Part shown: in pieces, positions 1 to 53,968 of the stretch
Layout of the letters: each line of letters opens with the position of its first letter
Position numbering within the stretch: position 1 is the first letter of the stretch
Source: an uncultured bacterium
GTDB taxonomy: Bacteria; Bacteroidota; Bacteroidia; Bacteroidales; Bacteroidaceae
Reading direction: 5' to 3'
Length of the DNA: 53,968 bases
Assembly: GCA_945869305.1 (NCBI GenBank)
Contig: CAMBOH010000005.1
Coordinates: 1 to 53,968 of the forward strand
Notes under the pieces: model-generated
The model's input: only the letters and a program-made list of their open reading frames with translations
What the model was told of the DNA's origin: nothing
Database searches by the model: none
Made by a program: the position numbers and the translations under genes

Positions 1-150
1 GCCCTTCGGGGCGTGCATCAAACCAACGAATGGGTGGCATCCTCCCTATGGGCTATGCGCTTTTGCCCCTTCGGGGCGTGCCTCAAACCAACGAATGGGT
101 GGCATCCTCCCTATGGGCTACGCGCTCTTGCCCTTCGGGGCGTACTTCAA
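1..150. repeat. Tandem ~65-bp repeat (CCCTTCGGGGCGTGCnTCAAACCAACGAATGGGTGGCATCCTCCCTATGGGCTAYGCGCT), truncated by window start
   Basis: TTCGGGGCG recurs at 5, 70 and 134, with near-identical sequence between copies. Confidence 0.8.
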
Positions 151-234
151 ATCCTCCACGCCCCCACTTGCAAAGACCGGACAAACTGGCAAACCCGTTA
201 AACTCTCAACCCATTAAGGCTCCTTCCCCTACCC

Positions 235-738
235 ATGTTAGAATCCCTGTTGTCCCGCTTAGGCTGGTTAGCCACGCTGCTCCTGCTGCAAGTCTGCGTG
301 TTCAACCACGTACACATCTTCGGCTATGCCACCCCCATGCCCTACATATACTTCCTGCTCATCCTGCCGAGCCACACACCCCGCTGGGTGTATGTCACGG
401 CAGGATTTGCCATGGGGCTGCTGATAGACTGCTTCACCAACACACCGGGCATGGCAGCGGGAGCCACCTGTCTGACAGGCCTGCTCGTACCGCCGCTACT
501 GAAACTGTCGGCCCCCTCGGACGCCGAGGAGGAGTTTGTGCCCTCCCACCGCAATATGGAATGGGGAGCCTTTGTGCGCTACGGATGCATGGCCACCCTG
601 ATCCACTGCACGGCCTTCTTCGCCCTCGAAACCTTCTCGCTGTTTGACTGGCAGGCTCTGCTGACCAACATCGCAGGCAGCACACTGCTCACCACGCTGT
701 TCATCATCGCCATGGAGCTTATACGAAACGGGAAATGA
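235..738 (+). CDS. mreD: Rod shape-determining protein MreD
   Basis: 167-aa hydrophobic protein directly upstream of PBP2 and RodA; MreD-like pattern. Confidence 0.85.
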   Translation: MLESLLSRLGWLATLLLLQVCVFNHVHIFGYATPMPYIYFLLILPSHTPRWVYVTAGFAMGLLIDCFTNTPGMAAGATCLTGLLVPPLLKLSAPSDAEEEFVPSHRNMEWGAFVRYGCMATLIHCTAFFALETFSLFDWQALLTNIAGSTLLTTLFIIAMELIRNGK

Positions 739-2594
739 GCACTTCGAAGAACTTGTTTGAAATCAGGAAATTCGTGATTGGCGGTGTGGCCACCGGCATT
801 GTGCTGGTGTACATGCTGCGCCTGTTCACCCTACAGCTGTGGAGCGACGACTACAAGAAGAACGCCGACTCCAATGCCTTCAGGAAGGACATACAATACC
901 CTTCGCGCGGACTGATCATGGACCGCAAGGGGCGCATCCTGGTGTACAACGAACCGTCGTACAACATCATGGTGGTCATGCAGGAGCAACGCGGTGTCGA
1001 CACGCTCGACTTCTGCCAGACCGTGGGCATCAGCCGCGAAGAGTACGAACAGCGCATGGCCGACATCAAAGACCCAAACAAGAACCCGGGCTACTCGCGC
1101 TACACCCCGCAGCTGTTCATGGCACAGATTCCAGCCGAGGAGTTCTCGCAATTCCGCGAAAAGCTCTTCCGCTTCAAGGGCTTCAGCGTGGAGAAACGCT
1201 CCATCAGGCAATACTCCTGCAACATGGGCGCGCACATTCTGGGCGACGTGGGCGAAATCAGCCAGAAAGAGCTGGAGGCCGACTCCGGCCGCTACTACAA
1301 GAGCGGCGACTTCATCGGCAAGCTGGGCGTCGAACGCTCCTACGAAAAGCAGCTGCGAGGCGTGAAGGGCATGCGCATCATGCTGCGCGACGTACACGGT
1401 CGCACACAAGGACACTATCAGGACGGCAAATACGACCAGCAGGCCGTGCCGGGCAAGAACCTGACGCTGGGACTCGACAAGGACCTGCAGGAACTGGCCG
1501 AACGACTGCTCAAGGGCAAGCTGGGAGCCATCGTGGCGCTCGAACCGAAAACGGGCGAGGTGTTGTGTATGGCCTCATCGCCCACCTACGACCCGCGCAT
1601 CATGGTAGGACGCGACCGCGGAAAGAACCACCAGATCATGAGCCGCGACCCGATGAAACCCCTGCTTAACCGCGCCATCATGGGCACCTATCCGCCCGGC
1701 TCCACCTTCAAGATCACGCAGGCACTGGTGGGACTGCAAGAGGGCATCATCGACCCGAACATATCCTTCCCGTGTCACCACGGCTTCAACTACAAGGGCC
1801 TCCACGTGGGCTGCCACGGACACGGCTCGCCCATCAACCTCGTGCCCGCCATCGGCACCTCGTGTAACTCCTACTTCTGCTGGAACCTCTTCCGCATGCT
1901 GAGCAACAAGCACAAGTACGGCTCGGTACAGGCAGCCATGACGAAATGGAAGGACTATATGGTGGCCATGGGCTACGGCTACAAGCTGGGCATCGACCTG
2001 CCGGGCGAGAAGCGCGGCATGATTCCGAACGCCGACTACTATGACAAGGCGTACAGGCGCTCGTGGAACGGCCTGACGGTCATTTCGATTGCCATCGGAC
2101 AGGGCGAGGTGACAGCCACACCGCTACAGATAGCCAACCTGGCAGCCACAGTGGCCAACCGGGGCTACTATGTGGTGCCCCATGTGGTGCGCGCGGTACA
2201 GGATGGCAAGCTCGACCCGATATACTACGAGAAGAAGTATACGGGCGTAGACCGCCGCTGGTATGAATATGCCGCAGCGGGTATGCGCAAGGCGGTGCTC
2301 GACGGCACCTGTCGCGGCGCCAACCTGCCAGGCTATGAGGTGTGCGGCAAGACGGGTACGGCCCAGAACCGAGGCCACGACCACTCCGCCTTCATGGGCT
2401 TCGCGCCGATGAATGACCCGCGCATAGCCGTGGCGGTATATGTCGAGAACGGCGGATTCGGCAACGTGTACGGTGTGCCTATCGGCGCACTCATCATGGA
2501 GCAGTACCTGAACGGCAAACTCTCGGAAGCCTCAATGAAGAAGGCCGAACACTTCGAGAACATGCACATCAAGTATGGCGACTACGAGCGGTGA
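735..2594 (+). CDS. mrdA: Penicillin-binding protein 2 (peptidoglycan transpeptidase)
   Basis: N-terminal TM, PBP dimer domain, active-site STFK (GTYPPGSTFK), SCNS-like and KTGTAQ motifs; 4-bp overlap with mreD. Confidence 0.95.
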   Translation: MSTSKNLFEIRKFVIGGVATGIVLVYMLRLFTLQLWSDDYKKNADSNAFRKDIQYPSRGLIMDRKGRILVYNEPSYNIMVVMQEQRGVDTLDFCQTVGISREEYEQRMADIKDPNKNPGYSRYTPQLFMAQIPAEEFSQFREKLFRFKGFSVEKRSIRQYSCNMGAHILGDVGEISQKELEADSGRYYKSGDFIGKLGVERSYEKQLRGVKGMRIMLRDVHGRTQGHYQDGKYDQQAVPGKNLTLGLDKDLQELAERLLKGKLGAIVALEPKTGEVLCMASSPTYDPRIMVGRDRGKNHQIMSRDPMKPLLNRAIMGTYPPGSTFKITQALVGLQEGIIDPNISFPCHHGFNYKGLHVGCHGHGSPINLVPAIGTSCNSYFCWNLFRMLSNKHKYGSVQAAMTKWKDYMVAMGYGYKLGIDLPGEKRGMIPNADYYDKAYRRSWNGLTVISIAIGQGEVTATPLQIANLAATVANRGYYVVPHVVRAVQDGKLDPIYYEKKYTGVDRRWYEYAAAGMRKAVLDGTCRGANLPGYEVCGKTGTAQNRGHDHSAFMGFAPMNDPRIAVAVYVENGGFGNVYGVPIGALIMEQYLNGKLSEASMKKAEHFENMHIKYGDYER

Positions 2595-2604
2595 CAGGCT
2601 CGAA

Positions 2605-2720
2605 ATGAGGTTATGAGGTTAAGAGGTTAAGAGGTTAAGAGGTTAAGAGGTTATAATATTCTATTTGATAGGGTGGAAGCCGCTCTGCGAGAGACTTGGA
2701 ACCCCATAACCCCATAACCT
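2605..2720. repeat. Inverted octamer/nonamer array (GAGGTTAW)n ... (AACCCCAT)n
   Basis: ATGAGGTTATGAGGTTAAGAGGTTAAGAGGTTAAGAGGTTAAGAGGTTAT followed by CCCCATAACCCCATAACCT. Confidence 0.85.
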
Positions 2721-2744
2721 AAGAGAATACAACGCATCCACACC

Positions 2745-4202
2745 ATGCTCCAAGAAACGAAATTCCCCTTGTTCAAGGCCGACTGGGTGGTGATACTGCT
2801 CTACGTCACCCTGTTGGTGTGCGGCTGGTTCAGCATCTGCGGAGCCACCCACGAAATAGGCGACACCAACTTCTTCGACTGGGAAGTGCGCACCGGCAAG
2901 CAGCTGGTGTGGATAGGCTGTGCCTTCACGCTCGGCTTTGTCATCCTGATGACCGATGACAAGTACTACGACACACTGGCCGACCTCTTCTACTGGGGCA
3001 TGATGGTGGTGCTGCTCGTCACCCCCTTCGTGGCCAAGGACATCAAGGGCTCGCGCTCGTGGGTCAACCTGGGCTTCTGCAACGTGCAGCCCGCCGAGTT
3101 CGCCAAGTGCGCCACCGCACTGGCTGTGGCCAAACTCATCAACCAATACGGCTTCAGCCTGAACGACATGCGCAACTTCGCCAAGGCCGCCGGACTCATC
3201 CTGCTGCCTCTGGTGCTCATCATCATGCAGCGCGAAACCGGCTCGGCCCTGGTCTACCTGGCCTTCTTCCTGATGTTCTACCGCGAAGGCATGCCAGGCT
3301 GCATCCTGTTTACCGCCGTGGCGGCCGTGGCCTACTTTGTGGTGGGCATACGCTACGGCGACACCGAACTGCCCGGCACGCTGGCCTCGGTGGGCGAATT
3401 TGCCGTGCTCATCATGATTTGGCTCTTCACCATAGGCATGGTGCGGGTGTATGCGCCGAAGACGGGCTTCGACAAGCTGTATGCCCAAACCGGCGTGGCG
3501 GTCATTGCCGTGTCGCTGGCCGTGTCACACTTCGTGGTGCCCTTCGACGTGAGCTGGGCCTTGCTCGCCCTGTGTCTCTTCGCCACAGGCCACCTCACCT
3601 GGCACTGGCTGGCCCAAAGGCTCAACGTATGCCTGCTCATCGCCCTCTTCACGCTGGGCAGCACGGCCTTCCTCTACACAGCCGACTTTGCGCTCAACAA
3701 CATCCTCGAACCCCACCAGCGCGAACGCATCCAGGTGTTGCTGGGCATGAACGAGGACAACCGCAACGCAGGCTACAACGTGAACCAAAGCAAGATAGCC
3801 ATCGGCTCGGGCGGACTCGAAGGAAAAGGCTTCATGAACGGCACGCAGACCAAGCTGAAGTATGTGCCCGAACAGGACACCGACTTCATCTTCTGTACCG
3901 TTGGTGAGGAACAGGGTTTTCTGGGCTCGGCCGGCGTGTTGCTGCTCTTTCTGTTCCTCATCCTGCGTCTCATACACCTCAGCGAACGGCAAAGCAGCAC
4001 CTTCGGGCGCGTCTACGGCTATTCGGTGTTGAGCATCCTGCTCTTCCACGTGTTTATCAACGTGGGCATGGTCATGGGGCTCACACCCGTCATAGGCATC
4101 CCGCTGCCCTTCTTCAGCTACGGCGGTTCGTCGCTGTGGGGCTTCACCCTCATGCTCTTCATCTTCCTGCGCATCGATGCAGGACGCAAACGCCGACTGT
4201 AG
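2745..4202 (+). CDS. rodA: Rod shape-determining protein RodA (SEDS glycosyltransferase)
   Basis: Multi-TM SEDS protein; QTDFIFCTVGEEQGFLG-like and PFFSYGGSS motifs; follows mrdA. Confidence 0.95.
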   Translation: MLQETKFPLFKADWVVILLYVTLLVCGWFSICGATHEIGDTNFFDWEVRTGKQLVWIGCAFTLGFVILMTDDKYYDTLADLFYWGMMVVLLVTPFVAKDIKGSRSWVNLGFCNVQPAEFAKCATALAVAKLINQYGFSLNDMRNFAKAAGLILLPLVLIIMQRETGSALVYLAFFLMFYREGMPGCILFTAVAAVAYFVVGIRYGDTELPGTLASVGEFAVLIMIWLFTIGMVRVYAPKTGFDKLYAQTGVAVIAVSLAVSHFVVPFDVSWALLALCLFATGHLTWHWLAQRLNVCLLIALFTLGSTAFLYTADFALNNILEPHQRERIQVLLGMNEDNRNAGYNVNQSKIAIGSGGLEGKGFMNGTQTKLKYVPEQDTDFIFCTVGEEQGFLGSAGVLLLFLFLILRLIHLSERQSSTFGRVYGYSVLSILLFHVFINVGMVMGLTPVIGIPLPFFSYGGSSLWGFTLMLFIFLRIDAGRKRRL

Positions 4203-4223
4203 CACCCAAAAACACGCTACCAC

Positions 4224-4691
4224 ATGAATCACAACCATCCACAAAACCGGAATAACCGCTGGCGCAACCTGTCGTTCGTGCTGCTATGCCTGCTCATCGT
4301 GGGCGGAATCGTCTACATGAAACAGACGAGCAACGCTGACAAAACGTGGAACAGCACTCCCATACACGACACCATCTACCAGCAGGTGGCCATACCCGAC
4401 ACCACGCTGGCACCCGAAACGGTGCCGGCTGCCGACACCGTAATGCCCTACACCCTACCCGACACCGTGCTCGGACGTGACCCCCGCAATCCCTACGAGG
4501 CGGGCTACGAGGACGGATATGCTGCCGGATGTGACGACGGAGCTGTACGCACGCCGAATGCCACCTACGACGAAAGCAGCAGCTTCAGAACGGCAGCCGA
4601 ACGGCAAAACTACGCCAAGGGATATGCCGAAGGCTACGAAAAAGGTTACCACGACGGCGAGAACAACAGACAATTCAACATCGGCAACTGA
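4224..4691 (+). CDS. Hypothetical membrane-anchored protein with GY-x-DG repeats
   Basis: N-terminal TM; EAGYEDGYAAGCDDG...YAKGYAEGYEKGYHDGENN repeats. Confidence 0.7.
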   Translation: MNHNHPQNRNNRWRNLSFVLLCLLIVGGIVYMKQTSNADKTWNSTPIHDTIYQQVAIPDTTLAPETVPAADTVMPYTLPDTVLGRDPRNPYEAGYEDGYAAGCDDGAVRTPNATYDESSSFRTAAERQNYAKGYAEGYEKGYHDGENNRQFNIGN

Positions 4692-4728
4692 CCGCCCTTC
4701 GCTCGGGGCAAACTAACCCTTCACCCTT

Positions 4729-7071
4729 ATGAAACTCCTTCTCCACCTTTTCTTCCTTGTGCTTCTGGCCGGCTGGATGACCGCCTGCACCGACCTCGAT
4801 ACGGTCAACCAACGCCTCGATGCGCTCGAACAGCGCGTCAGCTCGCTCGAAACTGCTACCGAACAGCTGCGACAGGCTTATGCCGAAGGAAAAATCATCA
4901 CCGAAGTCACGCCCTTCTGCAACGAAGAGCGGGGATGGATCATCACCTTCTCGGACGGCTCGAAGATTCTCATCACCGACGGAAAGGACGGACAAGACGG
5001 CAAGGACGGACAGGACGGCCTGGACGGAAAGGACGGGCAGGACGGCAAGGACGGCCTGAACGGAACTGACGGAAAGGACGGAGAAGACGGAAAGGACGGG
5101 GAAGACGGAAAGGACGGGGAAGACGGTAAAGACGGACAGGACGGCAAGGACGGACAGGACGGCAAGGACGGCATCACCCCCGTCATGAAGGTGAGCCAGG
5201 ACGGCTACTGGATGGTGTCGTACGACAACGGACAGAACTTCATCCTCCTGCTCGACAAGGAAGAGAACCGCATTCCCGCCACCGGAGCCGCAGGTCTGTC
5301 GGTGCGTGTGACCGTGAACGATGAGGGCTACTATGTCATCCAGACCTACAGCACCGACAACCCCGACGTGGTCATCTCGGAAATGCCCACACCCTACCCG
5401 GCCAATCCGTCGCAAATCATCCAGAGCATCGAGCAGGACGACGTGCGCCACACCGTGACCATTACCCTGGCCGACGGCAGCCAGTATGAATTTGCCCAAG
5501 CCTATACCACCCCCACAGGCATCGCCCTGCTCACGGGCAACGTGCTGCAACTGTCCTACGGTGCACAGGCGGCCGTGGAGTTTCGCGTCAATCCCTCAAA
5601 CGCCCTGTTTGACCTCGATGTGAACAGTCCCGGCTGTGCCATACAGCTCGACTGCGTGGGCAGCGTGAGCCGCGCCTCCTCCTATGTCACCCCGCCCACC
5701 CACTTCAGGCTGGTGCGCGTGGAGCAGACCTACACCGACGACGGGCAGCCCAAGCAGGGACAATACCGCGCCATCATCGAGGACTCCCGCAGCTCCGAAT
5801 CCTACGATGACTGGGTGGCCCTCGTGCTCACCGTGCCCGATGCGCGGGGCGAACAGGTGCAGATTTCATCGTCGGCTGTCGAAATCAAATCGTTCAATGC
5901 TGCCGACATCCAGTCGGGCCAGCCCATCGTCTTCATCAACACGCCCGGTGCCAACCCCATCACCTCCAAGACCGAATGGACCACAGGCGTGCAACTCTCG
6001 CTGCTCACCGCCGAAGGCAGCGAAAACTACCAGGGCTCGCTCTCCATGCGCGGACGCGGCAACACCACCTGGTATCAACCCAAGAAACCCTATGCCCTGA
6101 AGCTCAATGCCCGGCACGAACTGCTCGACATGAAGAGCCACAAGCGCTGGGTCCTGCTGGCCAACCACCTCGACACCACCCTGCTGCGCAACAAGCTCAC
6201 CTTCCGAATGAGCCAAGAGCTCTCGCTGCTCGACTACACGCCCCATGCCACCTCGTGTGAAGTGGTGCTCAACGGCAAGCACATAGGTTCCTACGACCTG
6301 TGCGAACAAATAGCCGTCGACCCCAACCGCCTGGACCTGGGCGAGGGCGAAGGCGGCTTCCTGCTCGAAGTTGACCCCGACTCGCGGATTCAAGAAGATG
6401 ACGTATGGTTCAAGACCGACCTCAGCAGCAGTCTGACACACTACACCATCAAATACCCCGACGTAGAGAGCGGAAGCGAGGAATACAAGCAGATACGCGA
6501 CTTCATGAACGAGGTCGAACGCGCTCTCTTCTCGGCCAAATACAAAGACCCCGAAGAGGGATGGCGCAAATATCTCGACACAGACTCCTTCGTCGAATGG
6601 TACCTCATCAACGAAATCAGCAAGACGCCCGACTGCAACTTCTGGACTTCGTGCTACCTGCACCGTTCCCCCGAGGGCAAGCTGAAGATGGGCCCCCTGT
6701 GGGACTTTGACCTGAGCTACGGCAACTACAAGATGCCCGGTGCGCCCGAAGGCATCACCCTCACCACAGGACTCTGGGCACGCAACAACTCCTGGTACAT
6801 CCGCCTATTCTCAGATGCAGGATTCCTGAGCCGCGTCAAGGAACGCTTCGTTCACTACTACACCCACCGCCAGCAATTCTTCGACTTCATCGACTCTACC
6901 GCCCTCCAGCTCCTCCCCTCAGCCCTGCTGAACAACCGCGTGTGGGGCACACTGGGCAGCACCGACCTCAATGAGACTAATGCCACCGCGGCCTACATGG
7001 CCCACGTCGATGCACTGAAAGAGTGGCTCAACGCCCGCTTCGAATGGCTCAATATATATTATGGTAGCTGA
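4729..7071 (+). CDS. CotH-family (spore-coat-kinase-like) lipoprotein with DUF4988-like N-terminus and collagen-like GXY stalk
   Basis: Lipobox LLAGWMTAC; coiled coil; (DGKDGQ)n run; CotH core RGRGNTTWYQPKKPYALKL...MKSHKRWVLLANHLDTTLLRNKL. Confidence 0.88.
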   Translation: MKLLLHLFFLVLLAGWMTACTDLDTVNQRLDALEQRVSSLETATEQLRQAYAEGKIITEVTPFCNEERGWIITFSDGSKILITDGKDGQDGKDGQDGLDGKDGQDGKDGLNGTDGKDGEDGKDGEDGKDGEDGKDGQDGKDGQDGKDGITPVMKVSQDGYWMVSYDNGQNFILLLDKEENRIPATGAAGLSVRVTVNDEGYYVIQTYSTDNPDVVISEMPTPYPANPSQIIQSIEQDDVRHTVTITLADGSQYEFAQAYTTPTGIALLTGNVLQLSYGAQAAVEFRVNPSNALFDLDVNSPGCAIQLDCVGSVSRASSYVTPPTHFRLVRVEQTYTDDGQPKQGQYRAIIEDSRSSESYDDWVALVLTVPDARGEQVQISSSAVEIKSFNAADIQSGQPIVFINTPGANPITSKTEWTTGVQLSLLTAEGSENYQGSLSMRGRGNTTWYQPKKPYALKLNARHELLDMKSHKRWVLLANHLDTTLLRNKLTFRMSQELSLLDYTPHATSCEVVLNGKHIGSYDLCEQIAVDPNRLDLGEGEGGFLLEVDPDSRIQEDDVWFKTDLSSSLTHYTIKYPDVESGSEEYKQIRDFMNEVERALFSAKYKDPEEGWRKYLDTDSFVEWYLINEISKTPDCNFWTSCYLHRSPEGKLKMGPLWDFDLSYGNYKMPGAPEGITLTTGLWARNNSWYIRLFSDAGFLSRVKERFVHYYTHRQQFFDFIDSTALQLLPSALLNNRVWGTLGSTDLNETNATAAYMAHVDALKEWLNARFEWLNIYYGS

Positions 7072-7199
7072 GCACCTGCACCCCCTCTTCTTCAAAGCAG
7101 CATATCTCCTCTTGCGGATGGAGTATATCTTCTTTTGAAAGTTAATAGTATAGCTTCAAGAATGTACTTAGCTATTCCCAACGCAACGAAGCGCTAACG

Positions 7200-7255
7200 A
7201 CTGGGAGCGCGGGCTTCCAGCCCGCTTAGCACTGGGAGCGCGGGCTTCCAGCCCG
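7200..7255. repeat. Two tandem copies (31-bp period) of ACTGGGAGCGCGGGCTTCCAGCCCG
   Basis: Exact copies at 7200-7224 and 7231-7255; perfect reverse complement at 10871-10895. Confidence 0.95.
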
Positions 7256-7367
7256 CTTAGCACCGGAAGAACAGGCACCCCATAGCCAAATTTCCCTCTA
7301 CAATGTCACCGTTTGACAGCAATAACCATCCACTCAAACAATCTAAATGAAAAATCCGCGAATTTTA

Positions 7368-7399
7368 TTTGGTCTGTCAAGCGGCTTGCACTACCTTTG
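7368..7399 (+). promoter_or_regulatory. Bacteroidetes-type promoter: TTTG-N20-TACCTTTG
   Basis: TTTG 7368-7371, TACCTTTG 7392-7399; fits -33/-7 consensus TTTG/TAnnTTTG. Confidence 0.75.
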
Positions 7400-7612
7400 C
7401 CTACGTCGGTAGACGTATGTGCCAACGTATGCTAACTTCGCGGGAGCACACCGAACCACAGCATACCGACCCTAAAGTGCATTCTTTTTCTAACCAACAA
7501 ATCTATTATTAACCCCGCGAAACTGTAAGGAGGCTATAAATACCTGACCCGGCGGCGCACCGTGCGCAGCCCGTGGCCAAGACATTTTATTCTGGACTTT
7601 GTCCTTGTTTCT

Positions 7613-7735
7613 CGTCCAACGAAATCGCCAACTTCAACACACGAGAGTACAAGCCGACGAGAGTTCACGTCCTATATGGGCGTGAACTGTTCGTGCTTTT
7701 CTTCGTGTAAGGCGTTTGGCGATGCCTGTTGGACG
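7613..7735 (+). ncRNA. Long multi-stem hairpin in the 5' UTR (candidate cis-regulatory RNA or attC-like site)
   Basis: CGTCCAAC/GTTGGACG, ATCGCCAA/TTGGCGAT, ACACGA/TCGTGT, AAGC..ACGA/TCGT..GCTT and AGTTCACG/CGTGAACT are all collinearly nested. Confidence 0.65.
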
Positions 7736-7772
7736 GAAAAGTGAACCGAGCAGTTCCGCCCATTTTCTTTTT

Positions 7773-10514
7773 ATGAAAAGGTTCTACAAACTTCTTTCAT
7801 TGTTCCTGCTCTCGATAGTAGGAATTACCAATGCGGTTGCGCAGCTTTACAAGAAGGGTACCCGACTCGAAACGACCGAAGATGTCGTAGGCCAGCAGGT
7901 TCTGCTGTATGCCCCGCAACCATTCTGTGGTTTCATGAATGGTACGGAGAATCTGTCGAATGTTACGGAACTGTGCCCATTCGTCAACGAATCGTGGATT
8001 TATGAATTTGAAGCAGTTGGCCGTCAGGTAGACGGCTATGAACTCTACCGCCTGAAGCAGGTAAGTAGCGGCAAGTATGTGAAGGATGCCGACGGACAGG
8101 TCGAAAAGGCCTTCGAACTGACTGCAAAAGCCAGCGAAGCCTTCGAAATGACCGTACTTCGCTATGTGGACATCACAGACACTGGCAAAGCTTGCGGTCG
8201 CAACACCTCCAGCAGCGAAAAGCAGGACCTCAGCAACCCAGGCTTCGTGCTTTGCCGCGGCGAGCTGGCTGCCAAATCCTTTAATGGCAACAACGAGGGG
8301 TACGTCTACATTGGTTCGATGAACTATCCTCTCATCTCTCCCTCTTCCAACAGCAACATGTGGGAAATCTGGTCTGTAACTGCAGATGACACCAAGGGGC
8401 TGGACAAGCTTGCCACCTACTTGGAAAATTACTTCCCAGGCGAAGATCTCTTGTACGACTTCCCCGCAGGCACCAATCCCGGTTTCTATCAAGCCGAAGA
8501 TATAGCTGAGGCTCAGGTATTGGTTAATGAAATCCGCGAAAAGTTTATTGACGCGTATGAAGGTAAAATCACCCTGTCTGACGCTGAAGTCGACGAGCTT
8601 TGCGACCAGCTGAAGGCCGCTTACGAAAAGCTACAAGAGAAAAAAATTAAACCTAATGGCTACTACTTCATCTACAACGATGCTGGCCGTTACCTCTATG
8701 CAGCCAACCAGGGCGAAACAACCTTCCTCTACTCTAAAGCAGCCAATTCTTATGAGATTCCCGAAAACATCTCGTACAAAGACTTAAAGTACATCTGGAA
8801 GGTGACACCCGTCGAAGAAGGCGATAACGCCTACCTCGTGAAGAACATGCTGAAAGGCTTGGTAATCAGCGGACAGGAAGCCAGCTGCTCGGGCACCGAC
8901 AACGGCATGGGCTTCACGCTGGCATCGAGTGGTTCGGTGAAGATTACGGATTATTGTGAAAACTCCGTTCCTTCGTTTATTTTCTATACCACTGCTTATA
9001 CGAAGAACAGCAGGAAGCAGTACCACGCCAAGTTCGACGACAACCCCGTTATGGCTTGGGAATATGCATTATACAGCAACCCCATGCACTTCGTGGCCGT
9101 GACTGAAGAAGAGTTCAACGCTGTCATCGAACAGGCCATGCAGCTGCAGCGCAACGAGAAGTTGGCTGCCCTCTACAGCAAGGTGACGAGCAACGTGATG
9201 GAAGGTACTTCCTATGTATGGAACGGCGAGAAGGATGCCGACTTTACGCATGAGGGTGCCTTGGTATCACCCACTGGCGATGAAGCTACTTCGCACGTGT
9301 TCTCAAGAGCAAAGCAAAGTGATGAAGGTACTTATGAAGCACTGCTTGACGGTGACTTCAGCACATACTTCCACTCTGCTTGGTCTGGCGGTGCGTTCAC
9401 TCCCTCAATGAGCAACTTCCACGATGTTTGCTTCGAACTGGATGAAGCTGTTTCGGGTATCGTGACGGCCAAGATTGCCAAGCGTTTGACCGGTAAAGAC
9501 TATCCTACCAAGTTCGCCGTGTTTGGTACGAACGAGGTTGACAAGGCCAATCCCGACGCAGCCGACTGGACGCTCGAAGATGTTGCCAATATCAGCTGGG
9601 ATACTCCCCTCCAGATTGACGATGAAGAAAGCGAGCGCCAGAAGTATGTAGGTTATGCTTCGTTTAACCTCTCTCAGGAGTACAAGTATGTACGTCTGGC
9701 AGCCATCGCTACAATCTACAATGAGACTAATCCTATGACCAACCGTGGTTACTTCGCTATCAGCGAAATGAACCTCTGGAAGGGTGGTGAGTTCGACGCG
9801 GTCAACTCAACCATCAGTATGGTAAGCCAGCCCACGATGGATGCGCTCAATGCAGCCCTCGCCAAGGCCAAGGATGAAATCGCTGCTGGCACTGCTTCGG
9901 AAGCAACTATTGCCGAACTCGAAGCAGCCTATGCTCAGTTCGTACAAGCTGCCATTAAACAGGAAAAACAGATTGACTGCACGGTAGGTGCGGCCGGCGT
10001 GGGAACACTCATCCTGCCCTTTGACGCCGAACTGCCGCAGGACATGCAGGCTTACCGCTGCACGGGTGTGGACGGCACGAGGATACAGACGGAGGCAGTG
10101 AACGAAATTCCGGCCAATGTGCCGCTGCTCATCACGGCACTGCCGGGTACTTACCAGTTTACAGGTGTGCCCGAAGGTACGGAGAAGAATTATACGGACG
10201 GTGTGCTGACGGGAGTGATGGAGAAAACAGTCATCACCTCGGGCTACGTGATGCAACAGCAGCAGAATGTAGTGGCTTTCTATCCCGTTTCGGCGGAAAA
10301 GCCCATTGCCGTTCCGGCCTACAAGTGCTACCTGAACTATGCGGGTGAGCAGCAGGCCATGCGTTTCGACAATGTGCTGACGGACCTGAAGGGCGTGACT
10401 ACCTCCGAGGGCAACTCATCACTCTACGACCTGCAAGGCCGCCGTACCCAAACGGCTACTGCGCCGGGCGTGTACATTCAGAACAACCGCAAGATTGTGA
10501 AATTCAAAAAATAA
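7773..10514 (+). CDS. Large secreted protein with discoidin-like region, helical repeat and T9SS-like C-terminal tail
   Basis: Signal peptide MKRFYKLLSLFLLSIVGITNAVAQ at internal ATG 7773; C-terminus SLYDLQGRRTQTATAPGVYIQNNRKIVKFKK. Confidence 0.8.
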   Translation: MKRFYKLLSLFLLSIVGITNAVAQLYKKGTRLETTEDVVGQQVLLYAPQPFCGFMNGTENLSNVTELCPFVNESWIYEFEAVGRQVDGYELYRLKQVSSGKYVKDADGQVEKAFELTAKASEAFEMTVLRYVDITDTGKACGRNTSSSEKQDLSNPGFVLCRGELAAKSFNGNNEGYVYIGSMNYPLISPSSNSNMWEIWSVTADDTKGLDKLATYLENYFPGEDLLYDFPAGTNPGFYQAEDIAEAQVLVNEIREKFIDAYEGKITLSDAEVDELCDQLKAAYEKLQEKKIKPNGYYFIYNDAGRYLYAANQGETTFLYSKAANSYEIPENISYKDLKYIWKVTPVEEGDNAYLVKNMLKGLVISGQEASCSGTDNGMGFTLASSGSVKITDYCENSVPSFIFYTTAYTKNSRKQYHAKFDDNPVMAWEYALYSNPMHFVAVTEEEFNAVIEQAMQLQRNEKLAALYSKVTSNVMEGTSYVWNGEKDADFTHEGALVSPTGDEATSHVFSRAKQSDEGTYEALLDGDFSTYFHSAWSGGAFTPSMSNFHDVCFELDEAVSGIVTAKIAKRLTGKDYPTKFAVFGTNEVDKANPDAADWTLEDVANISWDTPLQIDDEESERQKYVGYASFNLSQEYKYVRLAAIATIYNETNPMTNRGYFAISEMNLWKGGEFDAVNSTISMVSQPTMDALNAALAKAKDEIAAGTASEATIAELEAAYAQFVQAAIKQEKQIDCTVGAAGVGTLILPFDAELPQDMQAYRCTGVDGTRIQTEAVNEIPANVPLLITALPGTYQFTGVPEGTEKNYTDGVLTGVMEKTVITSGYVMQQQQNVVAFYPVSAEKPIAVPAYKCYLNYAGEQQAMRFDNVLTDLKGVTTSEGNSSLYDLQGRRTQTATAPGVYIQNNRKIVKFKK

Positions 10515-10522
10515 AATGACTC

Positions 10523-10696
10523 ATGAAGAACCTATATATTAGCCCTGCCGCCGTGGCAGTAGAACTGAAAACGGAAGGAATGATGATGACTTGGTCGATC
10601 GACCCGAACGGAAGTGCCAACCCTGACTTGCCCGTGATGAGCGACCAGATGGAAGAACCCGACTTTGACGAATACGGGAAGAGTTATTGGGAGTAG
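10523..10696 (+). CDS. 57-aa small protein MKNLYISPAAVAVELKTEGMMMTWSIDPNGSANPDLPVMSDQMEEPDFDEYGKSYWE
   Basis: Starts 8 nt after the preceding stop; clean ORF below the 60-aa cutoff of the supplied track; followed by a terminator hairpin. Confidence 0.65.
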   Translation: MKNLYISPAAVAVELKTEGMMMTWSIDPNGSANPDLPVMSDQMEEPDFDEYGKSYWE

Positions 10697-10732
10697 GCGC
10701 GGATTACTTTCAAGCCCAAGATAAACAGATCA

Positions 10733-10770
10733 CCCGGACGGCCCTGAATGATGGGGCTGCCCGGGCTTTT
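10733..10770 (+). terminator. Intrinsic terminator-like hairpin
   Basis: CCCGGacGGCCC tgaatgat GGGGCtgCCCGGG followed by CTTTT. Confidence 0.65.
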
Positions 10771-10870
10771 CAGAAAGGCAGGGCGGCCCACACATTTTCA
10801 CCCCATGATTCAAAGCGAAACGTTGCGTTAACCACTGGAAGAGCAGGCATCCTGCCTGCTTAAATTGCAA

Positions 10871-10895
10871 CGGGCTGGAAGCCCGCGCTCCCAGT
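10871..10895. repeat. Inverted copy of the 25-bp repeat at 7200-7224
   Basis: CGGGCTGGAAGCCCGCGCTCCCAGT, exact reverse complement. Confidence 0.95.
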
Positions 10896-10967
10896 GCACC
10901 ATCGCTTCCTATCCCAGCTTCTGTCATTTGGGGGCTTCGTCTGATTCCATAATCCATTACTTTTGAC

Positions 10968-11135
10968 AAGATAGGCGGCGGCTCGGAAATGCAAAATGAA
11001 AAACTTTCAGCTTTTCTTTTGCATTTCGCTCGCCTTGCACTATCTTTCCATAAGATAGGCGGCGGCTCGGAAATGCAAAATGAAAATCTTTCAGCTTTTC
11101 TTTTGCATTTCGCTCGCCTTGCACTATCTTTGCCA
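10968..11135. repeat. Two tandem 84-bp copies of a palindromic repeat (AAGATAGGCGGCGGCTCGGAAATGCAAAA...TTTTGCATTTCGCTCGCCTTGCACTATCTT)
   Basis: Near-identical tandem units; same family at 23737, 31337 and 53297. Confidence 0.9.
11102..11132 (+). promoter_or_regulatory. Promoter TTTG-N19-TATCTTTG at the edge of the repeat, upstream of the leu leader
   Basis: TTTG 11102-11105, TATCTTTG 11125-11132. Confidence 0.75.
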
Positions 11136-11156
11136 CGCAAAAAGCTAAAACAAAGC

Positions 11157-11231
11157 ATGAAAAGTCTTAATCTCGCCATACGACTGTCGTCGCTATTCAT
11201 TATCCTGCGTGCAAACGGCACGCGGAAGTGA
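11157..11231 (+). CDS. leuL: Leader peptide MKSLNLAIRLSSLFIILRANGTRK (leu operon attenuation)
   Basis: 24 aa with 5 Leu and 3 Ile; ~25 nt after the promoter; followed by mutually exclusive antiterminator/terminator pairings. Confidence 0.75.
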   Translation: MKSLNLAIRLSSLFIILRANGTRK

Positions 11232-11296
11232 ATGGCAACACAGGCTTGTCCCTGAACGGCTGTATGGCCCGCCCGGACTTTTCCCCCTGAACCGCT

Positions 11297-11339
11297 ATGC
11301 CCCACTTCCGCCCGTGTGGAGGTGGGCATTGCTTTTTTT
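11297..11339 (+). terminator. Attenuator terminator upstream of leuA
   Basis: ATGCCC(C)ACTTCC / GGAGGTGGGCAT stem followed by GCTTTTTTT. Confidence 0.8.
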
Positions 11340-11425
11340 CTACCGGCAGCCTGGCTGCCCTTGCGGACTACACTGCTCCCTGATGTCTGCCCGCAAGACC
11401 TTCCAAATGAAAACTATTTGAGAAT

Positions 11426-12925
<1,500 letters not shown>

Positions 12926-12948
12926 CGCTTCGCGCTCCCATGTCGCTT

Positions 12949-13078
12949 CGCGCAGGTTATGAGCTATGAGGTTATGAGGTTATAAAGTTACTCTTTGAGC
13001 AAGTGAAGCCTTTAGCCCGCAACATTATAACCTCATAACCTCATAACCCCATAACCTCACAACCTCATAACCTGCGCG
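12949..13078. repeat. Inverted octamer array between leuA and leuC (TATGAGGT)n ... (ACCTCATA)n with 15-bp perfect terminal inverted repeat
   Basis: CGCGCAGGTTATGAG (12949-12963) / CTCATAACCTGCGCG (13064-13078). Confidence 0.9.
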
Positions 13079-13117
13079 GAGCGCAACTCCTCATAATCCC
13101 AAACAAACACAGTACAC

Positions 13118-14497
13118 ATGAACACGCTTTTCGACAAGATATGGGACAGCCACGTAGTGCAACACGTGGAAGACGGTCCCGACCAGCTCTACATTGACCG
13201 GCTGTATGCCCACGAAGTGACCAGTCCGCAAGCTTTTGCGGGAATGCGGGCACGCGGACTGAAATGTTTCCGTCCCGACCACATCTATTGCATGCCCGAC
13301 CACAACACGCCCACCCACGACCAGGACAAGCCCATCGAAGACCCCGTCTCGAAGAAGCAGGTCGACACGCTGGAGCAGAACTGCCGCGACTTCGGCCTCA
13401 CGCACTTCGGCATGATGCACCCCAACAACGGCATCATCCATGTGGTTGGCCCTGAAATGGGTCTGTCGCTGCCGGGCATGACCATCGTGTGTGGCGATTC
13501 ACACACCTCCACCCACGGTGCCATGGGAGCAGTGGCTTTCGGTATCGGCACCTCGGAAGTGGAAATGGTGATGGCCTCGCAGTGTATTCTGCAAACCAAG
13601 CCCAAGTCCATGCGCATCAGCGTGGAAGGCGAGCTGGGCAAGGGAGTGACAGCCAAGGACGTGGCACTGTACCTCATGAGCCAGCTCTCAACCAGCGGTG
13701 CCACAGGCTACTTTGTGGAGTATGCAGGCAGCGCCGTACGTTCGCTGAGCATGGAAGGCCGACTCACGCTGTGCAACCTGTCGATTGAGATGGGTGCCCG
13801 CGGCGGCTTCATCGCCCCCGACGAGGTGACCTTCGCCTACCTGAAAGGCCGGCCGAACGCTCCGCAAGGCGAAGCCTGGAATCAGGCCGTTGCTGCCTGG
13901 AGCAAGCTGAAGAGCGGCGACGATGCCGTGTTCGACAAGGAACTGAGCTTCAACGCCGCCGACATCGAGCCGATGATTACCTACGGCACGAACCCGGGCA
14001 TGGGCATCGGCATCACGCAAAGCATCCCCCAGCCGCAGAATGCCTCCGACGAGAAGGCCCTGCGCTACATGCAGTTTGCCGGTGGCGAGCAGATGCTGGG
14101 CAAGCAGGTCGACTACGTGTTCCTCGGTGCCTGCACCAACGGCCGCATCGAGGACTTCCGCGCCTTCGCTTCGATTGTTCGCGGACGCCACAAGGCCGAA
14201 CACATCACGGCCTGGCTTGTGCCCGGCTCATGGCGGGTGCTCGACCAGATCAAGGCCGAAGGCCTGGACCGCGTGCTGGCCGAAGCCGGCTTCGAGATAC
14301 GCCAGCCTGGCTGCTCGGCCTGTCTGGCCATGAACGACGACAAGATACCGGCCGGCAAGCTGGCTGTGTCTACATCGAACCGCAACTTCGAAGGACGCCA
14401 AGGACCGGGCTCACGCACCTGTCTGGCCTCGCCGCTCGTAGCTGCCGCAGCAGCCGTGACCGGTGTCATCACCGACCCGCGCACGCTGATGGACTGA
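13118..14497 (+). CDS. leuC: 3-isopropylmalate dehydratase large subunit
   Basis: Aconitase family; [31 protein letters not shown]. Confidence 0.95.
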
Positions 14498-14510
14498 TGG
14501 ATGGTCATGG

Positions 14511-14600
14511 GTGAGAGGTTATAAAGCCAGTCCTGACAGCCTCGTCCTGAGACTACAGACTAATAACCTCACAACCTCATCCCCTAATAACCTACAAACC
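14511..14600. repeat. Third inverted GAGGTTAT/ATAACCTC array, leuC-leuD intergenic
   Basis: GTGAGAGGTTATAA ... TAATAACCTCACAACCTCATCCCCTAATAACC. Confidence 0.75.
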
Positions 14601-14616
14601 CAATCGTTTTCCTCTC

Positions 14617-15207
14617 ATGAAACAACCCTTTCACATCATAGAAAGCACCTGCGTGCCTCTTCCCTTAGAGAATGTCGACACCGACCAGATTATTCCCGCC
14701 CGTTTCCTCAAGGCTACCGACAAGGAGGGATTTGGCGAAAACCTGTTCCGCGACTGGCGTTACAATCCCGACGGCAGTCCCAAGGACTTCGTGCTGAACG
14801 ACCCCACCTACGGCGGCTGTGTGCTCGTGGCCGGACGCAACTTCGGCAGCGGTTCGAGCCGTGAACACGCCGCATGGGCCATTGCCGGCTATGGTTTCCG
14901 CGTGGTCATCAGTTCCTTCTTTGCCGACATCCACAAGCAGAACGAACTGAACAACTTCGTGCTGCCCGTCGTGGTGAGCGAAGGCTTTCTGGCCCAGCTC
15001 TTCAAGAGCATCGAGGCCGACCCCAAGACGCAGGTGCGCATTGACCTGCCCAACCAAACCGTGACCAACCTGGCCACCGGCGAGAGCGAACACTTCGACA
15101 TCAACGGCTACAAGAAGTACTGTCTGGAGAACGCCCTCGACGATATCGACTTCCTGGTGCAAAGCAAGGACAAAATCGAAGCCTTCGAAGCCGCACACCG
15201 CCACTAA
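14617..15207 (+). CDS. leuD: 3-isopropylmalate dehydratase small subunit
   Basis: VDTDQIIPARFLK, GRNFGSGSSREHA. Confidence 0.95.
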   Translation: MKQPFHIIESTCVPLPLENVDTDQIIPARFLKATDKEGFGENLFRDWRYNPDGSPKDFVLNDPTYGGCVLVAGRNFGSGSSREHAAWAIAGYGFRVVISSFFADIHKQNELNNFVLPVVVSEGFLAQLFKSIEADPKTQVRIDLPNQTVTNLATGESEHFDINGYKKYCLENALDDIDFLVQSKDKIEAFEAAHRH

Positions 15208-15219
15208 TGCTTCCTGCCT

Positions 15220-16728
15220 ATGGAAATAATGGATACCACCCTGCGCGACGGCGAACAAACCAGCGGTGTGTCGTTCGTTCCGCATGAAAAACTGCAGATT
15301 GCCAAGAAACTCCTGCGCGAAGTCAAGGTTGACCGCATCGAAGTGGCCTCAGCCCGCGTGAGCGAAGGCGAGAAGCAGGCCGTCACCGACATCTGCCAAT
15401 GGGCGGCACGCCACGACCTGCTTCAGGCCGTCGAGGTGCTGGGCTTCGTTGACAAGCACGTGTCAATCGACTGGATCCGCCAATGCGGCGGCCGCGTCAT
15501 CAACCTGCTGTGTAAAGGATCGCGCCGCCACTGCGAGCTGCAGCTGCACAAGACGCCCGAACAGCACATTGCCGACATCCTGCACGAAATCAGCTATGCC
15601 GACGAGCTGGGCATTACCGTCAACGTGTATCTCGAAGACTGGTCGAACGGCATGAAGGAATCGCCCGACTACGTCTATCAGCTGGTGGATGCCCTGAGCC
15701 AATCCAACGTGCGCCGCTTCATGCTGCCCGACACGCTCGGCGTGCTCGACCCGCTCTCGGCCGTGTCCCACTTCCGCAAGATGCGCAAGCGCTATCCGCA
15801 GCTGCACTTCGACTTCCACGCCCACAACGACTACGACCTGGCCATCGCCAACGTGTCGGCCGCCATCCTGTGTGGCTGCCAGGGCATACACACTGCCGTC
15901 AACGGACTGGGCGAGCGTGCCGGCAACGCACCGTTGGCCAGCGTGCAGGCCATCCTACACGACCACTTCAACATTGCCACACACATCGACGAAAGCAAGC
16001 TCTTCGACATTTCGCGACTGGTGGAAAGTTACAGCGGCATCGCCGTGCCGGCCAACAAGCCCATCGTGGGCGAAAGCGTGTTTACCCAGGTGGCAGGCGT
16101 GCATGCCGACGGCGACAACAAGTCGAACCTCTACTGCAACGCGCTGTTGCCCGAACGGTTCGGCCGGCAACGCGAATACGCTCTGGGCAAGAACAGCGGC
16201 AAGGCCAACATCCTGAAGAACCTCGAAAACTACGCGCTCGAACTGACACCCGAGCAGACGCGCCGCGTGACGGAGCGCATCATCGAACTGGGCGACAAGA
16301 AGGAGATGGTGACGCAGGACGACCTGCCCTACATCGTGAACGACGTGCTCAAGCATACCGTGCCGGCCGACAAGGTGAAGCTCATCAGCTACCTCGTCAC
16401 CACGGCCTACGGACTCAAGCCCACGGCACAGCTCAAAATCGAGATCGACGGCCAATGTTACGAAGCACACGCCACGGGCGACGGCCAGTACGACGCCTTC
16501 ATGCGCGGCATACGCGACATCTACAAGCACCGGCTGGGCCGCACCTTCCCCATGCTCACCGGCTACTACGTGACCATCCCGCCTGGCGGACGCACCGACG
16601 CCTTCGTACAAACGGTCATCACCTGGCAACACGAAGGAAAGACCATGCGTACCCGCGGACTCGATGCCGACCAGACCGATGCAGCCATCAAGGCGACCAT
16701 CAAAATGCTGAACCTGATTGAGCCGTAA
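15220..16728 (+). CDS. LeuA/CimA-family synthase paralogue (2-isopropylmalate/citramalate synthase-like)
   Basis: [48 protein letters not shown]-terminal LeuA dimer domain. Confidence 0.85.
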
Positions 16729-16835
16729 GCGCCGGCGGACGGATACCCCCTGCTCTTGCCGCCACGCTCCTACCCTCTGATTATCCAAACATCTCATTCA
16801 ATCCCCAAAACATGCGCCAAGTGCGCCCCTACCCC

Positions 16836-17897
16836 ATGAACCTGAAAATTGCAGTACTTGCCGGCGACGGCATCGGACCCGAAATCTCCGAACAAGGCGT
16901 GGCCGTCATGCAGGCCGTTTGCCAGAAGTTCGGCCACCATGCCACCTTTACCCCCGCCCTGTGTGGAGCTGCCGCCATCGACGCGGTGGGCGACCCTTTC
17001 CCCGAAGAGACCTTCCGCATTTGCCAGGAAGCCGACGCCGTGCTCTTCTCGGCTGTAGGCGACCCGAAGTTTGACAACGACCCCACGGCCAAGGTGCGCC
17101 CCGAACAGGGCCTGCTGGCCATGCGCAAGAAGCTGGGCCTCTTTGCCAACATCCGCCCCGTCGAAACGTTCGACTGTCTGGTACACAAATCCCCCTTGCG
17201 CCAGGAGCTGGTGAGCGGTGCTGACTTCGTGTGCATTCGCGAACTCACGGGCGGCATGTACTTCGGCGAGAAGCAGGAAGGTGCCGACTATGCCTACGAC
17301 ACCAACGCCTACTCCCGCCACGAGGTAGAGCGCATCCTGCATGTAGCCTACCAGTATGCGCGCCGCCGCCGCAAGCACCTCACCGTGGTCGACAAGGCCA
17401 ACGTGCTGGCTTCGTCACGCCTGTGGCGCAAGGTGGCACAGGAGATTTCCGTGCAATATCCCGACGTACAGACCGACTACATGTATGTCGACAATGCCGC
17501 CATGCGCATGATCCAGGAACCGCGCTTCTTCGACGTGATGGTCACCGAAAACACCTTCGGCGACATCCTCACCGATGAAGGCTCGTGCATCACCGGCTCG
17601 ATGGGCCTGCTGCCTTCGGCCTCGACCGGCGAAGGCACTCCCGTGTTCGAACCCATCCACGGCTCCTGGCCCCAGGCCAAGGGCTTGAACATAGCCAACC
17701 CGCTGGCCCAGATTCTCTCGGTGGCCATGCTGTTCGAATACTTCGACCTCGCCGCCGAAGGCAAGCTCGTGCGCGATGCGGTCAATGCCAGCCTGGATGC
17801 CAACGTGCGCACGCCCGAAATCCAAGTGGAAGGCGGCGCGAAGTATGGCACCAAGGAAGTGGGCAGCTGGATTGTCAACTGGATTCAGCAAGCCTGA
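16836..17897 (+). CDS. leuB: 3-isopropylmalate dehydrogenase
   Basis: [30 protein letters not shown]; start at internal Met MNLKIAV preferred. Confidence 0.95.
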
Positions 17898-17921
17898 ACC
17901 GCTCACTTCACTGCCTGACCC

Positions 17922-18209
17922 ATGTCGGACTTTCCCAAATGGCTGCTCGCCCTGGCCGGCGTGAGCTTGGTGCCTGTGTTGCTTTCGCCCCTCTATCTCT
18001 TCGGGGCCACACCCTTCGGCACCAGTGACAGCAGCCTCGTCCAGTTCCTGCTGTACTGCGCCACACAGCTGTTGTGGCTGCTGCCGCTCGTGCTGTTCTT
18101 CGTGTCGCTCGACCGTTACCGCCGGGGCTTTGAGTACAGTGCCGTGGCCGTAGCCGCAACCAGTGGCCTTGTGGCCTGTGCGGGCTTAGCGGCAGTATTA
18201 TTCTTATAG
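17922..18209 (+). CDS. Small membrane protein, hypothetical
   Basis: 95 aa, 3 predicted hydrophobic segments, immediately follows leuB. Confidence 0.55.
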   Translation: MSDFPKWLLALAGVSLVPVLLSPLYLFGATPFGTSDSSLVQFLLYCATQLLWLLPLVLFFVSLDRYRRGFEYSAVAVAATSGLVACAGLAAVLFL

Positions 18210-18226
18210 ACCACACACCAACAGAC

Positions 18227-18268
18227 AAAGGCTGGATAGCTCCCTCGTGCGGGAACTATCCAGCCTTT
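18227..18268. terminator. Bidirectional intrinsic terminator
   Basis: AAAGGCTGGATAGCTCCC / GGGAACTATCCAGCCTTT (18-bp stem, one mismatch) between convergent genes. Confidence 0.85.
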
Positions 18269-18319
18269 GCTGTACGCTGGGGCCAGGAGCCTCTCCGGCC
18301 CCTATGTCCGAACCCCTTA

Positions 18320-19972
18320 TCACGGCAGGTTCACCTCAGCCTTCAGCGCGTCGACCAACGTGGCAGCTGTTTCGCCTTCGGGATAATCATCCGGCTCGAA
18401 GCGTTGCACCAGCCGGTTCAGGCGTTCCAGGCGTTCGCTCTGATGCGATGCAGCCAACTCCTGACGCAGCAAGCGCACCTTCTCGGCCAGGGCTACGCCC
18501 TCGATAAACCGCTCGTAGCGCACCGAAGTCTGCGGCCCGGGATAAATCAGGTAGGTGTCGCCCGGGGCAAAGAGGCGGTAGCGCGTGTCGGTGAGCGACT
18601 TGTCGTCCCAGTTCATCCACGACCAGTGGAGGTAACCGTCAAACTGGTTGGCGATGCAGTAGACAGGCAGGAAGGCGGCCTCAGCCGGCAGGCTGTTGCT
18701 GAACAGGTTGGGATGGGTGTTGCTGCAACAGGTATAGGTGGTCGACACGCGGCCCTGACGGCGGCGGGCAGCCAGTTCCTCAGCCGAGAAATCCTGGCCG
18801 TAAGCGATGCAATAGTCATGCAGCTTGTCGACCAGTTCAGCGTGGTAGTTACCGGCCAGTGCCATCTTCAGGCCGGGCACAGCCTGCTGCGCCACCCTGT
18901 AAGCGTCGTGCATGGCATCCAGCCCACGCTCGTCCATAGCGATACAGGTACGGTCAAACCAGCCCTTCTGCTTGAGATGGGCGGCGAAGTCGGTGAGGAA
19001 GGCCGTCCACAGGTCGCGGTATTCCTGGCTCGACGTGGTGGCCGCCAAGTCAACCTGCTGTCCCTGCGCCTCGTCGAAGTAGCGGAACTTCATGTCCCAG
19101 GGCACCATCGAGAAGCAGTTGATCTGCGGTCCGATGCCGCAGTCAAGGCACAACTGCACATAGCGGTCAAACACGGCATAGTCGTATGCCCAGCTGCCGT
19201 CCTTGCGCTTCACCGTGCGCACCATAGGGTCGAACTTGTCGTAGCTCTGGTCGCCCCAAGGCTCATAGAAGAGTATGGTGGAGATGACTTTCTGTCCCGA
19301 CCGGGCCAGCAGGCGCAGATAGGGCTTCAGCGCTTCGAAGTGGGCCTCGCTCCACCTCGCCACGCCGTGTTGGCGTGCCACGGCATAGGGCTGCTGCCAG
19401 AAGTCGACATGGAAGGCCTGTTCCTGAGGCGTGGGCAGGGTGCGCGACAGCACTTTCAGCGACAGATTGAGACGGCCCACCACGCGACTGGTCGCCGAGT
19501 CGACGAGTTCGAGCCGGTAGCGGTGCGTGCCCGCTGCGGCGGCCTGCGGCACCTCGAACGTGCACCATACGGGCTGTGCCGAACGGGCCTGCAGGCTGCA
19601 AGTGGCATCGCTGGCAATGAGGTCGGGCACAGAATAGGGCGTGAGGTGCGTGGGGTGATAGCCGCAATACTGGAAATTGTCGGTAGTGACGTAACGCACA
19701 AAGCGGGCCTCAGCCTGTGCCTGCGTCGCACTTTTCGGCTTGCCGGCCCAGCGCAGCTGAAGGGGGCCTGTAGCTTCGGTGGCATAGACGACGGCCTGCA
19801 TGGAGGCGCGCTCGCCCCGCCACACGGTGAGCGTGGTATCGGCTGTAAGCCGGGCGGGAGCCTCGGCATGGTGAGCGGGATGTACGTTGGTCGAAATCCA
19901 CGAAAGGCGGGGCTGGGCCCACAAGGCGGGGCCGAGCAGCAGGGCCAAGCCCAAGGATAGGTTCTTTTTCAT
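18320..19972 (-). CDS. GH123-like / DUF4091 glycoside hydrolase domain protein
   Basis: Signal peptide; DUF4091-type C-terminal region; TCIAMDERG, NQFDGYLHWSWMNWDD. Confidence 0.75.
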   Translation of the reverse strand: MKKNLSLGLALLLGPALWAQPRLSWISTNVHPAHHAEAPARLTADTTLTVWRGERASMQAVVYATEATGPLQLRWAGKPKSATQAQAEARFVRYVTTDNFQYCGYHPTHLTPYSVPDLIASDATCSLQARSAQPVWCTFEVPQAAAAGTHRYRLELVDSATSRVVGRLNLSLKVLSRTLPTPQEQAFHVDFWQQPYAVARQHGVARWSEAHFEALKPYLRLLARSGQKVISTILFYEPWGDQSYDKFDPMVRTVKRKDGSWAYDYAVFDRYVQLCLDCGIGPQINCFSMVPWDMKFRYFDEAQGQQVDLAATTSSQEYRDLWTAFLTDFAAHLKQKGWFDRTCIAMDERGLDAMHDAYRVAQQAVPGLKMALAGNYHAELVDKLHDYCIAYGQDFSAEELAARRRQGRVSTTYTCCSNTHPNLFSNSLPAEAAFLPVYCIANQFDGYLHWSWMNWDDKSLTDTRYRLFAPGDTYLIYPGPQTSVRYERFIEGVALAEKVRLLRQELAASHQSERLERLNRLVQRFEPDDYPEGETAATLVDALKAEVNLP

Positions 19973-19991
19973 GACTGATTTCTTCACTGGG

Positions 19992-21347
19992 TTACTGCAA
20001 ATGAAGGTGGAATCCCACGACAGCCTGGATGCCCTTGTGCATCAGGTCGAGCGGGAAATTCTCGTTGGGCGAATGAATGGCATTGCTCTCCAAGCCGAAA
20101 CCCATCAGGATGGTCTTTACGCCCAGCACGCGCTCGAAGTCGCTGATGATGGGAATGCTGCCACCCCGGCGCACAGCCAACGGCCGCTTGCCGAAGGCTT
20201 CGGTGAATCCGGCTTCGGCAGCCCGGTAGGCGGGCAGGTCAATGGGACACACATAGCCCTCGCCGCCGTGCATGGGCCGCACTTCGACCTTGACGCAACG
20301 CGGAGCGACGGAGCGGATGTAGTCGGCAAACAGACGCGAAATGACTTCGTGCTGCTGGTGGGGTACCAGACGACACGAAACCTTGGCGTAGGCCTTGGAG
20401 GGAAGCACGGTCTTGGAACCTTCGCCCGTGTGTCCGCCCCAGATGCCGCAGATGTCGAACGACGGACGGCAGGCATTGCGCTCGATGGTGGAGTAGCCGG
20501 CCTCGCCGCGCAGTTCGTCGACTCCGATGGCCTGGCGGTAGCGCGCCTCGTCGAAGGGGATAGCAGCTATCATGGCGCGCTCGTCGGGCGTGAGTTCCTC
20601 CACATCGTCATAGAAGTGGGGAATGGCAATGCGTCCCTCGCCGTCGACCACCTTGGCCAGCATTTCGCAGAGCACGTTGATGGGGTTGGCCACCGCTCCG
20701 CCGAAATGGCCCGAATGGAGGTCGCGATTGGGCCCCGTGACTTCAATTTCCCAATAGGCCAGACCGCGCAGGCCCGTGGTGAGCGAAGGGAGGTCGGGGG
20801 CGAGCATGGAGGTATCGCTCACGAGTATCACGTCGCAACGCAGCAGGTCGCGGTGCTGCGTGAGGAAGGCATTGAGCGAGGGGGAGCCTATCTCCTCTTC
20901 GCCCTCCAGAATGAATTTCACATTGTGGCGCAGCAGGCCGTGACGCACCAAGTATTCGAAGGCCTTGAGCTGGATGAAGCTCTGCCCCTTGTCGTCGTCG
21001 GCGCCGCGGGCATAGATGCGTGCATCGCGTACGCAAGGTTCGAAGGGGGGAGTCGTCCACTTTTCGAGCGGAGCCACGGGCATCACGTCGTAGTGGCCGT
21101 ACACCAGCACGGTGGGGGCTGAGGCATCGACCAGCTTCTCGCCGTAGACCAACGGATTGCCCTGCGAGGGCATTACCTCGGCACGGTCGGCTCCGGCTTC
21201 GACCAGAAGCTCGCGCCAGCGTTCGGCACACCGCAGGCAGTCGGCATGGTGGGCCGGTTCGGCACTGATGCTGGGAATGCGTATGAGCGAAAACAGCTCG
21301 TCGAGAAAGCGCTGCTCGTTGGCTTGGATGTAGGATGTAATGTTCAT
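19992..21347 (-). CDS. M20-family metallopeptidase (dipeptidase)
   Basis: VLVYGHYDVMP, GADDDKGQ, EGEEEIGSP motifs. Confidence 0.92.
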   Translation of the reverse strand: MNITSYIQANEQRFLDELFSLIRIPSISAEPAHHADCLRCAERWRELLVEAGADRAEVMPSQGNPLVYGEKLVDASAPTVLVYGHYDVMPVAPLEKWTTPPFEPCVRDARIYARGADDDKGQSFIQLKAFEYLVRHGLLRHNVKFILEGEEEIGSPSLNAFLTQHRDLLRCDVILVSDTSMLAPDLPSLTTGLRGLAYWEIEVTGPNRDLHSGHFGGAVANPINVLCEMLAKVVDGEGRIAIPHFYDDVEELTPDERAMIAAIPFDEARYRQAIGVDELRGEAGYSTIERNACRPSFDICGIWGGHTGEGSKTVLPSKAYAKVSCRLVPHQQHEVISRLFADYIRSVAPRCVKVEVRPMHGGEGYVCPIDLPAYRAAEAGFTEAFGKRPLAVRRGGSIPIISDFERVLGVKTILMGFGLESNAIHSPNENFPLDLMHKGIQAVVGFHLHLQ

Positions 21348-21363
21348 GGTAGACAGGGAAGGG

Positions 21364-21774
21364 TTATTCTGTAAAGGTAAATTCCACTTTCAGTTCGTTG
21401 TCGGTGGCGTGCGCGCCCCCTACCAGCACCGTATAGCGGGCCTCAAAGCTGCCGCCTGTGTCCGTAAGGACAAGCGACTGGCTGTGGGTGAAGATGTCCA
21501 GATTCAGCGCACCGGCTGAGGTCACGTAATGGCAAGGCTGCATTTTCCTTTCGATAAAGGTGAGGCGCGAGCGCACGTCGCCCTGCCGCTTCAGGTCGGC
21601 CAGGCCGGCGGTGATGAGCAGGTGGGCCGTGCCGTTATTGTCGGGTTCAGGATAGCGCAGCATGACGTCGCCGTCCTGCATGAGACAGCCTCCCCGGGCC
21701 GTGGTGCGAATCACATCGCGTCCGTTTTCGCCCAGGGTGACAAGCGTGGTGTGTACTTCTACTTTCTTTAGCAT
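21364..21774 (-). CDS. DUF1934-like small beta protein, hypothetical
   Basis: Conserved-looking ORF from ATG 21774 (MLKKVEVHTTLV...), tightly packed between neighbours. Confidence 0.55.
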   Translation of the reverse strand: MLKKVEVHTTLVTLGENGRDVIRTTARGGCLMQDGDVMLRYPEPDNNGTAHLLITAGLADLKRQGDVRSRLTFIERKMQPCHYVTSAGALNLDIFTHSQSLVLTDTGGSFEARYTVLVGGAHATDNELKVEFTFTE

Positions 21775-21785
21775 GACTGTGATTT

Positions 21786-23702
21786 TCAATGAATGACTGG
21801 CTGCACCCGTCCGCCCTGTCGGCGCAGGTAGACTCCGCGCGGGAGCGGAGGCGCGACGCGTTGGCCCGACAGCGTGTACCACGTCTCTGTCCTGTCTTCG
21901 CGCGCCGCCTCTTCGGCTTCGTGCAAGGCCGCAGGCACAGGTACCGTGAAGCCCAGACTCTGCACGATGGGCCAACGGCGGCGCACCCTCAGGGTATAGG
22001 TGCCGCCGGGCTGCAGCGAACTGAACGCTACGGAGTCGGTGCGGCTCTCGCCCGGATGGAGATAGATGAAATGGGTGATGCGGCGGCTCTGCTGCGTGGT
22101 CTCGTTGAGCAGGTCGTACTCGAAGAACTGCGCGGCCCGGGTAGTGTCCTCGGGATTGCTGAGCGGAATGCTGAAGCGCGCCGTGAGCGGTGCGGGAAAG
22201 GTCACCTCGGGCTGTGCTGCGTCAATCAGCAACGTGCCTCCCGGTTCCACCTTCACCCGCATACTGTCGATGACTTGCAGGCCGTCGGGGGTGATGCAGA
22301 GCCAGGAGTCGCCACTGCGGGCAAACTGTACGTGCACACACAGGGTGTCGCGCTGTCCTGCCGCGAGGGTACGCCCCGTGAAGGCCAGCCAGTCGCCTTG
22401 CACCAAGCGGGCCGTGTCGGCCGGCATGGACTGTACCAAGGCAAAGGGAGTGGTGAGCGCACGGTCGGCGGTGTTGCGCACATCGAGCATCACCTGCGTG
22501 TAACACCCTGTCTGGGGAGGCTGCTCCGTCCACATGCCCAGCAGCTCTATCTCGCGCCCGGTTCGCGCCAAGGTGTCGGGGGGCAGCACGCCGGCCACCT
22601 CGTCGGGACACACCACCAGCGCCTCCTGATTGCAGAAGAAGCCGCTCTCGACAAATTCCTCCCGGCGCTGGTCGTCGGGCTGCATGTAGGCCAGCACATC
22701 GAGGCGGAAATAGCCGTCGAACTCGCCGCCATAGCCCCAGTTCACGTGGAACAGGCCGTTGCTGTCCAGCCCGTCGATCACGAAGGCATGTCCCCCCGTG
22801 CGCATGATGGACCCGGCATAGTACACTGGCCGGCCCTGCATCAGTTCGGCTGCCAGAAAGTTCCAGTAGGCCGTAGGGTCATACTGGTAGCTGTCGAGGT
22901 AATGCACGTATTTCAGTCCGAAAGCCCGCTGCAACGGTTCCACTAACCGCGAGGTGGAGGCCGCGCTCTCACTCACGCCCCACTTCATGTGGCAGGCCAC
23001 TCCCAACCAATACGACAGCCGGGCCACGGCATCGGCCTCGGCCGGCGTGGCCAGGCTGTCGGCATAGTCGGACCGTATGAGCCGGCTGTCAACCTGTTCG
23101 CCGGGCATCACGTCGGGAATGTCGTAGTGGTCGGTAGTCCATCCGTGCAGCGTGTCCTGCAACACATAAGTCCGGCGGTAATAGCTCAGTATCTGTTCCA
23201 TGGCCGTCGCCACGCAGCCCACCACGCAGGGCCGCTCGCTGAGCGTGCCGTCCGCATAGCGGTAGTAAGGACACTGGGCGTTGTAGGGTGCCTCCTGATG
23301 GCGTACGGTAGACAGCAGGGGCGGCACGGCGGCAAACGATGCGTCGGGCGGTGGGTAGGCGGCCGCTGTGGCACGGCGGGGTTGCGACAGCAAAGCACGC
23401 AATGGGGGAGGCATGGCGGCCGGATCGGACTGGACCACACGGGTGCCATAGCCCAGAATGGCAGGGTCGGCCTCATCGGCAGCCACCAGCACAAAATGCT
23501 GCTGCTGCGCGAAGAGGTAGGCGCGGGCCATCTGGCCCTGCATGACGACCGCCTCAGCACGGCGTGAACCACCTGGTACCGAGAAGTATTGGGCGAAGAA
23601 TGCAGCCGCCGTTTGGGCCGCCGCAGCCTCACCGACCGGCTGTGCCACGGCTGAAACCACCCATGCGGCATAGAGCCAGACGAGGGATAGGGCCTTCTTC
23701 AT
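21786..23702 (-). CDS. C10-family (streptopain-like) cysteine peptidase with T9SS-like tail
   Basis: Catalytic region CVVGCVATAMEQILSYY, GGHAFVIDGLDSNGLFHVNWGYGG; signal peptide MKKALSLVWLYAAWVVSAVAQ; C-term TWYTLSGQRV...GVYLRRQGGR. Confidence 0.88.
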   Translation of the reverse strand: MKKALSLVWLYAAWVVSAVAQPVGEAAAAQTAAAFFAQYFSVPGGSRRAEAVVMQGQMARAYLFAQQQHFVLVAADEADPAILGYGTRVVQSDPAAMPPPLRALLSQPRRATAAAYPPPDASFAAVPPLLSTVRHQEAPYNAQCPYYRYADGTLSERPCVVGCVATAMEQILSYYRRTYVLQDTLHGWTTDHYDIPDVMPGEQVDSRLIRSDYADSLATPAEADAVARLSYWLGVACHMKWGVSESAASTSRLVEPLQRAFGLKYVHYLDSYQYDPTAYWNFLAAELMQGRPVYYAGSIMRTGGHAFVIDGLDSNGLFHVNWGYGGEFDGYFRLDVLAYMQPDDQRREEFVESGFFCNQEALVVCPDEVAGVLPPDTLARTGREIELLGMWTEQPPQTGCYTQVMLDVRNTADRALTTPFALVQSMPADTARLVQGDWLAFTGRTLAAGQRDTLCVHVQFARSGDSWLCITPDGLQVIDSMRVKVEPGGTLLIDAAQPEVTFPAPLTARFSIPLSNPEDTTRAAQFFEYDLLNETTQQSRRITHFIYLHPGESRTDSVAFSSLQPGGTYTLRVRRRWPIVQSLGFTVPVPAALHEAEEAAREDRTETWYTLSGQRVAPPLPRGVYLRRQGGRVQPVIH

Positions 23703-23736
23703 TTGCGCAATTGTTTGATTGTTTTCTTTTCGGGGG

Positions 23737-23766
23737 CAAAGATAGTGCAAGTGAGCGCAGAGCAAA
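23737..23766 (-). promoter_or_regulatory. Repeat-borne promoter TTTG-N18-TATCTTTG facing the C10 peptidase gene
   Basis: Minus-strand TTTG (23763-23766) and TATCTTTG (23737-23744), ~35 nt upstream of ATG 23702. Confidence 0.65.
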
Positions 23767-23996
23767 AGAAAACTCCGCAGGATTTACTTTTGCTCTGCCG
23801 AGCGCAGCCTGTCTTATCCAAAGATAGTGCAAGTGAGCGCAATGAAACCAAGCTGGCTTGAGATTCATTGCCGAGCGCAGCCTATCTTCTGCAAAGATAG
23901 TGCAAGTGAGCGCAGAGCAAAAGAAAACTCCGCAGGATTTGCTTGTGCTCTGCCGAGCGCAACCTATCTTATTGAAAGATAGTGCAAGTAAGAGTA
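23737..23996. repeat. 3.5 tandem copies of the AAAGATAGTGCAAG hairpin repeat family
   Basis: CAAAGATA at 23737, 23819, 23892; GAAAGATA at 23974. Confidence 0.92.
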
Positions 23997-24116
23997 GCCT
24001 GCTTTATTCCTCATATAAAAGGACACGAGACTGTTTTTGGGACCACTTGTGGGCAAGTTCAAGGATTTTGTATACTTTTGCGCTGTTCTATGTTCCATCT
24101 CTTCAACTCCAATACC

Positions 24117-27100
24117 ATGAACCGTTATTCCTCTCTCTTGTGCATGGCCGCCCTGTCGCTCATGACCAGCCTGCCCATGCAGGCCCAATCGACCGAGCTG
24201 CTTCCCAAGCCGCACATACTGACCCACACCGACTGCGTGCCCTTCGCCCTGGGCCGCGCCGTACAGCTTGCCGACCCTTCGGACTGCGCCTACCTGCGCA
24301 CGGTGCTGGAAAACTACGGCTGTACACTGAGCGAAACGGCACAGGCACAGGTGACGGTGGAGCTGGTCTCGAGCATTCCCGAGGCCTTCAACCACCAGGT
24401 CGCCCAGTTTCCCGATGAGGCCTACCAGCTCGACATCACCACCGATGCCATACGCATCCAGGCCCTGACACCCACGGGCGTCATCCGTGCCGCCCAGACC
24501 CTGCAACAGCTGGGCGAGTCAAGCCAGGGCAGCGGCTCGCTCGAAACGCTGCACATCACGGACTGGCCGGCCTTCAAGGTGCGTGGCTTCATGCACGATG
24601 TGGGCCGCTCTTTCCTGTCACTCGAAGAACTGAAGAATGAAATAGACAAGCTGGCACGCTTCAAGGTGAACGTCTTCCACTGGCACCTGACGGAGAAGCT
24701 GGCCTGGCGCTTCGAGGTGAAAGCCTACCCGCAGCTCACGGCCGACGAAAACATGATTCGCTACGCCGGCGACTATTACACGCAGGACCAGTGTCGCGAG
24801 CTGGAGGCTTATGCGGCAGAGCGCGGCGTGACCGTCATCCCCGAAATCGACATGCCCGGCCACAGCGACGTGTTCACCAAGGCCATGGGCTTCTCCATGC
24901 AGACCGACCAGGGCGTGGAAGCCCTGAAGAAGATTCTCGATGAAGTGGTCGAGGTCTTCCCCAACGCCCCCTACATCCACATTGGCGGTGACGAGGTGAG
25001 GATAACCTATACCGACTTCCTGAAGACCATGGCCGACTACGTGCGCGGCAAGGGCAAGAAGGTGGTGATGTGGAACCGCCTCGTGGCCGGCCCGCCCACG
25101 GCCGAGCAGTGCGACATGACGCAGATGTGGGCCACCTCGGGCAAGGTGGTGAGCGGACTGCCCAACATCGACTGCCGCTACAACTACACCAACCACTTCG
25201 ACGTGTATGCCGACCTCGTGGGCATCTACAAGAGCAACATCTACTACACGCAGCAGGGCACAGCCGACGTGGCCGGCACCATCAGTGCGGCCTGGTGTGA
25301 CACCAAGACTGAGAGCTGGCAGGACATCGTGCGACAAAACAACATCTACGCCAATATCCTGGCCTCGGCCGAAAGAGCCTGGTGTGGCGGCGGACAGCAG
25401 TATGTCGAGGTGGGAGGCACCACCCTGCCCAATTCGGGCGCAGAGTTCGAAGAGTTTGCCGACTTCGAGCGCCGCTTCCTCTTCCACAAGGCACACTCCC
25501 TGCAGAACGAGCCCATCTCTTATGTGAAGCAGACCAACGTGCACTGGCGCATCACCGAGCCCTTCCCCAACAACGGCAACAACGCGCTGGCCCTGCCGCC
25601 CGAGCTGTGTACCGACGAGATTCTGCCACACACCTTCGACTATGAAGGTAAGACCTACACCAGCTTCCCCGCCACGGGAGCGGGCATCTACCTGCGCCAC
25701 ATCTGGCACCCCACCATCCCCTCGTTCTTCACAAATCCGGCCAACAACCAGACGGCCTACGCCTGGACTTACGTGTACTCGCCCGTCGAACAGCAGGCCG
25801 GCGCACAGATAGAGTTCTACACCTACAGCCGCTCGGGCAGCGAAACCGCTCCTCCCACCGGCGCCTGGGACCGCCGCGGCTCGAAAATCTGGCTCAACGG
25901 CGAAGAAATCGCCGCACCTGAATGGCAACAGCCCAACGCCGCCATCCCGCAGGACCACGCCGAGAAGGGACTGACCAACGAGAACCTCACGGCACGTCCC
26001 GTGGTGCAGCTCACGCTGAAGGAGGGTTGGAACAAGGTGTTCATGCGGTTGCCGCACGTGAACAACGGAGGGACCGGACGCGACAAGTGGCAGTTCACCT
26101 TCGTGCTGACCGACACCGAGGGCAAGAACGCACTCGACGGCATCATCTACTCGCCCAACCAGTGTCTGGATGCCGCGTCCGAAGCTGTGGCCAATGCGCT
26201 CGACGAGGCCGAAAACTTCATTGTGCAACACTGCAACGACCGCGTGGGCTACTACCCCGCCGAACTGGCCGCCGAGACCCAGCAGAAGGTCAACGAGGTG
26301 CGCGCCACCCTGTCGCAGCAGCTCACCGAGACTGAGCGCAACCAGCAGACAGCCGACCTGACAGCCGCTCTCGACGCGCTGAAGCAGAAGCTAGAAACGG
26401 CCGACATCAACCAGCCCAAGGCCTACACCGACAGCGAACCCGTGTGCTACTGCTTCAACACGCCCTACCGCGAAAGCCGCTACCCGACCTCGCAGGGCGA
26501 AGGACAGGCGCTGACCGGCGAAACGACTGCCGGCAAGGCGGCTACCTGGAAGTTCGTGGCCCGCACCGACGGCTCCTACAACATCGTCAACGCCAACGAC
26601 GGGCTGTACATCTCGCCGGCCTCCGACAACAACAAGCCCCTTACCACCACCGCCGCCGAACCCGAAGCGGGCTGGAGCCTGCTGAAGACGGGCGAGCCTG
26701 GCTACGTGATCATCACCTCGGGCACCGTACAGTTCAACCAGACGAATGCAGGCAACGGCTACAAGGTCTTCAACTGGGGCGGCGGCAACAACACCACCGA
26801 CACCGGTTGCAAATACATGTTTGAAGAGGTCGAACTGCCTTCCGCGCCGAAGCTCAGCACCGACACCCACACCTACTGGTATGAGTTCTGCACCCCCCTG
26901 CGCGGCAACCGCTACCCTACCTCTCAGGGTGTAGGCCAACACATAGTGGGCGAGACCACCGCCACCGACGCCTCGGTGTGGAAGTTCGAAGCCCGCGCCG
27001 ACGGCTCCTTCAACATCGTGAACCGGCAGGACGACTCATACGTCTCGCCCGAAGCTGCCAACAACACGGCACTCAGCACCACCGCCACCGAGCCTGCTGC

Positions 27101-27410
27101 GGGCTGGGACTTCAAGGAGGCTGCCACATCGGGCTGCTACATCCTGGTGAGCGGCACATCACAGTTCAACCAGACCAACAACGCGGGCCAGGGCTGGAAG
27201 GTCTTCAACTGGGGCGGCGGCAACAACACCACCGACACGGGCTGCCAATACAGCTTCACGCTGGTCGACGAGGTGACAGTGCCCACTGCCATCAAGCCTG
27301 CCCAACAGCCACAGACCGACCCGCAAAACACCTACGACCTGTCGGGCCGCCGCCTCCTGGCTCCGGCCAAGGGCATTTACATCGAGAATGGAGAAAAGAG
27401 AATACGCTGA
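24117..27410 (+). CDS. Beta-N-acetylhexosaminidase (GH20) with duplicated C-terminal module and T9SS-like tail
   Basis: HWHLTEKLAWRFE, PEIDMPGHSD, HIGGDEV motifs; start MNRYSSLLCMAALSLMTSLPMQAQ; C-term YDLSGRRLLAPAKGIYIENGEKRIR. Confidence 0.92.
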   Translation: MNRYSSLLCMAALSLMTSLPMQAQSTELLPKPHILTHTDCVPFALGRAVQLADPSDCAYLRTVLENYGCTLSETAQAQVTVELVSSIPEAFNHQVAQFPDEAYQLDITTDAIRIQALTPTGVIRAAQTLQQLGESSQGSGSLETLHITDWPAFKVRGFMHDVGRSFLSLEELKNEIDKLARFKVNVFHWHLTEKLAWRFEVKAYPQLTADENMIRYAGDYYTQDQCRELEAYAAERGVTVIPEIDMPGHSDVFTKAMGFSMQTDQGVEALKKILDEVVEVFPNAPYIHIGGDEVRITYTDFLKTMADYVRGKGKKVVMWNRLVAGPPTAEQCDMTQMWATSGKVVSGLPNIDCRYNYTNHFDVYADLVGIYKSNIYYTQQGTADVAGTISAAWCDTKTESWQDIVRQNNIYANILASAERAWCGGGQQYVEVGGTTLPNSGAEFEEFADFERRFLFHKAHSLQNEPISYVKQTNVHWRITEPFPNNGNNALALPPELCTDEILPHTFDYEGKTYTSFPATGAGIYLRHIWHPTIPSFFTNPANNQTAYAWTYVYSPVEQQAGAQIEFYTYSRSGSETAPPTGAWDRRGSKIWLNGEEIAAPEWQQPNAAIPQDHAEKGLTNENLTARPVVQLTLKEGWNKVFMRLPHVNNGGTGRDKWQFTFVLTDTEGKNALDGIIYSPNQCLDAASEAVANALDEAENFIVQHCNDRVGYYPAELAAETQQKVNEVRATLSQQLTETERNQQTADLTAALDALKQKLETADINQPKAYTDSEPVCYCFNTPYRESRYPTSQGEGQALTGETTAGKAATWKFVARTDGSYNIVNANDGLYISPASDNNKPLTTTAAEPEAGWSLLKTGEPGYVIITSGTVQFNQTNAGNGYKVFNWGGGNNTTDTGCKYMFEEVELPSAPKLSTDTHTYWYEFCTPLRGNRYPTSQGVGQHIVGETTATDASVWKFEARADGSFNIVNRQDDSYVSPEAANNTALSTTATEPAAGWDFKEAATSGCYILVSGTSQFNQTNNAGQGWKVFNWGGGNNTTDTGCQYSFTLVDEVTVPTAIKPAQQPQTDPQNTYDLSGRRLLAPAKGIYIENGEKRIR

Positions 27411-27490
27411 GCGACACACCGCCCGACGCTGCCTTCACCCCCATTTGTACCCATCTATAAATCCGGCGCGCCCAAGCGTGCCTGCACATC

Positions 27491-28729
27491 ATGACTGACC
27501 CCCAACACATACGCATTGCCGACTACAACTATCCTTTGCCTGACCACCGCATAGCCAAATATCCGAAGGCTGTGCGCGACGAGTCGAAACTCCTGCTCTA
27601 CCGCCAGGGCGAAATCAGCGAGGACGTTTTCCACCACCTGCCGCAATACCTCCCTGCGGGCGAGCTGCTGGTATTCAACAACACCAAGGTCATCCAGGCG
27701 CGCCTGCACTTCCACAAAAGTACGGGCGCATTGATTGAGGTGTTCTGCCTCGAACCGCACACGCCGCTCGACTATCAGGTCAACTTCGCCTCGACCCGCC
27801 AGGTTTCGTGGACCTGTCTGGTGGGCAACCTGAAGAAGTGGAAGGGAGGGAAGCTGGAACGCCCCATCCAAGTGGGACAGAAGCAGCTCACACTCACAGC
27901 CGAACGGCGGGGACTGAGCGGCACAGGCCACGAGGTGGTGTTCAGCTGGCAGGATGACACCGTGACCTTTGCCGAAGTGCTCGAAGCCATCGGCGAACTG
28001 CCCATTCCGCCCTACCTGAACCGCGACACCGAGCCTGCCGACCTGCGCACCTACCAGACGGTGTACAGCAAGGTGAAAGGCTCAGTGGCGGCACCGACCG
28101 CCGGCCTGCACTTCACCGAACGGGTACTCAGCGAGCTGGACAGCAAGGGCATCGAACGGAACGAAATCACCCTGCACGTCGGGGCAGGCACCTTCAAGCC
28201 TGTGAAGGCTGACGAAATCGGCGGACACGCCATGCACGCCGAATGGATCGCCGTGAAGCGCGAAAGCATCGAACGGCTGCTGGCCCACAATGCCCGCTGC
28301 ATAGCCGTGGGCACAACCTCGGTGCGCACGCTCGAAAGCCTCTACTACATCGGCATTCTCGCCCACGACAACCCCGATGCCACCCCCGACGACCTGCATG
28401 TGCCGCAATGGATGCCCTATGAGCTGGAAGCCTCCGGCCGCCAGCTGCCTACGGCGCGCGAGTCGCTGCAAGCCCTGCTCGACTACATGGTGCGCCACGA
28501 GCTGCCCGTGCTGCACACCGCCACACAAATCATCATTGCCCCAGGCTACCACTACCACATCGTGCGCGGCATCGTCACCAACTTCCACCAGCCGCAAAGC
28601 ACGCTGCTGCTGCTGGTTTCGGCCCTGGTGGGAAACGACTGGCGACGCATCTATGACTACGCGCTCAGCCACGACTTCCGCTTCCTGAGCTACGGCGATA
28701 GCTCACTGCTGCTGCCCGACGCGCTCTGA
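27491..28729 (+). CDS. queA: S-adenosylmethionine:tRNA ribosyltransferase-isomerase-like
   Basis: PDHRIAKYP, AAPTAGLHFTE, LHVGAGTFKPV, TNFHQPQSTLLLLVSA. Confidence 0.93.
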   Translation: MTDPQHIRIADYNYPLPDHRIAKYPKAVRDESKLLLYRQGEISEDVFHHLPQYLPAGELLVFNNTKVIQARLHFHKSTGALIEVFCLEPHTPLDYQVNFASTRQVSWTCLVGNLKKWKGGKLERPIQVGQKQLTLTAERRGLSGTGHEVVFSWQDDTVTFAEVLEAIGELPIPPYLNRDTEPADLRTYQTVYSKVKGSVAAPTAGLHFTERVLSELDSKGIERNEITLHVGAGTFKPVKADEIGGHAMHAEWIAVKRESIERLLAHNARCIAVGTTSVRTLESLYYIGILAHDNPDATPDDLHVPQWMPYELEASGRQLPTARESLQALLDYMVRHELPVLHTATQIIIAPGYHYHIVRGIVTNFHQPQSTLLLLVSALVGNDWRRIYDYALSHDFRFLSYGDSSLLLPDAL

Positions 28730-28765
28730 CGCACGCCGCCCCCCTCAGCAACGGGCCGGCAACAT

Positions 28766-28828
28766 GCCGAACCGGAAATCCTAAGTGCCGAACCGGAAAT
28801 CCTGAGTGCCGAGTCAGAAATCCCAAGT
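28766..28828. repeat. Three tandem 21-bp repeats GCCGAACCGGAAATCCTAAGT
   Basis: Units at 28766, 28787 and 28808 (third degenerate). Confidence 0.9.
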
Positions 28829-28869
28829 GCCGAGTTGTCATTGGCGCGATGCCTGACGGCCCTACGAAG

Positions 28870-28913
28870 ATGCCGCCTTGCTGTTCCGAACCAACGGAAC
28901 AGCAAGGCGGCAT
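28870..28913. terminator. Bidirectional terminator with 19-bp perfect stem
   Basis: ATGCCGCCTTGCTGTTCCG-aaccaa-CGGAACAGCAAGGCGGCAT-TTT. Confidence 0.9.
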
Positions 28914-28945
28914 TTCAGATAGTCGGCCAGCCGGGAGCGAGGTTG

Positions 28946-29704
28946 TCACCTACACCCCGAGACCTCACCCTGCGCTTCGGGGGGCTCCGCACCGGGTAGT
29001 GCCTCGCCAAACACCTTCCACACCCCTTCGGGATAAGGCGCGTCGACCGAGATGAGCTGGTGGCTCACGGGGTGTTCGAACTCGATGTGGCGGGCATGGA
29101 GCGATATGGAACCGTCCGGATTGGAACGGCGTGCCCCATACTTGAGGTCGCCCTTGATGACACAGCCTATGGCCGCGAGCTGGCAGCGTATCTGATGGTG
29201 GCGGCCCGTGTGGAGATTCACCTCCAACAGGTGGTAGCGCTCGGAGGAGGCCAGCAAGGTGTAGTCGAGCACGGCCTGCTTGCTTCCGGCCACCTGCCGG
29301 TCATGGGCATAGGCCTTGTTCTGCCGCTCGTTCCGGGTGAGCCAGTGAACGAGCGTGCGGTGCGGTTCAGCCGGCCTTCCGCAGGCCACGGCATGGTAAC
29401 ACTTGCGCACCTTTCCCTGCTGGAACATGGCGTTCAGCCGGGCCAGGGCCTTGCTGGTGCGGGCAAAGACCACCACGCCGCTGACCGGCCTGTCGAGCCG
29501 GTGAACCACGCCCAGAAACACCTGGCCGGGCTTGGCGTACTTTTCCTTGATATACTGCTTGACCGTTTCCGACAGCGGACGGTCTCCGGTCTTGTCGCCC
29601 TGTACGATTTCGCCCGGCTCCTTGTTTACAATAATGAGGTGGTTGTCTTCGTAGAGTACTTGCACGGCGTTGACTTGCTGTATAAACGGGTTGACAGGCT
29701 GCAC
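28946..29704 (-). CDS. RluA-family RNA pseudouridine synthase
   Basis: VHRLDRPVSGVVVFARTSKA, TGRHHQIRCQLA; start uncertain, possible GTG at 29704 or 29665. Confidence 0.88.
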   Translation of the reverse strand: MQPVNPFIQQVNAVQVLYEDNHLIIVNKEPGEIVQGDKTGDRPLSETVKQYIKEKYAKPGQVFLGVVHRLDRPVSGVVVFARTSKALARLNAMFQQGKVRKCYHAVACGRPAEPHRTLVHWLTRNERQNKAYAHDRQVAGSKQAVLDYTLLASSERYHLLEVNLHTGRHHQIRCQLAAIGCVIKGDLKYGARRSNPDGSISLHARHIEFEHPVSHQLISVDAPYPEGVWKVFGEALPGAEPPEAQGEVSGCR

Positions 29705-29820
29705 ACACTGTAACCCAAGTGAAGGACTAAAGAAAGGGGGGGCTCTATAAATCAGGTTTGCAGCACGTCCCGCAGGACTACCCACGTATTCCGGCCTAAT
29801 TGATAGAACACCCCTAAAAT

Positions 29821-29866
29821 CCATTGGGTCGCAAACATGTCTGGAACGATGCTTGCGGCCCAATGG
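29821..29866 (-). terminator. Hairpin downstream of fabG
   Basis: CCATTGGGTCGCAA / TTGCGGCCCAATGG stem. Confidence 0.5.
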
Positions 29867-29893
29867 GAACAACTTGCGAAATGGGCGAACCGA

Positions 29894-30640
29894 TTACATG
29901 TTCATGCCACCGTCAACCTGGATTACCTGGCCTGTAACATAGCTGGCCAGGTCAGAGGCGAGGAAGGTGGCCACATCGGCGATGTCTTCGGGCTTTCCGC
30001 CGCGACGCAGGGGGATGGCCTTCATCCACTCCTTGCGCACCTCCTCAGAGAGAGCAGCTGTCATGGCCGTTTCGATGAAGCCCGGAGCGATAGCGTTGGC
30101 ACGCACGCCACGGCTACCCATTTCCTGGGCCACGCTCTTGGCCAGTGCGATCATGCCGGCCTTCGACGCAGCGTAGTTTGACTGTCCGGCATTGCCGTGA
30201 ACGCCAACCACCGAAGCCATGTTGATAATCGAGCCGCCACGCTGGCGCATCATGATGGGGGTGCAGGCATGGATGAAGTTGAAAGCCGACTTCAGGTTCA
30301 CGCCGATAACGGCATCCCACTGCTGTTCGGTCATGCGGATCATGAGTCCGTCCTTGGTGATGCCTGCATTGTTGACCAGCACGTCGATGGAGCCGAAATC
30401 CTCGTGTACCTTCTTCACCACCTCAGCGGTCTGGGCAAAGTCGGCAGCGTTCGAGGCGTAAGCCTGGCACTTCACGCCCTTGGCTTCGATTTCCTGACGG
30501 GTGGCCTCGCCATTCTCGTCAATCACCAAGTCGGTGAATGCAATGTTGGCGCCTTCTTCGGCGAACTTCAGTGCAATAGCCTTGCCGATGCCGCGGGCAG
30601 CGCCGGTGATCAAGGCGGTCTTTCCTGTTAAGAGTCCCAT
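29894..30640 (-). CDS. fabG: 3-oxoacyl-ACP reductase
   Basis: TGAARGIGKAIA, NNAGITKDGL, YAASKAG; SDR fold. Confidence 0.93.
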   Translation of the reverse strand: MGLLTGKTALITGAARGIGKAIALKFAEEGANIAFTDLVIDENGEATRQEIEAKGVKCQAYASNAADFAQTAEVVKKVHEDFGSIDVLVNNAGITKDGLMIRMTEQQWDAVIGVNLKSAFNFIHACTPIMMRQRGGSIINMASVVGVHGNAGQSNYAASKAGMIALAKSVAQEMGSRGVRANAIAPGFIETAMTAALSEEVRKEWMKAIPLRRGGKPEDIADVATFLASDLASYVTGQVIQVDGGMNM

Positions 30641-30672
30641 TGTTTTGTCTATTGGTTTATGATTTTGAAGTT

Positions 30673-31284
30673 TTAGTTCAGTATGCTGTGGTGAGAGGCG
30701 ACGGGCATGTCGAGCACGCGCATCAGTATGTCCTTCACCATGGGGTAGGTTTCATCCTCCGACAGTCCGACACCCAAACGGTCGTAGATGTACGGCACTT
30801 CCAGCCCCTTGATGGTGCAATGGATGATGTCGGACATCAGCCCCACGTGCATCACCCTGAAGCGTCCGGCATCGACACCCTGTTGGAGGATGGCGGTGAG
30901 CACGCGGTGCTCCTCCTCGTCAAAGGCGCGGCGCACCTTCTCTACCATCCAGATGTTGCGGAAGAACTCGGCACGCAGCGTACCGTTTCGCGCCACCGTC
31001 TCGCGTATGGTCTGCAAGTGGGTGTAAATGAGTTTGAACAGCTTCTCCTCGGGCGGCACATCCATGTCGAGCACAGCCGACATGTTCTGCGAAAGCCGTG
31101 CCAGCTCCTCCTCAATGACCGCATAATAGATTTCCTCCTTGTTGCGGAAGTAGGTGTAAAGTGTACGCCGTCCGCGCCCTGAGGCGGCAGCAATATCATT
31201 CATTGTTGTAGCCTCAAGCCCTTTGTGGGCGAACAGTTCGCGAGCCACCTCTATCAGCCTTTCACGGGTTTTGGATGTCGACAT
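30673..31284 (-). CDS. TetR/AcrR-family transcriptional regulator
   Basis: N-terminal HTH TRERLIEVARELFAHKGLEATTMNDIAAASGRGRRTLYTYFRNKEEI. Confidence 0.9.
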   Translation of the reverse strand: MSTSKTRERLIEVARELFAHKGLEATTMNDIAAASGRGRRTLYTYFRNKEEIYYAVIEEELARLSQNMSAVLDMDVPPEEKLFKLIYTHLQTIRETVARNGTLRAEFFRNIWMVEKVRRAFDEEEHRVLTAILQQGVDAGRFRVMHVGLMSDIIHCTIKGLEVPYIYDRLGVGLSEDETYPMVKDILMRVLDMPVASHHSILN

Positions 31285-31336
31285 AGTGCGGATGTATTCA
31301 GAATGATTGTTTAAGCACAATTTGGCTTTCAGTGTG

Positions 31337-31367
31337 CAAAGTTAGTGCAAGGCGAGCGAAGTGCAAA
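31337..31367 (-). promoter_or_regulatory. Repeat-borne promoter TTTG-N19-TAACTTTG facing tetR-fabG
   Basis: Minus-strand TTTG (31364-31367), TAACTTTG (31337-31344). Confidence 0.7.
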
Positions 31368-31440
31368 AGAAAAGCTGAAAGATTTTCGTTTTGCACTGCC
31401 GAGCCGCAGCCTGACTTATCAAAAGTTAGTGCAAGGCGAG
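31337..31440. repeat. AAAGTTAGTGCAAGGCGAG hairpin repeat (same family, subtype as leu locus)
   Basis: GTGCAAAAGAAAAGCTGAAAGATTTTCGTTTTGCAC centre; second partial copy from 31421. Confidence 0.88.
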
Positions 31441-31450
31441 GCCCGAGAGA

Positions 31451-31832
31451 GTCATATAATTCAATTTTCGCAAGTATTCACTTGTGGTTAACAAGCGTTC
31501 AAGGAGCGGGCTGAAAGCCCAGCAAGCGCATAGCCCAGGGCAGCGCCCTGGGTTGGTCAACCGCCGCAAAGTGCGCCCTGCAAGGGCAAAAGCATTGACA
31601 CAAAGGGCAAAAGCATGGATGCAAAGGGCAAAAGCATGGATGCAAAACCCATGTATTCTAACGCTTTTGCCCCTTCAGGGCGAGCTTAATCGCCTCATTC
31701 CACCCAGGGCGTTGCCCTGGGCTAAGCGCTTGTTGGGCTTTCAGCCCGCTCATTAAACGCATGTTTCCCCCTCGGGGCGTGCCTTGAACGTTTGCATATG
31801 CGCCTAATTGAACTTGCGAAACAGTCATATAA
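31451..31832. mobile_element. MITE/REP-like non-autonomous palindromic element with ~50-bp inverted arms and 9-bp flanking direct repeat GTCATATAA
   Basis: GTCATATAA at 31451-31459 and 31824-31832; TTTCGCAAGT 31466-31475 / ACTTGCGAAA 31812-31821; near-perfect arms 31506-31556 / 31700-31749. Confidence 0.6.
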
Positions 31833-31909
31833 CTTGTTACCTTCTCCCCTCATTGCCCGAAAAAGATTAAACCGCCCTCCACACATGTGTGCGCATACAA
31901 TAAAATCCT

Positions 31910-31917
31910 TACATTTG
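31910..31917 (+). promoter_or_regulatory. Candidate -7 element TACATTTG immediately upstream of tamB ATG
   Basis: Matches TAnnTTTG; upstream TGTG at 31886-31889 is a weak -33 (N20). Confidence 0.45.
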
Positions 31918-31922
31918 CACCT

Positions 31923-34900
31923 ATGAAGAAGAAGAACAGACGACTCATCCGATGGGCGGCGGCCATTCTGGTGTCCCCCATAGCACTCTTCCTGCTGCTG
32001 GCCCTGCTGATATATTTGCCCCCGGTGCAGAACTTCGTGGTGCAGAAAGCCACCGAAGTGCTGTCGGAACGCATGGGCATGGACATACGCATCGGCAAGG
32101 TGCGGCTGGCCTTTCCGCTGGACCTGGCCATCCACCACACCCTCGCCATCGAGGCGGGCGACACACTGTTGGACGCCCGGAGCCTGCGGCTCAACGTGCA
32201 GATGCTGCCGCTGCTGAAGGGAAGGGCCGAGGTAGACGGTGTGGAACTCTACGACGTGAAGCTCGACACCAAGAGCTACCTGCCCGACACGCACCTCAAG
32301 GGACGCGCCGGCGAACTCACCGCCGAAGCCCACAGCATTGACTGGAAAAACGAGCGGGTGCGGCTCGACCGCTTCAGGCTGAAAGATGCCCGGTTCACGG
32401 TGGCGCTGAGCGACACGGCCCAGAAGGACACTGTGCCCAGCACGGCGCAGTGGGTGGTACAGGTGGTACAGGCCGACATCGAACGGTCGCACATCCAGCT
32501 CCACATGCCAGGCGACTCCATGCGCGTCGGCCTGCAGATTGGTGCGGCGGCCCTGCGCGACGGCTGCTTCGACACAGGCCGGGGAGACTATGCCGTGCGC
32601 TCGCTGCTGATGCGCCACTCTGGCATCAGCTACGACCTGACCTATCAGCCCGAAGCCGCGGGACTCGACCCCAACCACCTGGCCTTCACAGAGCTGAACC
32701 TGAAGCTCGACACCCTGCACTACACACAGCAGGGAGTGCTCACGGCCGGACTCGGCGGACTCTCCCTGAAGGAGAAGAGCGGACTGGCGGTGAGCCGGCT
32801 GCAAGGCAGCCTATATATGGACAGCACCCGGCTCCGTCTGCCGGCACTGAACCTGCGCACCCCCTACTCGCGGGTGGATGCCTCCGTGAGCTTCGACTTC
32901 AAGGCTCTCCGGGCCGGACAAGGCGGCCACTGCCACCTCGACGTAGATGCCAGCATCGGCCGTGAAGACCTGCGCTGCATCGCTTCAGGGCTGGCTGACC
33001 CCGCCTGTCTGAACCTGCTGCCCGCACAGTCCCTCACGCTGAAGGCGCAGGCCGAGGGGAACATGGACCACCTGAGGCTGCCGCAACTATCGCTCCACCT
33101 GCCAGGCATGGCCCGCCTGGAAGCCAAAGGCTATGTGACACAACCGATGAGCGAACGCCGGAGCGGACACTTAGAGGCCGACCTGCGCACGCAGAACCTG
33201 ACGGCGGTGAAGAGTCTGATGCCGGCCTCGCTGAGACAGACCATCGACATTCCGAACGGCCTGGCAGCACGGGGCACGGCCGACTTCCAGGCCGACGACT
33301 ACAAGGCCCAGTTGCGCGTGCAGGCTCCCGGCGGCACCCTACAGGCCAAAGCCACGCTGAACCTGCGTGGCGAATCCTACAGGTTAGCGGCCCAGGCTGC
33401 GCACTTCCCCATCCACCGCTTCGTAAAGGGCATGCCTCTTTCTCCCTTTACCGGACAGCTGCGCATCTCGGGCCAAGGACTCGACGTGCTGTCGCCCCGC
33501 AGTTCGCTCACAGCCGACGCCCGCATCGACCAGCTGGCCTACAGCACCTACAGCCTCAACGGCACCTCGCTGCAAGCCCGCCTGCGTGGCGGCAAGCTCC
33601 AGGCGGACTTCGCCGCCAACAACAACTGGATCGAGGCCTCGGGACAGCTGGCAGGACTGCTGGACAGCAAGGGCTACGACCTGCAACTGCGCACCGACGT
33701 GGCGGCCCTTCACCTGCATGAACTGGACGCAGCGCGCGACACGCTGACCATCGGCACGGTGGCGCAGCTCGACTTCAAGGCGAATGCCGCACTCACGCGC
33801 CTGTCGCTCGGCGGCAGCCTGCGCACCAACACCTTTACCACTCCGCGCATCAGCAACCTGGCCAAGGACGTGACCTTTGACTTTGCCACCTCGGCCGACA
33901 CGACCACTGCCTCGGTGGCGGCCGGCGACCTGACGCTGCGCCTGGGCAGCAAGAAGGAAATTGCCGCACTCACCGTACAGCTGCAACGCTTTGCCAGCGA
34001 ACTGATGCGTCAGGCCGGCAACTACGAGCTGGACCAGGAACGGCTCAAGACCTTCCTGCCTACCCTCTCATTCTATCTGGATGCCGGACGCGACAACCCG
34101 CTCTACAACATAGCGCGCATCAAGGGCTACTCCTTCCACTCGGCCTACATCAACCTCAACACCGACCCGCGCCAGGGCATGTCGGGCGATGCCCGCATCA
34201 GCGCGCTGAAGATGGGCGCCCTGCTGCTCGACTCCATCCGCGCGAATATCGTGCAGGACTCGACCGGCGTGCAGCTCTATGCGCTGGTGAAGAACGGCCG
34301 GAAGAACCCCACTCCCCTCGAAGTGCGCTGCAAGTCGTACGTCCTGCCCACCGGTGCCGGTCTGGAACTGAAATATCTCGACAGCGAAGGCCAGACGGGC
34401 GTTGACCTGGGTGTGCGCGCCGAACTGGCCGAAGGGGGGCTGCAAGTGCGGCTCTACCCCGAACATCCCGTGCTGGCCTACCGCAACTTCAAGCTCAACA
34501 AGGACAACTTTGTCTTTCTGGGCAAGGACAAGAGCATACGTGCCGACATCGACCTGCTGGCCGACGACGGCACCGGACTGAAGATCTACGGTGAGCCGCG
34601 CGACTCGATGAACGACCTCACCGTGAGCGTGAACCAGCTGAACCTGGGCGAGCTGTCGACCGTGCTGCCCTACCTGCCCCGCTTCACGGGCATGCTCAGC
34701 GGCGACATCCACGTGACTAACGACACGCTCCACTCCCAACTCTCGGCCATGGCCTCCTTCCAAGCCGACGGCTTCGAGTATGAGGGCGTCGCGCTGGGCG
34801 ACATCGGCCTCGAAGTGCTCTACCTGCCCAAGACAGGCGGCGAGCACCACGCCTCAGCCTTCATCAGCACGGCAGGCGAAGAAGTGCTGGCCTGCAACGG

Positions 34901-36491
34901 CACCTACTTTGACCGCGACGGCGGCCTGTTTGAAGGCGACGCGCAGCTCCACGACTTCCCGCTGGCCCTGCTCAACGGCTTCATGGCCGGCACCGACGTG
35001 GCCCTGAAGGGAAAGGCGGCAGGCGAACTCTCCGTCACGGGCAGCCTCGACCGGCCCGTACTCAACGGCTCGCTCGACCTCGACTCGGCCCACATCTACT
35101 CCGATGTCTACGGCTTCGACTTCCGCACCGACGAACGGGCACTTGAGCTCAACGACAGCCGCCTGCTCTTCAGCGACTACAAGCTCTACTCGACGGGCAA
35201 GGAGCCGCTGGTGCTCAACGGGGTGTTTGACATGTCCGACTTTGCGCGCATGTCGATGGACTTCGACATGAAGGCGCAGAACTTCGAACTCATCAACACC
35301 GGCAAGAAAGCCCAGTCGCTGGTGTTCGGCAAGGTCTATGCCAACTATCTGGGCACGCTGAAGGGCACGACCGACAACCTGGCCATCCAGGGCAAGCTCG
35401 AAGTGCTCGACCGCACCGACATGACCTACATACTCAAAGACTCGCCGCTCTCGGTCGACGACCGGCTGAACAACCTTGTCGAGTTTGTCAGCTTCTCCGA
35501 CACCACACAACACACGCTGGCCAAGCCCGCGCCCGAAGGCTCCTTCGACCTCACGCTGGGCATATCCATCAGCGATGCCGCCCGCTTCCACTGCAAGCTG
35601 AGCGACGACGGACAGAGCTATGTGGACCTCGAAGGCGGCGGCGACCTCACCCTGCGCATGACCCCACAGGGCGAAATGCGACTTACGGGCCGCTTCACAA
35701 CCAACAGCGGCGAAATGAAGTATACCCTGCCCGTCATTCCGCTCAAGACGTTCAAGCTCACCCAAGGCTCGTATGTCGAATTTACCGGCGACCCGATGAA
35801 CCCGACCCTGAGCATAGCCGCCAAAGAGCGCACCAAGGCCGTCGTCACCGACAACGGACAGCAGCGCTCGGTGGCCTTCGATGTGGGTGTGGCCCTGACA
35901 AAGCCGCTGGACGAAATGGGACTGGAGTTCACCATTGAGGCTCCCGAGGACCTCACCGTACAGAACCAGCTGGCCTCGATGAGTGCCGAGCAGCGCGGCA
36001 AGGCGGCTGTGACCATGATGGCCACCGGCATGTACATGACCGACGAGACCATGATGTCGGGCAGCGGATTCAAGGCCAACAACGCGCTCAATGCCTTCCT
36101 CCAGAGCGAGATACAGAACATCGCAGGCTCGGCCCTCCGCACCATCGACATCAACCTGGGTGTCGAGAGCGGCACCAGCGAAGCCGGCACCTCCACCACC
36201 GACTACTCCTTCCAGTTTGCCAAGCGCTTCTGGGGCAACCGCATCAGCGTCATCATCGGAGGCAAGGTGTCGACCGGGGCCGACGCGACCAACTCGGCCG
36301 AAAGCTTCATCAGCAACATTTCGGTCGAATACCGTCTCGACCGCAGCGCGACACGCTACGTCAAGGTGTTCTACGACCGCGAGACGCAAGACCCGCTTGA
36401 AGGACAGCTCACCAAGACGGGCGCAGGCCTCGTGCTGCGCCGCAAGACCGACAAGCTCGGCGAACTCTTTGTTTTTAAGAAAAAGAAGTAA
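31923..36491 (+). CDS. tamB: Translocation/assembly module TamB-like (AsmA/DUF490) protein
   Basis: 1522 aa, N-terminal TM anchor, long beta-repeat body, C-terminal DUF490-like region; followed by TamL/BamA-like gene. Confidence 0.88.
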   Translation: MKKKNRRLIRWAAAILVSPIALFLLLALLIYLPPVQNFVVQKATEVLSERMGMDIRIGKVRLAFPLDLAIHHTLAIEAGDTLLDARSLRLNVQMLPLLKGRAEVDGVELYDVKLDTKSYLPDTHLKGRAGELTAEAHSIDWKNERVRLDRFRLKDARFTVALSDTAQKDTVPSTAQWVVQVVQADIERSHIQLHMPGDSMRVGLQIGAAALRDGCFDTGRGDYAVRSLLMRHSGISYDLTYQPEAAGLDPNHLAFTELNLKLDTLHYTQQGVLTAGLGGLSLKEKSGLAVSRLQGSLYMDSTRLRLPALNLRTPYSRVDASVSFDFKALRAGQGGHCHLDVDASIGREDLRCIASGLADPACLNLLPAQSLTLKAQAEGNMDHLRLPQLSLHLPGMARLEAKGYVTQPMSERRSGHLEADLRTQNLTAVKSLMPASLRQTIDIPNGLAARGTADFQADDYKAQLRVQAPGGTLQAKATLNLRGESYRLAAQAAHFPIHRFVKGMPLSPFTGQLRISGQGLDVLSPRSSLTADARIDQLAYSTYSLNGTSLQARLRGGKLQADFAANNNWIEASGQLAGLLDSKGYDLQLRTDVAALHLHELDAARDTLTIGTVAQLDFKANAALTRLSLGGSLRTNTFTTPRISNLAKDVTFDFATSADTTTASVAAGDLTLRLGSKKEIAALTVQLQRFASELMRQAGNYELDQERLKTFLPTLSFYLDAGRDNPLYNIARIKGYSFHSAYINLNTDPRQGMSGDARISALKMGALLLDSIRANIVQDSTGVQLYALVKNGRKNPTPLEVRCKSYVLPTGAGLELKYLDSEGQTGVDLGVRAELAEGGLQVRLYPEHPVLAYRNFKLNKDNFVFLGKDKSIRADIDLLADDGTGLKIYGEPRDSMNDLTVSVNQLNLGELSTVLPYLPRFTGMLSGDIHVTNDTLHSQLSAMASFQADGFEYEGVALGDIGLEVLYLPKTGGEHHASAFISTAGEEVLACNGTYFDRDGGLFEGDAQLHDFPLALLNGFMAGTDVALKGKAAGELSVTGSLDRPVLNGSLDLDSAHIYSDVYGFDFRTDERALELNDSRLLFSDYKLYSTGKEPLVLNGVFDMSDFARMSMDFDMKAQNFELINTGKKAQSLVFGKVYANYLGTLKGTTDNLAIQGKLEVLDRTDMTYILKDSPLSVDDRLNNLVEFVSFSDTTQHTLAKPAPEGSFDLTLGISISDAARFHCKLSDDGQSYVDLEGGGDLTLRMTPQGEMRLTGRFTTNSGEMKYTLPVIPLKTFKLTQGSYVEFTGDPMNPTLSIAAKERTKAVVTDNGQQRSVAFDVGVALTKPLDEMGLEFTIEAPEDLTVQNQLASMSAEQRGKAAVTMMATGMYMTDETMMSGSGFKANNALNAFLQSEIQNIAGSALRTIDINLGVESGTSEAGTSTTDYSFQFAKRFWGNRISVIIGGKVSTGADATNSAESFISNISVEYRLDRSATRYVKVFYDRETQDPLEGQLTKTGAGLVLRRKTDKLGELFVFKKKK

Positions 36492-36497
36492 AGACGC

Positions 36498-38978
36498 ATG
36501 AACCGCATACTCCCCCTACTCCTCCTGCCCCTACTCCTGCTGGCAGCGGCCTGCTCCACCACCAGCGCCCTGCCCGACGATGAGCAGCTCTATACCGGCA
36601 TCAAGGACATCACCTATGCTGACGACCCCGTGAAACTGCGCAAGCTAAAGGGGCGCGACTCGACCGGTGTCATCACGGCCGTGGCCAATGCGCTCGAAGC
36701 AGTGAACAATGCGCTCGAAGGCAAGGCCAGCCTGACTACCGACAGCCTGCAACAAGGCCGGCTGACCCTCACCAAGGAACAGAAGAAGGCGCTGAAAGTG
36801 GCCCAGGCCCGCGACGAAGCCGACTTCGCCGTGGCCCGCGAAGAGGTAGAAGCCGTACTGGCCTATCCGCCCAACAACGCCATATTCGGCTCGTCGAGCA
36901 TGAGCTGGCCCTGGCAGATCGGCCTGTGGGTACACAACGGACTGGCCGACAGCAAGGGCGTACTCGGCAAATGGATGTACCGCACCTTTGGCACCGAGCC
37001 CGTGCTCATCAGCCAGGTCAGCCCCGACATGCGCACCAAAGTGGCCACCAACACCCTGCACAATTATGGTTACTTCCACGGCAAGGTGGACTGCAGCATT
37101 CTGCCACAGAAGAACCCGAAGAAGGCCAAGGTGAGCTACCGTGTCAAAGCCGGCCAGCTGTTCCGCCTCGACTCTGTGGCCTACCTCCACTACCCTGCGC
37201 CCATGGACAGCCTGATCCGTGCCCACAGCCGGGAGGGACTGCTGCACCGGGGCGATGCCTTCAGCGTGGTCAACCTGTCAAACGAGCAGACCCGCATCGA
37301 GAGCCTGCTGCGCAACCACGGCTACTACTTCTACAACGCGGGCTACACGACCTTCCGGGCCGACACGCTGCAACGCAAGAACTTCGTACAGCTGCAGGTG
37401 ATTCCCGTGGCCGACCGTCCCGAACGCGCCGACCGCCCCTGGTATATCGGCCGCACCTACATCACCGTACGCCACAAGGACAATGCGCCCCTCACCGGCC
37501 AGCTCGTGAGGCGCAACTACACCTACCAGTTCTCGGGCCGGCAGCTGCCCCTGCGCCCCAACATGTGGCGCCATGCCATCAGCCACCGAAGGGGTGAGCT
37601 CTACAGTCTCGAAGACCAGAAGCTCACACTCGAAAAGCTGGGGGCCATGGGAGTGCTCAGCCAGATGGACGTGGCCTACGTGCCCCGCGACACCTCAGCC
37701 ACCTGCGACACCCTCGACATCATGGTGACCGCCGTGATGGACAAGCTCTACGACTCCACCTTCGAGATGAACGCCACCATGAAGAGCAACCAGCAGATCG
37801 GTCCTGGCCTGTCCTACGAACTGGCCAAGCGCAATGCCTTCAGAGGCGGCGAGAAGGTGTCGTTCAAGATTTTCGGCTCCTACGAATGGCAGACAGGTGC
37901 CGGCAACGCCGGACACAATCCGCTGCTCAACTCCTACGAAATAGGCACCCAGCTGGCCCTGCGCTTCCCCCGGGTCGTCTTTCCGGGCATCAGCCGCCGC
38001 CGTGTGCGCCACTATGCCACCACGCAGTTCACACTCGATGCCGACTGGAAGAACCGCTCCAACTTCTTCAACATGGTCAGCTTCGGCCTCGGCGCAACCT
38101 ATCACTGGTACAAGCGCGAAACCTCGCAACACGAGCTCACGCTGTTCAACCTGGAGTTTGACAAGCTCAACCACACCACCCCGGCGTTTGACTCCATCAT
38201 GCAGGCCAACCCCGCGCTCTACGTCTCCATGCGCGACCAGTTTGTACCCTCGCTCAGCTACACCTTCACCTACCAGAGCCGCACCTGGCGACAGAATCCC
38301 TGGTGGGTGCAGCTCAGCTTCAAGGAGGCGGGCAACCTGACCTCTCTCGGCTATGCCCTGGCCGGCCAGAAGCTCACCCGGCAGGGCAAGAAGCTGTTTG
38401 GCAATCCCTTCGCCCAATACGTCAAGTTCACGGCCGAGGCCCACAAGCTCTTCAAGCTCACGCCGGACACGAAGCTGGCCGCCCGACTGTTTGGCGGTGT
38501 CGTCTACAGCTACGGCAACAGCAACGCCGTGCCCTATAACGACCAGTTCTATGTGGGCGGAGCCAACAGCATCCGGGCCTTCACCGTGCGCTCGGTCGGC
38601 CCCGGCCGCTACAAGCCCGACAAGTCGCGGTATTCCTACATGGACCAGACGGGCGACGTGAAGTTCGAAGCCAACGTCGAACTGCGCACCCGCCTCATGG
38701 GCGACCTTCACGGAGCTGTATTCCTCGATGCGGGCAACGTGTGGACCCTGCGTGCCGACCCTCAGCGACCCGGCTCCCAGCTGACGGCCAGCACGCTCAC
38801 CGATATAGCCGTGGGCACAGGCTTCGGCCTGCGCTACGACATGCAGTTCCTCGTGCTGCGCTTCGATGTGGGCATTGCGCTGCATGCACCCTACGAGACG
38901 TCCAAGTCCGGCTTCTACAACATCGAACGGTTCAAGGACGGCCTTGGCCTGCACTTCGCCATCGGCTACCCCTTCTGA
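36498..38978 (+). CDS. tamL: TamL-like Omp85-family outer membrane lipoprotein
   Basis: Lipobox LLLAAAC; POTRA-like repeats; C-terminal barrel with FYVGGANSIRAFTVRSVGPGRY and a terminal aromatic residue (F). Confidence 0.85.
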   Translation: MNRILPLLLLPLLLLAAACSTTSALPDDEQLYTGIKDITYADDPVKLRKLKGRDSTGVITAVANALEAVNNALEGKASLTTDSLQQGRLTLTKEQKKALKVAQARDEADFAVAREEVEAVLAYPPNNAIFGSSSMSWPWQIGLWVHNGLADSKGVLGKWMYRTFGTEPVLISQVSPDMRTKVATNTLHNYGYFHGKVDCSILPQKNPKKAKVSYRVKAGQLFRLDSVAYLHYPAPMDSLIRAHSREGLLHRGDAFSVVNLSNEQTRIESLLRNHGYYFYNAGYTTFRADTLQRKNFVQLQVIPVADRPERADRPWYIGRTYITVRHKDNAPLTGQLVRRNYTYQFSGRQLPLRPNMWRHAISHRRGELYSLEDQKLTLEKLGAMGVLSQMDVAYVPRDTSATCDTLDIMVTAVMDKLYDSTFEMNATMKSNQQIGPGLSYELAKRNAFRGGEKVSFKIFGSYEWQTGAGNAGHNPLLNSYEIGTQLALRFPRVVFPGISRRRVRHYATTQFTLDADWKNRSNFFNMVSFGLGATYHWYKRETSQHELTLFNLEFDKLNHTTPAFDSIMQANPALYVSMRDQFVPSLSYTFTYQSRTWRQNPWWVQLSFKEAGNLTSLGYALAGQKLTRQGKKLFGNPFAQYVKFTAEAHKLFKLTPDTKLAARLFGGVVYSYGNSNAVPYNDQFYVGGANSIRAFTVRSVGPGRYKPDKSRYSYMDQTGDVKFEANVELRTRLMGDLHGAVFLDAGNVWTLRADPQRPGSQLTASTLTDIAVGTGFGLRYDMQFLVLRFDVGIALHAPYETSKSGFYNIERFKDGLGLHFAIGYPF

Positions 38979-39043
38979 GGTCTGACCCAACCCGAAGACC
39001 GTCCTCCATCCCACAGGCAGACAGCCTGCCAACACGCCGCCCC

Positions 39044-39535
39044 ATGAAAGCCCTGTTCCACACTCCGCTGGGTCCCATCCTGCTCCAGGCCACCCCCTTC
39101 GGATTACAGTCTGCCCGCCTGCTCCAGCCGACCGACCCGCTCCCCGCCCTGTCCGACGATGCCAGCCGCAGCCCGGTCCTGTGTCAGGCCATGGACTGGC
39201 TCTCAGCCTACTTCGGCCACAAGGCACTACCACCCCAGCCCAAGCTGCTGCCGCAGGGCACGGCCTACAGCCGGCACGTGTGGGCTGCTCTCCGCGCTGT
39301 TCCCTACGGCCAAACCGTCACCTACGGCCAGCTGGCCCGCCTCTTGCAGCCCGCCTCGTCGCCGCGTGCCGTTGGCCAGGCCGTTGGCCGCAATCCCCTG
39401 CTGCTGTTCGTTCCCTGCCATCGGGTGACCGCCGTCCAGGGCCTTGGCGGATTCGCCTACGGCGTGGAAGCCAAACGCTGGCTGCTGCGATGGGAGCAGG
39501 CTCTGCTTGGCCCAGAGCAGCTTACGAGCCATTGA
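39044..39535 (+). CDS. ogt: Methylated-DNA--protein-cysteine methyltransferase
   Basis: VGQAVGRNPLLLFVPCHRVTAVQGLGGFAYGVEAKRWLL active-site PCHRV. Confidence 0.92.
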   Translation: MKALFHTPLGPILLQATPFGLQSARLLQPTDPLPALSDDASRSPVLCQAMDWLSAYFGHKALPPQPKLLPQGTAYSRHVWAALRAVPYGQTVTYGQLARLLQPASSPRAVGQAVGRNPLLLFVPCHRVTAVQGLGGFAYGVEAKRWLLRWEQALLGPEQLTSH

Positions 39536-39544
39536 CACCGCAAT

Positions 39545-39775
39545 CGCAAGCGTTCAAGGCAGGCTTGAAGAAGGAGCAACGGGCGCTTGGCACTAAGGGT
39601 AACGCCCCGGGGTAGAACGGGGCATAAAGAAAGGGCAAAAGCATGGGAACAAAACGTATGTGTTCCCATGCTTTTGCCCTTTCAGAGCGCATTTGCGGCG
39701 GCCAACCTACCCAGGGCGTTGCCCTCTGGACTATAGGCTCGTGTCCCCTTCGAAGCGTGCCCTGAACGCCTGCAC
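39545..39775. repeat. Second, degenerate copy of the palindromic GGGCAAAAGCATGG / CGTTCAAGG element
   Basis: TCGCAAGCGTTCAAGGCA ... AAGGGCAAAAGCATGGGAACA ... TGTTCCCATGCTTTTGCCCTTTCAG ... CCCAGGGCGTTGCCCT ... TGCCCTGAACG. Confidence 0.75.
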
Positions 39776-41749
39776 TTATGCCATGATCGAAAAGATTGTC
39801 TCGTCGCCACAGATGTTGCGAATCTTCAGGCGCAGCGGTTGCTTGGGGGCATAAATCCTGGCATTCCAGAAGTCCTTTGTCTTCTGTCCGTTGAGGATGA
39901 CGTAGCCGAGCTTGTCGATCTTTATCTCCGAGTCGCTGTGCCATTCGCCTTCTGCTGAGGTGCAGTCTACGGAGAGGTATTCGATGGTTTCCAGTCCTTC
40001 CTCGCTGACAGCGATTGCCCTGAAGTATTTCTTCTTGTTGGTGTGCATGCTCCTTTCATTGAAGTCACGAATCTTCTGTATCACGCGGTCGCTGACGAAC
40101 TTGGTTATCTCGATGTCGTAACCCTCCTTCTCGACCGTCTGACCACAGAGTTCCTCCGTGGCACGCTCCACCTTGTATTCGGCATAGTCAGCTGCCACCA
40201 CATCGTCGAGCACAGCCTTCAGGTCGCGCAGTTCCACGAAGTCCTTTGTCACCGACTTGTCTTCTTGGATGAACCTGTAGATTTCCTCCTCGCTTGTAAT
40301 GTCCACATAATACACAATGACCTTCTGGATGTCGCCCGGCAGTTCGGGGACGGCCTCGTGCAGTATGCGGTTCATCACCACCTCGTCGAGCAGTTTCGAC
40401 GAGCTGTCCATGAGGTTGGGCACATAGACGGGCACCTTGCCAAGCCGTGAGTCGCTGATGTAACCTTCCCAGAACTCATCCACGCTGTCGTCGTTCTTCA
40501 GACCTGGAATGAGGCGGCAGATGTTCTCCATCGTCTGCTGCGGATTGCGGTAGAGTTGTATGCCGTCCTTCACCTCCTTCATGGTGAATGAGGCTCCAGA
40601 AGCCACGAGCCGGTCGCGTGCTGTCTGTATGCTGTTGATGCCGATGTCGGTGTGGATGAACCTGCGGCCCAGACGGTTGGCCACGGCGGCTGTCACACCG
40701 CTGCCTCCGAAGAAGTCGGCCACAAGCATTCCTTCGTCTGACGAGGCTTTGATGATACGCTCCAAGAGAGCTTCGGGCTTTTGGGTGGCGTAGTCAACGC
40801 GCTCTTCTGCTTGGGAGTTGACAGCATCTATATCTGTCCAAATATCATCTAATGGAATTCCAGGCGCTTCATCAAGATACACTTTAAGTCGCATACCTCC
40901 TTTTTCCGTATAATACAACTTATTATCCTTCCTTAATGCCTCAATTGTTGCTGGAGAAGTTGCTGTACCAAGAAACGCATCTTTAAATCGCTTTTCTACG
41001 CCATTAACAATTTCGGTGTGTGAGAATCTTTGTTTAATGTATTCATCAGAATATGGTATGTATTCTGTATTATAGACATGGTCATCGTTATTCATAACGT
41101 AGCAAAGAATGTTGTCATGATTCTTGCCCATTGCTGTCTTACCCTTGAAACCAGATGATGTTTGGCGTTTCCAAGTAATGTCATTCTTAAAGTTATCCTC
41201 CCCAAAAATCTCATCCATCAGTATCTTGACATAGTGAACGATATGCCAATCTAAATGCACATAGATACTTGCCGTGTCGCTCATCACGCTCTTGATAGCC
41301 ACAAGGTTCTCGTACATCCAGTTGAGATACTTCTCCTTATCCCACACATCGCCGTACATTGTCTCCTCAAAGGCTTTGAGCTCGTCGATGTCAAGCTCAG
41401 TCTCAGCCTGCGAGATAGCCTCCGCCACCTTCGGATTGCGACGCACATACACCTTCTTTGCATAGTCGGCACCGCTGGCAAATGGAGGGTCGATATACAC
41501 GAGGTCCACCTTGATGCCCTGCTCCTTGAGGTAGGCACAGGCCGAGAGACACTCGCCGCGGATAATCATGTTGTCCGTGTCCATGTCGCCCACCTTCTCG
41601 GTTGTCTCCACCTCATAATAAGGCATACCACGGCGCAAGCGCCCGTTGAGGTCTTCCACGCCACGATAGCGGAGCGTGCGGTTGAAATTGTTCAGGAGGG
41701 CTTGTCCCTCAATAGGTTCCGGGAAGAACGGGATATATTTTACTGCCAT
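39776..41749 (-). CDS. mod: Type III restriction-modification DNA methyltransferase (Mod)
   Basis: [16 protein letters not shown] (DPPF motif IV), [28 protein letters not shown] (motif I). Confidence 0.93.
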
Positions 41750-42270
41750 TACTGTATTCTTTTACATGTACCAAATATTGAATCAAAGTTGCGCTTCCAT
41801 GCATGGATGTCAACAACGAAACAATGTTCTGAAGCCACCAATTCACTTGACCAACGAGGTCCTTTTTTGCCGGCAGGAATTTCTTTTTTCAATTGCTTGC
41901 AGAAGTCTTCACATTCCTTGTTGTTGAAATTTGTCAGACAAACATATACAATCTTTTTGTTGCAGCCCTCGCCATACCGATATAAAAAGGTGTCTCTGAA
42001 CTTCAACTTCAAGGTTTCTTGTATCTCACGCACGATTGTTTTGCCGCTTCTGCCCTTTTCCCCCTTTCGAATCTGTTCTAATCGCAACTGCGGATAGTCT
42101 TTAATCTCAATCCACAACTGAAAATTCGGGAATTCAGCAATCACATCTACGGCTTTCATACAGTATGAAAGCCCATGATAATGCGCATTGCTCTTATCAG
42201 GCTCATCAAATTTGTACAATGCTACTGCGTGAGCAAAATCAAACTCGTATCCGTCTGTTACCAACTTCAT
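41749..42270 (-). CDS. 173-aa protein, putative PD-(D/E)XK-type nuclease
   Basis: [19 protein letters not shown], a D...ExK arrangement; 1-bp overlap with mod, 4-bp overlap with ATPase gene. Confidence 0.55.
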
Positions 42271-43277
42271 AGGTCGCTCAATCCTTTTTGAATTTCCGTA
42301 TCCAATAGTCTTGCAAACGTGTCATCTATTGCATTGGGGCTCATCTCGCTCATCACGCTCGTTGAAGCACACTTTACGGCATCATTCTCTTTATACAATG
42401 TATGATAGAGAACATTGTCAGACGGTGTAGTAGCAAGATCAAACTCCTTGAGCAACACGTAATCGTGGGTTGTAATGAATATCTGAACACCCATGCGCTG
42501 CAGTTCAAGCAGAATGTTAACTACGGCTGAAGACAATTTGGGGTTCAGATTGGCTTCCGGTTCGTCCCAAAAGAGTACAGAACCTTTTATCAACGATTCA
42601 TTCTGAATAAGCAAATATAGCAGTCCTAACTTACGGTAGCCTTCTGCAAGGAGAGGAAATTCCAGATTCCCTGTTTTATTCTTCAAATAGAACTTTTCGT
42701 CCTTATTGACAACCTTACCGTCCATGGCTATTTGAAGATGCTTCAATAGCTTCTCACGTTCCTTTGAAAGTCCTCGGGAAACAGGCATAAAGGCCTTATC
42801 CAAAATATCAAGATAGATTTCCTCGTATGGCAAAACCTTGCTACTGAATAGCGAGCGGAAGCCCGGAGCGTTGGCCAGCATATCTTTCACAGGAATAAAT
42901 GTAACTTCCGGATTGGTGTCTTCATGCCAGTTGACTGATTTTTGTTCTGCTTTGCCAAGAGTGGTCAAACTTAAAGTTATGCTACGCTCTTTCTCGTCTT
43001 CCTCTTTTTTCCGATACACGGTGAATTCACCGGAGCTGCGTCCTTTTGTCCGATGAACCAAACGCCCTATGCTGTCAGGCATGAAAACGGCATTCACTTT
43101 TTGGGCAAGAGTACGGTCCAAGTTTTTGCCAATGATTGAACATGCCGAATACACCGCTTTCATAAGATGCGTTTTTCCCGTACCGTTCTCGCCTACGATG
43201 ACATTGACACCCGGAGAGAAACTCATGTCAATATCACTAAAGACAGTAAAACCATGTGCCTTGAATTTCGTAATCAT
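42267..43277 (-). CDS. AAA/ABC-type (SMC/OLD-like) ATPase
   Basis: Walker A GENGTGKT, Walker B VLFWDEPEANLNPK, H-loop ITTHDY. Confidence 0.88.
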   Translation of the reverse strand: MITKFKAHGFTVFSDIDMSFSPGVNVIVGENGTGKTHLMKAVYSACSIIGKNLDRTLAQKVNAVFMPDSIGRLVHRTKGRSSGEFTVYRKKEEDEKERSITLSLTTLGKAEQKSVNWHEDTNPEVTFIPVKDMLANAPGFRSLFSSKVLPYEEIYLDILDKAFMPVSRGLSKEREKLLKHLQIAMDGKVVNKDEKFYLKNKTGNLEFPLLAEGYRKLGLLYLLIQNESLIKGSVLFWDEPEANLNPKLSSAVVNILLELQRMGVQIFITTHDYVLLKEFDLATTPSDNVLYHTLYKENDAVKCASTSVMSEMSPNAIDDTFARLLDTEIQKGLSDL

Positions 43278-46207
43278 ATTGTCTTATTGAAGAATTGGTT
43301 GATGATGTCGTTGGTCTTGTTGATGCGCTCGGTGTCGCTCAGCGAGTCTTCCAGATAGAGATAGTCGAAGCGGCGGTAGCCGAACTTCTCCTCGTTCTGC
43401 TTGAGGAACTGCCCCTCAACGAATGCCCTGCGGTCACGGAAAGCCTCGTCCTGTGCATACAGCGCGCCTTTTGTCTCCACAATGAGCACCTTGTGGATTT
43501 TGTCGTCCTTACGCTTTATGATGAGGAAGTCAGGCGTATAGCGACCGATGAACTTCCACTGGCCGTGGGTGTTCTTCTTGAAGCAGTCGATGCGAAACTC
43601 CGTGAACTGCCCGTCACCATTGTAATACACTTCAAGGTCATGTTTGTGGACGCATTGTTGCGTCAACACTTCACTCAGGAAGACGGACTCAAAGTCGCTA
43701 TCTACATGATAGGGCAGATAATGGTAGGAGCGATCTTTGTTCGGTTCGCTGGTGAACTTCGCACGGAGTTGCTCAGCCATCTCTGTCTGTCCCATTGCTA
43801 TCAGTCCGTCGATGACGGCTTGTGTCTTTTCGTCTACGAGCACCTTGCCGCGGTCCTCCTTCACGATGTTCTCCACCATGTCTTTTTCAGGGATATACTC
43901 ATTCACCTTTGACTTCAGCACCTCTACGGGAGAGAATACAGTGTCGGCATGTATGTGCAGCAACGAGGCAGCGGTGTCGATGAGTTCCTGCTGGACACTG
44001 AGGATGCGCTTCTCATAGAAGGCCTTGCGTATGTTGGCATTGACCTTGGCAACGTTGTAATGGGAGCTGAACCGTGTCGTGCCTTCCGCATCTGTATAGG
44101 TGATGGTCTTGAAGATTTCCTTGAGGGCATCCTGCTGACGGTTGAGCTGCGATATGGAAAGAAAGCCGAAACTCTCCTTGGCAATGCGATAGACCCACTG
44201 GTTGTAGTTCGCTTCTTCGCTGCCATGCTCCCCACCATCGGCTATGGTGTTGGTGCGCTGAAGACCTTGATTGGTGATTTTCCATTCAGTCAGGAAGGGA
44301 TGGTCAATGCGAGCAGATTTTGCAGCATGGTTCAGTTCCTCGCGAGTAGTTTCATCGGTAACTGGATACTCAATAACATCTGTACTCGTCACTCGCATCT
44401 GGTAGAACTCCACCTTGGGGAGGTGCAGGTGGGCAGTGCGGTCGTAGCGATTGAGCAGCACGACATCCTCACGTTTCCTGCCTTGCTGAAACTCCTGGAT
44501 TGAAATGTGCTGCTGCTTCTGCAGTTGCTCGTCAAGATACTTGTAGTTCTCGCTGTTCATGTAGATGAGGGCGGTTTCCTGACTGGCATCCGTCACCTCA
44601 CGCAGACAGCGGCATGATGTCTGTAGCACCATGTTCTTTGGACAATCTTTCTCCTGCGAGAGGATGATGCCCGTCAGACTTTTGCAATCCCAGCCTTCCT
44701 TGCCAATCTGTACGAGCAGAATGATGCGCTTGCGCGACTGCGGACGGTCGAGCATGGCAAACTCCGCCCGGGCGGTCTGAGGTGCCGGGTATTGCTTGTT
44801 GCCTTCATGGAACTTCAACACCGCCTCTGCCGGGTCGATGCCCTCTTCGGCGCATATCCGGTTGACAAGCGGATAGATGACGGTTTCGAGCGTCTCTATG
44901 GTTCCGCAATAGATGCCCAACTTGGCGCAGGTGCCGTTGGCATACACGGTGTTTTTATAAAGATGCAGAAACTCCCGCACGCCCTGCTCCACTATTTCCT
45001 CACGATTGTTGCTGCCGCTCTTCACAACCTTCGGCACTTTGAGGAAGTTGCCTATGCCTTCTGCCAATGGGTAATAGGTAGTGATGTTCGACATCTCGGT
45101 GGTAGCCACTGTCTGTCCCTCGGTCACCGCTATCTTGTCCTTCTTGTCTAAATAAGGTGTGCCGGAGAAGCCCAACACGGTTGTGATGGAGCCTTGGGTT
45201 GTCCAGCGGTTGACCACTGTACGCAATTTTGCCTCGTCATCTGTAGCAGAGGATGCCACATGATGCACTTCGTCAAGCAGAATGGAGAGGTGTGGCAATT
45301 TGCCAATCTTGTTACGCAGCTCATTGGCAACTCGATCCTTCTCGTCAGCAGATTCGTCATGGAAGTCAAACAATCCATCCGTACCTTTGTCTATGCGGTC
45401 GAGTATCACTTTCTCGGCATTTGTTACAGCCACAAGACCGAAGAGTTCGGCAAGAGGCTCGTGTATGGCAATCTTCTGTACGTTCGGGTTCTTGGTGCGG
45501 TTTGACTTGTTGGCACTCTTATTCTCGTCCAACATCTCAAACTTCAGTTCGCGCTTTAACTGCGAAGCTGCGGGTTCAGGTATCACCCACGAGGGGTCGA
45601 AATCTTGAATGGTGCGAAGGCTTGGGATGACAGAGGTCTTCAAACCGGATGGAACCATGACCATGAAGTTATGAGCAAAGGCAGGATTGTTAGGTTCCTG
45701 CTGTGCAAAATACAGGTCGAGGTAGATGAATGCTGCCATAAGGTAGGTCTTGCCCGCACCCATCGGAAGGCTGAACACATAGTCTGGGTAGTTCACTCCA
45801 TAGAAGATACGATTGAAGATGCTGTCAAAATCTATGTGCTGAGGCTCCTCCATCACAGCCTTGCGCAAAGCATCGGCAATTGGTTTCCCTTTCTCGTCCT
45901 TCAGCGAAGCAAACTCATAGAGTGCCACAGCGGCAGGAGATTCTTTGAATACTCTGCGTGCTACGGCTGACAATTGCATATTATCTATGTCATCGTGGGA
46001 GAGAGTATTGAACTTGCCCTGCTTGAAGAGTTCGGCAAGCGGCAGGTTCCGGCATTCTATTTTCAGATACAGGTAGGTCTTGATCGCATCCACCTGCGCG
46101 TCACGCATCTGGCCCCGCTGCTCTATGTAAGCAATGAGGGGCAAGGCGGTACAATCCGGGCGTGAAAGCCATTGATCGCGCTTACTGGTTATGATAGGGT
46201 AAAACAT
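43274..46207 (-). CDS. res: Type III restriction endonuclease subunit (Res), SF2 helicase
   Basis: PMGAGKTYL, LDEVHH, GFSGTPY, QIGKEGWDCKSL, C-terminal nuclease-like LIVETKG. Confidence 0.93.
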   Translation of the reverse strand: MFYPIITSKRDQWLSRPDCTALPLIAYIEQRGQMRDAQVDAIKTYLYLKIECRNLPLAELFKQGKFNTLSHDDIDNMQLSAVARRVFKESPAAVALYEFASLKDEKGKPIADALRKAVMEEPQHIDFDSIFNRIFYGVNYPDYVFSLPMGAGKTYLMAAFIYLDLYFAQQEPNNPAFAHNFMVMVPSGLKTSVIPSLRTIQDFDPSWVIPEPAASQLKRELKFEMLDENKSANKSNRTKNPNVQKIAIHEPLAELFGLVAVTNAEKVILDRIDKGTDGLFDFHDESADEKDRVANELRNKIGKLPHLSILLDEVHHVASSATDDEAKLRTVVNRWTTQGSITTVLGFSGTPYLDKKDKIAVTEGQTVATTEMSNITTYYPLAEGIGNFLKVPKVVKSGSNNREEIVEQGVREFLHLYKNTVYANGTCAKLGIYCGTIETLETVIYPLVNRICAEEGIDPAEAVLKFHEGNKQYPAPQTARAEFAMLDRPQSRKRIILLVQIGKEGWDCKSLTGIILSQEKDCPKNMVLQTSCRCLREVTDASQETALIYMNSENYKYLDEQLQKQQHISIQEFQQGRKREDVVLLNRYDRTAHLHLPKVEFYQMRVTSTDVIEYPVTDETTREELNHAAKSARIDHPFLTEWKITNQGLQRTNTIADGGEHGSEEANYNQWVYRIAKESFGFLSISQLNRQQDALKEIFKTITYTDAEGTTRFSSHYNVAKVNANIRKAFYEKRILSVQQELIDTAASLLHIHADTVFSPVEVLKSKVNEYIPEKDMVENIVKEDRGKVLVDEKTQAVIDGLIAMGQTEMAEQLRAKFTSEPNKDRSYHYLPYHVDSDFESVFLSEVLTQQCVHKHDLEVYYNGDGQFTEFRIDCFKKNTHGQWKFIGRYTPDFLIIKRKDDKIHKVLIVETKGALYAQDEAFRDRRAFVEGQFLKQNEEKFGYRRFDYLYLEDSLSDTERINKTNDIINQFFNKTI

Positions 46208-46329
46208 AGGGTCGTTTGCTTATTCTTTTCGCCTGCGAAGGTATGTTGAATATCTCACAGAAAAGTTCAAACCACGTAGAATATCCATAAATCGGGGAGA
46301 TGGGCGAGCTTGCACTTGTCAACCCCCAT

Positions 46330-47151
46330 TCAAGCTTCACGCACCTCCAAATGGGAAGTGTCGTACATCACTCTGGCATGGTTGCGCCTGATGATGTCGC
46401 ACTGCAGGCATTCACCCGTATGCTTGTCGATGACCTGACGCTCCACGATGCCGTTGCGATAGACCACCCCGCGTTCCCGGGAAAAATGTTCGTCGCGCGC
46501 ATGAATGTGATAGGCACAGGGTAGCGTTTGCATGGCCCGCAACTCCCCACGCAGGTATTCGCCGTCGGTATGGGTCAGGAGCTGGTAGGTGTTCGCGCTG
46601 TCGTTGCGGAAGCGGTAGTCTAAATAGTTATAGACGATGCTCGTGCCGGTGCCGAAGGGTATCTGCCTGTGGTAGTCCGGAAAGAGGTCGAGGCCGTCGT
46701 GGTGGTGGTGCTCCACGATGGTCAGGTCGGAATGGAGCACCATCCAATGGATGAGGTTGGTGAACTGGCACAGTCCTCCGCCTATGCCGCTTGAGGGCAT
46801 CCCGTGGGCTATGGTCAATCCTTCCTGATAGCCATGACGGGCATCATCCCTGCCCACCAGGTGCCAAAAGGAGAAGGTTTCGCCCGGCCGTATCAGGATG
46901 CCGTTTACCTTCGGGGCGGCAAGCGACAGGTTCACGGCCTTGTTCTCCTGCAGATGCAGCTCGGTGTTGCCCAGCTTGCGGCGGATGAGCGAATTGTGCC
47001 TGTATACCAACACGGGCAACGGCTCAGCCGACTTGTCCTTTGCGAACTTGACCGGCTTGAACTTGTCCCTGACTTTTCTGGCCAGGATGCACTTCTCCAC
47101 AGACAGGCGATATGTCCACGGTGCTATCTCACAAAACAGTTTTCTCTTCAT
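46330..47151 (-). CDS. VanW-family protein
   Basis: VNGILIRPGETFSFWHLVG, GGGLCQFTNLIHWMVLHSDLTIVEHHHH; start at internal Met MKRKLF preferred. Confidence 0.88.
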   Translation of the reverse strand: MKRKLFCEIAPWTYRLSVEKCILARKVRDKFKPVKFAKDKSAEPLPVLVYRHNSLIRRKLGNTELHLQENKAVNLSLAAPKVNGILIRPGETFSFWHLVGRDDARHGYQEGLTIAHGMPSSGIGGGLCQFTNLIHWMVLHSDLTIVEHHHHDGLDLFPDYHRQIPFGTGTSIVYNYLDYRFRNDSANTYQLLTHTDGEYLRGELRAMQTLPCAYHIHARDEHFSRERGVVYRNGIVERQVIDKHTGECLQCDIIRRNHARVMYDTSHLEVREA

Positions 47152-47335
47152 GTGTATGTTTATTTGCTCCTTCTCTTCTACCATACGATCTGACATCCCA
47201 ACAGCCCGAACCGGCTTCCTGACCCATGATCCGACACTGGATGCACCGCCAGGTTACACCTACGGCTGAGAGAGCAGACTATATGCTTGGCCTCCCCAGC
47301 CATGTGCTTCCCGGCCAAAGGAGTAGTACTGCCAT

Positions 47336-47400
47336 GCCGACAGGAGATATCTTCTATGCCGACAGGAGATATCTTCTACGCCCATAGAAGATATCTTCTG
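47336..47400. repeat. Three ~22-bp tandem units ending in GATATCTTCT
   Basis: GCCGACAGGAGATATCTTCTA x2, then GCCCATAGAAGATATCTTCTG containing perfect palindrome AGAAGATATCTTCT. Confidence 0.9.
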
Positions 47401-47577
47401 CTCCAGCGTCCAATAACTGCGGATTAAAAGAGACCGGCTGCTTTCCCGGTGTCGGGTGGTTCAAGGCTTTGGGTGGACTACCTCGGGCCTTGTTTATAAG
47501 GCTGGTTGTCCCGGTTGGCCAATCATGAAGGCATCTCTCGTCCGACCACTTTTCTTCCAGCCGTAAAACAACAAAAT

Positions 47578-47693
47578 GGTTGAAGTGGAAAGCGTTGCGC
47601 TGACAGTTTCAGAACCCTGCTGTCTGACTGAACGAATCGCCCTCCAAACAGTGAGGCAGTAAAAACTGTGGCTTGTCGCTTTCGACTTCAACC
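47578..47693. repeat. 116-bp hairpin-forming inverted repeat
   Basis: GGTTGAAGTGGAAAGCG (47578-47594) / CGCTTTCGACTTCAACC (47677-47693), one mismatch; inner GACAGTTT / AAAACTGT. Confidence 0.75.
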
Positions 47694-47739
47694 ATGAACG
47701 TATGACACACCCTACACGGTGTGGCAGAATAGCGTGGGG

Positions 47740-49275
47740 TTAGTCCTGAATCAGGTTGCGGCCTGTCATTTCCTTCGGCTGCTCCAGTCCCATGATGTGC
47801 AGGATGGAGGGAGCTACGTCGGCCAGCACACCATCGGCTACCTTGGCCTGCTTGTTCTGCGTGACGTAGATGAAGGGCACAGGATTGAGCGAGTGGGCCG
47901 TGTTGGGGGTGCCGTCGGGATTGATGGCATTGTCGGCGTTGCCGTGGTCAGCGATGATGATGGTTTCGTAGCCGGTGGCGTTGGCTGCCGTCACTACCTC
48001 ATTCACACACTGGTCGACAGCCTTGACGGCCTTTTCGATGGCTTCGTAGACACCGGTGTGGCCTACCATGTCGCCGTTGGCGAAGTTGACAACGATGAAG
48101 TCGTACTTGTCCTCACGGATGGCTGCCACGAGTTTGTCCTTCACTTCGTAGGCCGACATTTCGGGCTGCAGGTCGTAGGTTGCCACCTTGGGCGATGCCA
48201 CGAGGATGCGGTCTTCGGCTTCGTAGGGCGTTTCGCGACCACCGTTGAAGAAGAAAGTGACGTGGGCGTACTTCTCGGTTTCGGCGGTATGGAGCTGCTT
48301 GAGTCCCTTGGCAGCCAGATATTCGCCGAGCGTGTTCTCCACGTTCTCCTTGGGGAAGAGGATGTGTACGCCGGTAAACGAAGCGTCGTAGGGGGTCATG
48401 CAGTAGTATTGCAGGCCGGGGATGGTGTGCATGCCTTCTTCGGGCATGTCCTGCTGGGTGAGCACGACAGTAAGCTCCTTGGCGCGGTCGTTGCGGTAGT
48501 TGAAGAAGATGACCACATCGCCTTCCTGGATGCGTCCGTCGACATTGGCATTGACCAGCGGCTCCATGAACTCATCCGTGTTCTTGTGGTCTTCGCTGTC
48601 TGTGTCGTAGCAGCTCTGTACGCCTTCGACCATGTCGGTGACAGCGCGTCCCTTGCCCTCAACCAGCTGGTCGTAGGCTATCTTCACGCGGTTCCAGCGC
48701 TTGTCGCGGTCCATGGCATAGAAGCGACCGATGATGCTGGCTATGTGGGCGCCGTTGGCCTCGCAGACCTTCTGGAGGTCGGCAATGAAGCCCTTGCCGC
48801 TCTTGGGGTCGGTGTCGCGGCCGTCCATGAAGCAGTGAACGTAGGTGCGTTCGGCCACGCCATACTCCTTGGCTATCTCAACCAGCTTGAAGAGGTGGTC
48901 GAGCGAGCTGTGTACACCGCCGGTCGAGGTAAGGCCCATGAGATGCAGGCCCTTGCCGTTCTTGCGGGCATATTCGTAGGCCGAAACGATTTCGGGGTTC
49001 TTGGAGATGGAGCCGTCGGCACAGGCGCGGTTGATCTTCACCAAGTCCTGATATACGATACGTCCGGCACCGATATTGAGGTGACCTACCTCGGAGTTAC
49101 CCATCTGTCCGTCGGGGAGTCCGACGTTCTCGCCTGAGGCGAGGAGCTGAGAATGCGGATAAGTGGCATCCAGATGGTCCATGAAGGGGGTCGGGGTTTC
49201 ATAGATGACATCGCCGTGGTTGTGCTTGCCGATGCCCCAACCATCGAGAATCATAAGAAGAGCTTTCTTTGCCAT
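47740..49275 (-). CDS. gpmI: 2,3-bisphosphoglycerate-independent phosphoglycerate mutase
   Basis: [42 protein letters not shown]. Confidence 0.96.
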
Positions 49276-49289
49276 GGGTTTGTTTGCTG

Positions 49290-51125
49290 TTATTGTTCGT
49301 CGATAGCCTTGATTTTGAGGGCTATTTCCTGTTGTTCTTTTTTGAGGCGTTCGATTTTCCGTTCAACGTCGGCCAGGAGGGAGTTGCCCTTTTGAGAACT
49401 TGAGCGGAAGAAGGTGAGATTCGTCTCGTAGTTCTTCACTTCCTGCTTTTTGGCCTCGAGGGCGTTCAGCAGGCGTGTACGCTCGCGCTGCAGTTCGCTT
49501 CCACCCTTGTCGGCTACGGTGCGACGGAAGTTGTCGATGCGGCGCTTGCCGGCCGACTCGTGGAGTGCGTTGTAGATTTTGTCGCACAGTTCGTGGTAGC
49601 GGCGGTACATCTTCTCCTTCTTGTTGTAGGGCACGTGTCCCACCTCGTTCCAGCGTGCCTGGAGTTCGCGTACGCTCTGCAGGGGGTTGTCGCCGGGTTC
49701 TTCGACCAGCTTCTCGAGTTCGGCCAGCAGTTCCTTCTTGCTTGCGAGGTTGGCCTCCTCTTCCTTTCGCTGGCCGGCAAAGACTTCGTTCTTGCGGTGG
49801 AAGAACTGGTTGCAGGCTTCGTTGAAGCGCTTCCAGAGCGGCTCGATGGCCTTGGCGGCTACAGGCGGGGCAGCCTTCCATTCGCGCTGCAGCTCAATGA
49901 GCTTCTGCGTGGTGGCGTTCCAGTCTGTGCTGTCCTTCAGGGCTTCGGCCTTCTCGATGAGGGCGTTCCGGACGGTCAGATTGGCTGAGAGCTGCTCACG
50001 GTATTGCTTGAAATAGGCGGTCTTGGCCTGGAAGAAGCGGTCGCAGGCTACGCGGAAGCGCTCGAACACTTCGTTGGCGGCCTTGCGCGGGCCGAAGCCG
50101 ATGGTCTTCCACTCGGCCTGGAGGTCGAGCACCTGCTGGGTCATTTCCTGCCATGCGGCATGACTGTTGGCCGACTCGATGTTGAGAGCTTCTACCTTGA
50201 GGCAGATGTCCGTTTTGCGTTGCAGGTTCTCGGCATCGCGTGCCTTGATGTTGTCGAAGTGGTCTTGGTGGCGCTTGTTGATGACCGTCGAGGCGTCCTT
50301 GAAGCGCTTCCACACGGAGTCGCGCAGCTCTTTGGCTACGGGACCGACCTCGCGGAACTCCTGATGCAGCTTCTGCAGCTGGTGGAATGCCGAAACGGGG
50401 TCTTCGACATCGGCGAGCTTCTCGGCGGCTTCACACAGGCGGGTCTTCATTTCAAGATTCTTCTTGAAGTCGTAGGCCCGCATTTCGTGGTTGAGGCGCA
50501 GCTGGTCGTAGAACTGCTCTACGTAGAGCTGGTAGTTCTTCCAGAGTTCTGTGGCGTTCTCGGCGGGAACCTGTCCGATTTCCTTCCATTCAGCCTGCAG
50601 CGTCTTGGCCTCGTCAAAGCCTTTGTCGGCCTCGTCGGGCGATGTCGAGAGTTCCTTGAAGCGTTCGATGATCTGCTGTTTGCGCTTCAGGTTTTCCTGC
50701 CGTTCGCGCTCGGCTTCCTGTGCGGCCTTGTTTCTCATTTCGCGGATGAGGGCCAGCTGTGCCTTGAAGTTTTCCTCTTCGGTGTCGGGGGCGGGCATGA
50801 AAGCTTCGGGTGCTCCGCCTTCGGCCACGAACTTATCTTTTGCAGCCACTACTTCGGCGTTGTGAAAGCGGTAGTACAGCATCTTCAGGCGGTCGAGCTC
50901 CTGTCGCTCGGCCTTTTCGGGTCCCTCATAAACGATTTGCTTGAGCCGCTCAATGACGTCGGCTTTGCTGGCGGGCTCAGCCTTTTTGGGCTGTTCGGGC
51001 TCAGCTTCGGCGGTTTCGTTTGCTGCAACTACGGCTTCGGCGTTGACGTCGGTCGTTTCGGGATTGACGCATTCGGCCGTGGCCTTCACTTCTTCCACTT
51101 CAGTAGTGTTCTTGATTTCGTCCAT
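49290..51125 (-). CDS. DUF349 domain-containing protein
   Basis: Repeated helical units ELQ.EWKxxxPVAxKxxEPLWKRFxxACxxFFxRK. Confidence 0.9.
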
Positions 51126-51249
51126 AATATATTGGATAGGGTCAGTTATCGTGCTGCGCAATGTCTATGCAGCTCCATTAAGTTGCAAATGAAGTTATTA
51201 TTTTTCTTCCAGCCAAATATTGCTTGCTGTTTTTGGACGGACCGGGCCA

Positions 51250-52176
51250 TCAAATCCATGTTTTCCAGCGGAATACGCCATAGAACAGCCCGGTGACGAT
51301 AATGGAGAGTACGATGACCAGCGGGAATCCCCACCAGAAGTTCTCCATGCCGTTGATGAGGTTCATGCCGAAAATACTGGCTATGAGTGTGGGGAACATG
51401 AGAATAATGGACACCGAAGTCATCTGCTTCATCACGCCGGCCATGTTGTTGTTGATGATGCTGGCGTAGGTCTCCATGGTGGAGTCGAGAATGTTGGTGT
51501 AGATGTTGGTCGTTTCGCGCGCCTGGTTCATCTCAATGGTGACATCCTCAATGAGGTCTGCATCGAGTTCGTCGACGGGCAGCTTGAACTTGAGCTTGGA
51601 TAGCAGGGTCTCGTTGCCACGGATGGACGTGATGAAATAGGTGAGGCTGTCCTGCAGGCGCGACAGTCCGATGAGGTCCTCGTTGTCGATTTGCCGGTCG
51701 AGGTTGCGCTTGGCTTCTTCGATGAGGACATTGATTTGCTTAAGCCGCTTCAGATACCACACGGCCGACGAGAGGAAGAGGCGGAACACGAGGTCTACGG
51801 AGTCGGTGAAGCCTGCATTGCGCTTTTGCTGGTAGGAGACGAAGTCGATCATCATGTTGGTCTCGAAGTTGCACACCGTGATGCACACGCCCTTGTTGAG
51901 AATGATGCCCAAAGGGATGGTGGTGTGAGGCGTACGCGAGGCCACCTCCTTGACATAGGGGATGCGAAGAATGATGAGCGACCAGCCTTCGTCGTATTCG
52001 TAGCGCGAACGCTCGTCCTTGTCTCGGATGTCGTCCAGGAAATAGTCGGGTACTTTCAGCTCGTTGATCAGGAAGTCCTCGTCGTCTGGTGTAGGGCAGG
52101 TTACCTGCACCCAGCAGTCGGGAGTCCATTCCTCCAGGGTGCGCAAGGCTTTGTTGTAGTTCCAGTAAGTACGCAT
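51250..52176 (-). CDS. corA: CorA-family divalent metal ion transporter
   Basis: Two C-terminal TM helices with IFGMNLINGMEN (GMN motif). Confidence 0.93.
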   Translation of the reverse strand: MRTYWNYNKALRTLEEWTPDCWVQVTCPTPDDEDFLINELKVPDYFLDDIRDKDERSRYEYDEGWSLIILRIPYVKEVASRTPHTTIPLGIILNKGVCITVCNFETNMMIDFVSYQQKRNAGFTDSVDLVFRLFLSSAVWYLKRLKQINVLIEEAKRNLDRQIDNEDLIGLSRLQDSLTYFITSIRGNETLLSKLKFKLPVDELDADLIEDVTIEMNQARETTNIYTNILDSTMETYASIINNNMAGVMKQMTSVSIILMFPTLIASIFGMNLINGMENFWWGFPLVIVLSIIVTGLFYGVFRWKTWI

Positions 52177-52380
52177 AAAAACAGGTCTTTTCGTGGGGTG
52201 AGGTGGGAGCACTTTTGTTTGTAGGCATCCATGACAATGCCTGCCGGCGGCGAAACAAAAGCGACGGGCATACCCCTGGCCTGTTTCGGGTCGGCATCAA
52301 ACGTGGGTTTCCGCGTGATAGTCGTCCATTGTGGTTAGTGATGGTTTAACGTCGGCAAAAGTACGAAAACTTTTTTGTTG

Positions 52381-52421
52381 TAAAAAAAGAGCCCCCATTT
52401 TCTTTTATTTTAAGGGGCTCT
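52381..52421 (-). terminator. Intrinsic terminator downstream of the zinc metallopeptidase gene
   Basis: AGAGCCCC / GGGGCTCT stem with minus-strand T-run (52381-52388). Confidence 0.8.
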
Positions 52422-52466
52422 TCGGTTTATTCTGCTAAAAATGAGGGCGGTCTGTAGGGCTGGGGC

Positions 52467-53147
52467 TTAATCGTCGCGTGAACCTCCCAGGAAAATCATC
52501 ACATAATATATCAAGGTGGCCAATGAGCTGAGCGCAGCTACCACGTAGGTGTAGGCTGCCGAACGCAGGGCTGAAACTGCCATGGGGTGGTCGTAGGCCG
52601 AGGTGATGCCTGCACGCTGCAGCCAAGCGGTGGCACGACGGGAGGCGTCGATTTCGACCGGCAGCGTGATGAAGCTGAACAGGGTGGTCACGGCGAACAG
52701 TCCGATGCCTACCAACAGGATACTGGGAAAGCTCTCAACCAGCAGAATGCCGGCCAGCAACACCCACTGTACCCAGGTCGAAGCGAACGAAACGACGGGC
52801 ACCAGAGCCGAACGCAGCTGGAGCGGACCGTAGGCACAGGCGTGCTGCACGGCATGTCCGCACTCGTGGGCTGCCACTGCTGCAGCTGCCACCGAACAAT
52901 TGTTGTACACTTCGTCCGACAAGTTGACAGTACCGTCGGTCGGGTTGTAATGGTCGGTGAGATGGCCTTTCACACTCGTCACGCGCACATGGGTGATGCC
53001 ATGGTCGCGCAACATCTTTTCGGCCACTTCGCGTCCGGTCATGCCTGAGGCCAGACGGACAGACCCGAACTTCTTGAATTTGGACTGTAGGTTGGCCTGC
53101 ACCATATAGCTGATGAGTGCGATGGCCAGAAAGAGAATGAGATACAT
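52467..53147 (-). CDS. Membrane zinc metallopeptidase (YugP-like)
   Basis: AAHECGHAVQHACAYGPLQLRSALVP (HExxH variant HECGH), multi-TM. Confidence 0.9.
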   Translation of the reverse strand: MYLILFLAIALISYMVQANLQSKFKKFGSVRLASGMTGREVAEKMLRDHGITHVRVTSVKGHLTDHYNPTDGTVNLSDEVYNNCSVAAAAVAAHECGHAVQHACAYGPLQLRSALVPVVSFASTWVQWVLLAGILLVESFPSILLVGIGLFAVTTLFSFITLPVEIDASRRATAWLQRAGITSAYDHPMAVSALRSAAYTYVVAALSSLATLIYYVMIFLGGSRDD

Positions 53148-53296
53148 GTTTACTTCTATAATTGATTATTGTCTGTATACGGAATGCTACACAGCCTGCA
53201 GCCTGTCACTGCCTATGCAATTTCTGTACCAAAAAGCACGGACGGGAGCAGAACATCATGTTTCTTTGGTTTTTACCGAACGCAGCCTGTCGTATG

Positions 53297-53326
53297 CAAA
53301 GATAGTGCAAATGAGCGCAAAGCAAA
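53297..53326 (-). promoter_or_regulatory. Repeat-borne promoter TTTG-N18-TATCTTTG facing the zinc metallopeptidase gene
   Basis: Minus-strand TTTG (53323-53326), TATCTTTG (53297-53304). Confidence 0.6.
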
Positions 53327-53525
53327 AGAAAACTCCGCAGGATTTGCTTTTGCTCTGCCGAATGCAGCCTATCTTATGCAAAGATAGTGCAAGTGAGAGC
53401 AAAGCAAAAGAAAACTCCGCAGGATTTGCTTTTGCTCTGCCGAATGCAGCCTATCTTATGCAAAAGATAGTGCAAGTGAGCGCAAAGAACCAAGCTTGCT
53501 TGAGCTCTTTGTCGAACGAAGCCTG
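53297..53525. repeat. Tandem copies of the AAAGATAGTGCAAG hairpin repeat family
   Basis: CAAAGATA at 53297 and ~53379; CAAAAGATA at ~53461; two centre subtypes present. Confidence 0.92.
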
Positions 53526-53663
53526 ACTTTTATCTGCCAGATAATCTATTGTGGATGTTCACAATTCTGGCCGAGCTGGATGCCGGCTTTGCAGCATACT
53601 CCACAAAATTGATTGGATTCGCCCTATATATATACGCGTATTTTATCCTTGTAAAAAACCTTC

Positions 53664-53740
53664 AACCCTTCAGCCAACCCTTCATTCTCGTTGATTCTCA
53701 TAAGGAGACTGGCTGAAGGGTTTTGTTTTCAAACCCTTCA
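53664..53740. repeat. Inverted/direct repeats of AACCCTTCAGCCA
   Basis: AACCCTTCAGCCA 53664-53676 / TGGCTGAAGGGTT 53710-53722; AACCCTTCA again at 53732-53740. Confidence 0.8.
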
Positions 53741-53968
53741 GGAAGGTTCAGCTGTGCAGGTAGCCTTCAGCTCCCACGCTCTTTTCGAACCCACCTGATT
53801 CGTGAAACACAAGTCCAGGCTTCGGCGTTACAACCCGTCGGGTTGTCATGCCTGGCCCAGCCTCTGTTTTGCCTCTGTCTTTGCCTGGGCCAACAATTTT
53901 GCGCTGTTGTCTTCAAGCGTTCAAGGTACGCCCCGCTTCCTATGGTTTCGTGCAAGCTATTTTTGTTA

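Follow-up and report, generated by a model that had tools for sequence, protein, structure and literature searches.

Embedding of second defence modules has been published for Hma (PMC12988326), BREX (PMC12839542) and Type I restriction-modification (R-M) systems (PMC11411939, PMC12255303). Within BREX, pairs formed by an OLD-ABC ATPase and a PD-(D/E)XK REase have been proposed to serve as backup effectors (PMC12839542). TgvAB, which sits in a Type I operon, acts on phage, and likewise the DarTG2 island of a Type I operon (PMC11411939, PMC12255303). The acronym HEC stands for Hma-embedded candidate and belongs to the guilt-by-embedding approach (PMC12988326; see also the preprint by Payne et al. 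2024, to which PMC12255303 and PMC11411939 refer). In the literature that we searched, we found no report of such embedding in a Type III system and, in its open part, neither HEC-02 by name nor an experiment on it. Here we describe a stretch of DNA of 53,968 nucleotides (hereafter, the window) in which a pair of genes assigned to HEC-02 lies between the res and mod genes of a Type III-like operon.

RESULTS

Operon structure and carrier

The original prediction, drawn from the DNA letters and their reading frames, described a Type III restriction operon interrupted by genes for an ATPase and for a 173-aa protein. An ORF check of the window returned the same four genes at the same coordinates, all on the minus strand and in the order res, ATPase gene, 173-aa gene, mod (Table 1), and the motifs reported for the two inserted products were found again. 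The junction sequences agree as well: res shares 4 bp (ATGA) with the ATPase gene, which in turn shares 4 bp (ATGA) with the 173-aa gene, and the latter overlaps mod by 1 bp. Since each gene runs into the next on one contig and the homologues of both inserted genes are co-located in 95 of 99 loci (see below), this gene order is no assembly accident. The inverted repeat found 3' of mod may be a bidirectional terminator that closes the operon; predictions of internal promoters were no better than chance.

Table 1. Features of the operon and their positions in the window.
Feature	Positions	Strand	Description
res	43274..46207	-	977 aa; Type III-like restriction subunit; SF2 helicase and C-terminal PD...ETK nuclease motif
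HEC-02A	42267..43277	-	336 aa; predicted ABC-type ATPase (OLD/RecF/PtuA-like)
HEC-02B	41749..42270	-	173 aa; predicted PD-(D/E)XK-like protein; D42, E55-x-K57, K90
mod	39776..41749	-	657 aa; Type III-like DNA methyltransferase; motif DPPF
Inverted repeat after mod	39629..39683		23-bp perfect arms, 9-nt loop

By sequence comparison, the carrier is a Type III-like res-mod operon. Mod matches the Pfam family N6_N4_Mtase (3.9e-41), the Mod subunit of EcoP15I (4zcf_A, 2.6e-16) and two PADLOC models, MTase_III (1.1e-43) and MTase_II (7.6e-55). Res matches the Pfam family ResIII above the cut-off (9.7e-6) and RE_endonuc under the cut-off (1e-3). Its Walker A (MGAGKT) and DEVH motifs are invariant in a six-sequence alignment, and residues D893, E911 and K913 of the PDFLII...IVETKG stretch are invariant in six relatives. 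The two subunits show the sequence features expected of a Type III R-M system, with a Mod related to that of EcoP15I and a Res associating an SF2 helicase with a C-terminal PD-(D/E)XK motif. Because RE_endonuc stays under the cut-off and Res has no match in PADLOC nor, in a sequence search of solved structures, in the PDB, we consider that Res belongs to a divergent branch and call the carrier "Type III-like". Among the genomes sampled, Res is present in 9 of 393 from the order and in 6 of 91 from the family, the window's genome being counted in both cases, and is absent from the four other same-genus genomes searched. Two genomes of the same genus have the two flanks on separate contigs, which precludes a simple comparison with a congeneric site devoid of the whole operon.

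Insertion of the pair between res and mod

We compared the carrier family across 17 loci of which both ends were read. All of them have res ahead of mod, so that the mod-res order, cited beforehand as the classic one, does not apply to this family. The gap between the two genes is 2–15 bp in ten loci (L131, L182, L183, L154, L197, L198, L200, L201, L202 and L203), L131 and L182 being almost the same sequence and the res frame of L154 being broken. Relatives of Res that are 42–52% identical to it are sited before mod, and relatives with a 46–56% identical Mod are devoid of the pair. In the carrier operon family, cargo recurs at the res/mod junction: this slot is occupied in 7 of the 17 loci, namely in the window and in six others with unrelated inserts, which correspond to a 23S-IVP-like gene (L151), PDDEXK_3 (L152), Bro-N (L153), a KilA-N protein matching PDC-S22 (L199), an IS200 transposase (L204) and a 68-aa ORF (L132). 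Among the carriers examined, HEC-02 fills the slot in the window only.

The GC content at third codon positions (GC3) is 0.45 for the pair, 0.65 for Res and Mod (Fisher p 1e-14 for the pair versus Res/Mod) and 0.75–0.85 for most flanking chromosomal genes. Stretches as long as the pair taken from Res or Mod all have a GC3 of at least 0.61; HEC-02B taken alone is less clear-cut, with 6% of the stretches of its length in Res/Mod equally low in GC3. These steps reveal nested layers, with a foreign res-mod operon in the chromosome and a still more foreign pair within the operon. Given the ten relatives with a gap of 2–15 bp and a GC3 of the pair far under those of Res/Mod and of the chromosome, we conclude that the res-mod operon existed first and received the pair by insertion. 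The ATPase tree presented below agrees with this conclusion, and the separate module embedded in an R-M operon that had been postulated at the outset is thus supported. No inverted repeats were found at the borders of the insertion.

The carrier operon family is a meeting place of second defence systems. In relatives, mod is followed by Hachiman (L131 and L182, the genes of L182 being identified by likeness to those of L131), by Septu PtuA-PtuB (L197), by a SIR2 protein (L198), by a TIR protein (L183) or, with a 1-bp overlap, by a DUF3644 protein matching PDC-S19 (L202).

Assignment of the pair to HEC-02

A defence-finder check of the locus with PADLOC assigns the pair to HEC-02A and HEC-02B; by profile match, the pair is no new module but a candidate defence system already listed. 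Both window proteins fit the models over nearly their full length and in the same order, the ATPase matching PDLC04213 (7.4e-116, residues 1–333) and the 173-aa protein matching PDLC04229 (1.8e-47, residues 1–166). Gene A adjoins and precedes gene B, with the 4-bp overlap seen in the window corresponding to the -4 spacing found in 47 of 81 loci. HEC-02 was named from an Hma operon, whereas the carrier in the window is a res-mod operon; as relatives of HEC-02 in BREX and elsewhere also lie outside Hma, we view the Hma context as a matter of naming rather than as a defining feature.

Judged by its motifs, HEC-02A is a complete ABC-type enzyme, with a Walker A (GENGTGKT), a signature (AEGxRK), a Walker B (FWDEPEANLNP) and an H-loop (TTHD). 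Walker A, AEGxRK, the WDEPE-N-NP block and the TH of the H-loop are invariant or nearly so in the 34–36 homologues aligned. A Foldseek search with the AF2 model (pLDDT 91.2) gave PtuA of Septu as the best solved match (8eea, E 2e-15), ahead of the heads of SMC and Rad50, which bears out the ATPase. The initial label "ABC/SMC-like" can be narrowed to ABC/OLD/PtuA-like, as opposed to SMC proteins and their long coiled coils.

HEC-02B likely has a PD-(D/E)XK nuclease fold. The putative catalytic residues D42, E55 and K57 are conserved, together with K90, in each of the 68 homologues, whereas D22 is found in 62 of them. In the AF2 model (pLDDT 91.2), D42 is placed before strand 43–46, and E55 and K57 within strand 50–57, a PD-(D/E)XK-like arrangement. 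Foldseek relates the model to R.BspD6I2, Can2, Holliday junction resolvases (Hjc), the Hachiman complex (HamA) and McrBC, with weak statistics (probability up to 0.99, but a best E-value of 4.6e-3 and a TM-score of 0.40), and a search of solved structures by sequence returned chance matches only. The nuclease-like character predicted for the 173-aa protein is consistent with the invariant D...ExK and with the model, the fold matches being weak. No HEC-02B was found among 50,697 phage records.

Relation to known systems

The BREX OLD-ABC ATPase and PD-(D/E)XK REase pairs (PMC12839542) share with HEC-02 their architecture and proposed backup role; the carrier differs. Septu is likewise a two-gene ATPase–nuclease system, and its ATPase is the closest solved fold to HEC-02A, but PtuB is an HNH nuclease and HEC-02A represents a separate ATPase lineage; membership of Septu was rejected, as HEC-02B has no HNH match in Pfam and has the invariant D...ExK. 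PARIS (AriA-AriB) and Gabija (GajA-GajB) have in common with HEC-02 an OLD-type ABC ATPase, reflected in weak PADLOC matches to AriA and GajA, whereas HEC-02 has neither a TOPRIM domain nor the GajB helicase. PARIS was discarded because HEC-02B has no TOPRIM match in Pfam or PADLOC and so is no AriB-type partner, and Gabija because HEC-02A, with 336 aa, is devoid of TOPRIM and the operon of GajB. The analogy initially drawn with such systems holds for the association of an ATPase with a PD-(D/E)XK-like partner, yet the type of partner places the pair in none of Septu, Gabija and PARIS. Finally, TgvAB and DarTG2 (PMC11411939, PMC12255303) are also two-gene defence modules within an R-M operon, but their proteins are unrelated to HEC-02 and their carrier is of Type I.

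Distribution and genomic contexts of HEC-02

Relatives were collected by an alignment search of species genomes with the ATPase, which yielded 431 candidate stretches with a relative, the best 80 of which were kept; the census of the pair covers 99 loci that extend for 500 nt or more downstream. HEC-02B adjoins HEC-02A in 95 of the 99 loci, and the distances of A and B correlate (Mantel r 0.61, versus 0.22 for the best of 999 permutations), as befits two co-inherited genes. The pair travels as a unit, sometimes within BREX operons and more often outside any restriction system; most of its loci are no defence operons. It occurs in Bacteroidota, Pseudomonadota, Planctomycetota, Chloroflexota, Thermodesulfobacteriota, Acidobacteriota, Bacillota and archaea, in a patchy manner (24 of 396 genomes sampled from the window's phylum).

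BREX is one recurrent context. The pair is flanked by brxC and pglX in L003, L006, L045 and L073, among others. In L121 its neighbors are PglX and BrxHI, and each junction of this locus is a 4-bp overlap. The rule that the pair always stands directly upstream of a methyltransferase gene fits the brxC-pair-pglX loci and the window, but fails in the PglX-pair-BrxHI loci, where the methyltransferase is upstream. Two BREX genes or more accompany the pair in 10 of the 64 genome loci that extend for 3 kb or more on a side, and by our reference set about 16–22% of the pairs are near BREX genes. The remaining inspected pairs lie among genes that are ordinary by sequence appearance (riboflavin, aspartokinase, leuD and sugar-nucleotide genes), as in L102, where the pair is flanked by riboflavin genes. 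The HEC-02 pair thus does not need an R-M system and may have another role.

Gaps of at most 20 bp on both sides of the pair were observed in 10 of 81 loci, all of them in or beside BREX genes or in the Type III-like operon of the window; note that L134 was scored as BREX solely from a brxC-sized upstream neighbor and from its position in the BREX clade of the tree. That tight coupling on both sides was seen solely in operons linked to BREX or of Type III-like kind is suggestive, the loci being few and related and the gene calls crude. The tree of 87 ATPases requires at least 14 context changes. In this tree, the window ATPase belongs to a six-member Bacteroidota clade (SH-aLRT 99), the other five members of which, to judge from their contigs, are not part of restriction operons. 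HEC-02 was found in a Type III-like setting in the window alone, so that its coupling to Type III stands on one example.

DISCUSSION

On balance, we lean towards the view that a Type III-like operon captured a second-line HEC-02 ATPase–nuclease defence module, which is now coupled to it in translation. The mobile two-gene module would have inserted between res and mod and would now be translated together with both. HEC-02A would most likely sense, or be switched by, DNA or an infection signal via ATP-driven dimerisation, and would then license HEC-02B to cut nucleic acid, much as PtuA is thought to license PtuB in Septu. Membership of the operon would lead to expression of this second effector in step with the R-M enzyme, and phages escaping or inhibiting restriction would still face the HEC-02B nuclease. 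Our computations establish how the operon is built, that the pair was inserted, which module it is, that its putative catalytic residues are conserved and that both genes are inherited together. The nuclease activity, ATPase gating, anti-phage action and backup role ascribed to HEC-02 are inferred, the scheme in which A senses and B cuts drawing on the analogy with PtuAB and with the BREX OLD-ABC/REase backup effectors (PMC12839542).

Alternatively, the pair could be an independent anti-phage module that borrows the promoter of the operon, the junction being an insertion hot spot devoid of any functional link to Res and Mod. This is credible, if rather unlikely: the pair stands alone in most loci and the junction holds unrelated inserts in six other relatives, but two-sided coupling found only in BREX-linked or Type III-like operons would not be expected from pure hitchhiking, although it concerns just 10 loci, partly non-independent. 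The patchy occurrence across many phyla and archaea, also among housekeeping genes, would suit an addiction or selfish module, in which a toxin nuclease restrained by its ATPase spreads via insertion into operons and defence is a side effect. We deem this improbable, because the pair comes with no small antitoxin, D, E and K are retained in every aligned HEC-02B copy and the repeated recruitment by BREX points to defence.

HEC-02A and HEC-02B might also be accessory subunits of the Type III enzyme, e.g. a DNA-end processing or clearing factor for the Res complex, in line with their tight coupling to res and mod and with the different extra ATPase gene present 5' of some m4C Type III operons (PMC8259958); this is made very unlikely by the relatives whose 46–56% identical Mod does without the pair, by a composition foreign to the operon and by the fact that the closest kin of the pair are not beside R-M genes. 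We give hardly any credence to a Rad50-Mre11-like factor acting in repair or recombination rather than in immunity: the ATPase head does resemble those of Rad50 and SMC, and HEC-02B has weak Hjc-like fold matches, but HEC-02A has no long coiled coil, the distribution is patchy (24/396) and the pair recurs inside BREX.

The capture of a second-line module, which we prefer, could be part of a broader picture that we put forward tentatively, as a possibility rather than an expectation. The res-mod family would be a docking station for second-line immunity with a rotating cargo (HEC-02, PDC-S22, Septu, Hachiman, SIR2, TIR, DUF3644), and HEC-02 a general backup nuclease repeatedly recruited, with translational coupling, into BREX and Type III operons and possibly firing on blocked restriction.

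As far as our searches reach, the novelty lies in the Type III-like carrier and its cargo slot, HEC-02 itself being already listed. A Type III-like carrier thereby joins the list of restriction systems hosting a second defence module. The locus also offers a natural experiment, with the same operon found in relatives about half identical and with the slot empty or otherwise filled, so that the nesting of defence systems in R-M operons can be tested within one family. As to HEC-02, which is widespread and, in the papers searched, uncharacterised, the residues to be mutated are now clear.

Chromosomal setting of the operon

In the window, the Type III-like res-mod operon is flanked by a BamA-like gene and gpmI; since these flanks lie on separate contigs, and the VanW gene adjoining res is missing, in two same-genus genomes, the region is variable. 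Elsewhere in the window, a 932-aa ORF with a GC3 of 0.62, versus about 0.8 in its neighbours, is possibly a second acquired gene.

Gene neighbourhoods in other loci

Among relatives of the operon, Hachiman hamA-hamB directly follows phage-borne copies, and ptuA-ptuB (Septu, in a genome of the same family) or an 884-aa AAA_23 protein directly follows mod; in another relative, a GxxExxY/PDDEXK_3 gene occupies the res/mod junction. In Methylococcaceae MAGs, the genes of the candidate defence pair HEC-02 (ATPase and PD-(D/E)XK-like protein) are flanked by riboflavin genes, called ribD and ribE by sequence appearance; this setting is a housekeeping operon. Locus L109 stops after the ATPase gene.

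Positions of the features (local to each locus)
Feature	Locus	Position	Coordinates
Variable region	window		36498-49275
932-aa ORF	window		7716-10514
hamA-hamB	L131	immediately 3' of res-mod	8874-14534
hamA-hamB	L182	immediately 3' of res-mod	6814-12332
ptuA-ptuB	L197	immediately 3' of mod	5378-7288
AAA_23	L151	immediately 3' of mod	2086-4737
GxxExxY/PDDEXK_3	L152	between res and mod	13629-14012
HEC-02	L102, L108, L109	among riboflavin genes	~9900-11570
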